DNA of 64,000 nucleotides from Branchiostoma floridae (lineage: Eukaryota > Chordata > Leptocardii > Amphioxiformes > Branchiostomatidae), in assembly GCF_000003815.2 (NCBI RefSeq), contig NC_049983.1, forward strand, positions 11,728,283-11,792,282, in the 5' to 3' direction. Below the pieces are notes generated by a model. It was not told the DNA's origin. It saw only the letters and a program-made list of their open reading frames with translations, and did not search any database. Below are positions 1 through 64,000 of this stretch, piece by piece (position 1 is the first letter of the stretch; each line of letters begins with the position of its first letter). A program made the translations under genes and the position numbers.

Positions 1-96
1 CCAACCAGCAGATGAATGAATTGTAAACTGGGCTGGTTTTAAAATAGCATGTTTAAATCCAATAAATATTGGATAGGTTTGAGGGAAAATGCTGTC

Positions 97-102
97 TTTA
101 TT
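97..102 (-). terminator. Probable polyadenylation signal of LTA4H
   Basis: AATAAA on the minus strand, about 167 bp past the LTA4H stop codon and beyond the degenerate second copy of the last exon. No transcript evidence is available. Confidence 0.5.
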
Positions 103-212
103 CATGAAACCTTTTAGTATTCTGAATGATGAGCTGCTGGTATATTTAACAGACAAACTTGGATCTGCCAAGATAAAGAGAACTCTACAGGACTGAATCA
201 TCCAAGGATTTT

Positions 213-329
213 CAGGTCCTTGACCATGAGGCTGGCCATGGTACTGTGAATGAAATGCCTGAAGTTCACTACTGGATGTGCAGGTCCTTGGCCACCAGGC
301 TGGCCGTGGTGCTGTGCATGAAGGGCCTG
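213..329 (-). repeat. Partial tandem duplication of the LTA4H terminal coding exon
   Basis: Positions 281-329 (inside the last coding exon) and 213-261 (past the stop) match at 41 of 49 bases, with an offset of 68 bp. In its own frame the downstream copy still reads a diverged version of the LTA4H C-terminus (HSTMASLMVKDL) and ends at a stop at 198-200. It is out of frame with the real exon, so it lies in the 3' UTR as a relic. Confidence 0.8.
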
Positions 330-3300
330 TTTTGTTTGAAGGTTTCCAGCGTCTTTTCTCTGGCCTTTTCAAACCCGTACAGGTCCCTGAAATAGGCAAA
401 CAAATACCTGGTGTTGTTAAGTATTTTGAAATTCTTTGAAACTTGACCAAAACACACATTGTTGTATATGCCTTTTGAGACAGTAGCCCTGCAACATATT
501 GCAATCTATACATGGACGAAATGCAGGAAAATAAAGAAAGCAACTAGTGCAGGGAAAAGAGTGTGCCTAAACTTATTTTGACATATAAAGATCTTTAGTA
601 TCAGTGGAGCCTTTAGAGTGAATATTTGCTCTGTTGTAGAACTAGTGTATCTGGTATATAAACAACAGAGTCTGAAATAATCATGTTGCAATTTCTTCCC
701 AATACATTAGTCATTACCTGTAAAGTGGTCGAACAAACTTCATCCTCCCCTGTACAGTAACCATCTCGAGGGCAGGGTCCACAGCACCCTCCCACTGTGC
801 CCTGATCCCCAACCTCAGCCATCTGGGGAGGGGGAGGGAATAGTAGTGAGAAACATAATATTATAATATGTGGCCTTTGGTGCAACAAAATGTTACTGTA
901 GCCGTGGAGATATATTACATGGCATTGTTTTCATCATCAGGTTATCAGGAATGCACTGTTTCCATATCTTTCCAATTCCTTTTTTATTTCTATAGTGCAT
1001 ATGCATGAATGGAGGATGTTTCCATGATGAAGGTATAACATCACAAATTCTATAAGCTTCCAATATATGTCCAAAATAAACTTTTTAAGCAGCTACTCAC
1101 CTGAACTTGATCTCTGAGTTGTTGTTGGCACTCATGCCATAAAGTTGGTCCATCTTTTCAATATGCTGGATTGACAGTGGGGCCTGAAATGGGAACATTG
1201 CCAAAGTCAGGACAGGGACAGGATTTGGCAATACTTTGACAAAGGTACATGTACCTTGATCCTGGAGAGTTGACCTTAGAAAAGTCCATATTTCAATGAA
1301 GCTGATCAGAGTGACAAAGATCACTACTAGATAATAAAAGCTATGTTAATTTCTGTACCTCCAGTAGCAGCTGTGCCAGAAACTCAGTCTTCTGTCCTGG
1401 GGACATGCCCTCCAGGTCCTGTGCAGAAAACTGGTCTAGGTTGTCGGGTGTCGCCTGACTCCATCGCTGGCACAGTGCTGAACAGGCATCTGCCAGGGTC
1501 GTGTCATAGCTGGGGCAGAAGGTGATTCGTACAAATGTTTATGATTTTCAAAGACTTTCATCGTCTCAAAATTGGTCAAACTGAATGCGGCAAGACATTC
1601 TTTGGAAAGAGTACAGCCAAATACAGCCCTTATCAAACTCCAGAGCCATGGGGTCCTTCAAAGTCTGCTCTCTTGAGAACACACTCTGACACTGGTTCCT
1701 GCTAGATTGTGCTCTCAAAATGGTGCTAGAGTTTGGAAAGGGGTCTATGAGTCAAATATGAACAAGATAGGAGACACACTGGCAATATGTGCACTACTGA
1801 CCTGGGCTTTACTGGTGGCATACCAGGCGTGTGTAGCCAGGCCTTCCAGTCCACCTTGTCAAATAGCCCTTCAGAAACCTGGTTGAACAGTATTTGGTAC
1901 TTCATTAGGTTTACGTAATATACATGACATCTGTAGACAGCAATAAAAAAAGGAAGATAGTAAAATCCTACTTCACCTCTTTCTTGAAGTAGTCTAGAAG
2001 GAAGGCTTTCCATTCCTCAGTGTCCAGGCACTTGTACTTGAAGGTCTCAATGTATTTCCTCAGGAATGGTTCAAACTTCTCTATAAGGACAGAAACATTT
2101 CTTTTAATACACGGCTGATAAAATCCAACCATTCAGTGCTGAATGTTATACCGGTACAATTATAACTACCAACTAAACAAGTAAATCTTTGATATGAACA
2201 ACTTTTTAAACTTATAAACCAATGGTGGAAGAACAATAGTTGACATCTCAAAAAGGGAACCACCCCTGAGGTGTTGCCAAAAAGAAGACATGAGAGACCT
2301 GGCCCTCCCACCAGCTCCTCCAGGTAGTAGAGCAGAGTGAATCCCTTCTCATAGGGGACGGAGGAGAAGGCATCATCAGGGTCAACGCCCTCCAGTCTGG
2401 GGACCAGGTCAGTCAGTCGGTTTGTCTCGCCAAAGGTTTGTACCTGGAACAAGTTTGGATAGTAATATTTGTAGAAACAAAACCTGGCTAACATAACTGT
2501 TGATCATAACATGCAAAATATATTCATTATGGTTTACTTACCATTGCAGTCTATACATGTTCATCATCTCAATACTTAGTGTCATCATGTATGCAAGTAT
2601 CAATTCAAGTGTAAAACAACAATGAAGACTCACCGAGTGATACAGGTCTTTCCATCCACCTAAAGACAAAGGTAATAAAAGATGTTTTAAGTGTCATACA
2701 CAAAGGGTAAATGTACAGTCAAACCTTTCTATAGCGACCACACAAGGGACTGGTCAAAATTGGCCACTATAGAGAGGTGGCCACTATGGAAAATATGCTA
2801 ATTAATTGACCACAAGCAATAAGTTAAACATGGTTTTAGTACCCACTGATCTTTATTCACATAATACAGTACTGTACATGTACTGCAATGATTTTTACAC
2901 TATATGTATTAAGAAAACAAAAGCTATAAAAAGTTTTAAATGTTCTACAGTTGATATTGTCTGAAGAGACCGGTATCGTCATATTTCTTTGATCTTTCGT
3001 CTTGTATCCTTTGATGGTCTTTGATACTTCGCTCGCGTTCAGTCAGATTCGCCCATTATGCTAATGTGGTACCCACAAGAAAAGTCTCGTCATTTTAGAC
3101 TTATCTCTTAATAAATGTAAGAATAAAATCCACCATAGTCTGAAGTTCATATCATTTTGTCTTTGTAACAATTTATTTAGAAAGTTTTAGTGATGTAAAT
3201 TAACCTAAGCGATAGTGTATTAGAACGTAACTTTAGCACAATTTACCTCCGTAATATTGGTGTCGTCTATTGACCTTATATGACCTCGTTTGTCAGCGGG

Positions 3301-6300
3301 TATGGGTAGCGCCAGTTTACGAAGTTTTGTTTTGAAAATAAATCAAAGAGGTTTTAAATCCGGCGTAGGGTGACGATACGGCCGCTGTACAAGGCTGAAC
3401 GCGTGCCGAAATATAGATCAGCGGTCCGCGTGGCCGTAATCGGCAGTGTTTTTGTACCTGCGGGACCGGAAATCGTGTGGCCGTGGCCGCGTTGGACAGG
3501 TGGCCGCTAAGCCTATTTCTTAATCATTACGAATCCAAGGGACCGACAAAAAGTGGACACATTGGGCAGTGGCCGGTATGCAAAGGTGGCCGCTAATACA
3601 GGTTTGACTGTATATGTAAAACAATGATACAAGTGATACAAATATGTGGATAACGATGAATCCTTGTTCTATCCATAACAGGTAGGCTTAATTCTAACAT
3701 CAGTATTCAGATGGCCGATTGCATAGGTATTATCCTCTGTCAACTTAGCTTGATAATCCGGCAAGAATTTGTAACTGCTCTCTATTGTGATTTACGTAAT
3801 GTGGTAACCTTCTCAATGTCATTACAGTGTCAATGCTAGACTCTCCATTCTTTGTTCATGAGTTTTCTCACTATGCCAGCAAGGGTACTGTACCTAAAGC
3901 TCCAAACTGTCTGGTTTGCTCCCCATGCATCCTGCCTGCAATCTTTCTCTCCACAAACACTGTGTGACCCTCATTCAACCTGAAAGTCAGAGAAAATAAA
4001 TTGTTTAGAACTAATTTAGAACCATATCATCTTTATCTTATGGAATATTTCATGCCTCTAATGTTTGTTAGAAATTTAAGGTGTGCATATAAAGTTAGAC
4101 AGCAGCACAGACTGTTTTCCAGCTTGGACTATTTTTTTAAATCTAATGTTTAATCTGTCCCATTCATTGCTTGGGAATCAACGCATTTTTGCTGTTAAAT
4201 CAGTCATTTTGAGCTTACAAAATACATTTCCATCAATTTCATGTCATGAAGTTCAGATTTTTGGGACGGATGGAGCAAATTTTCTTTACCAAGGACAGAA
4301 GGATGGGTCCTGATAGCCCAGCAGCAGTATTGCCACAACTTTGACTTGGTTCATGAAAGGAAAGACTGACATCATTAGCTAACACGAAACATTTGATTTT
4401 CAATAGTTTGGAACATACTGCACAGAGTGAAATTACCCAGAAGCAGTTTTGGTTCACAGGTACACATTGATAGCCTTGACACCAAGTAGTATCAGAATAT
4501 TCATGTACAGGGAAAGGATTACTACTAAGTGTCATGTTACCCACCAGAAGTGCTCCCATGTCTTGTTGGTGACCAGGTTGCCTGTCCAACTGTGAGAGAT
4601 CTCATGAGCCACCACCTGTGACACAGACATTAACATTGGTCAGTCTTACATATTTGCAGTTTGAAAGATGTAGCTGAAGCATCAAAAGCACTATGACTTT
4701 CTTGCTCAAAAGGTTGGGAAAAAAGAGTAATACTGATAAAGACATTACGAATTAAGGTACAAGTGAAGTCATTGTATTAAGTTTGATGGATATCATGGTT
4801 TACTTACACTTGCAAGTGACCTATCTCCAGCCTGTAAAAACAATGAATATTAAAAGTTATCAAGCTATCATTGATACATGTATGAGCATGTTATAACAAA
4901 CAATAAACAAATAAGTGTTTGTTAAGTCAGAATTCCTTTAAACTTCAATGAAGACATTATAGAAAAACATTCACAATGCATAAACTACACATACATTGTA
5001 AGGTCACAATTGTGCAAGTATGTTAGCCATAGCCTTAGAACACTTGCTTGCATGTCATCTTAACTGATATGATATACACAAGAGCCACCCACTAGTAGAG
5101 TTGGAGTGACGAAGGTGAGACAGGGGTTCTCCATGCCTCCATACGGGAAGGATGGAGGCAGCACCAGCAGGTCGTACTGTCCCCACACGTACGGGCCCAA
5201 CAGGTCCTCTGCTGTCTTCAGCATGGTCTCTGTCTGAAATCACAGTCAACAACAGCAAATCAAAAAAAATCTCATACCTCTGATAAATGTTTGTAGCTTT
5301 GAGAATTTATTTTGCATTCAATGATGCAAATTTCTTGCTGATTTTGGCATCACTCTGACTTATTTTGATAATAGTATTAATAGAACAATCATTATGGTAT
5401 TGCCAGGTAAGTATCTGACTAACCTCTGCAAACTCGTGGGCACACTTGTCCACCAACTCCTTCTCTGACCAGACCTTAGTACGATGATCAATGTCCCTGT
5501 CGCATATGGAAGTTCCAATATGATGGCAGGAAGAGTTATAGAGCTTTGTCATTAACTGTTTATTCTAATTTGGAAAAGGTAGTTTAGGCAATAATAGTTT
5601 CCTTTCAATGTTTCAATCATCTAAACATCAAAACTCTTGAACTCTCTTAATACCTGGTTCCAACCTTCAAATGATCAGAGTTAACAAAACAAGTTAACAG
5701 AATTCAACAAAATATTGATCTAAACTGTCAATATGCATTACAAGTACTAGTAAATAAAACAACATAACTTTGTATAATTAATGTTAATAGTTAAATTCTA
5801 AGAAAAAAATATTGTTCTATGCACTTTTTTAATTTGCACAAACAAATTGCATGATCAATGCAAAGTCATGTTTTACCTGCTCTCCAAAGCTCCAGCCACT
5901 ATAGCAATCAGGTAGGTAGGCATAGCTACCTGGAGAAGAAAAAGAGATGCTTCAAAACGGGAAATTTCTTACCAGCTTCTCAATGTGAAGACTTGCCAAG
6001 GACAGCTGATGAAGGTCCTAGCCCAGCCAAATCACATCATATTACATCAATGAAAAATAAGCTGCCAGACTGCTTAGTCCTGAAGCAATAGTAAATCAGC
6101 AACAACAACAGAAAGGTGTTTGTACTGTTTTCTAGACACAAAATTATGCTGTTATTTCAGCAAAATGTCCACCTTTTGATCAAACTTGTAAAGAGTTCTG
6201 GTCTGGTCTGCTGGGTCTGGTTCTTCACCACACCTCTGTGCAGACATCAGAGCCACCAGGGGTTTGGGGACAGAAACCTGATATGAGGGGAAAAGAAAAC

Positions 6301-9300
6301 CTAATATTAAGGAGTCTAGTTCAGTACAGAAATAGACTGTAGGTCTATGTCAAGTATGTATCAAACCGTAACCACAAGGCTTATGATTTCACCTTCTGTA
6401 TCTATCTTTGAGTAGCCAGTATAACAGGCCTTTAGCATAACACATCAGCTTTACAGGCATATGGTGCAGCATCTTTATGATGAATGATCTGTCACACCTA
6501 ACCTTGGCACATCTAGCTGTAAGCATTGTTTTCAGCTATCTAATGAGAATGATCCTACAGTTTTTGGTGGCAATTAGTTAGACTCAAAGATAGTTGTATG
6601 GAATAACAACTCAATCTTGGGTTGATAAAGAGTACTTGAAGACATGATTATTTCTTGTTCTTCTCTGGGCAACTGGTGTTCTGAACAAAGGCCTGAACAC
6701 TTACCAGAGCTTGATACGTTATCTTGGTGGATGGGGTGTCCTGGCATGGAAGCATGCTGCGGGCATGGATGGCCTGCGGATGACAAAATGAACAGAAGTC
6801 TTCTATTTAGTAACAGTACTTCTAAATAATGAGATTATGTGAATGCGTGTGAATGCGTGCAAATGCACTGATCCCCATGTGTCCCAGGCACAGGCACAGG
6901 CATTTATGTCACACAGCACCTCATCTGTGGACATTTACAAAGATTAAGACAAGAACACATGTTCAGACCTCACCCACCTGACACTGGCTGAACAGGTAAG
7001 GATGCTGTTTCCCAGCTGTCTGCTGTGGGGACAGCCACTGCAGCGCTGAGGAGGAGGGTGCTGTCTCATAGCTCACTTTCACTTGGCACTTGCTCCCTCT
7101 GTATGAAGAAAAAGGACATTTACATGTAGTTTAAAAGTTGATAACAATCACTACTAGTACAGGTTTCTTGATGTAATAAGGATCGGATACAAAGTGCATT
7201 TCAACTTAATGCTAGGAAGTTTGTCAATACCAACAATGTTTTCAACAACCATCTCTCAATTATTTCTGGAACTTAAGCCTAATAATACTGATCAGCGAAT
7301 GAAAGTTAGACATCTAGGCAATAAAGGGAAGATACATGATACATGAAGACTTTTTTCGGGAGATGGACAGCTTTTGAAAAACAGCCATATGTTTCAGATA
7401 GAATCATCAGTGAATAAAAGATAGTCACTCACAAAATATACAGTGGATGCTATCTAAAAAGGTCTGACCGTCCATAAAATCTATAACAATTGCTTGAATA
7501 GCTTAGTACTGCACATGATACTGATCAGCATCTACAAATGTTTTTACTTTGCTTGGCAGTTGGCTGGAAGGCTGATTTGCAGAGGTGATCCAAAAGGCGC
7601 CACCTGGTCCTTCAGTAGGAACTGCAGTGGCTGACCTGTGCTGGTATCCTCCACACCATGGATGGTCAGGTCACGTGTATCCAGAACCTTTGTATAGGAA
7701 GAGAGGAAGAAATGACAAAAACTCCTGATTAAATGTCTGATTAAATGTCTATCAACAGTACATAATAACTTACTGTTGTGAATCATATGGAAGGGAATGG
7801 GGTTTTTCCAAAGTAAAGGTGAGGGGTTAGTGTTTCTGAAACAAATTTTGAGTAGAAGGGGTGTTTACCATATCCTCTCCCTACTTGTTCTTGTTCAGTA
7901 GCACACAATTTTATTCACATAGAATGATAATGATATGCACCAGGTATTCAATGCAACGTTTATAACAAATTTTCCCATTTAAGACTTCATAATAACCAGC
8001 TGATGAAACAACAAAAAGTAACTCTAATCTATGCATATTTACGAGCAAAAGACCTCAAGTACAGTTTGATTGTAAAGGTAACTGATTGAGCAAATATAAC
8101 TAAAGCCTGTTTTATTATTTCTTGAAATTCCCAAAGTATCTACAGTAGTTAGGCCCTAATACACTAAATGTACCAGTGCTGGGATTTGCCAGATGGTCCT
8201 TATCAGCCACACGGCACCTGTACATACATAATGGTACTACAGGTTTATATACTCCACTCTTCAGGAATGTTGCTATAACAGTATGACCTGCAGCATGCTT
8301 TGGCTGTAATATTGAGCAGAAATAGCGAGTAACATTGCCTGTAATGGGTAAATTTTCTTTCTCTGGGAACGCAAAATTAGTCCATCTTTAGTCGTGCCCA
8401 TGTCAATAAAGCAAAAAGCTGGATTTGGAGGGTAGCTGTTAAAGATTAATGGTTTAACTTTACACACCGAGTCTGCCAACGAAGCAACAAAGGGCTGTTT
8501 GTACCAGTGTTTGTCAGTAGGGGTGTTACATTTTCACTGTTGATTTTAGGGCTGTGTAATTCACTTAAGGTTGAACATTAAACACACTAGTGTTACAGCT
8601 GAAAGCCAGATTCCCCACCATTATTGTGCCACGTATACATAAAATCTTCAGATAGCAATGACCGGAAATTGATATGTTAGATACTTATCATTATCACAGG
8701 CAGGGACTATCGACCAGTACTGTCACATATCAGTTCTTTGTTTGAAAACTATATGGAAAAGCATATCTTGTAAATAATACCATTTGCAAAGGAGCTTAAC
8801 TGGACTAAATGATACACTATTGACATGATGATCCTGTCAATAGTAGAAAAATTGCACTATTGACAATGCTGGGAAAATTTGACCTACTGACTGACGATCC
8901 TGTCAATAGCAGAGGTCTGTACTATTGACAGGATCACATCTGCTATTGACAGGATCATGCTGTTAACAGGGCAAACACTTAATATCATGTTCCTGACAGA
9001 GTGATCCTGTCAATAACCTCTTCCAATACATAAATCTGTAGCACTCATGGTCCATTAAGTGTTTGTGAATTATGATAGTCATCATCAGATGACTATCACA
9101 ATTCAAGACACATAAACGTGTAACGTAATGCTTAGTAACCTGATGCAAAGATCATCGACTTATCCTGAAAATAATGAATGAGTGAGGTTTTACTTTCTTG
9201 CAAATTACCTTTCCCATTGTCTAATGAGTTTCAAGATAGCAAAATTCAATCAGGTGTAATTAACAGGTTTAATTAACTTATTCAACTTATAATTAAACCT

Positions 9301-12300
9301 ACAACACTAGGTTGTAGGTTTAATTATAAGTTAAAATCTAACTTTAAGATTAGAGTCTTATACACCAACATTGACTGCCTAACTAACAAGAAAGCAGAAT
9401 ACCTTGCGGTGATAGATAATGAGGCACCTGATGTTATAGTTACAACAGAAACAAACCCGAAAAACTCAAGATTCAAAATGTCACCAGCAGATCTACAAAT
9501 AGCAGGTTATACGGTGCACACAAATGCAATGAAGGATGGAGTACGTGGTGTTGCAGTACATGTCAGAAGTAACCTAGTTGCTGGGGAACCGGACATGCCT
9601 GAGGAAGTTAGAGCTATGGAGGCAGTTACGGTAGAGGTAAAGCTCCATCAGAATGATAAATTACTAATCATGGCAATATACAGAAGCCCTAACTCAACTG
9701 TGGAAAACAATGAGAAACTGTACAATATGCTAAAGAATTGCAACAGGGGGAAATAAACCCATGTGTTACTTCTAGGAGATTTCAACTACCCAGACATAGC
9801 CTGGAGAGAAGGCGAGGGGTTGACACGCTCGGCCAAAAGTGAAGGGAATAAGTTTCTCGAAGCCACGAGAGACGCCTATTTATTCCAACACGTGTCATTT
9901 CCTACAAGGCATAGGCCGAGTCAAGAAAGCAACATACTTGATCTGATATTCACCAATGAAGGACACATGGTTGAAGACATAAAGACAAGTCCACCTATTG
10001 GGAAGAGTGATCATGTTGTACTGTCTTTCGTGTATAAGTGCTATGCTGAGAGGTCTCAGACTAGACCAGAGTACTTCAAGTACAATAAGGGGGACTATCA
10101 ACAGATGGCGCAAGAACTTGATACGGACTGGGAAGAACTCCTACTAGGCAAATCGGTAGAAGAAAGTTGGCTACTTTTTGCTGACAGGGTAAAAGACGCC
10201 ACAGAGAAATGCATACCAAAAGCGACTCTAAAAATGAACGAGGTCTACCATGGAGAAACAGGGACCTCAAAAGTAAGCTGAACAAAAAACAAAAAGCCTG
10301 GAAGAAATATCAAGAATCAAAAAAAGACAAAGATTACAAAAGCTATACAAAGGCAAGGAACCAAGCTCGCTGGGCAGCCAGAAAAGCAGCAAAAAACTAC
10401 GAGAAAGAAATGGCATACAACATTAAGGGCAACCCAAAACTGTTTTGGAAATATGTAAATAGTAAATCCAAGACAAGAGAGAGCATCCCAGAATCGGTTT
10501 TTCTGACCACGATGCTGTGATTTTCACGCGCAAGTCCAAAATCCACATAAAGGGACCGAGAACAGTACACAAGAGGTCATACAAATTGTTCAAGGAGGAG
10601 GATTTTCTGTCTGACATACGTGAGGCGCCGTGGCACCTGGTCTACAACTTTGATGACGTCAATGAGGCAACGGACATGTTCACAGACATCTTACAAGGCA
10701 TATGTGATAACCATGCCCCTATCAGGAAATTTACAGTCAGATCCAACGCAGCCCCTTGGCTAACCCCGGACATACAGGAAGTGATGAAGCTAAGGGACGA
10801 GGCAAAGAGAGGAGCAAAAGCAACTGGTCTTGAATCTGACTGGGCAGTTTTCCGAAAGCTGAGGAACAGGGTTGTGTCATTGTGCCGCAAAGCAAAAACA
10901 CGTTTTTACAGAGAAACCTTTGAATCGTGCTCGGGAAATGCGAGACAAACATGGAATACCATCAACTCTCTTTTAGGGAGAAAACACACAGTGAGTCCAA
11001 CTAGCATTGTGGCATATGGGAAGCTCCTGACCAAACCCATGGATATAGCAGACCACTTTGCTGGCTACTATGAGGATAAGGTCGCCAACCTTCGTTCTTG
11101 CATGGACCGCACGGATGCCCATGGATCACCTGAAAACTCACAATCGTCAAACTCACATGTGTTGTCTGGTCAACCAGATAACTTGAATGTGCTGTCTGGA
11201 CTATTATCTGATAACTCACATGTGTTACCTGGACTTTCATCTGATAACTCACATGCGTTGCCTGTACTATCAACATCTGACAGCTTACATGTGTTGCCTA
11301 GTCAGTCATCTTTCACATTCGATCCTGTAACCGACAAGGACGTGCACAAGATCCTCTTACAACTTCAGGACTGCAAAGCACCAGGTCAAGATGGAATCGA
11401 CAATAAACTGTTAAGGATTAGTTCAGATACCATAGCTGGACCAATGGCATACATTATTAACCTTTCATTTACTACAAGAACCTTTCCCACGAGATGGAAA
11501 CATGCTAAAATCATCCCAATTCCTAAGGATAATAGGCAGTCACTATCTGGACCAAACTCGCGACCTGTGAGTCTACTTCCGGCTTGTGGGAAGATATGTG
11601 AGAGAATCGCTGCTGAGCAGATTGCATCCTACCTACTTCGGTCAAACTGTCAATCTGAGGCACAACATGCCTACAGAAAACTGCACTCAACTGAAACGGC
11701 TTTACTGAAGATGACAGACGACTGGCTGGACAACATGGATAATGGGCTCATGACAGCGGTAGTCCTACTAGACTACAGCGCAGCATTTGATCTAGTAGAC
11801 CACGCTCTTCTTCTAAAGAAGCTGACGACGAACGGGTTTACTGAAGATGCGTTGTCCTGGACTGAATCGTACCTGACGAACCGCAAATGGCAGGTATATA
11901 CAAATGGGGCCTACAGCAAGCAGAGAACCTTGCACTGTGGGGTACCACAGGGCAGCTGCCTAGGACCACAGCTGTATAACATATATGTAAATGATACGCC
12001 GGAGGTGGTACAGAATGGATTATTAGACCAATATGCGGATGATAGCACGATTCACACGCGAGGACACACATTGGATGATATAAGAACAGAAACCAAAATA
12101 GACCTAGAAAGGGTGGCAACATGGTCAGATGAAAACATGCTAAAACTGAATAATGGAAAAACCAAAGTGATGCTTGTGGGAACAGCACAGAAAACCAGGA
12201 AAGCGCCACCTTTGGAGCTGGAACTTAGGGGGCAACGTTTGGAACAATGCCCCACAGTAAAGCTACTCGGACTGCACCTTGACCAAAACCTCACATGGGA

Positions 12301-15077
12301 CAGCCACGTAACTCAAATAGTTAAGAAGTGCAACAGAAGCTTGGCACAGGTGGGGAGAGTTAAGGACTTATTACCACGTCAGCAGAGAATAGCCGTAGTT
12401 AACGCCTTGATAATTCCACATATAGACTACTGCTGCTCCGTTTGGGGGAACACAACACAGAACAACATAAGAAGACTACAGGTGGTTCAGAACAGGGCCG
12501 CAAGACTTGCTCTTGGTTGCGATCGTTACACACATGTGGACTCTATGCTGAAGACCTTAGGCTGGCTAACTGTAAGGGACAGAATTCAACAGAAAAGCCT
12601 TGCCACTTTCGAAAGAATAATGCTCACCAAACAACCAAAAGCTCTGCACGACAAAATCACTTTTCAGTCTCAGATTCACAACTACCGAACACGCTCAATG
12701 AACACGATTAGACTACCAAAACCAAAATCCAACTCTCAGAAAAGACGCTTCCTGTACAGAATGTCACAGTTATGGAACAGCAACTAGCAAGTATTGGACT
12801 GCAAAATTGGACTGTAAATATCGACGATGAGAAATTGTGTTACAACTGCTATGTATATTACTTTGTATGTTTTTAACTGTATGTAATGTGTAAATATGTA
12901 TGTGACCATGACCACAGGAAGAATAGCCTCTGAGGAGGCTAAATGTGGATCATAATAAACTCAACTCAACAGAACTAAATGATGGAAACGAAATTGCAAA
13001 AACGGACAGAGAAAAAGCAGAAACTTTAAATAAATTCTTTGTGAGCACGTTCACTGAGGAAAGAACTGGCACCATACCACAAGCAAAAAAACAAAATGTG
13101 AATGCACTGCTGTCTATGGTTGAACTGTCAGTGGAGGACATTGGCAAGAGACTGAAAGAGGTAAACCAGAATAAAACCATGGGCCCAGACGGGATTCATC
13201 CGAGAATTCTGAAGGAACTGGCAGAAATCCTGGCAAAGCCACTGTACATTATTTTTAATAAATCACTAGAAGAGGGGAGGTTACCGAATGACTGCAAAGT
13301 CGGGCATATCACGCCAATATTCAAGAAAGGAAGTAAAAAACTACCGAGTAATTATAGACCAGTAAGCTTAACATCAGTAACAGGAAAGATACTGGAAAGT
13401 ATCATCAGAGACGAGATCGTAGATCATATGCGAGCTCACAGTCTGTTTACAGAGAACCAGTACAGCTTCCTACCGGGAAGATCCACGACGACACAAATAC
13501 TAGAATGTCTTGATGACTGGACGAATTGGATTGAGCAAGGCTGGCCAGTGGACGTAATATATCTCGATTTCCAAAAAGCTTTTGACTCGGTACCAATTGA
13601 GAGACTACTGAGAAAGGTCGAAAACTACGGGATATGTGGTAACTTGCTCCAATGGGTGAGGTCTTTCCTGACGGAACGCAAGCAGCGAGTTTGCGTGAAC
13701 GGAGCACGCTCAAGTTGGGCAAATGTCACTAGCGGAGTACCGCAGGGTAGCGTTCTCGGTCCGGTTCTATTTACACTTTTCATCAACGACATGCCAGAAG
13801 TAGTACAGAGCAAATCAAAACTTTTTGCAGACGACACGAAAGTTTATCGAAGTGTATGTAACATCAAGGACTGTGAATACCTACAGAAAGACCTTAACAG
13901 CTTGCAAGAATGGGCAAACAAGTGGCAATTAAGGTTCCACCCCAGCAAATGTATTGTTCTGAGGGTGGGCTCTAAGCACCCAGAGTTTACATACCACATG
14001 ATTGACCAGTCTGCGGCGAAGGTGAACCTGACCTTCAACAAAGAGGAAAAAGATCTGGGAATTACTATAGATCAAGACTTGATGTTTGAAAATCACATCT
14101 TATCCATAGCATCAAAGGCCAATCAAATGGCGGGTATCATGTGGCGAACATTCCACCATGTGGATAAGGAAATCTTCACTCTGTTATATAAGTCACTAAT
14201 AAGACCCCACATTGAGTATGGTGGCCCGATATGGTCCCCAAGTACGTGGAGATTGACTGACCTCTTAGAAAATGTGCAAAGGAGAGCGACGAAAAGGGTT
14301 CCCGGTCTGAAGGACCTATCATATGAAGAAAGACTCCGAGCCTTGAAATTGCCAACACTACTGTATCGACGGCTGAGGGGAGACCTCATCAATACGTACA
14401 AATATGTGCATGGACTGTATGACACAAAGCCTTGCTTAACAGAAAAAATAAGGGACAGCAGAACTAGGGGTCACAGTCTACGCCTAACAAGATGTGCATC
14501 AAACAACAGCAGAAGACAGGCTTTCTTCAGTAGTAGAGTGGTACCTTGGTGGAATGGGTTGACAGAGGAGGTGGTAACAGCACCGTCAGTAAACAGTGTG
14601 GCCCGATAAGACTTGATAGACTGATGGAGAACCACCCAGTAGTGTACAACTACAGGGCCTTGGATAATCCCCACAAACCAAACATCACAGTCAGCTGGTT
14701 GCAGAGAGGAAGAAGCAGTTGATCAGGAGCGGTTCCATGGAGTGCGAACTCCTACTCAACCGAAGGACGTCTACTCTACTCTACTCAACACTAGAAAACA
14801 CACATTCAAGTAGACAGTAGCCACATTCACTTTTACAATTTACCTTTGAATAAGTTTGAGATCAGTTAAGTCCTATTATGAAATGCAATGCAATGCAATT
14901 TCTGACTCGATTATATTGCACACCACCCACCACATGCTCGACTCTCTCTTCCAACACTTCAACATCAAGAGTCGCCGATCCACGCAGAACTTTCTTGTCG
15001 AAGTCTACGACCAGGTGCAGGGAGATGTTGGTAGTCTTGCAAGCTTGGGAGTTGCTGAGAGAGCAGGGATCAGCCAT
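269..15077 (-). CDS. LTA4H: Leukotriene A4 hydrolase / aminopeptidase (M1 family), 19 exons, complete
   Basis: This is a cytosolic bifunctional zinc enzyme: M1 aminopeptidase, and in vertebrates an epoxide hydrolase making leukotriene B4. Exons (minus strand, high to low): 14931-15077, 7548-7687, 6978-7098, 6705-6773, 6173-6277, 5877-5929, 5424-5496, 5093-5233, 4808-4831, 4545-4615, 3894-3979, 2634-2659, 2299-2443, 1977-2080, 1802-1878, 1359-1509, 1101-1183, 718-822, 269-386. Phases close to 612 codons (human has 611). Visible motifs are GGMEN (268-272), the zinc site HEISH (295-299) with Glu318 in NEGH, the SSVPYEKG loop with Tyr383, and GRMKF near 564-568 (substrate carboxylate contacts in human). 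The residue equivalent to human Tyr378 is Phe. The start chosen is MADPCSL at 15077, matching the family N-terminus; an in-frame ATG at 15122 would add 15 residues. Intron 1 carries two nested retrotransposons and an intron near the middle carries a MITE. Identity is very sure, exon borders nearly so. Confidence 0.95.
2716..3610. mobile_element. Non-autonomous DNA transposon (MITE-like), TA target duplication
   Basis: The ends are inverted: the left end starts CAGTCAAACCT and the right end finishes AGGTTTGACTG. TA dinucleotides flank both sides (2714-2715, 3611-3612), as in the Tc1/mariner superfamily. The inner ends carry repeated GGCCACTAT/GTGGCCGCTA-like words in opposite orientation. No transposase frame is present in the 895 bp. 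It lies in the LTA4H intron between exons 11 and 12. Superfamily placement is an inference from the TA duplication only. Confidence 0.75.
8830..9016. repeat. Cluster of direct and inverted copies of GATCCTGTCAATAG
   Basis: The 14-bp word occurs on the plus strand at 8830-8843 and 8896-8909, with a one-base variant at 9003-9016. It occurs as its reverse complement at 8922-8935 and 8943-8956. Further half words (CTATTGACA) lie between them. The cluster could form several hairpins. It sits in LTA4H intron 1, about 270 bp before the retrotransposon insertion. Origin is unknown. Confidence 0.85.
9284..9332. repeat. Perfect 22-bp inverted repeat at the 5' junction of the retrotransposon
   Basis: Arms 9284-9305 and 9311-9332 are exact reverse complements around a 5-bp loop (ACTAG). 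The left arm is target DNA and the right arm is the first 22 bp of the inserted sequence. The junction therefore looks like target DNA copied back in inverted orientation when the element inserted. Confidence 0.85.
9346..10488 (+). pseudogene. Endonuclease and RT-linker part of the CR1-like element, broken
   Basis: An AP-type endonuclease/exonuclease/phosphatase domain reads from about 9346. Visible motifs are an N-terminal T-E-T segment at about 9436-9450, YRSPNS near 9680, GDFNYPD near 9775-9800 and SDH near 10006. A TAA at 9754-9756 interrupts it in the same frame. Near 10240 the frame shifts: the basic linker (K/W-rich, ending in the [14 protein letters not shown] block) continues in another frame until the nested insertion cuts it at about 10489. 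Confidence 0.85.
10494..12969 (+). mobile_element. Nested 5'-truncated non-LTR retrotransposon inside the CR1-like element
   Basis: The host element's reading frame stops at about 10489 and resumes at about 12970. The 5-bp word CAGAA occurs at both edges (10489-10493 and 12970-12974) and is a plausible target duplication. The inserted copy begins inside its own endonuclease domain at the GFSDHDAV motif, so it is 5'-truncated. It ends with an ACTCAACTCAAC short-repeat tail. It belongs to the broad CR1/L2/Crack group; the clade was not determined. Confidence 0.85.
10496..12787 (+). CDS. Reverse transcriptase of the nested non-LTR element (5'-truncated, frame open)
   Basis: There is one open frame of 763 codons from the insertion junction to TAG. 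It begins with the last endonuclease motif (SDHDAV) and continues through a basic linker with a serine-rich short-repeat segment (11140-11310) into the RT domain. RT motifs seen are [16 protein letters not shown] near 11560, [11 protein letters not shown] near 11770, [13 protein letters not shown] near 11940 and the active-site YADD near 12030. A C-terminal thumb-like domain follows. There is no start codon of its own because the 5' end is missing, but no stops or frameshifts, which suggests a young insertion. Confidence 0.85.
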   Translation, partial: GFSDHDAVIFTRKSKIHIKGPRTVHKRSYKLFKEEDFLSDIREAPWHLVYNFDDVNEATDMFTDILQGICDNHAPIRKFTVRSNAAPWLTPDIQEVMKLRDEAKRGAKATGLESDWAVFRKLRNRVVSLCRKAKTRFYRETFESCSGNARQTWNTINSLLGRKHTVSPTSIVAYGKLLTKPMDIADHFAGYYEDKVANLRSCMDRTDAHGSPENSQSSNSHVLSGQPDNLNVLSGLLSDNSHVLPGLSSDNSHALPVLSTSDSLHVLPSQSSFTFDPVTDKDVHKILLQLQDCKAPGQDGIDNKLLRISSDTIAGPMAYIINLSFTTRTFPTRWKHAKIIPIPKDNRQSLSGPNSRPVSLLPACGKICERIAAEQIASYLLRSNCQSEAQHAYRKLHSTETALLKMTDDWLDNMDNGLMTAVVLLDYSAAFDLVDHALLLKKLTTNGFTEDALSWTESYLTNRKWQVYTNGAYSKQRTLHCGVPQGSCLGPQLYNIYVNDTPEVVQNGLLDQYADDSTIHTRGHTLDDIRTETKIDLERVATWSDENMLKLNNGKTKVMLVGTAQKTRKAPPLELELRGQRLEQCPTVKLLGLHLDQNLTWDSHVTQIVKKCNRSLAQVGRVKDLLPRQQRIAVVNALIIPHIDYCCSVWGNTTQNNIRRLQVVQNRAARLALGCDRYTHVDSMLKTLGWLTVRDRIQQKSLATFERIMLTKQPKALHDKITFQSQIHNYRTRSMNTIRLPKPKSNSQKRRFLYRMSQLWNSN
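12970..14722 (+). pseudogene. Reverse transcriptase part of the CR1-like element, 3' of the nested insertion
   Basis: Coding resumes in the host element's frame immediately after the nested copy. Motifs are [11 protein letters not shown] near 13174, [13 protein letters not shown] near 13350, [10 protein letters not shown] near 13570, [12 protein letters not shown] near 13730 and FADD near 13823. A stop at 14607 comes from a frameshift. The conserved tail ([10 protein letters not shown] to LQRGRSS) continues in another frame to TGA at 14720-14722. Confidence 0.85.
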
Positions 15078-16279
15078 GGCGAAAGCACAAGTTACTGTTT
15101 CACTCACACCGGCAAACACCACAACTGTAGGCTAACGCGGAAGTGAGGGAGGGCAACATGAGTTACCGCAAAACGGTAAGGTGTCGTTACACCGCAATGG
15201 GGGCACCTAGCAGCTTCCTCTCAAACTGCAGTTTTATTTCCCAATCGTGTCGTGTGTGATAAAGCATGAAAATCACACTGTCAGATAATATGCTAGGGTG
15301 AGGATGAAGTCACTCTTGGCGAAAATATTATGAGACATATTGCATAGTTGATAACTTCATTGTGTTACATCATGCTTCAAATGATTAAGCTTATGGAATA
15401 TTGCCAATACGTGAACAATGTAATAAATCTCTAATGTTGAAGTAGTGTTGTAGTCTAGCGATGGTACGGGAGGAGGTAACGTTAACGTTAGATGGGTGAA
15501 ACTTTGCCAACGTTATGAATTCTCTTTCTGAGTACAAATATAGAACGGGGCCCTATTAAAGATAAATAGAGAGGGTATTACATTGATGCAGTGTTTGTTT
15601 GACCTAATGTTACAATGTAAGCGAGCTGAAACAAAATCAATATGTTATATTGGAAATACATTGACACGAAGTTTAGAAGACGACAATGTAAATACACTCT
15701 CCCCCTATACTACCATCTGCTCTACCGATACCTTATAGGATAATCAGGTCTATCATCTTGACCTTTTGACCCATGACGTAATTGTTCGGTGTCTGGAGCT
15801 GAGAGCTGAGCCGCTGCGCTTCACCGAGGTTTTTATACCGCCGTATTTTACCCTACTGGATCTAGAATGGCGTAGAATGTACCAGTTTGTCGGCAGGGTT
15901 TGAAAACAGGACATTTGTCACGAAAAGTGGAGACTGGATCGCGGTTCACTATGCGGTAATCGAGGTGTAAGGAGTCGATTTATTTCACCTTGCCCCCCTC
16001 CCCCACATCTTGGCCCCTGATTATCTTCGTGACGTTGTTTGCTTTCTAAATAAGCGCCGTGCCGTCATCTTGCATCGGTATTGCTGTCCTGTCATCTCCC
16101 AAACATCAGAAGACATGATGATCATGCCATGTTGATAGTTATTCCTTCACGTACCATGAATAATTTGAGTTGAACGAGAACAGTTCAAAGGGGCCCCGCC
16201 CCCAAAACTAGGGCGTGTGTCAAAAGTCTGTCCGGTCCATAATGCCGGAAAGAAACAACTATAAACCTACCCAGTAAGC
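15078..16279. promoter_or_regulatory. Divergent promoter interval between LTA4H and RBSN
   Basis: The LTA4H start (15077, minus) and the RBSN start (16280, plus) lie 1.2 kb apart head to head. The interval has CpG-containing stretches near 15780-16100 and two overlapping TAACGTTA palindromes at 15477-15490. No TATA box or strong factor site was recognised, and no extra coding exon is supported. Confidence 0.5.
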
Positions 16280-19200
16280 ATGATGGCGACCAGTGACTCG
16301 GGGGACATACGAGAGGGCTTCCTGTGCCCGATCTGCATGAAAGACTTACAGACAGTGCAGCAGCTTCAGAACCATTTTGAGGAAGCTCACAACACAGAGG
16401 CAGATAAACAAGTGTTCCAGCATCTCAAGGGCTTGTTTGGGAGGGCCAAGAGTAAGCTGTTACGGCACGGGAGGGACCAGGATGGAGTCAGGGTGGACCG
16501 CGGGATGGCGGCCAGCCGGTCGGACAGCAGCAACCAGGTGGCTGTGCTCAGCACAGCGTACTATGTCGGTGGTGTGGATCCGACAATGTGGGAGCCACAA
16601 GACTTTGGTAAGAATGGGAACATCAGATGTGTACGTTAGTTTTTGGTTAGATGATGAAGGTATTTCAAGTGTGTACTGGAACTTTAGGTGGGGCACTGAT
16701 GCCATTATTATTGTAATTGCTTATCCAATGATAATGCAAACACATGCAAGAAAAAGGTGATAGACTGTCATGAAATGGCCATTCTCATTTGAGTGGTCAT
16801 TAATCTCACAAAGGAAGTAATTTTGCTGAATTAGTATTGTCTTGCATATGATTCTACTGAATCAAGATTCATTCAAGTCCTTCTCAATTGTTTACATAAT
16901 GACTCATACCAGATTGTCCCTTCTATGCTGAGTCATACTCATAGGTACATTAATCGTATATATTACTAGAAGCATGTTAAACTACGTCTGACATTCTTTC
17001 TCTCCCACTGACATTTCTATGCATGATTAGACATCTGTGTGCCTTCGAAGTTCCCCTCCCATCTACTGTATGGATGGTTGGTCTCTCCTGCCTTGATAAC
17101 CCTTATCTATATTCACATCCTGCTCTATCTCCTGGCTGCACTGCAGAGCCATCTACCTCTTAGTATGTGTACTACATCAAAGTAGCCCTATATAAGGTTA
17201 TAAGGACATCTAAAGAAATCCATGTTTTGTTGTTAGTAGTAATCTATGCAAACCACACTCGAAAATACTTCCTCAGTATCTTCCAATTTAATGTTATGAT
17301 GGGTTCAAGTACATGTAGGTCCTGTCGTAACATGAAGTTCAATGATCAGGAGTCAGTATGGCTACTGTATGGGAAAAGTTACATTGTACAATATAACTGG
17401 TGCTTGTGAAATTTGCTAAACGATTGTTCCAGCTTGGTAGTGTCAAAATGATATTGATAGAAAAGATTTAAGTTTACACTAGGATAGTTGTAAGTTACAA
17501 GAGTACAGGGTGACTACAGGCTAGGCTAGCCTGTCACATGTAAATGCCCTAGGGATATTATATCCATGTCCATGCTTGATTAGCATAATTTGCTGGCTTA
17601 CCCAGTTCTCATACAATTTTTCATCCAGTGACATGTCACATGGCATGTAATGGGAAATCGTGATTGGAAAATCTGCTTGCATACTACTTAGGTTTAGGCT
17701 ACACCATTTTGAATGTTTTTGGAGAACAGAAAAGTTTTCCTTGTCAAGTAAGTAGGCAAGTAACTTCATGAAGTGGCAAGGTAGCTTGCCTTGTCTCTCA
17801 GGGCATGTACCATATGCCATTCTGTTGTGAAGCTTCTTCTGTCTGATGCTATACATTTGTATTTGTAACACTTCTTCTCTTCCACCATGTTATAATCCAA
17901 TTGCTTTTTGCTATTGGCTCTTGAGAGATAGAGAGTAAGAAAGAAAAGTTTTGGTCATCCATCAGCCCAAGTGAATTAATTAATTGAATGACAATAAAAT
18001 GGAAAAGATTACAAGTCCTGCAGAACAAAACTGAAATGACAGAATATTCTATCATTGATCATTAGTAGCCAATTGTTTTGTCATGGTAACTGAAACATAG
18101 GAAATTAGAAAGGCAACATTTTTTGTCAAGCTTCTCGCACACAAAACTACCCAGTATATCATTAGGATCACTCTAAACAAGGATGTTGAAAAAAGGGACA
18201 TCAACCTCCTTGCTCCAAAGGATTTTGTGTGAGCATGAAATAACAACCTAGTTGTTTTTTGGACCAGGCCATTAACATAATTACACTATACATGTACCAT
18301 CAGGTTTGCCCTAGGCTATAGTATGGTGTGAGAGTAAGAAATTTCAGGTTTTGCTAGTGCAAACACAGTTCTAACCTCTGATTGGTTCCTTACACAAGAA
18401 GAAGAAGAAATATAAAATAATACACCAGCAAAAATAATGTGTATTTCACTTTTGGGTAAAATGTAAAAACATATTATTACACTTGGATGTCATAAAGCTC
18501 AAAAGCACTTTTAAACCAAAAATCCTTATCTATAACTAAGTATAAGTCTTATGAATTGTTAATGTCATATGAAAGGGGCAAAGTTTTTGCTGTTCTCTTC
18601 CATTTCCGATTGGTCTAAGTTAAGCCCACTGTCCTTGGCTATGATTGATATGGAAACAATTAATCAATCACAAAATTGCATGATACATTTCTCACCTCCA
18701 TTCTGTAATGGATTTGTGTGAGAATCACTTTTGTTCTCCAAATGAGCAGCAGAATGGACCAGAATCAGTGTCATTACAACCACTTACCCCTGAAAGGGTG
18801 TACAAATTGGCAATCATGGTGACAATCATGTCCTGATTTGTATTTCCATACTGGTACACGTCTGTCCCACCTGCCAGGACTTTGGGAAGGTCTGTCCCAG
18901 GGGACTTGCTTTGACTTTAGATCTGATCTACTGGCAGCTGATCTTGTACTTGTATGGTTGTACTTTTACTGTAGTTCTCAGATAATAGAAACTTAGATGG
19001 CAAATATCTTCTGGTAATAACCAACTGGATACCATGTACACTATTGGCTGTAATTTTTACTAGTTCTATACTTTCAGAACTCCAGTTAAGAGTGAAGGGT
19101 TTTCAGAAGTGGGTTCTCAAAGTTTCATTCTGAAGCACGAGACAATTCTGGCTAAGCCACTTAGATATAATTATATAAGTTATAAGGTCTCTACCAAAGA

Positions 19201-22200
19201 TTTGCATTCCACAGCAGTGTCTCTTGTGTGAGGATGTCTCTTGGAGAACATTACTGTACATCTTATTATCCAACATAACTTAGCTTCAATATCAGCATGT
19301 GTTTCAGTGATGTTTGCAAGTTGTACCAAGGCTCTCTTTCCTTGACAGTAAATGATCATTATGTGCCTGACTGTGTCAAGAAAGAAAGAAAGAAAGAAAG
19401 TGTAGAATTGAATACCTAGATACTTGTGTCTGACTTTTTGTGAGAACACAGAGAGAAGCTACATTTTTTTACCCTTGAAGTTCATTAGGATTTAAAAACT
19501 TTTTCACCTGTAATCCATAATTCTGATGGGGCTAATCAGCTTGCCAATATACATGATGTATGTAATGCATACCATTATCACATCACTTTGTACAGTTTAG
19601 CACAGGTGTAGCAGTAATCTGGACAAATGAATAGGACCTTGCACTTTGCTGATCTTCTATTCTCCAGGCCTTTTCAACACTGTAGGGATGCCTGCCATTA
19701 AAAACTCGTCAGTTTGGAGGTCTCATTTCCATTTACCATAATGACAGGAAGCACTTGTGTTTCATGTAATTGATAGATGTCATTTGGGTACTCACTAGAG
19801 AGTTTGACCAGGGATATAAGGGGTTGGCTGGAGAGGTGTTGTAGTCAGTGTGCGCTGGGTGCCGCCCAGGACAGTCGGGCTGCTGGTCGGTAGCAGTAAG
19901 CAGTATCCATGTGGAAGAGGCAGTGCAGGAGACAGAGAAGACTGACCACTATGAAGTCTGTAGGCTTCTCCAGCTTATGGCCTCATCCTGCCAGTGTACG
20001 GACGGTTTCAGATAAGTCAGTTGTCTTGTTTCTTCTTACCGTAACAGCCTTGCTTGCTGAAGTTCAAGTTGATTTTTGTTTCTTAGTGTTATGAGAAAGG
20101 GTTGTTACTGAGCTATTCTTCTTAGGCATTTGTTGTAAAAGACATTGTGGCAGGATTGCTAGTGTTTTTGTAGATGGTCAACACTCTAGCAAGAAAAGCC
20201 GCTTCTGTTTGAAATGACGAGAACCACAGTTGACATGTTGTAATGTAAAGCTTTGATCCAAGGGCTAAACAGAAGTGGTTGAAATCGTACCACCATAGGC
20301 AATGTTCCACCCATTAGGAAAAGGATGGTAACTGTTAGCACAGTGTCATCTTTTACTAGTTTTAGCAACTGTATGTTGGCCTAAATCTCAAATAGAAAGG
20401 CTTAAGTGAAAGTCCTGCTGTTTCCAGTGGTTTAGGGATTCTATAATTGCACCCTCTGTCATGCACTATGAAGAGTGGCTTGTGAACTTTGTGTGCCTGC
20501 TGGCTTGTCACTTCCAATACATGCTGTGGTCCCACCATCCCGTCCATGTAGAGAGAGTGACAGGTTGTCGGGCCTCAGACTTGTCTCCCAGTTATTTAGC
20601 TCTGGTAGGATCTGGTTGTAGTTGTACTAATAGTTAATACTGCGATGGTCTAGATCTGATGATATGGGAAAAGTTTCAACTGTTTTAAGTCTCTGTATAT
20701 ATGTACAGGCGTGTCTAACCCTCGAGTCATGATAAAGTAGGTAGTGAGTGAGTGATTTTTCTATCATGTGTGCATCTGGTCAACACAAGTCATACATAGC
20801 TCTGTTTGCATGTGTATTGTTTCACTTTTAGTGAGTAATTTGGCTATGTCTCTCCTAACGTGCAGACTTATACTAGTTATAGATATTGTAAATCCCCAAC
20901 AAAGGCATTTGCTTTTTAACATTAACGTCAAAGAGTTTGAGGGAAGCACAAACTCTCCAGAATGGAAAAACAAGATCTGCATCAAAACCAGGGGTGTCTC
21001 CAGAAATTTGCTCGTAACTAGGATGGACAAACGTTTTTTATCCCATCTGTTCAAAAACTTGACATATTGGCAAAATCTGCAAGCTTGAAATGACAGATTT
21101 AGAACCAAAAGTTTAAAACATGGCAACCAACCAAACAATGAGTGAGACAGAGAAAAAACTCAAAGCTGGAGACAGCACCAACCATTACACTAACAAATGC
21201 ACCATCTGTTAGTGATAGTATTACTGGTATACAGTTTAAAACAATCTGCATACATCTAACTGTCTTCCAAAGAAAGCTTTACTCTGATCTGTTTGCTCAA
21301 GCCAAGCTCTGGACCTGTCCTGAGGACTGGTTGGTTCTGTCTGTGCCTCCTCCCCTGCTGCTGACTGGGTGGGACTCTCTGCCTGTCAACGTCTCTGTAC
21401 AGTGAACATGAGGCATGTGTAGAGATTGTGTGACGGGTAGTGAGCCCCCAGCCCTTCTCCTCATCTCATCTGCTGCTTCTACTCATCTCACTACTGGTAA
21501 CAATGATACAAGGGGCGCTCGGATAACTCAGTACTGTTCTGTTTAACACTGACCACCTATGCTCTGATTATAACATTCTGAAACATTCTACAGCTGCTAA
21601 TCCATCCATACTGTCTCAAGTTAAGATCAAGTTTTGCATATACTGAGTAGTGCTACGCATTACTCTCAATGTAGTAGAAGAAGTGTGATCAAATTGAATG
21701 ATATTGCACATGTATAGACAGACAGTTGTTGTGACAATTCAAAAATGCTAGATAGTTAGATTAATGCAGAAGGTGTCATTTGTTCAATTGTTTAATACTC
21801 ATGAGGAAACTTGACAGGATAGTCACATAATCTACAAATACATGTCACATTTATAAATATAGGCTGTTATGGGCAGCTTACAACTTTTAACTATGCAATG
21901 TACGGCTCAATACATTTACTAGTACTATAAAACAAACAGTAAGAGTGTAAAGAAGGATTTTTCATGTCTGATGCGTAAGGACAATTTGTACATGTCTTTC
22001 TCATTTGAAGGTACCAGTCGCAGCCATATGGATAGCTTCAAGAAGATCCGCGATGCCAGAATCGACTTCTATGTCATCGAGATGAACAAACTGCTGATCA
22101 GACTGGAGAAGGTGGGAAACATTTCACAATGACTCACAACCACATAGCCTGATTAAATCTCGCTTTTAGCAGCCCGCCAAACATTTGCCGGCCCCCTAGA

Positions 22201-25200
22201 AGGAGAGGAAGGGCCAGTTACAGCCCTGGACAGCGGAGTTTGTGTTACACAGACTAACAATCACAGTTTTCACAGAATCAATTTTAGTTGTTTACACACA
22301 GGTGTGGACTTACCTGGAAAAGAGATGCATTGTCCTTTTGAAGAGGGACGTAAAGCTGGCAGTCCCCTGTGTGAGGGATTAAGTGATGAGGCTAAAATGT
22401 TACACCTCTACTATAAAAGAACCCAACACACTTATTGAGAAGAGTAAGAGTGATCTGGCAATGGCTGGCATGCCTGGGCAAAGCTGCAAACGAACAGTGC
22501 ACTGCACTGTTTTACCTGTACCTTATGACAGCAAAGTGTGGCCAGTCATGCTATGGCTGAACCCTACAAACTTCAGCTGGCAATGTCTGCTGGTATTTTC
22601 CTCAGGGAAGTCTCAGTGACTGAACCTTAATTGAAACAGATACATGTAATAACATGTTGAAACTGAATGACAAACTGATTACATTAGAATCAATTGCCAC
22701 TTTCCTGTACTGCAAAAGAAGGCATGACAAAGTTACCTCATTTTCTTTCTAATGAATTACTTTTCTTTCCCCTACAGTTGATAGCATTTGATAGGACAAA
22801 TCCAGATCCTGTCAAGAAAAAAGGTATGAAAGTGGATTAGTATCAAATTGAACAATTATATATTTTGTCATCTTATAATTGAATGCTGACAGGGCTATTA
22901 GACTACCAGTAATAGCCTGTACTACCAGTCATTATGTTATGCTGATAGCGTTTTTGGTGGTAAAACCCAAAGGAGATACGCAGTACAATAAAACTGGGAG
23001 AATTTGGTCAATTTGCCAGGGACAGGGTGGCATTCACAATGTGGGATGGCACATCTGCTCTTGGTATTTAAAAAATATCTTCTTGGTGATTGAAAAAGCT
23101 CTAGTAAGAACTGTTGTGTTTACATTGAATGTGTTCAGCTAGGAATAACTGTTTATGCTTCCCCATGCTCTTTATTCAAATTATTATAAATGTCAAAGAT
23201 AGCTTTCTGATTTTTATCAGTCATGTTGAAATCTAGTTATGACGATAATGTTTGTCCTAGCAAAGAACATAGCCCCAGCATTGATAAGTCACAGATCTGC
23301 AGAATATAACAAAAGTCGCTCTTATGTTTATGAAGGTTAGACATCCAGGTAAACAATATTCTGATACAATTCAATCTCTACAACTGGATAAAAACAGAGA
23401 TTTACATGTACTTCCAGACTTTTTGAGTTTCAAAAGTTGCACTTCTTCCCCTTCCCCTAGAGTTTGAGATTGGTCTGGTCCCCTGGGCGCCTGATGACGC
23501 TGTGCCGTACTGCCCCACCTGTGGGGAGAAGTTTAACCTGTCCCGTCGGCGGCACCACTGTCGGCTGTGTGGGGGCATCATGTGTAACAGGTGCTCCCAG
23601 TTCCTCACACCTGACTTCACAGGTTAGACATACCTGTCTATTCTTTATTGTTATTCATTAATCCGGCTGACAGACAGCCAAGTTTCTGTCTAACTAGCCA
23701 ATGACTTGACAGGTTACCGTGTTACACCATTCTTCATTATCTTTTATTCCATTCTATCATTTCAGCAATCATAGATTCATACAACCAAGGTTGATTAAGT
23801 CTACTGTTAAATGAGATATCTTTTGGCCATGTGAAACTGATGTATGTTTTTTTGCTGTGCCCTAGGCCTTTTCTCATGAACAAATGACTATGTGGTGGGT
23901 TCTTTACATACTTAAGGCTTTACTGTACATATTCAAATGCTCTCCACTGGACCACAATTCAACGCTCTCTGAAAAGGCTCTATACTGAATATGTTGATAT
24001 GTTGATGTTAAACAAGCCATGCTAAACATGATAGCTGTTTAGCATGGTCTTAGTCATTAAAGTCAACGTTTCCCCTGCTGTTTTCCCCCAAAGCAAAGCT
24101 GGTGAACAAGGCTGGTAACCTACCGGTACAGACCATCCGGGGGGAGGAGAAGGGCCACCGGCGTCAGGGCAGCGCAGGAACACGTGCCATGGAGAGCCTG
24201 CGCTCGCTGGTGGGCGAGGTTGTTGGGGAGGAGCCGCGGGAGGACGGCACCAGGACATGTCAGGACTGCATGGCCGTGATGGGGCGCAGGGAGAGACAGA
24301 TTCAGGAGAAAACTACCAAACCCATCATTGTACAGCTGTATGAGGTGAGTGTGGTTTGAGATCTGTTGTTCCATTTGTAGTTAAGCCTGCTAAGAACACT
24401 TGGGACAGATAAAATGGTCTATTTGGCCAGGTGGATACTATATAGACAGGATTCTTAATTCTTGTGTAGTCATAAGGGACTTGTTCAAAGGATGGGTAAG
24501 ACACTATTACTTATAGTTCACAGTTGAAAAAAGTGTTTTTCTTACCAACTCTTTTGTTTTGTGGTAGAAACTACGCATGCTGATGGATAAAGTGGAGGCC
24601 ATGTGTCCAGAGTACATCAAAATGGCTGAATCTCTCAAGTAAGTGTGAACAGCAGTGCTAGTCTTAGTACTTAGATTTGTGCACTTTTGATATTGCATAT
24701 ACATGTATAAAAAAGCTGTTCATACCAAGATTTGCAAATCCCGATTCAGCCAGTCATAGGATTGATACCGATACTAATTGCCAAATCAACTCTTGAGGTG
24801 GATTTGAAATGCAAGTAGATTCAGACTGATCATACCAGGGTTCACCAGTTATCCTGTATAATCCTGGGTCGCCACATTAGTGGTGAAAGTGTACTGAAAC
24901 ATTGGTAGTGGAATAATGATTGCTGACTTTCCGCTTTCTCGCCTTAGTGCTGGTGAGACCAGCTACAACCTAGAACATGCCAACAACGTTCGCAGTCAGC
25001 TGATGAGATGTTACGAGGCCATTGACACCATTGGGTAGGTGTTCTGTAGTGTTGCACTGGAGGGAGAGGTGAGGTTAGGGTACCAATCTGATTCATTGCT
25101 TCTTGGATTAAAAAACAATGCTTGATGGAAAAATGAGCATCAAAAGAGAGTCTGAGTAGAAAGTTTGTAATGTAGAACATGCAGTACCAGGAACGATTTG

Positions 25201-25973
25201 TTTGATCCTTTTGATTCTTTCATGAAAAACTTAAATTGGCCAGTAGTTGAGGTCAGAAAAGAAGTAACGATCAGACAAAACATATCAAAGATACAGGTTA
25301 CATGATTGAAGTCAATTATGGTTATTATAGTCAAGCTTCCTTCTATCCCTCTATCTCAACCTCTTGCTGACATCATATCATATGGCCACACGTTCACCTC
25401 TTAAATATGCCGTATTCCTTCAGGAAGAAGATAGCCACTATGGGGGCGAGTGGTGCAGAACAACAGCTGAGTCCCCAGGCCATCCGTCTCCAGCAGGGCA
25501 TCCGGAAACACTGCACCCTGTTCATCCAGGATAACGTCTTCGGCCTGCCCTCCCTCCCCAGCGAGGACCAGCTCCGCAAGCTTCAGGAGCAGCGGCGGTT
25601 AGAGATCGAGCAGCGGCTGGCGTTAGAGCGTCAGGCTGCACTAGAAGCCGAGGAGAGACGGAGAAGCGAAGAGCAGAGAAAACGGTCTTCCCCGGAGAAG
25701 GACAGAAAAGGAGCGGCGGCGGCAACTGTAGATACAACAAACAGAGATCGGACAGAAAGTATAGGAAAGGGTTGGACCCCCGCAGTAGATTCCAGTAGTG
25801 TAGCCACGACAGAGACAGACCCGATGCTGCAGCAGATGGACATCATCAGGAGTTTTGTAGACCAGGCCAGGGCAGCGGGGCGGCTGGACGAGGTGGAAAT
25901 GTTAGAGGCTAACCTGAGAGAGCTTCAGCAGGAGTACTGGAGACAACACAGGAGACAGGCCTATCAGGAGTAG
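16280..25973 (+). CDS. RBSN: Rabenosyn-5 (FYVE-finger endosomal Rab effector), 8 coding exons
   Basis: A Rab4/Rab5 effector on early endosomes, binding PI3P through its FYVE finger. Exons: 16280-16607, 22011-22111, 22778-22823, 23461-23622, 24094-24344, 24568-24638, 24948-25034, 25424-25973; phases close to 531 residues. A C2H2 finger uses C16, C19, H32 and H37. The FYVE domain starts at about 159 with the WxxD motif at 167-170, zinc pairs C176/C179 and C192/C195, and the RRRHHCR basic motif at 187-193. The last zinc pair (CQDC) is in exon 5. Exon 8 is a charged coiled coil ending in one Rab-binding helical hairpin (about 481-531, MDIIRSFVDQA to LRELQQEY). The protein is shorter than human (about 780) and has no NPF motif, so the EHD-binding middle region is missing or never evolved here. 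The start is the first of two ATGs (MMAT). Confidence 0.93.
16608..22010 (+). other. RBSN intron 1, no gene recognised
   Basis: The interval is 5.4 kb. I see only AT-rich unique-looking sequence, a short AAGA microsatellite at 19378-19400 and small random frames. No conserved protein, RNA gene or clear transposon end was recognised. Confidence 0.6.
19378..19400. repeat. AAGA microsatellite
   Basis: About five to six units of AAAG within RBSN intron 1. Confidence 0.9.
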
Positions 25974-26513
25974 GATAGGACACAATCAGTGATGCAAACA
26001 TGCTTTCTTATCACCCACCTGAGTTGTGTTAGGGAGAGGGACTAAGACTGGACACAGTTGTTTGCTACAGCAATGTAGCATCAATTGTATCGCAAACTCT
26101 GCACAATTCCTTCTGCTGAGACCATGATTTAATTAACCTACTTATTGTCATGTTAACCTACTTCTGAGATCCTTGTAACCCTACGAATACGTACAGAAAG
26201 CCATATGGTACATAGAAGTAGCTAGGACTTCAGGGAATGCTTTATTGAGTTGCATGGCACAACCTTTTTTTACACTATGCATTCAATGCATTTGCTGTTT
26301 TTCAGTTTTAATATGTCTTTCAGCAATTTTTGTTTTAAGTGTAAATGTATTAATAGCTGTATCTGCATACCAGCAATTTTGAAACTTACTTTCATAAGTT
26401 GGAATTCTCAAGTCACAAAGGTTGAGGTGCTCTGAAGATGTAATATTTTCAAGGAGAGGCACACTTTTTTTTACCGATAAAAGCTTGGAGTGCGCTTGCA
26501 GAGGCTTAAAGGT

Positions 26514-26957
26514 GCATGCTGGTACATGTATTAGCAGAACTGCATGATGGTAGAAAGAGATGCATGATGGTAGATTATTTGCATGAGTTATAACGTAAAG
26601 TACAGAGTTTGCATGGTGCATGTAATAGGTGCATGCTGTAAGGTAAGAGGAACTGCATGTTGGATATTGGACAGGAGCATGACCAAGGGAAGCAGGCTAA
26701 ATACATTTTTGTAGGAGACGTGCATGCTAGATAATGATTTGTGGAAAGAAGTGCATGGTTGATAGTCTGTTTTGGAAGATGCATGCTGGAATAGCAGGAC
26801 AAGTGCATGCTGGAATCATGAATAGCCCGTAGTTAGGAAATTGCATGATGGGAAATTTTGTCGCATGCTGCATGAATATATGCTAGTTGACAATGTATGT
26901 TCAGAATCACTGCATGACTTTGCATGTTTTATAAGAATGCATGTACTGATATGCATG
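26514..26957 (+). repeat. Degenerate repeat dense in TGCATG words, probable RBSN 3' UTR
   Basis: Twenty GCATG words, 18 of them TGCATG, occur in 444 bp at irregular spacing of 10-60 bp, often followed by ATGG or CTGG. UGCAUG in RNA is the Rbfox recognition word. The cluster lies 540 bp past the RBSN stop and before any clear AATAAA, so it is likely transcribed in the 3' UTR. It may simply be a decayed minisatellite. Confidence 0.75.
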
Positions 26958-28072
26958 AAGTTAGCAAGTCAAAATTTAGGAATTTGGTTAAAGCTATGTA
27001 CAATGTACGATGTACAAGCACTGCATTGTGGGATAGAGTTGCTATCTGAGAAATCACCGCACTACTAAAAATGACAACCAGAGTTTCTGATATGATAGTA
27101 GGTTCAAAGCTCACCTTTTGTCAATCATAACTGGTATTGTTAGACCCACGTGCTTGTATCATTGAAACCGAAGACAATCCTATCTAAATGCTGTGCCTAT
27201 CCACATCTTCAGAGCATCTCTTGCCAGCAGAAGAAGAATTTCAAGTCATGAAGTGAAAACGACTTATATTCTTCTGGTAACTATACATATTACCTTTCCT
27301 TTACGTAAACGAAAAACTACTGAACAAGTAAGCTAGAAGAAAAATGTAACAAGGAGGTAAAGATGAATGATGAATTTTAAATGTCTTGAGGTAATAATTC
27401 AATGTTTTCCAAGCCTTTAATATGCGAATAAGCAAATGCCATATACTGACTAGGTTGCCTCCTGGTGTACAAAAGTATTTGATCACAATATTACACACAT
27501 CTGTTGACAACAGAGTTGCAAATATGAGAGATATGGAGTATTCGGTTCAGTAGCCTGGCAGACATGCGGAAGATGTATCATTCCAATTAAAAAGTTGTTC
27601 CTGATCATGTAAGAATCCATGTTTTTATGCTTTATATGGTCCTTGGCTGAAGGACTTACTTTTATCTAGAGAACATGTATACTTCAGTACATTTCGTACA
27701 GTTGCCTGGATCATAAGTCATCCTGTCTTTGTGGGCACCTAAGTCAGCAGAGGAAATATCTTTGATGTAACCTTACACCAATTCTTCATGTGGAAACAAC
27801 TCATTAAACTGCAAGGAATTGTACATTGTGTGTTTTAAGATTATTTTCTGTGTCTAAATATTTTACTACATTACTCATGTTTCTTGTAGTCAAAGAGGTT
27901 AAACTATTACCTATAACTTAGTTTTGTTAAGAAAGTGATCGAGGGGAACTGGCTTTAATACCTAACATGACCTTACATGTACCTTTAAACCTTTAAGTTG
28001 CACCTAGCACCTGTCCATTTCAAGGAGGTTCAACCTCCTTGCCCATTCCTATTCTGCCTCTTTCTTTGACGC

Positions 28073-28078
28073 AATAAA
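28073..28078 (+). terminator. Candidate RBSN polyadenylation signal
   Basis: This is the first clear AATAAA I noticed after the RBSN stop (about 2.1 kb downstream). ATTAAA variants near 27584 and 27803 are alternatives. Confidence 0.35.
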
Positions 28079-29919
28079 ATTCATGACATACAACGGTAAA
28101 AATGAGTGTAGTCATATCAAATCAGTTGCCGTCAATGTCCATCATCACTGCAGATCTGTAGAACCTCCGACAGCTGACTCTTCACATGTTAAGGCAGTGA
28201 CGATTACAACACGTGTCTGTGGGGACACCTGGCGACCAACGTAGCTCGTGCAGTAACATTGGTATTTTATTTGCTGCAGTAATAGCATTGGCTGCTAGGA
28301 AGCGCTTTTGAACCGTTGAACATTTGACCATATTATGCCAAGCTTAAACTTTGCCAAGATGGAGGTGTATTACACACCAGTTATAACTCATAACTTGCTC
28401 AGTACTACAAGGCTCACACGGGGGATTAGGCATTTGACCAATTTAGATATATCGTTGAAGAAACTAATGATAAACGAAATAAATTTCGTGTGCGCGCATG
28501 AATTTTCACAGAAAGTAATGTCAGTTTGTTACATCATCTCCTGAAACATGCAAAAGCCATGCCAACCCTCTGGTAGCAAAAATCCCCTGGCAAAACATTT
28601 TCGCTATAATATATTTCCAGCGTAGTCAGTTTGCTAGAGACTACACGTCACATACCCTCAGAGAGCCTAATTTGACGCTCCCTAGACTTAAAGTGGCCAA
28701 CCACAAATCTAGCGTTATCTACCAAAGGAGCGGCTTTTATTCCCGAAACTAGGCTTTTCGCAAATGTTAAAAAAGAGGAATTCTCGTAAGGGGTTAACAA
28801 AGTCTGAAATAAATTTATTTGTAGTAAGTTATACTTCATGTTACGGCTACCAAAGACATTGTTCTTATGGAAGAAAATCCGCGCCAATAATGTATTTTTT
28901 CCATTTCTCTAAGCGATGAAACTATAACGCTATTGAAAATTTTAAGCGATTTTCCTTACGATTCAGCTCTGTGTAACTGACATATGTTAAGATATCAGGA
29001 GTCAAGACATACGTCCGTTTGTCCAAAATCCACTCTAGTTCTGGCGGCTGGTGGCATATGCGCATGGTGTAACTCACGGGCCAATGACATGTGGTTCTAC
29101 ACGTGCCTTATGATGAAATACTCTGTTCAAATACAAAATTTGAATGTGTCAGTATGCAGTTTTTACCATCGAGCATTGTATCCGAGCACTGTTATATACA
29201 ATCCAAATGTCATTTCCGGGGATGGCAAACAAACGGGGTTTGAACCGAACCTGCATCATATTTGCGTTTATCTTCAGAGGCTATAGCTAATGTCCCATAT
29301 GCTGACTGATAATGTTAAAGTATGCCCCGATTATATACTATAACTAGAAGGAAGGCTTTTCATTTGGGAGTAAACATTAGATGAAATTGAGCGTTTTGTT
29401 AACTGTACTGGCAACTAACACCTTGGACGTTTATCACAAATGGACGAGTAAATCGTTCACACACTGTTAGTACAACTACAAATGTACCCGCACAACATAT
29501 GTCTCATTAACCACTGTTGCAAACATGTGAATACGGCATAAGCGGATACTACTGTCAATAATTGTACTGGATTAGGCTGGAGATAAAAGTAGTATCACAG
29601 GACGAGGCTAGGTTAAAGCAAATGTTTGCTATTTCAATAACCACCAGATGCAGACTCTCTCACACCGGTCATCCGTACTCTGCGATATGTTTGAGTAAAA
29701 AAGTATATTTTCATGGCAAAATCGTTAATAAAATCATGAAATTCATTCGTACATCTTCATTTCACAATTGGTATTTGCTATCAAATTCAAGAGGCTTGAA
29801 CAAGAAATTGTTGTGTTCCCAACCATTAGCCTTATTGTTATCTAATATCAACAAGCAAATGACTGACTAATATGTATCGTTTATGCAAAATAGGCAGGAG
29901 TATTGCATAATGATTAAGC
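28079..29919. other. Intergenic interval, nothing recognised
   Basis: 1.8 kb between RBSN and the alpha/beta-hydrolase gene. The small open frames show no recognisable domain or splice continuity. Confidence 0.5.
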
Positions 29920-29927
29920 TATAAATA
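29920..29927 (+). promoter_or_regulatory. TATA box of the alpha/beta-hydrolase gene
   Basis: TATAAATA lies 60 bp before the ATG at 29987, which would place transcription start near 29950 and give a short 5' UTR. Confidence 0.65.
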
Positions 29928-29986
29928 GCACGTATCGGTCTCGTCTTCGCCGAATTAGCCTTCTGTTCTCCATTAGTCCTGTAACG

Positions 29987-32900
29987 ATGAAGCTCCCCTC
30001 CCCAGCCCTGGTGCTCCTCCTGTGCGGCCTGCCCCACGCCCTGGGGACGTCCTGCAAACTGCTCCGGCCCACCAACACGGACGGGACGGAGGTCGGCCTC
30101 ATCATCGTGCCTGGAGCCTACATCAAAGGCACGGCCTACCAGCCACTGGCGCAGACCATCCAGGACCTCTCCCCACACAAGTGAGTACGCTCTAGCAGTA
30201 ACATATGTTCTCTTTTATTTGTTAACGTTATACCCCTGTCACATTTGGCGAGCTTGAAATCGATCGGACGACGATTCTGCGGCAATCGCCCGAGCCTCGC
30301 TTATAATAATAACTTTATTACACAACAATTGTACAAGGTACAAAGTATGGCTAAATATGTGACAGGGACAGTTTTCAGGTGAAAATACGCACAACCCATT
30401 GTCGATCTTAAATATGGCCGATCTTCCATCGATACGCCCGAAGATCATGGATAATGTGACAGGGGTATTAACAAACTAACAAAATCATCCCCTCCCTCAC
30501 CCCGTAGGCTGTGGGTCGGTTTGACGGACGGGTACGTGACAGATCTGCCCAACCCGCTGGAACTGTCGTCCGCCATCCAGTCTTGTAAACAGGCCATGGT
30601 GCAGGGTGGGATGAAAACAGACGTCTTCTTCATCGGCGCCCATTCGCTTGGAGGTACATTTGTATAACATATTTGATATCAGTCAGGTTTTCTGTCAGGG
30701 GAGGTAAGTACAGTCGACACCAGTGATTTTCAATGCAGCGCTGAGAAGCGATATTGTTCGACTGCCCAGTGTCACTTGTGTACAATAAGGTAGCGCTGGT
30801 GAACGTTTGGTTTTGAACTCTGAAAATAATGTACGGTTAGATGATGAAAGAAAGTCGGGTGTTGAGAAAACGGATGAAAGAGATGACAAAGAATTTGAGT
30901 TATTGACTGAATGCTTATTAGTGCCTTTGAATCAGTAATACTAGGAAGTTTTCCCTGTAAAGTCTCATTAGTAAAGTTTTGAAGCCTAAGTGTATTTTTA
31001 GGTGAGCGCGGTTTAATTTTAAGTCGATATATTTCCCCGCAGGTACCTTCCTGCAGATGTACCTGTCTGACAACCCCCGCCAGGCGAAGGGGATGCTGCT
31101 GTGGGGGTCCTACCTGACCAACTCCTACCCCATGGCTACCTTCTCCGTACCCGTCCTCACTCTGAACGGGGATCTAGACGGTCTGGTCAGACTGGGTTAC
31201 TCCTGGAAAAAGTACAGGTCAGTGACCCTAACTAAAAGCGACATTAGACAAAACGACCCCGTGCAACAATGGAGTCCTCAGGCACAACGAGCTAGCTCAT
31301 TGGCTGGTCACTTGATTGAATCAGTCAGGTACACCTGGGAGACCTAACAATGCCAGGTGGCTAAAAGTGACTGTCGCATTAGTCCGCCGGGGTAGCTGGA
31401 TAATCACATCAATTGTGCAGATTTGTCTAAAGATAAAAAAAATGTACATTTTTGCTCAAAGAATTGCATAAATGTCCAAATTAGTGATGTTCATTATTAG
31501 CATATGCCGAAAATGTGAATGAGTTCCTATGGGCGTTATTATAAGCTTCTCCATTCCATAGATAAGGTATTTTGTTTTAATACCAGAGCATAGACGCCCA
31601 AAATATACATGTTTGGTCTTGAAATGGCAAAAAACCGAGGTGCCTCCGCAGCTATACGTGATTAGAAAACATTCAACTATTCAAATTTCACAATATTCCA
31701 TCTATGACGGCGGACAATACCTAATCCCTCCCTGTATTGTCAAATTGTGTCAAAGTCATGTTCTCAAATTGACCGTTTGCTTCCCTGCCACACGTCCCAC
31801 CCTATTCACTCACAGGGAGTTCGTTGCAATAGACGCGAACTTCTCCAGCCCCGCTGTGTACCAGAAACCGGTAGTTGTTGTGCCTGGACTTAACCACGGA
31901 CACGTGAGTACGACCGATATATTGCATTAATTCGTGGGGGCCATTACTGAGTAAATACTATTAACGTTATATAAAGTATGATATAAAAGACATCAAACAA
32001 CACAAGACGTAAAGAGGATGAAGTCCTGCGCATTATTTGTGAAAGCTCCTTGGTATATATTTCTATTTTTCGTTTCCACAAACAGTCCTGCCGGGCCCCG
32101 ATTTGGAAATGTGACGTTAGCCTAAACAGTGCCTACCTAAGGGTGCTGCACTAGAGATCTCTCAAACACTATCAGTCTGTTTTCAATGTGAAAGATGGAT
32201 ACATGTTACTGGAACCCACAGATTTTACACCTATTGCTTTCGCCATATATCTAAGCCACGAAATACCTATTCCTTGTGGAACTATGACAGTCTGAGATGT
32301 CTTCACGCCCTTGACTCCAGATCGCGTCCGGAGCCATGCCGTCCAACGTGCTGAACATGGACCTGCCAGCCGAGATGACCATGGAGCAGGCGCACAGACT
32401 GATAGCCAACTCCTCTGTAAACTTCATGGTAGCCAACAGTCCCAACAACACCGCATTCAGACAGATGGAGGCGGTTAAACAGCTACGGACTCAAATGTAA
32501 ACAATACCGTTACTTTAGTATAAGACCCAAGTTCACTGATCTTCCGATTGTATCAAATCTTAAGTCCGTGTGTCTCAAGCCCTGCATCTCCAGAGTCAAT
32601 CACAAGTGTGCTTAGCTTGGAAAACACCTCAATCTCGATCTTCTCAACTCTAAAGTGCCTTTACTCCCGCATAACTTATTCCGATTTGGCCGCTTTGTCA
32701 TCTTCGTTCCCGGAAGGAATATGGCACAATATGCTTTGCCTCGTCGTTCCTCTTCACCTCTGCTGCAAATCCGCTTGGTCTCCGCCTTTCTGCCCTCATG
32801 AAAGCAAGTCCGGAGAAATTAACTTCAGCGCTCTGATTATCCATTGACGTTATTTGTGTTCTCTTTTGGGTACAGGAATGTCACAGGCAGGATCCTGGCT

Positions 32901-34590
32901 CCTTTCGACATCGTCTCCGCACTTGACTTTGACGGCCAGACGTCTCCCTGGGTCACCACCGCTCAGGAGAGCATCATCGGAGCCCCGGCCGAGCTGCAGA
33001 ACAAGCTCACTGTCAAGACGGAAGTCATGGACAACATCCTAGATCTGGGGGACCACAAACCGTTCGTCGAGAAGGACGGCGACATGGTTACTGTCCAGAC
33101 CTACACCAAGTTCGACTATCCGCTGAACCCCATCGACAACTCGGAGCCGTACGTCTCCACAAACATGTTGTCCACTAAGATGAAGAGGCAGTCTGCGGTT
33201 ACCAAGGAGCTGGGACCGGGACACTACAACAGTCCCATCACGTGTAAGGACTTGAACCAGGTGCGTGTGTGTTCTTCAGACAGTGACGACCAAAGTGAAC
33301 GTGTCTTAAAAGGACTTTAATAGCCACTCTCAAAAAGTACGAACAAACCAATCACCGTAATATTACAAAGTTTCCAGATGTCTTCTCAAATATTATTAAA
33401 GGACAGAACATACTTTTCACTGCAACACATAGCCCCCACCAGGCCTATTCTTATAAGGGTATGGACTGTAGAATTCGGCAAAAAAAGGAATAATAGGGCA
33501 GGACATTCAGTCCGTGATAGCCAACCCTATCACAGATGTGAGTCTAGTTAGTCACTAGACTAGTCAACCACACACTTTGTAGGATGATTAACGAACTGAT
33601 GTAACGTTACGTTTGCCAAATAGCGATAACTCAAGCGTCTGGATATGGTTTGGGAAACGGTCAAACGTTTCAGATAACATCCGTTATTGTTTGTCAGTGA
33701 TCATGACACTGACGTGATGTCCTTTTGTTTCCAGATGGCTTTCCAGATTGCCTCCACCGCCGCGTCCACCGTTGCCATGGCCAGGTATCAGCAGAAAGGT
33801 CACCAGCTGACGTTCGCTGATGACGAGATGAAGAGTACGGGAAGTGGCTGGCTGTCGGGAGCGCTTACGTTCGAGGACCAGGGCGATGGAACGGTTAAGG
33901 TGGGTGTTGCTCAGTATAAAATATTTTCAGTACACTGAATTACTTCCACAGGTTGGTAAGTCATCTGAAAATAAAATAAAAGTTCTTTTTCTCGCAGCCA
34001 CACTTTACTCTCTTGGCAGAGTTCAATATGCCTTAATGAGGAAGATAACAAGTCTTCAAAGTGAAAAGAATTGGTTGTAAGAAAAACTACAATTTCAGAT
34101 GTTCTCAACAGCTGTAGCTTTTATTGTCAGTAATCACAACAAAATGCAGTCAAACCTGTATATACACAAGAACCACCTGGCCAATGTGAGCACTGATTGG
34201 TGATATGATAGTTTTACCATTTACACAAGCAAAAGAAGTCTATTTAGTGACCACCTGTTAACATGACAAGATTTTATCAGTCCGTAGTGGTCTTCTGGGG
34301 CAGTTTTTTTTCAGATTCAATGCATCTGAAAAGCTGTAGAAAGGGAGAGCTATATATTTTGTCAGTCCTTAGTGGTCTTTTTGGGCAGCTTTTTTTCTCA
34401 GATTCAATGCATCTACCACAAAGCGAGAGCTATAACGTATCGTACCAATGCCCTACAGGTGACTAGCCCTGCCCTGGTGACCAGTCTGGACGCGTGGTTC
34501 GGGTTTGACGGGATGCACTACTGCAAGCTGCTCTCTCCGTTCCGTGCTCTGGAGTACATCTACACCGACAGCCTTCGCCATGTATCATAA
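29987..34590 (+). CDS. Secreted alpha/beta-hydrolase (esterase/lipase-like), 8 exons
   Basis: Exons: 29987-30180, 30508-30653, 31043-31217, 31816-31903, 32321-32496, 32876-33260, 33735-33899, 34459-34590; phases close to 486 residues. Residues 1-20 form a clear signal peptide (MKLPSP then a leucine-rich core). The likely nucleophile is Ser111 in AHSLGG, where the usual first Gly of GxSxG is Ala but the HSLGG lipase-like elbow is kept. The likely acid is Asp157 or Asp159 in NGDLDGL, and the likely base is His199 in PGLNHGH. The C-terminal 240 residues (exons 6-8) form a second region I do not recognise, with several cysteines. The layout resembles an uncharacterised family seen in marine invertebrates and algae; the substrate is unknown. 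It is convergent with the RIG-I-like gene downstream. Confidence 0.85.
30231..30467. mobile_element. 237-bp MITE with TACCCCTGTC ends and TTA duplication
   Basis: Inverted ends TACCCCTGTCACATT and its near complement (AATGTGACAGGGGTA) are flanked by TTA at 30228-30230 and 30468-30470. A 3-bp TWA duplication fits PIF/Harbinger. It lies in intron 1 of the hydrolase gene and ends 40 bp before the exon 2 splice acceptor. Confidence 0.75.
34278..34440. repeat. Imperfect tandem duplication (about 85-bp period)
   Basis: CAGTCC-TAGTGGTCTT blocks followed by a T-tract, CAGATTCAATGCATCT and GAGAGCTATA occur at about 34278 and 34363. The duplication lies just before the last splice acceptor of the hydrolase gene (34458). 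A partial copy of the CAGTCAAACCTG MITE end is nearby at 34147. Confidence 0.75.
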
Positions 34591-36435
34591 TGCCTCGTTC
34601 ACATACAAACATAAACATTGTACTGTTGCTGTCAGGAAAGTCGTAAACTTCATTTCATTTGATAATAACCAGGGTAGAAATCAAAATTGAAATACTATCC
34701 TCTTCACATTTTAACATCCCCATTTCCTTCCTACTATCCCTACTTTTCTCCCAACCACCTCTTGTTTTTTCTCCCCAAAGTCAAACTGTGCACCTTGTGT
34801 GATAATACATCCCCTTTTCATGCCCCTTCCCTCATTAGCATACGTACTCATTTGCATAACTCCTCTGATTGGTTATCCTCCAAAATTGAGTTAATTGACC
34901 ACCTGTCTGTGGCACGCAGGGACAGGTGTAGTGCTAGCGCTGTGATTAGTAAAAATGATTTTTGTTCGGCTATTGGTGAGAAGAAACACAGTTTGACTAC
35001 ATATAACGTTACTTCTCTGCACCAATTTGTTGAATATCAATGGTAGTACTATCGCATGACTGCATTCTGTTCATGTCAAGTTTGTACCCACCTTTTCATG
35101 ATTTCCTTCAGATTTAACGTTAACGTTACTCTTTTAGCACATCTGGAGTAATAATGTCAAACATTGTGAAATTATATTTACATCTCAATTTATATGTTTG
35201 TATGAGCTTCATTGAGCTGCTACATGAAAAGTCATTGCTCAATAAGGAAGAAAAACCTGCTATGTTCTTATATTGATACCAGTTTATTCCTCTCCGCTGT
35301 TGTTTCCTTTCTTAATGTTATCAAAATAACATCAAAGCATAGAGAAAAGATTAAATACATTTTGAAGATATAGCAGAACCTTTAAGTAAAACTACAAGAA
35401 TCAGTGTGTTTTTCTTTCTTTGAAAACACACGTTGCATAGTTGGAATTCATCCTTTCCATTTGAAGTGATTTGTCAATCATAGTACAGCAATTTACTGTA
35501 GTAGCATATTCTGTTAAACAAATCTATCAAAGCCATTTATAGCAACAGCAAAAGGCTTTGCACAATAATTACAATGAGTTCATAAATTCCATAAATTGAC
35601 ATTATATAGAGTACCATTTGTCCACTACTTTACAACATTGACTTTAAAAACATTTTTGCCTCCAAATTCTGATTTCAGAATAAAAACATTAGATGATGTG
35701 CATGCAATGCCTATGCTATAGACTAAAAGCTTTGCTGCTAAAATCATGACATTCCCATATAAATCCTTATTTGATGTTTAACATCTCTTGTTACTGTTAG
35801 TCAGCATTTTAGAATTCTATCATTTAGCCTAATTGTACCAGATAGGGGTACTAATAAAAGATTCCAATTCCAATTTATCTACCATGCAATATTTCTCAAA
35901 TACCTTTAGCAAATGTTTTGGGCAATATTTTTAAAACAACATATAGATCATGTACATGCATCATGTATATTCAACAACATATACCCAAAACTAAGTACAT
36001 GTACTTAGACATTAGCCAGATGAAAGGATTGAATAGTATTTGGATGGTTTCAGTATCCTCATCTTACAATTTACATGTACTTGGAAGCATGTCAATAAAT
36101 CATACCTACTTTAAGCATAGATACATGATTTAGTAATCATATAGCCAGTGGAGCACCCAAGTAAAGCTACAGAGAGCAGCAACAGTGCCCAAAAATTGCA
36201 CAAAGTGAAAACCCCATTAAGTCATTTTGCAATTTTTTCGTCACAACCCTCCTTTCTTCATCCCTAGACATATTATGTGTAATAAAATAGACAATACAAT
36301 TTTCATGCAGCATTGTATCAACTCGCTGTCACCACCTTTTCCAGGTATCGTCAAGAACCTTTTAAGGTTTAAAAAGTTATCCCAACGCCCTCTTCTGTCC
36401 TTAAATCAATGATGAGATGTCCTTCAGATGCTGTT
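34591..36435. other. Convergent intergenic region, 3' UTRs only
   Basis: Between the stop codons of the hydrolase gene (plus) and the RIG-I-like gene (minus). It contains AATAAA words on the plus strand near 35673, 35856 and 36279 that could end the hydrolase transcript. It also holds three TAACGTTA palindromes (35004, 35115, 35121). No coding exon was recognised. Confidence 0.5.
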
Positions 36436-39400
36436 TTATTCATAGAGTTCCTCAGTGATGTCAAAAGGAGCCTTGGACAACTTGGCGATACCCCTGAGCT
36501 CTCCATCACCAAAGTCAAACAGGAAGCTCTTCACATTCATCCCATAGGCAGTCTCCTCCTGGAATGGGAAACAAATCGGTCAATTTCTCTCTGTTCAGAT
36601 TTAGCATATACCTTTGATCATTTTGCAAACTTAAAGGTATCTCTTATAAATTGATTCTTTCTTATGACATTTTAGGAGTAGCAATGACCATCCCTTAATT
36701 TCCTTTCCTTCTTGAAGTATTAGAACCAGGAATGTAAACCATTTTCCAACTACTTTGCAAAATTGGTGCCAGAAGGCAGCCCCAGAATGAAGCAGAACTT
36801 ACCTGGCCTTTCTTGTACTTGATGATTGGACCATACTGGTTTCTGCAGGTTGGGTTGCCGCAGAAGAGAAGACCTATTGCATGAAAAGAATCCTTTTGTT
36901 TGAAATTTGAAACCTTTATACAATTCAACCAGCATACAAAAATTGATTTGATGATGAGACAAACTAAAAACTGCTATGTGGTCATGAAGACATAGTTTGA
37001 TGAAGGTCTGTGTACATTTCCTGAATAGCGACAATATGTTTTAAAGTTAGATCAGATTAAATGAAATGAACAGAATCAAAGTCTTCATTTGACTTACCAA
37101 TATTGTCTGTTGTCCGATACACTTGCGGTTTCTTGCATACTATTTCACATTTGTCAGGAAGGGAGGGTTCCCTACAAATGTAGTTGGAGCCCTTATGTAC
37201 AATGTGAGTGCCATCACAGACAGCACGGTTACATTGTCTGCAGTACACCTTCACATCTTTGGCTTCAAATAGGCTTCTTCTGGTGGACTTGTTCTTCTGC
37301 TTTACTTTCCAATTTTCCAATTGCTTAGCCTGTGGAAAAATTGTATTTGATAGTTGCAATGAAATCATATCAATATAACATGTACGCGATGTGACCGCTA
37401 GTTGTTTTTAAAAACAGGGCACTTAGGAACATCAAGTTGACTGATGGTGCAATATTTTGAAAACAACTGCAAAAAATGGGGAAAAAATGCACAACAGTTT
37501 CAAATAACTTCAACTTAGGGCAGTAAGCTTTGAAGTACCTGTTCTGCCTTGACTCTGGAGTCAAAGTCCACCTGAGTTAGTTGGTCCATCTCGTTAAGTG
37601 CCTCTATCATGAATGCCTCCTTTTCCTGGTTCTCTAGTTCTCTCCTTTCATTGGTGGAACCACTGCATTCGGTACAGAAGTCTTTAGTATGTTTGTTTTT
37701 CTTAACTTGTTTTTGTATTATGATGATATAAATGTACAGTCAAACCTGTACCTGTACCTGTACAGGAGAACCTGAGCAGTGTGACCGCCTATCGGTTTCC
37801 CTTTGGATAATTTTCCCAATGGGCACAAACATTAAGAATCATGTTGATAATGAGCACCTGGCCTTAAAAATTTTTTTAGCAGTCCCCTCAGTGTTCTTCT
37901 TGGACAGGTTTGACTGTACTTGAGGTTTTGAACACAAATTGTTAACAAAACTGTTACAAGGGTGTTTCAATTAATTATCACTAATCACTGAATTGGCTTT
38001 AGTTTTAGTATTTCTGATTTGACATTTGATAGGTGATTTTGTTCCACTTACGCAGTTACCAGGAGGTAGCACTCTGCGTCCTTTGCGCGTGCCCTGCCTC
38101 GGGCCTGCACAGACCCAATCTCGTTGGACACAAAGTCATAGCGGATGACAAAGTTACACTTTGGCATGTCCAAACCCTCTTGGGCTACGTCAGTGGCAAC
38201 TAGCAGATTGCAGCCATCCTCAGATGAAAGTCCTAAGAAAGAGATTTAAAAAAGCATTATACAATAGTCCTATTTTTTACTTTTAGGACATGGAGAGGAC
38301 ATCCAAAAATTATACAGTAGAAGATCAGACTAATCATATAATCAAGTCAGTTCAAGAAGCATTGAAGTAGCTAGATAAAGTGCAATAGACTATCTGATGT
38401 CATCAATTTGGACTATCAAATAGACTGAAAACAAAAGACACTTCTCCAGCAAATAAACTGTTGTAGCACTGTCAAATGTCCCTTTTCATTTACTTATGTT
38501 CACTTCTTGCCCTGATTATTCAATAAGCAAAGTACAAAAAAAAACACAACAAATCCAATGCACCAAATGGAAAGATAGATGTCACCTTACCCTTCCTAAA
38601 ACTCTTCAACACTGCCATCTGCTGGGCATCAGTGATGGCCTTATCCTCTAGCTTGCCCTGCCCCACGAGGCGCTTGGCACGCATCTTCCCCTGTAGCACA
38701 TCCTGTTCCTCCACATACTGGACAATAGCCTCGGTCTCCCTGCGCTGCTGTGTTAGCACAATACCTGTAGGAGCAAGCCGGCTAAAATCAAATTTTGCTT
38801 TTTGAATTAGGGAACATCACATTTATATCAAAATTGTACCAAGATGATATTATATACATTGATTATAGATAGGACATTTATGAAATGACAAGTTTTTTTC
38901 TGTGGTCAAACATTCATATTGACTAGTTCAGTTCAATAGCAAATTAAAGCAGCTAACAGTACTCTGCACTCTAATGTAATATCTTGAAGAGCTTGGAGTC
39001 TAAAATCAAATCAGAAATTTTTGGCTTTGAAAACATGTTCTAAAATATATTCATGACATTAAGACCAAACTAACCATAGGATTCTGGCTCATTGAACTTC
39101 TGGATGAGCAGACTCCTGAGTTGCTGCAGCATGGGGTTGGGGAACTGGGTTTCCTCCTCCTCTGCATACACACAAAGTTCCTCTCTGATCTGGTCAAACT
39201 GCTGGTAGCAGAACTTGTCTATTGGCAGTTTGGGAGGCCCCTTCAGTTCTGCACGGGACTGGTACATCTTCTCATCCAGGAAGGCGATCGCATCCGCAGC
39301 CCGCAGTTTGGTGAACAGCCTCAGTGCCCTGGAGAAGGAAATAGAGGGAAACATATGATAACATATAGTACATGTTTTCCGACAAAATGATAAAAGAAAT

Positions 39401-42400
39401 CTACATAACAATAGTTGCCTTTAAAATCTGATCAGTGATCACCTATTCTATCTTGTATTAAATCTATCAATCTGCATATATTGGGTACGATATTCCATGC
39501 TTTGAAAAATCACAATGCTGTAACATCTAGCATACACATACATGTACAAAATGGCAACACTACATATCAAACGATGGAAATGAGAATAACTTTCAAAGTT
39601 TCAGACATGTCTGTTTTAGCATAACCCATGGAATATTTTTGAGAGGAGATACCTTAATACATTAGAGATGATAAAATTAGCAAAGTTTAAGTATATACCT
39701 CACCTGTTAAAGTCAAAGAGGTACTGGGCCACGATCAATTCGTTTCTCATGGTCTTAGCTTCAGCCTCCTTTACCCTCTCCACTATCCAGTTCTCACACT
39801 GTTGGGTGCCACGGTCGTACGGACAGGTGTCTGGGAACACCTTACTCTCCAGCCTCTGCATCAGGCTGTCCAGCGCCGTGCTGAACGGGTCGTGTGGCTT
39901 GCGAGGCTGCCCCGACAGAATGTGTATGGCATCTGGGGTGAACACGTGCCTTCTCAGTTCATCTTTGTTCTCCTTCACGTGGTCAACGCGAGAAGCGTCG
40001 AGGCTGGCGGACAGCTCGATCAGGTGCTGTAGAGCATTCCCCGACCCGCCCACACCAAGGGATGCTGTCAAGCCGATAACCTGGGGTAAACTCTTCTGGT
40101 GGGGATTGGCCAGTGCAAGCTCAGCCTTCTTCAGGAGATAGTAGCGCATGATCTGGTTGTACGGATGGTCGAGTGTTGTGTGATGACATTCGTCAAGGAT
40201 GAGCTGATCGAGGTCAGTGAGATCGAGACTTCCTGCCTTCAGCGAGTTGACCACAATCTGTGCAGTCAGCATCACTATGTCTCTTTTCTTCAGTGTTTCA
40301 CTGAGCTCTTCGGTGTCTCCGATTTCTTGAACAACGCCCAGAGGGAAGAGCATCTCAAACTGGTCCTTCTGCTGCTTGGTGAGGTTTCTGATGGGCACGA
40401 TGAACAAGGCCTTGAAGGGGAGATCTTTTCTCTTTGCCTCACTCCAGGCTCTCTCGGCTACTAATGCACTGACCAGGGTCTTACCGCTGCCTGTAGCACA
40501 GGTGATGATGGCATTCTTCCCCAGGAGAGCAGATCTGGCCAACTCCTTCTGGTATTCTCTCAATGCTACTTTTCCAGAATACTGTCCTTCCGGCATGTCT
40601 TCTTGTGCCACATCTTGTTGGATTGGACTTGCTCTCCTAGCAGTATCAGAGTGAGGAGAAGATGTGGGCCTTACTTTGGGTCTGACTGCTGGGCCTGTCT
40701 CCAGTTCTTCAGGCTTGGTGGGCGAGTCAACTTCCAGGTCTTCTGACTTGCCACTGCTGAGGATAGGAGATTGGCCAATGTTGGTACTGATGCTGCTTGG
40801 GCTCTGGTAAGTGATATTGTGGACTGTCCTATACCCCTGGGGAGATGCAGCTTCATTGACATCCTGTAGGTTGCTCGGGGAATCTTCTACTACATCTTCA
40901 TCTAGGTGTCGACTAGGGGAAGACTTGGTGGGGGTGCTGCTTTTGTTGTTGTTAGAGTGTTGTTGTGGTGGTGTTCTTAGCAGTATTCCAGCCTGTTTTG
41001 GTGAGGTCATGGCTTGTCCCTGTTCCCACTGTTTGTTCACCTCCATCAGGTACTGATCGTCTCCTTCATTTGGCGCTGCCCCCTGGTGGATTCTAGCAGG
41101 AGCTGCAGATACCTGTGCTGCCTGGAGCTGTTGCTGTAACTCCATGTGACTGGTGGTCTTGTCCATGCTGCCTACTGTGTCTGGAAGGTGGTGCTGATCT
41201 AACTGCTCTTGAATCTCTGCTACACTTGTCATCTTTTCTTCATTCTGGATCTCTTCCTGTTCATGCTTCATCCTGTGTAAAGCATTTGTAGCATCGTGAG
41301 CATGCTGATGGAGCTCGGTTAATGTGGGGGCTTTGTCAAGACTACCCACGGTGTCAGGGCTATGGAACTGTTTGGGAGATGTGGGGATACCAGGTGTACC
41401 TACAGGCTTGCTTCTTGGGGTTTCAGCAGTAAGCTCCCACTGCTGTCTCATTTCCTGCATGGTTGTCTGCTTACCTTCCTCTTGCGACTGCGCTTCCCCA
41501 TGGCATCGGGGATGCTTTGGAGGGGTTTGGTAAGATGCAGGAAAGTTGGGAGCACACTTTGGGATGGTGCTGTCTGGTGGAGTGGGAGGGCTGGCAGTGA
41601 GACCATGATGTGGGGCACTCCTTCCTGGGGCTGACAGGCCGGTATTTTGTTGAGGACTCGGTGGCGAATCAGCATGCTGGGGTGATGATATTGGTGGCAG
41701 TGCTACAGGTGGGACATTTCCTAGATTTTGGAAAGGTGCCAATTTCTGACCAGCAGCATTTGGGGCATTACGATTTGTTGTGAGGTTTGCCGAAGCTTGT
41801 TGTGTTTGCTGTCCTGTTGAAGCATCAGGAACCTGTTGAAACTGGTTTGCTGAGGAGGGCTGAACTGGTGGTGTTTGCTGTTGTATGTTTTGCTCTGTTA
41901 CAATAGAGAATAAAAGTTAGTTGGGTCTGCCTAAACACCTCAAATGACCTCAAACAACCTCAAATTGCTTTAATATGTAATGCACATGATAATGAAGCAA
42001 TGACATTGTGCGGCACTCTGGATACATTGTTTATGCATCTATGAATAATAAAAACGCAGTGGATACATTGTTTATGCATTTATGAATATAATAAAAATGC
42101 AGCAAGTCTGAAGTATTTACCAGTTATTTGGAGATAATGTCAGTCGGTTTCAAGATCAAAGCCATTTGAGAAAAAAACACTTAGCTTACAAGCATTTTAA
42201 ATTGACAATTACAATGAATTGTGCTATGCTATATCTAAATGTATGAGCCAATAGCATCCACAGTTTATTGTACTGTCATCTGTGGGCTGAAGAACTTGTA
42301 TCGAGAACTATCCCATGAAGACTTCTTACACAGATGATCTAACATGGCGACGACCAAAGTTAGTCTTTCTCTCCTAGGCCCACTTTTTGTAACATTTACC

Positions 42401-43566
42401 AGTTTGCTGACTTAAAACATGACCAAGCCAGAAATTCTTTTAAAATTCATTCATGTCATTTGTTTATAAACCAAAGATTATCTTTACAAACTTTTGTAAG
42501 GTTTGAAAAAATGTGATACTATTTTATCTCTCTGCTTTATTGGCAAAATAATAACAAAATAAATTTACGCACTATTACCGCATAGTTCAAGCCTATAACT
42601 ACGCACACACACACAAACACACACACATGCTCCCCAGCAGACACAGGCAAGTGCAATCAGATAAACACACATGCACACAAGCAGACACACAGGTCCACAG
42701 ACACATAAACACATACATGTAGGCACAAACACATGATCATACACACATAGGTACACACACAGAAATAGTAGAGCAGTACCATGGCACACTGTTTGTATAT
42801 ATACACACATGTTAACACACACACACGCATATCGTACATACATAACTCACATAGATAAATAGATTTTAAAAATTGGTTACTGTACACAAATCAATATTTC
42901 ATCCAGGGGACAGCTGTATGCATTAACTTTGGTGACGATTTTATTCAGCACTGTGGATAAAAACCAACATGACTCATTTGTGCAAAATGAGACAATTATC
43001 ATTCATCCGCAGTTACTGCACCCCGTGTTAGATTTTAAAACACACATGAACATAATTTTACACTTGGAAACATGGAAAAGATGCACCAGATCAAAAAAGG
43101 ACTCATCCGATATCCCCATACTAGGCCATAGGTCCTCATACTGAACTTACAGGGTTTTTTTGGGGGTGGGGTGGGGGGGGGGTTGGGGTGGGCAGATCAT
43201 GTCTTGCTGTTTTAAGGGAATTCTGACATGACGTCGTTACACTCTGTTTACCATAGTAATCTTACCTAGATAAAGCTTACCATTTCGCAGCGTTGTGAGT
43301 AGAGTCAAGAGGTCTTGGCGACCTATTCCCTCCTTTTCGCCCAGAAGGACTTCAAGGAAGCTGAAGTCAGTTTCTGTAATCCTGCCCACTTTGTTGAGCT
43401 CTGTGAATAGCTTTAGCGGCTTGTCAATATGTTCCTTTGCTGAGGCAGTGATTATGCCAGTACACAGAAACTTCAGCTCTTCCAACTCGTCGTTTCCAAG
43501 TTCTTTGGCAATTTTATACAAAATCCTGTACAGCCGTAGCGGCCCATTTTGGCCAGTGTCCGCCAT
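36436..43566 (-). CDS. RIG-I-like receptor with N-terminal death-effector domain (DED-RLR), 9 exons
   Basis: Exons (minus): 43266-43566, 39704-41894, 39075-39328, 38591-38764, 38052-38232, 37539-37662, 37098-37329, 36803-36873, 36436-36558; 1216 residues. Residues 1-100 form a single DED (ELEELKFLC helix, then GRQDLL matching the DED RxDL motif) where vertebrate RIG-I and MDA5 have two CARDs. Residues 102-540 are a Pro/Gln/Ser-rich linker. The helicase follows: motif I ATGSGKT (567-573), motif II DECH (668-671), TAS (710-712), motif [13 protein letters not shown] and motif VI QARGRAR. The C-terminal RIG-I domain has CxxC at 1105/1108 and CxxxxC at 1157/1162, the zinc spacing of vertebrate RIG-I. 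Inferred role: cytosolic viral RNA sensor signalling through DED partners such as FADD or caspase-8. Exon 1 has two in-frame donors (5 residues apart). Domain calls are confident; ligand and signalling are inference. Confidence 0.92.
37737..37916. mobile_element. 180-bp MITE with CAGTCAAACCTGT ends, TA duplication
   Basis: It has the same terminal word as the 895-bp element at 2716-3610. Ends CAGTCAAACCTGT and ACAGGTTTGACTG are flanked by TA at 37735-37736 and 37917-37918. It lies in the DED-RLR intron between exons 5 and 6, 75 bp upstream (in gene direction, before) the exon 6 acceptor. It is likely a short deletion derivative of the same family. Confidence 0.8.
42020..42102. repeat. 41-bp tandem duplication in DED-RLR intron 1
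   Basis: Two adjacent near-identical copies starting GGATACATTGTTTATGCAT at 42020 and 42061. Confidence 0.85.
42601..42845. repeat. Degenerate CA-rich microsatellite
   Basis: About 245 bp of interrupted ACAC/CACATG repeats in DED-RLR intron 1. Long apparent frames through it are artefacts of the repeat. Confidence 0.9.
43162..43192 (+). repeat. G-run cluster, potential G-quadruplex
   Basis: Runs of 5, 4, 10, 4 and 3-4 G separated by one or two T on the plus strand, about 75-100 bp inside intron 1 of the DED-RLR gene. The plus strand is the template strand for that gene. Confidence 0.6.
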
Positions 43567-43596
43567 CTTGCTCCTGGTTTCGGGAGACTACCCGAG

Positions 43597-43607
43597 GGGG
43601 ATTCCCC
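43597..43607. promoter_or_regulatory. Palindromic kappaB (Rel/NF-kappaB) site upstream of the DED-RLR start
   Basis: GGGGATTCCCC matches the kappaB consensus on both strands and ends 31 bp before the ATG at 43566. A near-consensus GGGAAAGTCC lies at 43614-43623. Around the ATG itself the sequence CAAGATGGCGG resembles a YY1 site. Confidence 0.6.
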
Positions 43608-45282
43608 GCACTAGGGAAAGTCCAGAATGATGTAATTGACAGCATGAAATTTCAATCGCCCAATTTCACGCGTTGTCACTCTACACACCACTGGATCGGT
43701 GTACAGAAATTTTCATCGTCGCACAGCACAAAATTGAAAATCTAACTAGTTTAATGTCAATACAGTGGACTTTGCTATAACCTCATTGATCAACCGCACT
43801 TTGACTTTGAGTGTAACGTTAGGGTCTTTAAAAGCCCTCCCCCATCCCATTCTAAACTATTTTTCCATTTAACAGTTCCCATTTGCTGGCATACACACCC
43901 TGTGCCTGACTCGAACATTTGTTTTCGAAAAACAGTTAGCAAATTTCATGGATAGACGATCTAAGTTTAATAGATGTGGCGTGTAATGTGTGCACCAAAC
44001 CCCCATACATGCTCCTTGGACTGTGATGTGGGTCATACGAAAGTTCGCGACCTACAGGCACTAGCGTATTAACTAGCCTTGGGTTTTGGGGCAGCACGTA
44101 TTTCGATATATTTTGGGAGGAGATGCATTTACACGCATTACACGGTCGATTAACTCTAGGGCGCGGGCGGACCAGCTTGGGTTAATTATCACCGCTATAG
44201 CTAGGAGTTAGCGAATCCTCGCGAGTTTTTTAAAACGCTCTTCTAGGGTGTAGGAAATACACGATTGTGTAATCCAGACCTTTGACACATGTCACACGGT
44301 AAAATCGTTATTCAAGCGACCGTGGCAGGAGTGTCGTGTGTAAGTTTAAGAGCTTCTGTTAGTGTTATAACGTTAGGTAACGTTATGTGCGACTAGATGA
44401 ACTCAGGTATAATGCATCAAAATTAAAATGCTTGATTTCTGTCTTTCAAGTCGAATGACTTTTCCAACAGTAGATATGTGACCTCACTTTGACTTCGCCT
44501 TATACAGTTATAGGAATCGATCCTTTGATCACGCATGCACATCCGCGACTCGTAACAAGCCTCCCTGCAATTTTAGGTATGATCGTACAGTGTCGCTTCA
44601 TTACCTGCACCGTTGGCAGGTGCGTTGGGAGGACCTTGCAAGTGACCATCCCAGCTGGTGATGCATGCTGTCCAGGCAGTTAAAATCAGGAAGAAATACG
44701 GATCCGCAGAAAAGACATTCGCCATATTCCAATAGAACTGAGTCAGCTTACATATATGACTGTCATGCTCAAATAGGGCTGTAGTGTAGGGCTGATATTG
44801 ATCAGCATTTGATAATGGCCATGTAGGCAGGTGTGCCCAGACGGCTTGAAACTTTACTTACTTCAGCAATTTTGTTTACCCGTGATAGTAATGGCAACGC
44901 TAACCCGGTAATATTAAACACACCTTAGTGATGGGTCCGTATACATTAGTCGTGACATTTTCTTCGATACGTGTGGTCACGGCATCACAATCAGGAGAGC
45001 AACTCAAGACATCGATCTCCGGCTCGCTCACATTCAAGTAGTTCCCCTTCAACTCTAACCGTTGTATGTGAAGCACACAATCTATAGTTGGCTACATCTG
45101 TACGTTAAAAGAATATTTGTCATAATCATTCTTGTTCTTGGAACACAACCATCATCATTTGGACGCACAAACCAAATAACACGTCGTCGGAAAAAAAATA
45201 TCATCGAGCAATGGAAAACGTACATGCTAGTCATGTGTTTTAATTTGTAGTTATGTACTTGAACTTTATGATGATAAGGTAA
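43608..45282. other. Intergenic upstream region of DED-RLR, nothing else recognised
   Basis: About 1.7 kb with three TAACGTTA palindromes (43814, 44368, 44378) but no coding exon or recognised RNA gene. Confidence 0.5.
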
Positions 45283-45960
45283 ACATTCGTTGTTTCCCCT
45301 TCGACGGAGAAATATATCATTGTCAACCAACTACGCCTCCGGCTACAAGATACATATATACAAAAGTGGTTTAATTCTATTGAAAACAATTCAAAGCTGT
45401 CTTTTCTTAGCAAGTCAAAAGAATGTTATGAACAAGAAACATACCTTTATGATATAAATAATTTTGAAATTCGAAAAGCGATTACTCAGTTAAGAATCAG
45501 CAGCCATAAATTGAATATTGAAACAGGTAGATATTACAATGTAGCCCCTGACCAAAGGTTCTGTCCTTTCTGTCCAAAGCATATTGAAGATGAATTTCAC
45601 TTTTTAATGGAATGCTCTAGATACGCTATTTTACGTAATGAGCTATTTACATTTCTCGAATACAGTACAGCAGATTTCAAGAGACTCGATGCTACAGACA
45701 GATTTGTATATATCTTTGGATGCCACGACTCCCATTATGCAAGGATAGGCAAATATATCAAAGACTGCTTTGCTATTAGAAAGAGTAATGAATCTCATGT
45801 ATAGCCCAACTCGATTGTAACACTATTTCAAAGACTAATGTGTCAGCCCTTCTTGATACGTTAATTAGGATATCAAGTCTTATTCTCTACACCTATTTTG
45901 TACTTTGTGTAACAGTCATTGCCATACTTTGTACCATGTACAAATGTCGAGCAATAAAGT
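45283..45960 (+). mobile_element. 3' fragment of a LINE (RT C-terminal zinc-ribbon end)
   Basis: An open frame from 45283 to TAG at 45804 encodes only the C-terminal end of a non-LTR element. A charged helical stretch (ISSHKLNIETGRY) is followed by the Cys/His motif FCPFCPKHIEDEFHFLMEC (about 45562-45615), as in the zinc-binding region after many LINE reverse transcriptases. The rest of the element is absent, so it is a 5'-truncated copy. A short 3' UTR with AGCAATAAAG at about 45950 ends it. Confidence 0.75.
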
Positions 45961-46656
45961 TCTATATATCAAGAAGACACACGGGTGTGTATTTTCCTCA
46001 ATAGTGTTGGTTTATAAGCCTCATAAACAGTCGTTTTATTACCTTCATGTATGTCAAGTGTTCACCGTATGTTTATTTGGTGTCTGTGTTTATTCGCTTT
46101 GGGAAAGTCACTGAAACGCTGGTGGCTGTGTACTCTGAAGTTTTACTACAGATACGGCTGATAAATTCAATTGAAATACATTAGTTTCAAAGCTATACAT
46201 TAGTTCCTTGGCGCTCACGCCTATATAGTATATGAGAAATTTCAATACCACACCCTAGTCTGATGAATTATTTCGTCCAGCGAAAACATTACAAGACCTT
46301 TTTCTTCTGAGGAGGACTGGAGTTTCAACAAATACATGGCTGTTGTTGACCGTGTATTTACTTTGACTCAAGTGTGCCAATATTTTCGACTGAGTAAACC
46401 GCAGTTGACAAAGCACCCGGGCCGATCAATGTTGAAGTATGTTACCCAGAAAGCAGTATGTTCCAAACTCCGGGAGGCCTAAAACTTGACAAACAAGACA
46501 GGAAAGGCACCCGAGTTTTTGTCCCAGGTCGTTTTGGGTCGAAGTGTTTTGAGAACTGAAGAATCTGCTCTTGAAGTGAGCTGTGTTGTGTTTCTTGGCT
46601 CAGGTGTCAAAGGTGTTACCTGGAACAAAGGGACCGAGGGGGTGTGTGTGACCCTC

Positions 46657-46721
46657 ATTTGCATAGCGTCCATAGCGACCCCGCCACGTTCCTAGCAACC
46701 ACAGAGAACAATATGGCGGCC
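46657..46721 (+). promoter_or_regulatory. Promoter cluster before TTLL3: octamer, two X-box-like sites, YY1-like site
   Basis: ATTTGCAT at 46657-46664, GCGTCCATAGCGACC at 46666-46680, GTTCCTAGCAAC at 46688-46699 and ATGGCGGCC at 46713-46721. The two middle sites have the inverted half-site layout of RFX X-boxes that control ciliary genes. The ATG of the tubulin glycylase is 94 bp downstream. Confidence 0.5.
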
Positions 46722-46814
46722 ATAGTAGGTTAGTCACAGAACTTGAGAAAAGATTTGCTTCGCGCAATGCAGCAGTAATATGCAGTCTTCCAGGGACAAA
46801 ACGGCCTTACAGCC

Positions 46815-49800
46815 ATGACGGAGGATGAACAGTTTCACTTCACGTTTTCTCCTAAGATTAATGAGGCGAGCAAGGTTCTCGCGGAGCAGAAGAGAGCGCG
46901 GGAGAGACTCGCAGTTAGTCGCATGGAGACCATGATGGCCGAGGAAAGACAGAAACAACAACAACAACAAGAACAGCAATCCCAGCAAAAGGAAATTAAA
47001 GATGACAACGGGATTCTTCAGGCCTCAGGTAGTACGTCTCTGCCTCAAGACGCGCCTCCGTCTAAGCCACCAGGGCCCATCAAGACTTTTCAGAGGTATA
47101 GTTTCGAGAGCGAGCTGACCTTCGCTCCCAGACTGAACGCCACGAGCATGAGATTAGCGCGCGAACGGGAGAGACAGGGGAACGTGGCTTCATCTACGGT
47201 CAAGCAGACGTCCGAGGAGGAGTACATGTTCACCTTCCAGCCCAGAGTTAGCTCCAGCAGTCGGAGAATCGCGCAGAACCTCGGCACCACCTTTATGGCG
47301 CGGCAACAGATGCATTTGGAGAGACAACGAAAATTGGTAAGTCTCAATATGACGGTTCAAGGCTAAAGTAACGTTTATAAATCTAAACATACCCATTCAT
47401 TATTCAATGTGGTTTACTCAAAAGCTGATTTAGAAATCTCTCCGTTTGATTTGGAATGTGATATACGCTGGTTATAGAAAAAAATTGGCCATGTAATTAT
47501 TATAATTACATTAGGGCGTGATTCTGTCTCCCTTTGGAATTGTATAATCTGTTTAGTTTTGCAAATGCAAAAGGGGAAAGTGGTGCCTACTAATACTACA
47601 GGCCATGTAGCAACAGAATTGTGGAAAATCGTTTCTAAATTCCTTTTTGTTTTTTTACTACCAGTCTTTCCAGTCCCCCTGTTTGCTTGAGGGCAGCATT
47701 AGCTAAGGCCTGATGTATTCACAATCAGAGGATTTAGAATTTAGGTCAGCCAGAAGGCATGATAAGCTGCTCTTAAAGTGTTGTCACTTTCGCCCGGCTA
47801 GACGTCTCAATCAAATCACTCTACCATTCCAATAGAATTACTTCACCTTGAACTGTGTGTAACATGAATATTGGTTTCAGCATTTAAGCGACGTAATACC
47901 AAATTTCTCACTTGCTTCTATGACTTCGATGGTAAGAAAGGGGATTTTCATATTGTTTAGACAAGGGAAATGTTGCATTGGAATTAGCATACTGAGGTCA
48001 CTATTTCTGTTTGGGGAACCTCATTGAAATTTACCTAGGCTGCATCAGGATTCCATGAATATGCAAAAAGCGGCTTAATTTCAATAAAAAGATAGTTCTT
48101 TATTCACTTTTGATGATATTAGAAATTATCTTGATGATGTTATTTTCTTGTAATCCAAGCCACACAATTTAAAAAAAGAGAGATCTTCCCTATGGTAATT
48201 CAAAGATGATAAGGCCTGAATTCATATTCATTGCGACTGTGACAGGGAGACCATATTCTTGTCATTTTACATTGCACAGGTAGGTAAGATTATGCATTTC
48301 CAGCTAGAAAAATAGGTTGGCTTCCAAGGGTAATTATGTTTTATAAAGGTGACTGAAGGAAAATATTTGCACGCCTTAAAGGTCTGAAAATGGGTTAGCT
48401 AAATGAACCCTTTGAAAATGATGGCTTGAAACACAACCTCGTGTAACACTAACAACCATTTTTTCATATAGGTGGGGCAAAGTGCTTGAATGAAAAAAAG
48501 CATTTTGATTTTTGAGTAAGAGTATGTGTTATCCCCACCTTTAATAGGGTGAATTTTGATAGGATTTGCTCATTGTATGTTTTGAATTTGAAAATATTGT
48601 ACATAAATCTCAATAAAATTATGTAGACTTGCATACATTTATGTCGTTACTACCATGTAAACAATTATGCCGTTGCTGCCATGTATAGAATATGTCGAGC
48701 AAATGACTTGTTTTATTCATTCCATGACGTCTTTATTTGACAGGACTGTAGCATGTAAAAACATGCATATTTCCACCTTGAAATAACAGGATTGTTTGGT
48801 ATTCAGTCATGTTAGAGAGCAGTTTTACCCTTGAGGATTTAGCAAATCTGAGATCTGATGTTATTAGTCCTACCACATCCATCTCAGTCGAGTGGCCGTG
48901 TTCCAACTAATTGGATTTGACGTGTTACTGTTGTCGCTTCCTCGCAGCTGGAGAAGGGGCAGCTCCCGTCGTTCAAAGAACCGATGCAGTCCCGACCCAA
49001 GAGATTACGCCATCAAAAGGTGCGCCATGCATTTATGCATGATTTGTCGTGGCAGCACTCTTGTTATTACCGCTATCATGTAGCTGGGGTTAGATCACGC
49101 TCTGGGAAAAGCATAATAAATATGTTTTCTGAATAATTTAAGGAAACACTGATTTCAAATAATATCAATCATTGTCTTAGCAACAACACACCAGGTGATA
49201 TGCACCAGGGACAGTAGGAGCGACATCTTAAATGCCGATATTCCCAATTGTTTTTCTTCTTTATTCCTGACTTAAGTAACATGTTTCGTCAATTGTAATG
49301 CCAAGTTTATGTACAGTTTACGATGTTGATTAAAAAAGCCACAAAGTTGTGATAGCGTTATGTGAATCAGTATACTCACAAAAGGCTTTGCGTACATAGG
49401 GATTAAATGCCCGTGTCCGAGGTCATTTTGACAGGGTGATTAAAGGTGATTTATTATTTGTGACGTTTCCACTTCCATAACAACCAAAGTTTGCCCAAGC
49501 AGCACATGTCAATTTGTCTCAATTATCTTGGACAATGAAAGTATTGAAATGTCAAGGGGAACGTACCATATTAGATATCCAGGTAGAAAACACCTGTGCG
49601 TACAGCAAAAAGGGAAAGGCTAAGTCTTTAAAGCTCTTTTTTTGTATTAATGGTGTGTTGAAGACTGTGAAGTGTATTGTACCTTTGAAAAGCCGACAAA
49701 TTCCATGAATGCTGGGCTTCTCGTGGCTGCAGGCAGTTAAAGCTTCTTATACAAAGGATAAGTGAGAATGAATTTGATTTGATGTTATTCTTTATAGTTG

Positions 49801-52800
49801 CTGGGGGAGGCCAAAGCCAACCTACCATCCCTTCCTGGCAACACCAGCGGAGAGGAAGGGGGGCAACAGGACTCATCTTCTGATGGGGGTGAGTTCCAAA
49901 TGGGGTGAACCATTGTTGATCTTGTGAGGGTGGGGCAGCTCTGGTGCATTTTTGGGTTGCCTGGAGCTTGCTACTATAAGCGTTGAATAGCTTCTGCCAA
50001 GTTATATTTTAACAATCATGTTTAAAAATTGGAATTATTACTAAATGTCAGTTATTTTGCCAATGTTGGTTACTGCTTATGCAGTTATGATCATTATTAC
50101 AAGGCAACAACAGCAAGTTTGTTATTCATCAATAAATATTTGGGGATAAGTTTTATTTTTTATGGGTTACCGGTAACTTCTTTTTTTTTTTTAGAAACGA
50201 AATTGAAAATTCTCTCAGCTTTGTAGATCATAGTCTAATGTTAAACATTTTGTTTTGAAGAAGCCAGTGAATGATATATACATCACAAAAGTGTCTGTGA
50301 CAGTACAGGTGTAGTGAAAATGGACCGTCTAAGTTGGCATAATACAAAAATGTAATCCTCAGACATCTGCAGGGGTAAGACCCTGTGCCTGGGCTGTTTT
50401 GAAAACACCGCTGGTCATGCATGCATGGCTCCTGATAGCAGGCTGAGTCATCATGGGATCAGATGTACCAGCATGACATTTCCAAACTACTCCAGTTTAA
50501 ACAACCTGCAATTACAGTACCATACACAATGTATGAGGGACAGACCACTCTTGCTAAAGGGAGTTTCTGTAAAAAAGGTGGTAAAATCTTGTAGTTTTGC
50601 TAGAAAATCCAAGTAAAGGAAATGTGAATGAATTCATTTAAGAGTAGGATGTTGTCAATCCTCCAAATGTTTGATTAGAATATTCTTAATCAATCTATGA
50701 AGCTAATTACCTTGCTGTTGAATCTACAACCTAGTATTATATTCAATATTACTAGTTTTTTCCTGCAATATTAGTATCAAATTTTGCCTTTTGTTTCATC
50801 ATATTGACATGACCGTTCCCCTTTGACCCAGGTTCAGACAGTGGCCTGACCCCTCGTAAGCGACCAACGAGAGGCGGAGAAGTCAGCAAATCACACCCGG
50901 TCTCTTCGCTCGGTGCGTCATCTAACGGTGAGATTGACCACAGAATATATTAGATACTAGTACTTGATTGTTGTGATAAACTATGTAATTCTTTAATTTG
51001 TTTATTTGCTGTTGATGTAGAGATAAAAGCAATAGCTTCATGTAGTGTTTGGCAAATAAAATTCCCAAAAGAAATTGTTTGCATTGATGACTCTAAAATG
51101 CACTAACTTGCAGTTTGTTTTATTTGTTATTGAATATTTCAATGTTTCAAGTATTAGTTTGATACGTTATATCCTATTGATAAAAAATATGTTGCCAACT
51201 TCATTGATTCAGATGAATTAACCTTGTGGACAATAATAGTTGGAGGAAAATTTCTGAAGAAATTATTGGATTAGGGCTATTTAATTCAATCGCTCGACAC
51301 TCCAGGTTACATGAACGTTGCACGTTTTGTTTGTGCCATGGTAACAACTTGTAACTGTGTCTATGTTTGTGACATATAGGGCTACATGGTTCCAGAAGGA
51401 AAACGTTGCCTCCCAAATATCTGCCTGGCCTCCCAGGTTATTGTTTTGTATAATCTTACATTGGTGATGGCATCTTTGTTCACCTTTGTCAGGTGTTACA
51501 TGGGTATTGGTGCTCAATGTAAGGTGAGGGTTGTGGTGTTCTGTTGCGTCAATATAGTGTTTGAAGGGGGAAGGTCTCAGGTGAAAAACTCAGAGAGAGT
51601 TGAAAAGTTATATTTCAGTTACAATCCAATGACGATTGCTCATTCAATTAAAAAGGTCAATTTTGTACTGGATAATACAGACTATTAACATGGTTGAAAA
51701 TGGAGTACTATTTTTTTGTCCAACCCATTCTAGAACGCATGCTTCACAGTGTTTCAGTTTAAAATAAAAACTTTCCATCTTGCGCATCATTCTCACTCTG
51801 GTTTGTTGATAACCTTAAATGTGTTTTTGCATGGTATTGCATGAATGTGGTCTTCGGCACTGGTATGTGACTGTCATACAGACAGCCAATTCAACACTGT
51901 GGCATGAAAAATAAACAACAGAACCAGACACAAAACCTATGCATGTTTATGTGTTTTGAACACAACAATGACATGGAGACACAAAACATGTTCTAGAATG
52001 TCACTGCTTCATTGTTCTCTTTATGACTCTCACTGGTGACTGTGATTTTGCAGATATCAGCAACCCACCAGCCACAGCCCCTCCCTCACACCAACGTTCG
52101 CAAACACTACCTCCCACCACCGCAACGTCAACCTCTCCCCGGCGCAGGGTTAACACAGCAAAAATCTACGCCAATGTGACACGGGTCAAAAATGCAAAGC
52201 TTGCAGCAGAAAGGGCTATGAGGGTAGGTGGTTACTTCTACCAAACTGAGATTTCTAGCTACAGTACAGAGTTGTTTGATTCACAGTGAAACAGCAGATA
52301 TTGGTTTTTGCAAAATTTGAGAATCGTCTTTGGGTCTTAAAATGTATCCAGAAACATAACTGTGGATTTTATTATCTACAAAATTGGTATTTTCATCAAG
52401 CTTATTTAGATATTCCCGCACAATATATGAATAACTGGTAGTTTTTAAACATGCATTATTGATATCCGGAATATTGTATGTTTTGTTTTTCCACAGATGA
52501 AAAGAGTCTTTACCATTCATGGTCCCTACCCATTTGTAAGGAAGGCTCTGCGAGAAAGAGGCTGGGTGGAGCGCTTTATCAAACCTGAAGTGAAAAAAAG
52601 GGAACGCTCCAGCAAAGAGGAGGATAGTGATGATGATAATGGTAAGATGTTTACAATAACTTTTAACTGTGCTCCTAAATCTTGGTGTGAAATCCCATAT
52701 CAGTTTCCATAGTATGTTATCTGCTTCCTTTTCAATGTGCTTATGGTATTGGAAAAGACTTTCTGATCAGCATTGTTAGCCATTGTAACATTTGTTATTC

Positions 52801-55800
52801 TTTACCATTGAACGGAAAACAACAGAAAATTCAGCACTATGGACAGCAATCGTTCTAACTCTTTCAGCCCTTATCATTTTTGTACAATAACTGGTGCTTA
52901 TAAAGTGACTTGCACTTCCATGAAGTGACTGTTACTGAAGAGATGACTACCCTCTTACCACAGACAATGGAAACAGCAGTGACAGTGACGATGACGGTGT
53001 CTGTGATGCGGTTTGTCAGGATAGCACGACGGAGGCAGACAGCGGTGATGGTGACACTGACAATGTGTATGGCATCATGGTGGGTAATCAAGAGATGCTC
53101 GTGGTACGTGTGTTGTCTTTTTTTTCTTTTGCTATTCTTTAATGTTGCATGAAGAGGTGGCACGTGTGTTGTAAGTATGGTAAAAACACAAAGGATAATA
53201 CCGGTCCTGAAAATGGCACTTCTATGAAGAACTTGTTCTTGCATGAAAAATATAAGGGTGCAAGAGTTTTGCATAGGGGAGCATGTTTTCTGGACTGGAG
53301 TAATGCATGCTTTACTATCTGTTGCACTATGCTAACTTGAATATATGCTAACTTAAAAGCATTAAGCACTTTCATATTTGTTTGCGTTTGCTCATTGTAA
53401 AGCATATGTGTGTTAACTCTAGTAATCATTTGTTTTGCATGTTTCTAACAGTAGATTTTCTTGCAGCATAAGTTACATTTATGTTGCTATTTCAATTTTG
53501 TATTTTCCTCATATGCAAACATCTTCTCAAATATTCTTTCTATTCATATACGTCAAAGGCTATCTAACACATTGCCAGCCTTGCTATGTCTAGGCTATGC
53601 TCTTCTCCAACATACAAGAACTTTCTAAAATTCTTTTCAATTTCGTTTCTTCCTGGGATCCTAAAGATGAGGCAATTACACAAAATGGGAGTGTTTTGGA
53701 TGAAAACATTTTCAGTTTGGCAGTCTTTGATACTATGAAAAATGTTAACAAATTCTTCAAACTTAAAACAGCCCTTCTCCCATTAGAAAGAAAGGAAACG
53801 GAACACTTCAAGACCCACCATATTGTTTTGTACTTTCTCATTAGTGACCATAGTTGTTTTCTGTTCCAGTCACGGATGTTGAGGAATGCAAACCCCTCCT
53901 TCATCTGGACTTGCCGGGCCAACACGTTTGACAGCAGGATGTTGAGGAAGGACCAGATCTACAACCATTATACAAAAGCCAACTTCACTACTAAGGTCTT
54001 GTCTACATTTTGATGTCATATAATCTAAGATATATATCAAGTCTTACATTTTGACTTGAGGTACTTTGGGATATCCCAAGTGCTTGAAGTAGATACCAGT
54101 ATGTGAGTTTCGCTTTGAGTTGTTTGAAGTTGTTTAATGACCAGACAAAAATAGTGGTTTTAGTAGCATTCAAAAGCTTTTGGTTTTGAATATGATTTAT
54201 TTTATTTTCAGGTGGGGCTATTAATGAACCTACGGCAGCTACCCTGGTACGAAGACACAGATGCCAACTGGTTCTACCCTCGCTGCTACCGTCTAAGTGT
54301 TGATGAAGAAAAGTTTGATTTTATTGGTAAGTACGTCCTCAGAAATTTGAAAATCTTTCACCTGATGTTTGGAAAGGGATGAAGAATTCAAACCACTTTA
54401 AGAGAATGGTAAAAAAGAGACCGTGTGGCGCAGCAGCAGCACATTTGCCTTGGGACCGAGAGGTCTTGAGTTTGAATCTGGCTGCCATGTCACCAATCTT
54501 GTGCCCTTGGGAAAGGCACTTTACACGTATTTCCTCACTTTACTCAGGTGAGAATGAGTACCTAGTTTCGGCTACGGCCGTTAAAGAACCTCACATGTGC
54601 GATGGTGCGGTGTGAGTGGATCCAAAACTTACAGACTTGTGTACGTCTTACATACTGTGCTTGCAGTCCTCAGCCTAATGAGCTTAAGCATGTATAAAGA
54701 AGAAAAAGAAGAAAAATAAGAAAAATACACAATAATTATTATGATTTTTTCCTTCCAACCCAGATGACTACAGACTGACGGCAGCAGCCAGTGTGCTGAA
54801 GGTGACACTCCAACAGCTCCGACCTGAGGTGGACACCCCCAGCCAATCAGATGAGGAGGATGAAGGGGAGGAGGAGCAGGAGGGTGAGGATGAGGAGAAT
54901 GTACCGTCAGACATGGACACCCCCCGCAGTACCAGCAGTCAGAAAACCAACACAACTACTACCTGCAGTCCCAGAGGTTTGTCTGCATTACATGATGATC
55001 TGATATTAACCAACACTGTGCGAAAGGGTGTGATTTCCGGACAAAGTCGGAGTTGACATATTTTTGGACATGCTAAATATTCGGACTGTGTCCGGGCACG
55101 ATGTTCAATATTTCCCATATCTGGAAATATCATGAGTCAGGAATTGTCTTGTTATGTATCCGGACAAATAAGACTTTCCTGCTTTTCAAGATACGCGCCA
55201 TTGACGTTTCTTGCCTCCGAATACGTGATATGTTCTACATTCTTTACATATCCAAGGTCCATATATTTCGATAAGGAATACCCGGACAAATTAGGAGTTT
55301 GCACGAAGCATGATGTGCATTATTTCTGGGCCATTGTCAGATGACATTTTCAATTCATTATGTCTCAGAATATCATGAGTCATGAAATGTTTCAGCACAT
55401 GCCCGGACGGATAGAATTTCCCGTTCTTCCGAATACGTGTCAGGGACGTTTCATGTTTTCGAATTCATACTATTTTCTTTTCTTTCCATTTACGAGACAT
55501 ATCCGCGACAGATATTCCATGGATTAGTTTTAGGACAGATTCGAAGTTAGCATATTCTGACCGTTACCGATAAAGGTATTCTATACGTGAATTGTGAATC
55601 GGTGATTGTTTTATTGCGCATCTGAACAAATAAGACTGCATTTTTTTGCCGAAATTTTCGCTCCTTCCGAATTCATATTCCGTTCCATTTACGACAGATG
55701 TCCAAAACAGAAACATTCCAGAGATCAGTTTTCGGACAACTTAATGGTTAACAAATTACTTTTCTTGTCATACATGAATCTGAGATTGTTTTGTTGGGTA

Positions 55801-58800
55801 TCCTTAAAAAGGTTTCCTATCTTGTCAAATACACGTCATTAACGTTTTTGCTTCTGTATATTATTCTACAACGAGTATGCCCGATGTCAATGTATGTTTA
55901 CTCCTTAATTTTCTGGTAATTGAAGCTTAAGCTTCCATATACTGACAATAAGCAAATATACTGACATCGACATTTACAATCAAATGACACAGAAAGCAAT
56001 CTTTGCGATGGTAACAATTATGAGTCAAGTATTATTGTTTCTTTGCATATCCGGGCAATATCTTGAACAAAGTTCAGTCAAAACACTCCACCCCAGCGGT
56101 GCAGTTTGGGATAGGTCCATATCCGGACAATATCTTGAACAAAGTTCAGTCAAAACACTCCACCCCAGCGGTGCAGTTTGGGATAGGTCCATATCCGGAC
56201 AACATCTTGAACAAAGTTCAGTCAAAACACTCCACCCCAGCGGTGCAGTTTGGGATAGGTCCATATCCGGACAATATCTTGAACAAAGTTCAGTCAAAAC
56301 ACTCCACCCCAGCGGTGCAGTTTGGGATAGGTCCATATCCGGACAATATCTTGAACAAAGTTCAGTCAAAACACTCCACCCCAGCGGTGCAGTTTGGGAT
56401 AGGTCCATATCCGGACAATATCTTGAACAAAGTTAAGTCAAAACACTCCACCCCAGCGGTGCAGTTTGGGATAGGTCCATATCCGGACAATATCTTGAAC
56501 AAAGTTCAGTCAAAACACTCCACCCCAGCGGTGCAGTTTGGGATAGGTCCATATCCGGACAACATCTTGAACAAAGTTCAGTCAAAACACTCCACCCCAG
56601 CGGTGCAGTTTGGGATAGGTCCATATCCGGACAATATCTTGAACAAAGTTCAGTCAAAACACTCCACCCCAGCGGTGCAGTTTGGGATAGGTCCATATCC
56701 GGACAATATCTTGAACAAAGTTCAGTCAAAACACTCCACCCCAGCGGTGCAGTTTGGGATAGGTCCATATCCGGACAATATCTTGAACAAAGTTAAGTCA
56801 AAACACTCCACCCCAGCGGTGCAGTTTGGGATAGGTCCATATCCGGACAATATCTTGAACAAAGTTCAGTCAAAACAGTCCACCCCAGCGGTGCAGTTTG
56901 GGATAGGTCCATATCCGGACAATATCTTGAAAAAGTTCAGTCAAAACACTCCACACCAGCGGTGCAGTTTGGGATAGGTCCATATCCGGACAATATCATG
57001 ACAAAAAGTCACTCATGATATTGAATACCAGCGTTGCTGTGAGGGAATGGTCCATATCCGGACAATATCACGAGGCAACTTTACTCGTAAAGCGGTTATG
57101 CAAGCTGTGCAAAGTGCCGAGCAGACCAGTACGTTGGCATGTCAACGGTGCGCCTACTGGGGCAGTCGTTGCAGATAACAGCCTACACCGCGCCGCAGCG
57201 TTTGCTGCTGTGTACAACTTTGAAACTGGTAAGTACATGATGCATTTATTCACAAAAAATAATGCACAATGCCATGTGTTTCCGTGAAACAGGCATGACG
57301 GATGACACTAACTTGCTTGGAACCATCTGGAGGAGTCCTTAGGTAACAAGACTATATTAGGAAGTCACATGACTTGACTAGACCAATAGTAGACCAGCTG
57401 GTGACAGCAGTTAGGTTTGAAACTAGATTTGAATCCCAGTTGCCGCTGCCGCTAGCCGCTACCGGGCCAAGAAGTGAGTAGTGTAGCTCTCTAGTACATA
57501 TATTGTATATACATAGCAGTTACCGTTCTTAGTTCCGTATATGTCTGTCAGCAATGTCTGTTATCCCTTCCTAGTGTTTTGTGTATTGAATAATTAGTAG
57601 TGTGATCTTTTTGTAAAGATTGTTGTATGATAGATCACTTCTCTTTCAGTTGGAACCCCCGCGTGTCATCCCCGGCTTGTCTACAAATTGCCCGTTCCAT
57701 AGTTAGTTAAATTCTCATATTATTTTGTGCTGTATGTGCCGTAACGGCTGCTTCTAAACTTTGCTGTCCTGTTGTTTTGGCTGGCTAAATCTTTAATAGA
57801 ACCAAGGAGAAACTGTAATCTCCTCACTAGGACCAATGTGATTGTGTGCATATAAAATTCCATTCGTTCTCAGGGGGTCCTTATCTGTGCCATCTGTGTG
57901 GCCCGCGCCCTTTGATGATAGCCGACTCCAGATTCCTGCCTTTGTCCCCGTCTTGTCCTGCTGTGATTTTTATGGCCGTGTTGTTTGAATAATTTTACAT
58001 GTACCGTTCAGGGGTTCGGGGCAGTTACTAGCCGTTTTTTTTTTCCATTCCAGCCGCTGAGCCTCTGTTTCCCAATCGCCTGTCCTGCCATGCCGACGAC
58101 CGAGGCCTACCTCCTGGTAACACTTACGACAGTCTGTGCCCGGTGCCGTTGTTTCCTGCCAGAACTGAAGACGGACGGTGCCTGGACTATGCAATGGAGC
58201 GGACTGTCCTCGAGACGTGCCGTCGATATTGCGGGGTCTTGCCAGAGCATCTTCCGTCGCCAATGATCGTCCAAAGACGCAGAAGAGGGCGCCCCGGACG
58301 ATGATTCCACAGTCAACAAGATACGGACTTATAGAGGACTTGAAAGTGGACTGTCGTACTGATTTCGTAATGACATTTTTATCCTACGAATATTGATTGT
58401 ATGGTTTATAACGTTAGACTTGTGTCGGATACTGTACATTTGATATTGTACATTTAAACTGATCAGTTTTGTTATGATGTTATTGACTTGGGCTTGATAT
58501 TATTGGATCTGACAGTGAACTGTTTAACTTTGGCTTCACTCGAGCTTCACTTTTTGTGAAGACCAATGAGGTTGTAGTGAGCTAAAACTTCCTTGGTAAG
58601 ACTAAGAGACAAATGCATATTGATTTGCCCCTTGACGTTAACATGATCTGTTCCTCCACATAATGTATTTGTTGTGATACTTGTGTCATCTGATTTATAC
58701 AGGAAAGTCTTTGAAAAGCTTTCACAAAATGTAGCCTTACCGAGTTAGCATTTTCGGGGTTAAAACGGACAGGAAACGTTAAATATTAGGTATTTAGCAT

Positions 58801-61800
58801 GATCGTAAAGTTACTGGAATGTGTTGTATTGTTCCTATGATGTTTCAGTATATCTTAAGTTTATGCAACCTTTCCGGGGCGTAATAGCCCCGAACGCGCT
58901 CAGAAAATACTGTAAATGCATTTAATTTCGCGGGGATTTAATTTCGCGGTAGCGGCAAAATGGACATTTCGCGGTGGATTTAATTTCGCGGTAGCGCCAT
59001 CCCGCGAAATTCAATGCATTTTCAGCACTGCACTGTAGTCACGAACTGCCGTGTAAAACCCGGCGCCTCTACAAACCGCCAGTCGGAAAACACTTGCTGG
59101 TTACCCGGTAAGGGTCCTATACAGACGGATAGAACAGTTTCCATGCTTTTGACTTGTTCTTGCGTGAGCCACTGTTACTGATCTAATCGTATCTACCCTC
59201 TCAATACGTAATAGTATACAGTAGTACGACCTTTGTATCATGGTGAACATACTGTACAGTACTGTAATACAGTTGGTCGTATGAAAAAAATTACATGCGT
59301 GTCTTCAGTCAAGACTTCACCGTAGTAAGTATGTCAAACATTTCATTATACAGTGACAAAGACAGTAGTAGTATGTACATGGAGTGGAAAAGGGGCACCT
59401 TAGGCGGCGCCAGCAGACGAAATATTCGCGGTGGATTTAATTTCGCGGTGAAGCGGCCGCCGCGAAAACCGCGAATATTAATCCACCGCGAATATTTCTG
59501 CATTTACAGTATGAAATATTCGGAACGTGTTTTGTCTCCAAAGAGTCCTAGAACGTTCCATTACTTGAAATCCGGATATGCGACATGATTATATGGTCCC
59601 ATTCTTGACTCCTGAAATTATCCGGATTAATACGAAATATTCGGAACGTGATTTGTATCCAAAGAGTCCGAACACGTTCCATTACTGGAAATCCGGATAT
59701 GGACGTAATTATTTGGTCCCGTTCCGGACTTCTGAAATTATCCGGATATATACGAAATATTCGGAACGTGGTTTGTCTCCAAAGAGTCCGAAAACGTTCC
59801 ATTACTGGAAATCCGGATATGAGGCAGGAATTAAATGGTCCCGTTCCGGACTCCTGAAATTTTCCGAAAACGCAGGGGAGTCATGTCAGATTTCGTCCGG
59901 ATATTGTCCGGATATATCAAGAAACGGTCCCGATCCGGATGTATACAAACATAGAAACGTCCGGAAATGACACCCTTTCGCACAGTGCAAGATTTAAATG
60001 GTTTTAACCTTATTCAACCTAGAAGGCATTGCATTGTAGTAGCAGTTGTATTTATGTTGTGGAAGTTTATGATATTGTAGAACATGATTTTTCAGTTCCA
60101 TTGTTACTTAATATGCATCTATGGAAGATGTATTTGTGATGTATGTAATGTGTTTCTTTTAACAGTAACAGGTAGAAAATTGTAGAACATGATTCTTTCA
60201 GTTCCATTGTTACTCAGGCAACTGTAGAATATATATTTGTGATCTAAGTAATGTATGTTTCTTTTAACAGTAACAGGTAGAAAACAAAAGAAAGGGGGAG
60301 TTGTACCAACACAAGTTGTGCAGACATCCCTGACTATCCTGGACAGTTTCTTGAGCTGTCTGGAGCATGATGACATTGAAGATGGCAAGGAGGTAGGTTT
60401 TATCTTCTCTTTCTCGTAACCATATGTTTTCTCTTTATATATTATATTTGAACTAAATCATATATAACTACACAAATGGTAAAAATACACTTCTGTCACA
60501 GTGGTGGCAATCGATTTTCCTGTTTAGAATTGTATGATTTTACATAGAACTCCCTTATGATAAGAGCAAGTGATTTAATAATATTCATTTTCCACATACA
60601 GCACTTTCCTCCTAACCTACCTGACGATACATGGAATACCTTTATCCAGCAGTACTACACTTTGGTTCAGTAAGTTGGTCTTGTATGTTTTATAGTAGCA
60701 GATTTTTTCATTCAAGATTCAATTCATGGACTTTGTATGCAACTAGTATAATGAAATCCATGGTATTTACTCCAATTACTTCTTTTAACATTTCTGTCTC
60801 CCTTTCTGCAGTGATTGTGGCACCCTGAGTACAGACAGTGATGTGGACATTGATCGGTGCATCGACACACTGGAGCAGTTCAAGGAGGCGTGGCCACAGT
60901 GTCAGATCGACGGCACCACCAACATGTGGATTGTCAAACCTGGGGCCAAGTCCAGGGGCAGAGGTGGGTTGGTTTTCCTACAAGCTTCCTGCACCCATCA
61001 TAATTTCATCTCTGTACAGTGACAACAGACACAAGTGATCCCCTCTGATCCCCTGCCGAATCTGGTCACCTGCCGGATCCAGTTACCAGCTTCTATTCTA
61101 AACTGTCATACAACTCATTGATCAGCATGATGCAAATTTACAGTTCACTGATGATTTTGTGAACATAAAGCCTGCAGCATCGTTTAGTATGTTTTGTTTC
61201 ATTTGTCAAAAACAAAGATGATGCAGTCTGTATTTCAGTTGACATATTCTCTCTCTGAATACAGGTTAAAGCATTCAATTTGATATATCTTTTGATTTTC
61301 CTTTTTTTAGAAATTAAAGTGATGAACAAACTTGAGGACATCTGCAAGCTGGTGGAAAGTACAGTAGTGAAGAAGGAGGGGAAGTGGGTTGTGCAGAAAT
61401 ACATTGAGGTATGTCAAAATATATCTCTACATATAAGACACATTAATATGTTTTGTGGTAAATTGATATACATGCAGGGTAATTTTTCATTGCTATCAAT
61501 GATTTTTGCATATTTCATGTTTTTATTTACATAAAATTATATACACTTAGGTACAATTATATATGTATAGATTCTAAAACTTTATTACATGTACTTTATT
61601 GCAGGACCCATTGCTGATTCACAACACCAAGTTTGACATCCGGCAGTGGTTCCTTGTGACTGACTGGAACCCCCTGACTATCTGGTTCTATAAGGACAGC
61701 TACCTGAGATTCTGTTCACAGGAATTCTCCCTGGAGAACTTCCATGAGTAAGTGTCCCAATAACTGTGGTCACATGTTTTTTTGTGGGAAAAACGGCTGT

Positions 61801-63886
61801 TTACATTGGTAGAAAAATCTGGTTTTAGATTAATGCCACCAACTAGAGTAGCAGTATCAAGTTGTCCTCCTTATATGCTTTACTTCAGTACTATAGTGGC
61901 ACTGAATTCCAGCATTTTTGTGTGTATTATCAAGAGTAAGAAGTTAGAAAGTTATGATTAGAAGATGCATTTCTGACTATAATAACAATGCACTTACTGT
62001 TCTTTTGTTTCTTTCAGAGCCATCCACTTGTCGAACAACTCAGTGCAAAAGAACTACAATAGCCCTCGGTCAAGTAACATCCCAGCCAACCTCATGTGGC
62101 ACAGCAAGACCTTCAAGGAGTACCTTAGGTCAGACTTGTCTTGGATTACAACCATTAAGACACAGAAGACTTTAGGATACCTGATAGCCATTGTGCATCA
62201 TAGGAAAATATATTCATTTACAAAAATATGGGTCCAATAACAAAACTAAGTGTCTTCTTTTTTATGTGTCTTTAGATCTGATGGCAATGGCCATATGTGG
62301 GAGTCCTTAGTGTATTCAGGAATGAAGCAGGCTGTCATCTATGCAATGGAAGCTTCTCAAGATATGATCGAGGGCAGAAAGGTACATGTAGGCTTAACTT
62401 CATCTGTATACTTGCAGCTTACATTGTATATGATTCTACTTGGATATCCATGAGACAGGTTTCCTTAAACAAATTTACACTCCCTTTCAACTAGAGGCAG
62501 AGACCGCTCAGCCACTGTTGAGTGACGAAGATTTGATGGATCTCTCAATGTGTGTGTTTTGTTGTCTTTTACATCACACTTTTACATCATATTGAATTAT
62601 GAGATCAAGGGATGCACAAATCCAGTGTTGGTCATTGTGATTGCTATCTAGTGGAAAGGTAACCTAGGTGATGTGGTGTTCTGTTCTATGATTTTTAGCA
62701 TTACAGTATGTCACAGAATCTGTACCTGGTTTGTAATGTCACAAATCTAAATGTTTTTGCCTATCACAGGGTTCTTTTGAGCTGTATGGAGCAGACTTCA
62801 TGTTAGATACAGACCTGAACCCGTGGCTGATTGAGATCAACTCCAGCCCCTGTATGTCCCCCTCCACCACCATCACAGCAGAGATGTGTGCCTCTGTGCT
62901 GGAAGATACCATGAAAGGTCAGTAACTCTAGATGTTAACCATCATTGCTGCTCATATTTGCATAGCTTTCTGTGTAGCTTTCTTTCATAAGTTTTGGAAG
63001 AAAAATATTGCTTTTGAAAGTTTCAAAATGTAACCTCAACTCAGTTGCCTTCAACTAACACAAATTCCTTGTTAGCTCTGTGGTTAAATTTTACAAATGG
63101 TTTCTTTTCCCTTTGCAGTTGTTCTGGACAGAAGATCAGACAAAAATTGTGACACAGGGAGGTTTGAATTGGCATTCAAACAGGTAAGGTTTGTAATGGA
63201 TTAAAGTGAAAACCATAGAGGTTCAATGTGAAATTTTGCCTTTAACATTTGCTCACCTAATTTCATAGCAGACTTGTAACATTTAGTTTGAAATATTTGT
63301 CTCCTGTTCAAAAAAGGTATGTAGCATCTTATAAAGTACAATAATGTGTTTCACTTTTCTGTGTTTCAACAGAGCACAATCCACATTCCACCTTACATTG
63401 GCATCAGCCTGTCCGTTGAGGGGCAGGCCATCCATAGACCTGTAGAAAGACGGCAGTCACAGGCCAACCAGTCACAGGCCAACCAGTCACAGGCCAACAA
63501 CAATGGGACAAGTAGCAATGACTCAGGAAACTCCAACAACCCTCCAACAAACAAAACAAACTCTACTGTAAACTCTTCACAAAATGGTTCAAGTAGAGCT
63601 GCAGCTGGAAATTCTTCACAGCAATCAAATCCTCCTCCGAAAATCACATACTCATCACAGGGAAATAGTAAGGACTCAAATGTAGTAGAGCCTGGGAAAA
63701 ATGGTGGCCCTCCTCTACCTCAAGGGTATCACAGAGCCAAGGCAAAAAGTGCACTCATCCAGTCCAGTAGGAAAACAGCCGTGCCAGCCATCAGACTGTA
63801 CAACAACAGGTCTCCCAACAGACAGAGCATGCCACTGAACCGTGTGGAGGGTTCAGACTTCAGTAATGTGGAACAGGAGGAAACAG
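46815..63886 (+). CDS. TTLL3: Tubulin glycylase TTLL3/TTLL8, 20 exons, 3' end outside window
   Basis: ATP-dependent ligase that starts glycine side chains on tubulin of cilia and flagella. Exons: 46815-47336, 48948-49019, 49798-49888, 50832-50927, 52054-52223, 52497-52641, 52964-53079, 53870-53995, 54212-54326, 54764-54976, 60271-60392, 60602-60669, 60812-60963, 61311-61408, 61605-61747, 62018-62128, 62276-62381, 62770-62917, 63119-63183, 63373-63886. This gives 1064 codons so far, all phases consistent. The first exon adds a lineage-variable N-terminus with three copies of an F-x-P-[KR]-x-N/S motif (9-24, 101-116, 139-154) and a glutamine run. The conserved region starts at [11 protein letters not shown], then [24 protein letters not shown] (ATP-grasp, about 657-668) and [12 protein letters not shown] (844-855). 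Exon 20 has an SQANQ tandem repeat. TTLL3 versus TTLL8 cannot be decided here. Other introns hold nothing recognised beyond the elements listed separately. Confidence 0.93.
54417..54715 (+). mobile_element. tRNA-derived SINE in a TTLL3 intron
   Basis: A tRNA-like head with A-box-like TGGCGCAGCAGCAGC and B-box-like GAGTTTGAATC is followed by a core segment (GGGAAAGGCACTTTACAC, then TGAGAATGAGTACC) of the kind shared among many deuterostome SINEs. It ends with an A-rich AAGAAG tail. It is in sense orientation and its tail reaches to about 50 bp before the splice acceptor at 54763. Confidence 0.7.
56048..56998. repeat. 72-bp satellite array, about 13 copies, with a 360-bp higher-order repeat
   Basis: The unit runs through CACTCCACCCCAGCGGTGC and GGTCCATATCCGGACAATATC. 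Period 72 bp is a multiple of three, so several frames on both strands stay open; the 304-residue frame at 56063-56977 is a by-product. Variant bases (AACATC at 56201 and 56561; GTTAAG near 56432 and 56792) recur exactly 360 bp apart, so a block of five units was duplicated. Confidence 0.95.
57015..58304 (+). CDS. Possible two-exon cargo gene inside the CACTA-like element, function unknown
   Basis: Candidate exon 57015-57228 ends ACTG|GTAAGT. Candidate exon 58054-58304 follows a strong polypyrimidine-CAG acceptor and ends in TGA. The phases match (1 base + 2 bases) and give about 154 residues. Both exons are GC-rich and CpG-rich compared with the surroundings. The protein reads plausibly: basic and cysteine-containing first part ([15 protein letters not shown]), a second part with several cysteines ([19 protein letters not shown]) and a very basic end (RRRRGRPGR) resembling an AT-hook. 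The first part of exon 1 runs through the subterminal repeat, so the true start may be later. I recognise no family; it could be a captured host fragment or chance. Confidence 0.35.
58910..59509. mobile_element. 600-bp MITE with CTGTAAATGCA ends nested in the CACTA-like element
   Basis: Ends CTGTAAATGCA and TGCATTTACAG are flanked by TA (58908-58909, 59510-59511). Both inner ends are rich in TTTCGCGG / CCGCGAA words in inverted orientation (58926-59010, 59415-59490). No transposase frame is present. TA duplication suggests Tc1/mariner-type mobilisation. Confidence 0.75.
59515..59835. repeat. About 121-bp repeat, three copies, right subterminal region of the CACTA-like element
   Basis: Units start at the ATATTCGGAACGTG word near 59515, 59636 and 59757. 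Each carries CCAAAGAGTCC, ACGTTCCATTACT and AATCCGGATATG. The first unit abuts the nested MITE. Confidence 0.85.
60074..60284 (+). repeat. Tandem duplication (105 bp) that copies a TTLL3 splice acceptor
   Basis: Copies 60074-60178 and 60179-60284 share ATTGTAGAACATGATT, CAGTTCCATTGTTACT and the acceptor CTTTTAACAG|TAACAGGTAGAAAA. Only the second copy continues into the real exon (60271 or 60277). The first ends its frame at once (stop after about five codons). Confidence 0.9.
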
Positions 63887-64000
63887 GTATGTTACTTCTT
63901 CAAGACTACAATGTACTATCGAGTGTAGCACTCACGTTTCCCTTTCACTATAAAGAACTTGATGTACAGTACTGTTGATCAATTCGTAGATTTTATTTTC

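What the first reader, a model, noticed from the sequence alone, without database searches (positions are those of the whole stretch)
36436..43566. RIG-I-like receptor with a death-effector domain instead of CARDs
Seen: a single DED at the N-terminus (ELEELKFLC, RxDL motif), joined in phase to a long linker, DECH helicase motifs and a zinc-binding RIG-I C-terminal domain. Known: vertebrate RIG-I and MDA5 use paired CARDs to reach MAVS, while DEDs mediate FADD and caspase-8/10 assembly. Inference: this receptor could couple RNA sensing directly to a DED death or NF-kappaB platform without a CARD adaptor. Amphioxus immune-gene surveys have noted shuffled RLR architectures, so the exact fusion may be partly known.
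Basis: partly seen in the sequence, partly recalled or inferred. Interest (0 to 1): 0.9.

Follow-up and report, generated by a model that had tools for sequence, protein, structure and literature searches.

The report
Lancelet RNA sensor with death-effector domain
A lancelet gene joins the RNA-sensing body of an MDA5-like antiviral receptor to a single death-effector domain, the type of adaptor used by FADD and caspase-8, so a virus-RNA sensor might plug straight into the cell-death machinery; similar fusions are already known in some marine invertebrates.

Summary
On the minus strand, nine exons from 43566 to 36436 chain in phase, with GT/AG introns, into a 1211-residue protein: one DED, a ~440-residue P/Q/S-rich linker, a RIG-I-type helicase and a RIG-I C-terminal domain, each over Pfam's cut-off. 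The helicase part is closest to MDA5/LGP2. In the window's genome (513 Mb, unnamed, lancelet by several signs) I find seven RLR loci. Five have CARD exons upstream (in one perhaps a neighbour's), one has Death and TRADD-N exons, and only this one has a DED in the capped listings. The same genome holds a FADD-like and a caspase-8-like locus. The exon 1-2 junction lacks transcript proof.

Most likely mechanism, inferred: RNA-driven clustering of the helicase brings DEDs together and nucleates FADD/caspase-8 without a CARD adaptor. A FLIP-like brake, or hand-over to the lancelet DED-TRADD-N family, is not excluded.

DED-RLRs are printed for a brachiopod and as the lophotrochozoan 'L2' type. I found no printed chordate case in the searches named, but key papers and figures could not be read. 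New member of a known kind; moderate interest.

The parts
43281..43566 (-). Exon 1: start codon and the single death effector domain (aa 1-95); alternative donor at 43266 adds 5 aa
   Evidence: Pfam DED 62.4 bits; PDB caspase-8 DED1 E 3.4e-8; splice phases
41895..43280 (-). Intron 1; no further domain found in any minus-strand frame
   Evidence: Pfam 0 families in 3 of 3 frames; codon score -0.34 to -0.39
39704..41894 (-). Exon 2: P/Q/S-rich linker (about aa 96-535) and helicase domain 1 with GSGKT, DECH and TAS (to aa 825)
   Evidence: first Met of exon 2 is aa 241, and its frame is closed by stops just upstream
39075..39328 (-). Exon 3: rest of the helicase insertion domain
   Evidence: RIG-I_C 760-881; phase
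38591..38764 (-). Exon 4: helicase domain 2, first part
   Evidence: Helicase_C 898-1016; phase
38052..38232 (-). Exon 5: helicase motifs V and VI ([19 protein letters not shown])
37539..37662 (-). Exon 6: region after helicase domain 2
   Evidence: phase; aligned to MDA5
37098..37329 (-). Exon 7: start of RIG-I C-terminal domain, first zinc pair CRQC
   Evidence: RIG-I_C-RD 1096-1205
36803..36873 (-). Exon 8: second zinc pair CGNPTC
   Evidence: aligned to RIG-I CTD
36436..36558 (-). Exon 9: end of C-terminal domain and stop codon

Best explanation
It is one gene for an MDA5/LGP2-class RIG-I-like receptor whose CARDs are replaced by one N-terminal DED on a long, probably flexible linker. Likely working: the helicase and C-terminal domain bind viral double-stranded RNA and several copies line up on it; their DEDs are brought together; they nucleate DED assembly with lancelet FADD and caspase-8, giving caspase-8-driven death or NF-kappaB-type signalling without a CARD adaptor such as MAVS/IPS1. 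Shown here: gene model from sequence, domains, the only DED among the seven RLR loci found, presence of FADD-like and caspase-8-like loci. Inferred: transcription across intron 1, RNA binding, DED-DED contact and its outcome. My confidence is about 0.92 for the single fused gene and 0.5 for activation through FADD/caspase-8.
For: Exons chain in phase. Domains over cut-off. The first Met of exon 2 is aa 241 and its frame is closed just upstream, so it needs a 5' exon. No Pfam domain at E<=0.1 in intron 1 or the 3.2 kb upstream, 6 of 6 minus-strand frames. Chance adjacency about 0.003. The body matches MDA5 at 4.1e-78. The DED is closest in the PDB to caspase-8 DED1, then FADD, and shares LKFLC with the lancelet FADD-like and caspase-8-like DEDs, where the sampled array DEDs read MKVFC, VKLFC, VKLLC and the like. 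FADD-like locus on C3: DED and a Death domain (cut by the end of the locus) in one frame. Caspase-8-like locus on C18: one full and one partial DED, and the best caspase hit of the genome about 3.5 kb downstream on the same strand; its DED1 groups with human caspase-8 DED1, 98/95, though both rows are long and the bootstrap had not settled.
Against: No transcript data. The DED fold could not be modelled (tool off). The DED is divergent: 30% identical to lancelet FADD-like and caspase-8-like DEDs (25 of 82 columns each), and its place in the tree is unresolved. Whole-genome BLAST ranks two C17-array DEDs slightly above FADD (33.0 and 32.6 against 32.0 bits). The CTD's own match to solved structures is weak (E 0.029). 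Codon bias of exon 1 is only mildly unusual: 9 of 116 overlapping open windows score as high, and the linker scores higher in another frame. Three AATAAA and one ATTAAA lie in intron 1.
Confidence: 0.5

Rival explanations
1. Brake instead of trigger: the single DED works like FLIP, soaking up FADD or caspase-8 so that RNA sensing dampens death or favours NF-kappaB signalling.
For: A lone DED joined to a non-caspase body cannot itself cleave; FLIP is reported to suppress dsRNA-induced apoptosis (PMC3129316, title and start of abstract in listings). The DED is divergent.
Against: FADD too has a single DED and activates (recalled). The helicase motifs and CTD look intact, as expected of an active sensor.
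Confidence: 0.2
2. The DED speaks to the lancelet's expanded DED-TRADD-N family (array on C17) and not to FADD/caspase-8.
For: C17 DEDs are the best BLAST relatives by a small margin, and many share IGRQDL with exon 1. The one C17 member scanned (L017) has TRADD-N, and DED-TRADD-N-WD40 proteins are described for Branchiostoma (PMC8195603, passages).
Against: The LKFLC patch is shared with FADD-like and caspase-8-like DEDs, not with the sampled array members.
Confidence: 0.2
3. Two genes: exon 1 is the start of a small DED-only protein, and the helicase begins at another exon or at Met241.
For: Read-through from exon 1 stays open to 43237, within a 116-aa ORF; AATAAA at 42945, 42541 and 42269.
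Against: Phase-matched splice sites, no other candidate exon by Pfam or codon score, low chance of adjacency.
Confidence: 0.08

Closest known systems
DED-type RLRs of lophotrochozoans ('L2' type; Lingula anatina and others; PMC8998645, passages and section 6)
   Same: N-terminal DED, helicase core, RIG-I C-terminal domain
   Different: Different phylum; whether the fusion is shared or independent was not tested because their sequences are not held
MDA5/IFIH1 and LGP2/DHX58
   Same: Helicase core most similar to these; RIG-I-type C-terminal domain
   Different: MDA5 has two CARDs and LGP2 no adaptor domain; here one DED and a ~440-aa linker
CARD-bearing RLRs of Branchiostoma floridae in a 100-kb cluster with IPS1 (PMC4565553, section 8)
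   Same: Same kind of receptor; a similar cluster is on C4 of this genome
   Different: Those are clustered with CARDs on another chromosome-size contig
FADD and caspase-8 DEDs
   Same: Nearest solved DEDs
   Different: There the DED is joined to a Death or caspase domain
DED-TRADD-N-WD40 proteins of Branchiostoma and TRADD-N-RLR fusions of cnidarians and brachiopods (PMC8195603, passages)
   Same: Death-fold adaptor joined to a sensor part; in the WD40 proteins by a low-complexity linker
   Different: No TRADD-N found in this gene

Membership tests
RIG-I-like receptor | SF2 helicase with motifs I, II (DECH), III, V, VI | tested here: met
   aligned with MDA5 over 2-578 of 673 residues searched
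RIG-I-like receptor | RLR helicase insertion | tested here: met
   RIG-I_C, 39.1 bits over cut-off 23.2
RIG-I-like receptor | Zinc-binding C-terminal domain | tested here: met
   RIG-I_C-RD 30.8 bits over 25.6; four cysteines align with RIG-I in a weak match (E 0.029); zinc itself not tested
RIG-I-like receptor | Binds non-self RNA | not testable with these tools
   none
RIG-I/MDA5 type (CARD-bearing RLR) | Tandem N-terminal CARDs | tested here: not met
   No CARD model listed at E<=0.1 in the protein, intron 1 or 3.2 kb upstream, nor at E<=1 in exon 1
Death effector domain family | Match to the DED profile over the curated cut-off, with the RxDL motif | tested here: met
Death effector domain family | Six-helix DED fold | not testable with these tools
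   structure prediction switched off
Death effector domain family | Homotypic binding to FADD or caspase-8 | not testable with these tools
   candidate partners present in the genome only
Lophotrochozoan L2 DED-RLR | DED + helicase + RD architecture | tested here: met
   one search compared with the description in PMC8998645
Lophotrochozoan L2 DED-RLR | Groups with L2 proteins in a tree | not tested
   those sequences are not held

The most novel reading that the evidence does not exclude
A chordate has a one-protein RNA-to-death switch: an MDA5-like receptor whose RNA filament directly nucleates a FADD/caspase-8 complex without MAVS, either kept from an early bilaterian DED-RLR or invented again in parallel with lophotrochozoans. 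Together with the likely Death/TRADD-N RLR on C1, lancelets would have three separate adaptor codes on one sensor body.
Probability: 0.35. Interest if true: 0.75.

Novelty: new member of a known kind. Interest (0 to 1): 0.5.

Why it matters
In vertebrates RLRs reach caspase-8 through several adaptors (recalled). A natural sensor-DED fusion in a chordate relative of vertebrates makes a direct question testable: can RNA-templated clustering alone seed a caspase-8 complex, and was that an older wiring beside MAVS?

Tried and rejected
Second DED or hidden CARD: no hit in 3 of 3 minus-strand frames of intron 1 and 3 of 3 of the 3.2 kb upstream. An earlier scan of one frame of 36000-45998 gave 0 families; it was not the frame of exon 1. 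One + and one - frame of 45000-59999 gave nothing; the other four frames of that whole stretch were not scanned.

Recent copying of the DED from another lancelet gene: not supported. The 37 non-self hits are 29-38% identical.

Linker motifs: one LEVD (aa 482), one PxQxT, two other TRAF-like words and three W/F/Y-x-x-L/I/V words. Short patterns in a long low-complexity linker, so not used.

An NF-kappaB-like site upstream of the ATG: kept only as a note.

A further helicase hit, C1:6353314 (E 1.7e-6), has no RIG-I_C-RD hit near it and was left out of the RLR count.

Papers: Huang 2008 (PMC2493400) and Zhang 2010 (PMC2858798) are not held, so their lancelet RLR tables were not read. Figures and supplements of PMC8998645 were not seen, so I cannot say whether its seven B. 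floridae RLRs include one drawn with a DED.

Full report
WHAT IS THERE. The minus-strand gene runs from an ATG at 43566 to a stop ending at 36436. I built nine exons by hand from the sequence and checked them in a script: all eight introns are GT...AG, phases chain, and the product is 1211 aa without internal stops. Exon 1 alone scores 62.4 bits for DED (cut-off 35.9); the only other family listed at E<=1 is pP_pnuc_1, under its cut-off. The whole protein hits DED 14-94, ResIII/DEAD, RIG-I_C, Helicase_C and RIG-I_C-RD, all over their cut-offs.

IS IT ONE GENE? For: the first Met of exon 2 is aa 241 and its frame is closed just upstream; neither intron 1 nor the 3.2 kb upstream of exon 1 gives a Pfam domain at E<=0.1 in any minus-strand frame; intron 1 scores as non-coding. 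In the whole genome 138 of 150 listed DED hits pass the cut-off (22 of 172 candidates were not scored). With 142 as a slightly high count, the expected number of same-strand DEDs within 3 kb upstream is 0.0004 per RLR and 0.003 for seven, under uniform placement, which the clustering of DEDs makes rough. Against: no transcripts; three AATAAA and one ATTAAA in intron 1; a read-through ORF from exon 1; the codon-bias test is weak (9 of 116 overlapping open windows score as high, and the linker scores higher in a wrong frame).

WHICH RECEPTOR IS IT? Against solved structures the helicase-to-CTD part is closest to MDA5 (266 bits), then LGP2 (256) and RIG-I (about 229). The C-terminal domain alone matches RIG-I CTDs best but only weakly (E 0.029), with all four zinc cysteines in register. 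The DED is closest to caspase-8 DED1 (E 3.4e-8) and then FADD (E 0.0017).

THE WINDOW'S GENOME. The window is C5:11728283-11792282 of a 513,431,437-base genome in 431 contigs. Signs of a lancelet: a C4 cluster of RLRs with CARDs like the B. floridae cluster of PMC4565553 (section 8 read); a large DED array on C17, with TRADD-N in the one C17 member scanned (L017), as described for Branchiostoma (PMC8195603, passages); and seven RLR loci, the number given for B. floridae by PMC8998645 (passages). The loci, by RIG-I_C-RD and helicase hits, are four on C4 at 23.35-23.41 Mb, one on C4 at 20.86 Mb, one on C1 at 15.12 Mb, and this one. This one was not itself listed, I think because its CTD is split over three exons, so other split or divergent CTDs may be missed. 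One more helicase hit (C1:6353314) has no CTD hit nearby and was not counted.

N-TERMINI OF THE SEVEN. I built no gene models for the other six. Same-strand CARD_2 exons lie directly upstream of the helicase hits at C4:20.86, 23.372, 23.392 and 23.409 Mb. For the one at C4:23.361 Mb the nearest upstream CARD is at 23365187. Similar lone CARDs follow the CTDs of the units at 23.387 and 23.405 Mb (23385041 and 23401642), so it may belong to a neighbouring gene and this RLR may be CARD-less like LGP2. The C1 locus has a Death exon and a TRADD-N exon upstream on the same strand, with splice sites that allow a phase match of TRADD-N to the helicase exon. No DED hit lies on C4, and the three on C1 lie at 4.48, 5.79 and 27.85 Mb, far from that RLR. 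So this is the only DED-RLR among the seven found, within lists that were capped (22 DED and 37 CARD candidates not scored).

PARTNERS. A FADD-like locus (DED and part of a Death domain in one frame) is at C3:23.446 Mb. A caspase-8-like locus is at C18:15.714-15.719 Mb: a full and a partial DED and, about 3.5 kb downstream on the same strand, the best caspase hit in the genome. Its DED1 groups with human caspase-8 DED1, 98/95, in a tree of 33 rows (30 fetched DED loci of 150 hits, a second DED of one, the window DED and the human one) whose bootstrap had not settled. Exon 1 is 37% identical to human caspase-8 DED1 (28 of 75 columns), 30% to the lancelet FADD-like and caspase-8-like DEDs (25 of 82 each) and 24-29% to the seven other DEDs aligned; one search used 9 of the 30 fetched loci. 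The tree does not resolve the origin of exon 1. By BLAST two C17 DEDs edge out FADD.

MECHANISM. Inferred from known RLR and DED biology (recalled): RNA-bound helicases cluster, their DEDs meet, and DED assembly with FADD and caspase-8 follows. The long linker would give reach. No MAVS/CARD step is needed. A brake (FLIP-like) or a hand-over to DED-TRADD-N proteins fits the same sequence data, hence confidence 0.5.

WHAT IS KNOWN. DED-RLRs are in print: Lingula RLRs with DED or caspase domains, and the 'L2' type clustering independently in lophotrochozoans; [quoted passage not shown] TRADD-N-RLR fusions are in print for cnidarians and brachiopods (PMC8195603, passages). dsRNA-induced apoptosis with caspase-8 up-regulation is reported in Nematostella (PMC11251625, passages). 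Paper searches showed no paper whose title or listed start of abstract names a DED-RLR in a chordate; several listings were capped (for example 15 of 63 papers). From them I read passages or sections of PMC8998645, PMC8195603, PMC6321704, PMC5101713, PMC4565553, PMC11251625 and PMC2686710 only. Huang 2008, the lancelet immune survey, is not held, and figures and supplements were not seen, so prior notice in a chordate is quite possible.

VERDICT. It is a new member of a known kind, of moderate interest because it is a chordate case with both expected partners in the same genome.

Noticed in passing
L069:179-907 and L069:1463-1774 (minus strand; C1:15126179-15126907 and C1:15127463-15127774), upstream of the helicase exon L068:6837-7826: A likely second non-canonical lancelet RLR: Death (51.4 bits) and TRADD-like N (42.1 bits) exons collinear with an MDA5-like helicase and a RIG-I C-terminal domain (that CTD match runs over one TGA); splice sites allow a phase match, but no gene model was built.
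   Followed up: partly
window 43596-43607: A near-palindromic NF-kappaB-like site (GGGGGATTCCCC on + strand) about 30 bases upstream of the ATG; the looser pattern has 9 overlapping-counted matches in the window against 3.86 expected. The ATG itself sits in AAGATGGCGG, a YY1-like start context (recalled).
   Followed up: no
window 10466-12784 and 12927-14606, + strand: Two long ORFs with reverse transcriptase domains, apparently non-LTR retroelements (the class is my guess).
   Followed up: no
window 56046-57069: A 72-base tandem array, 14.2 copies, 96% matches.
   Followed up: no
window 60789-61019, + strand: Exon with a tubulin-tyrosine ligase family match just over cut-off, 21.4 against 20.1 bits.
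   Followed up: no
G000:C17:18285641-18900648: A very large array of DED exons; the one member scanned (L017) also has TRADD-N.
   Followed up: partly
G000:C4:23365187, 23385041 and 23401642: Lone CARD exons that lie 2-3.5 kb downstream of three RLR C-terminal-domain exons in the cluster, as if a receptor-plus-CARD unit had been repeated.
   Followed up: no
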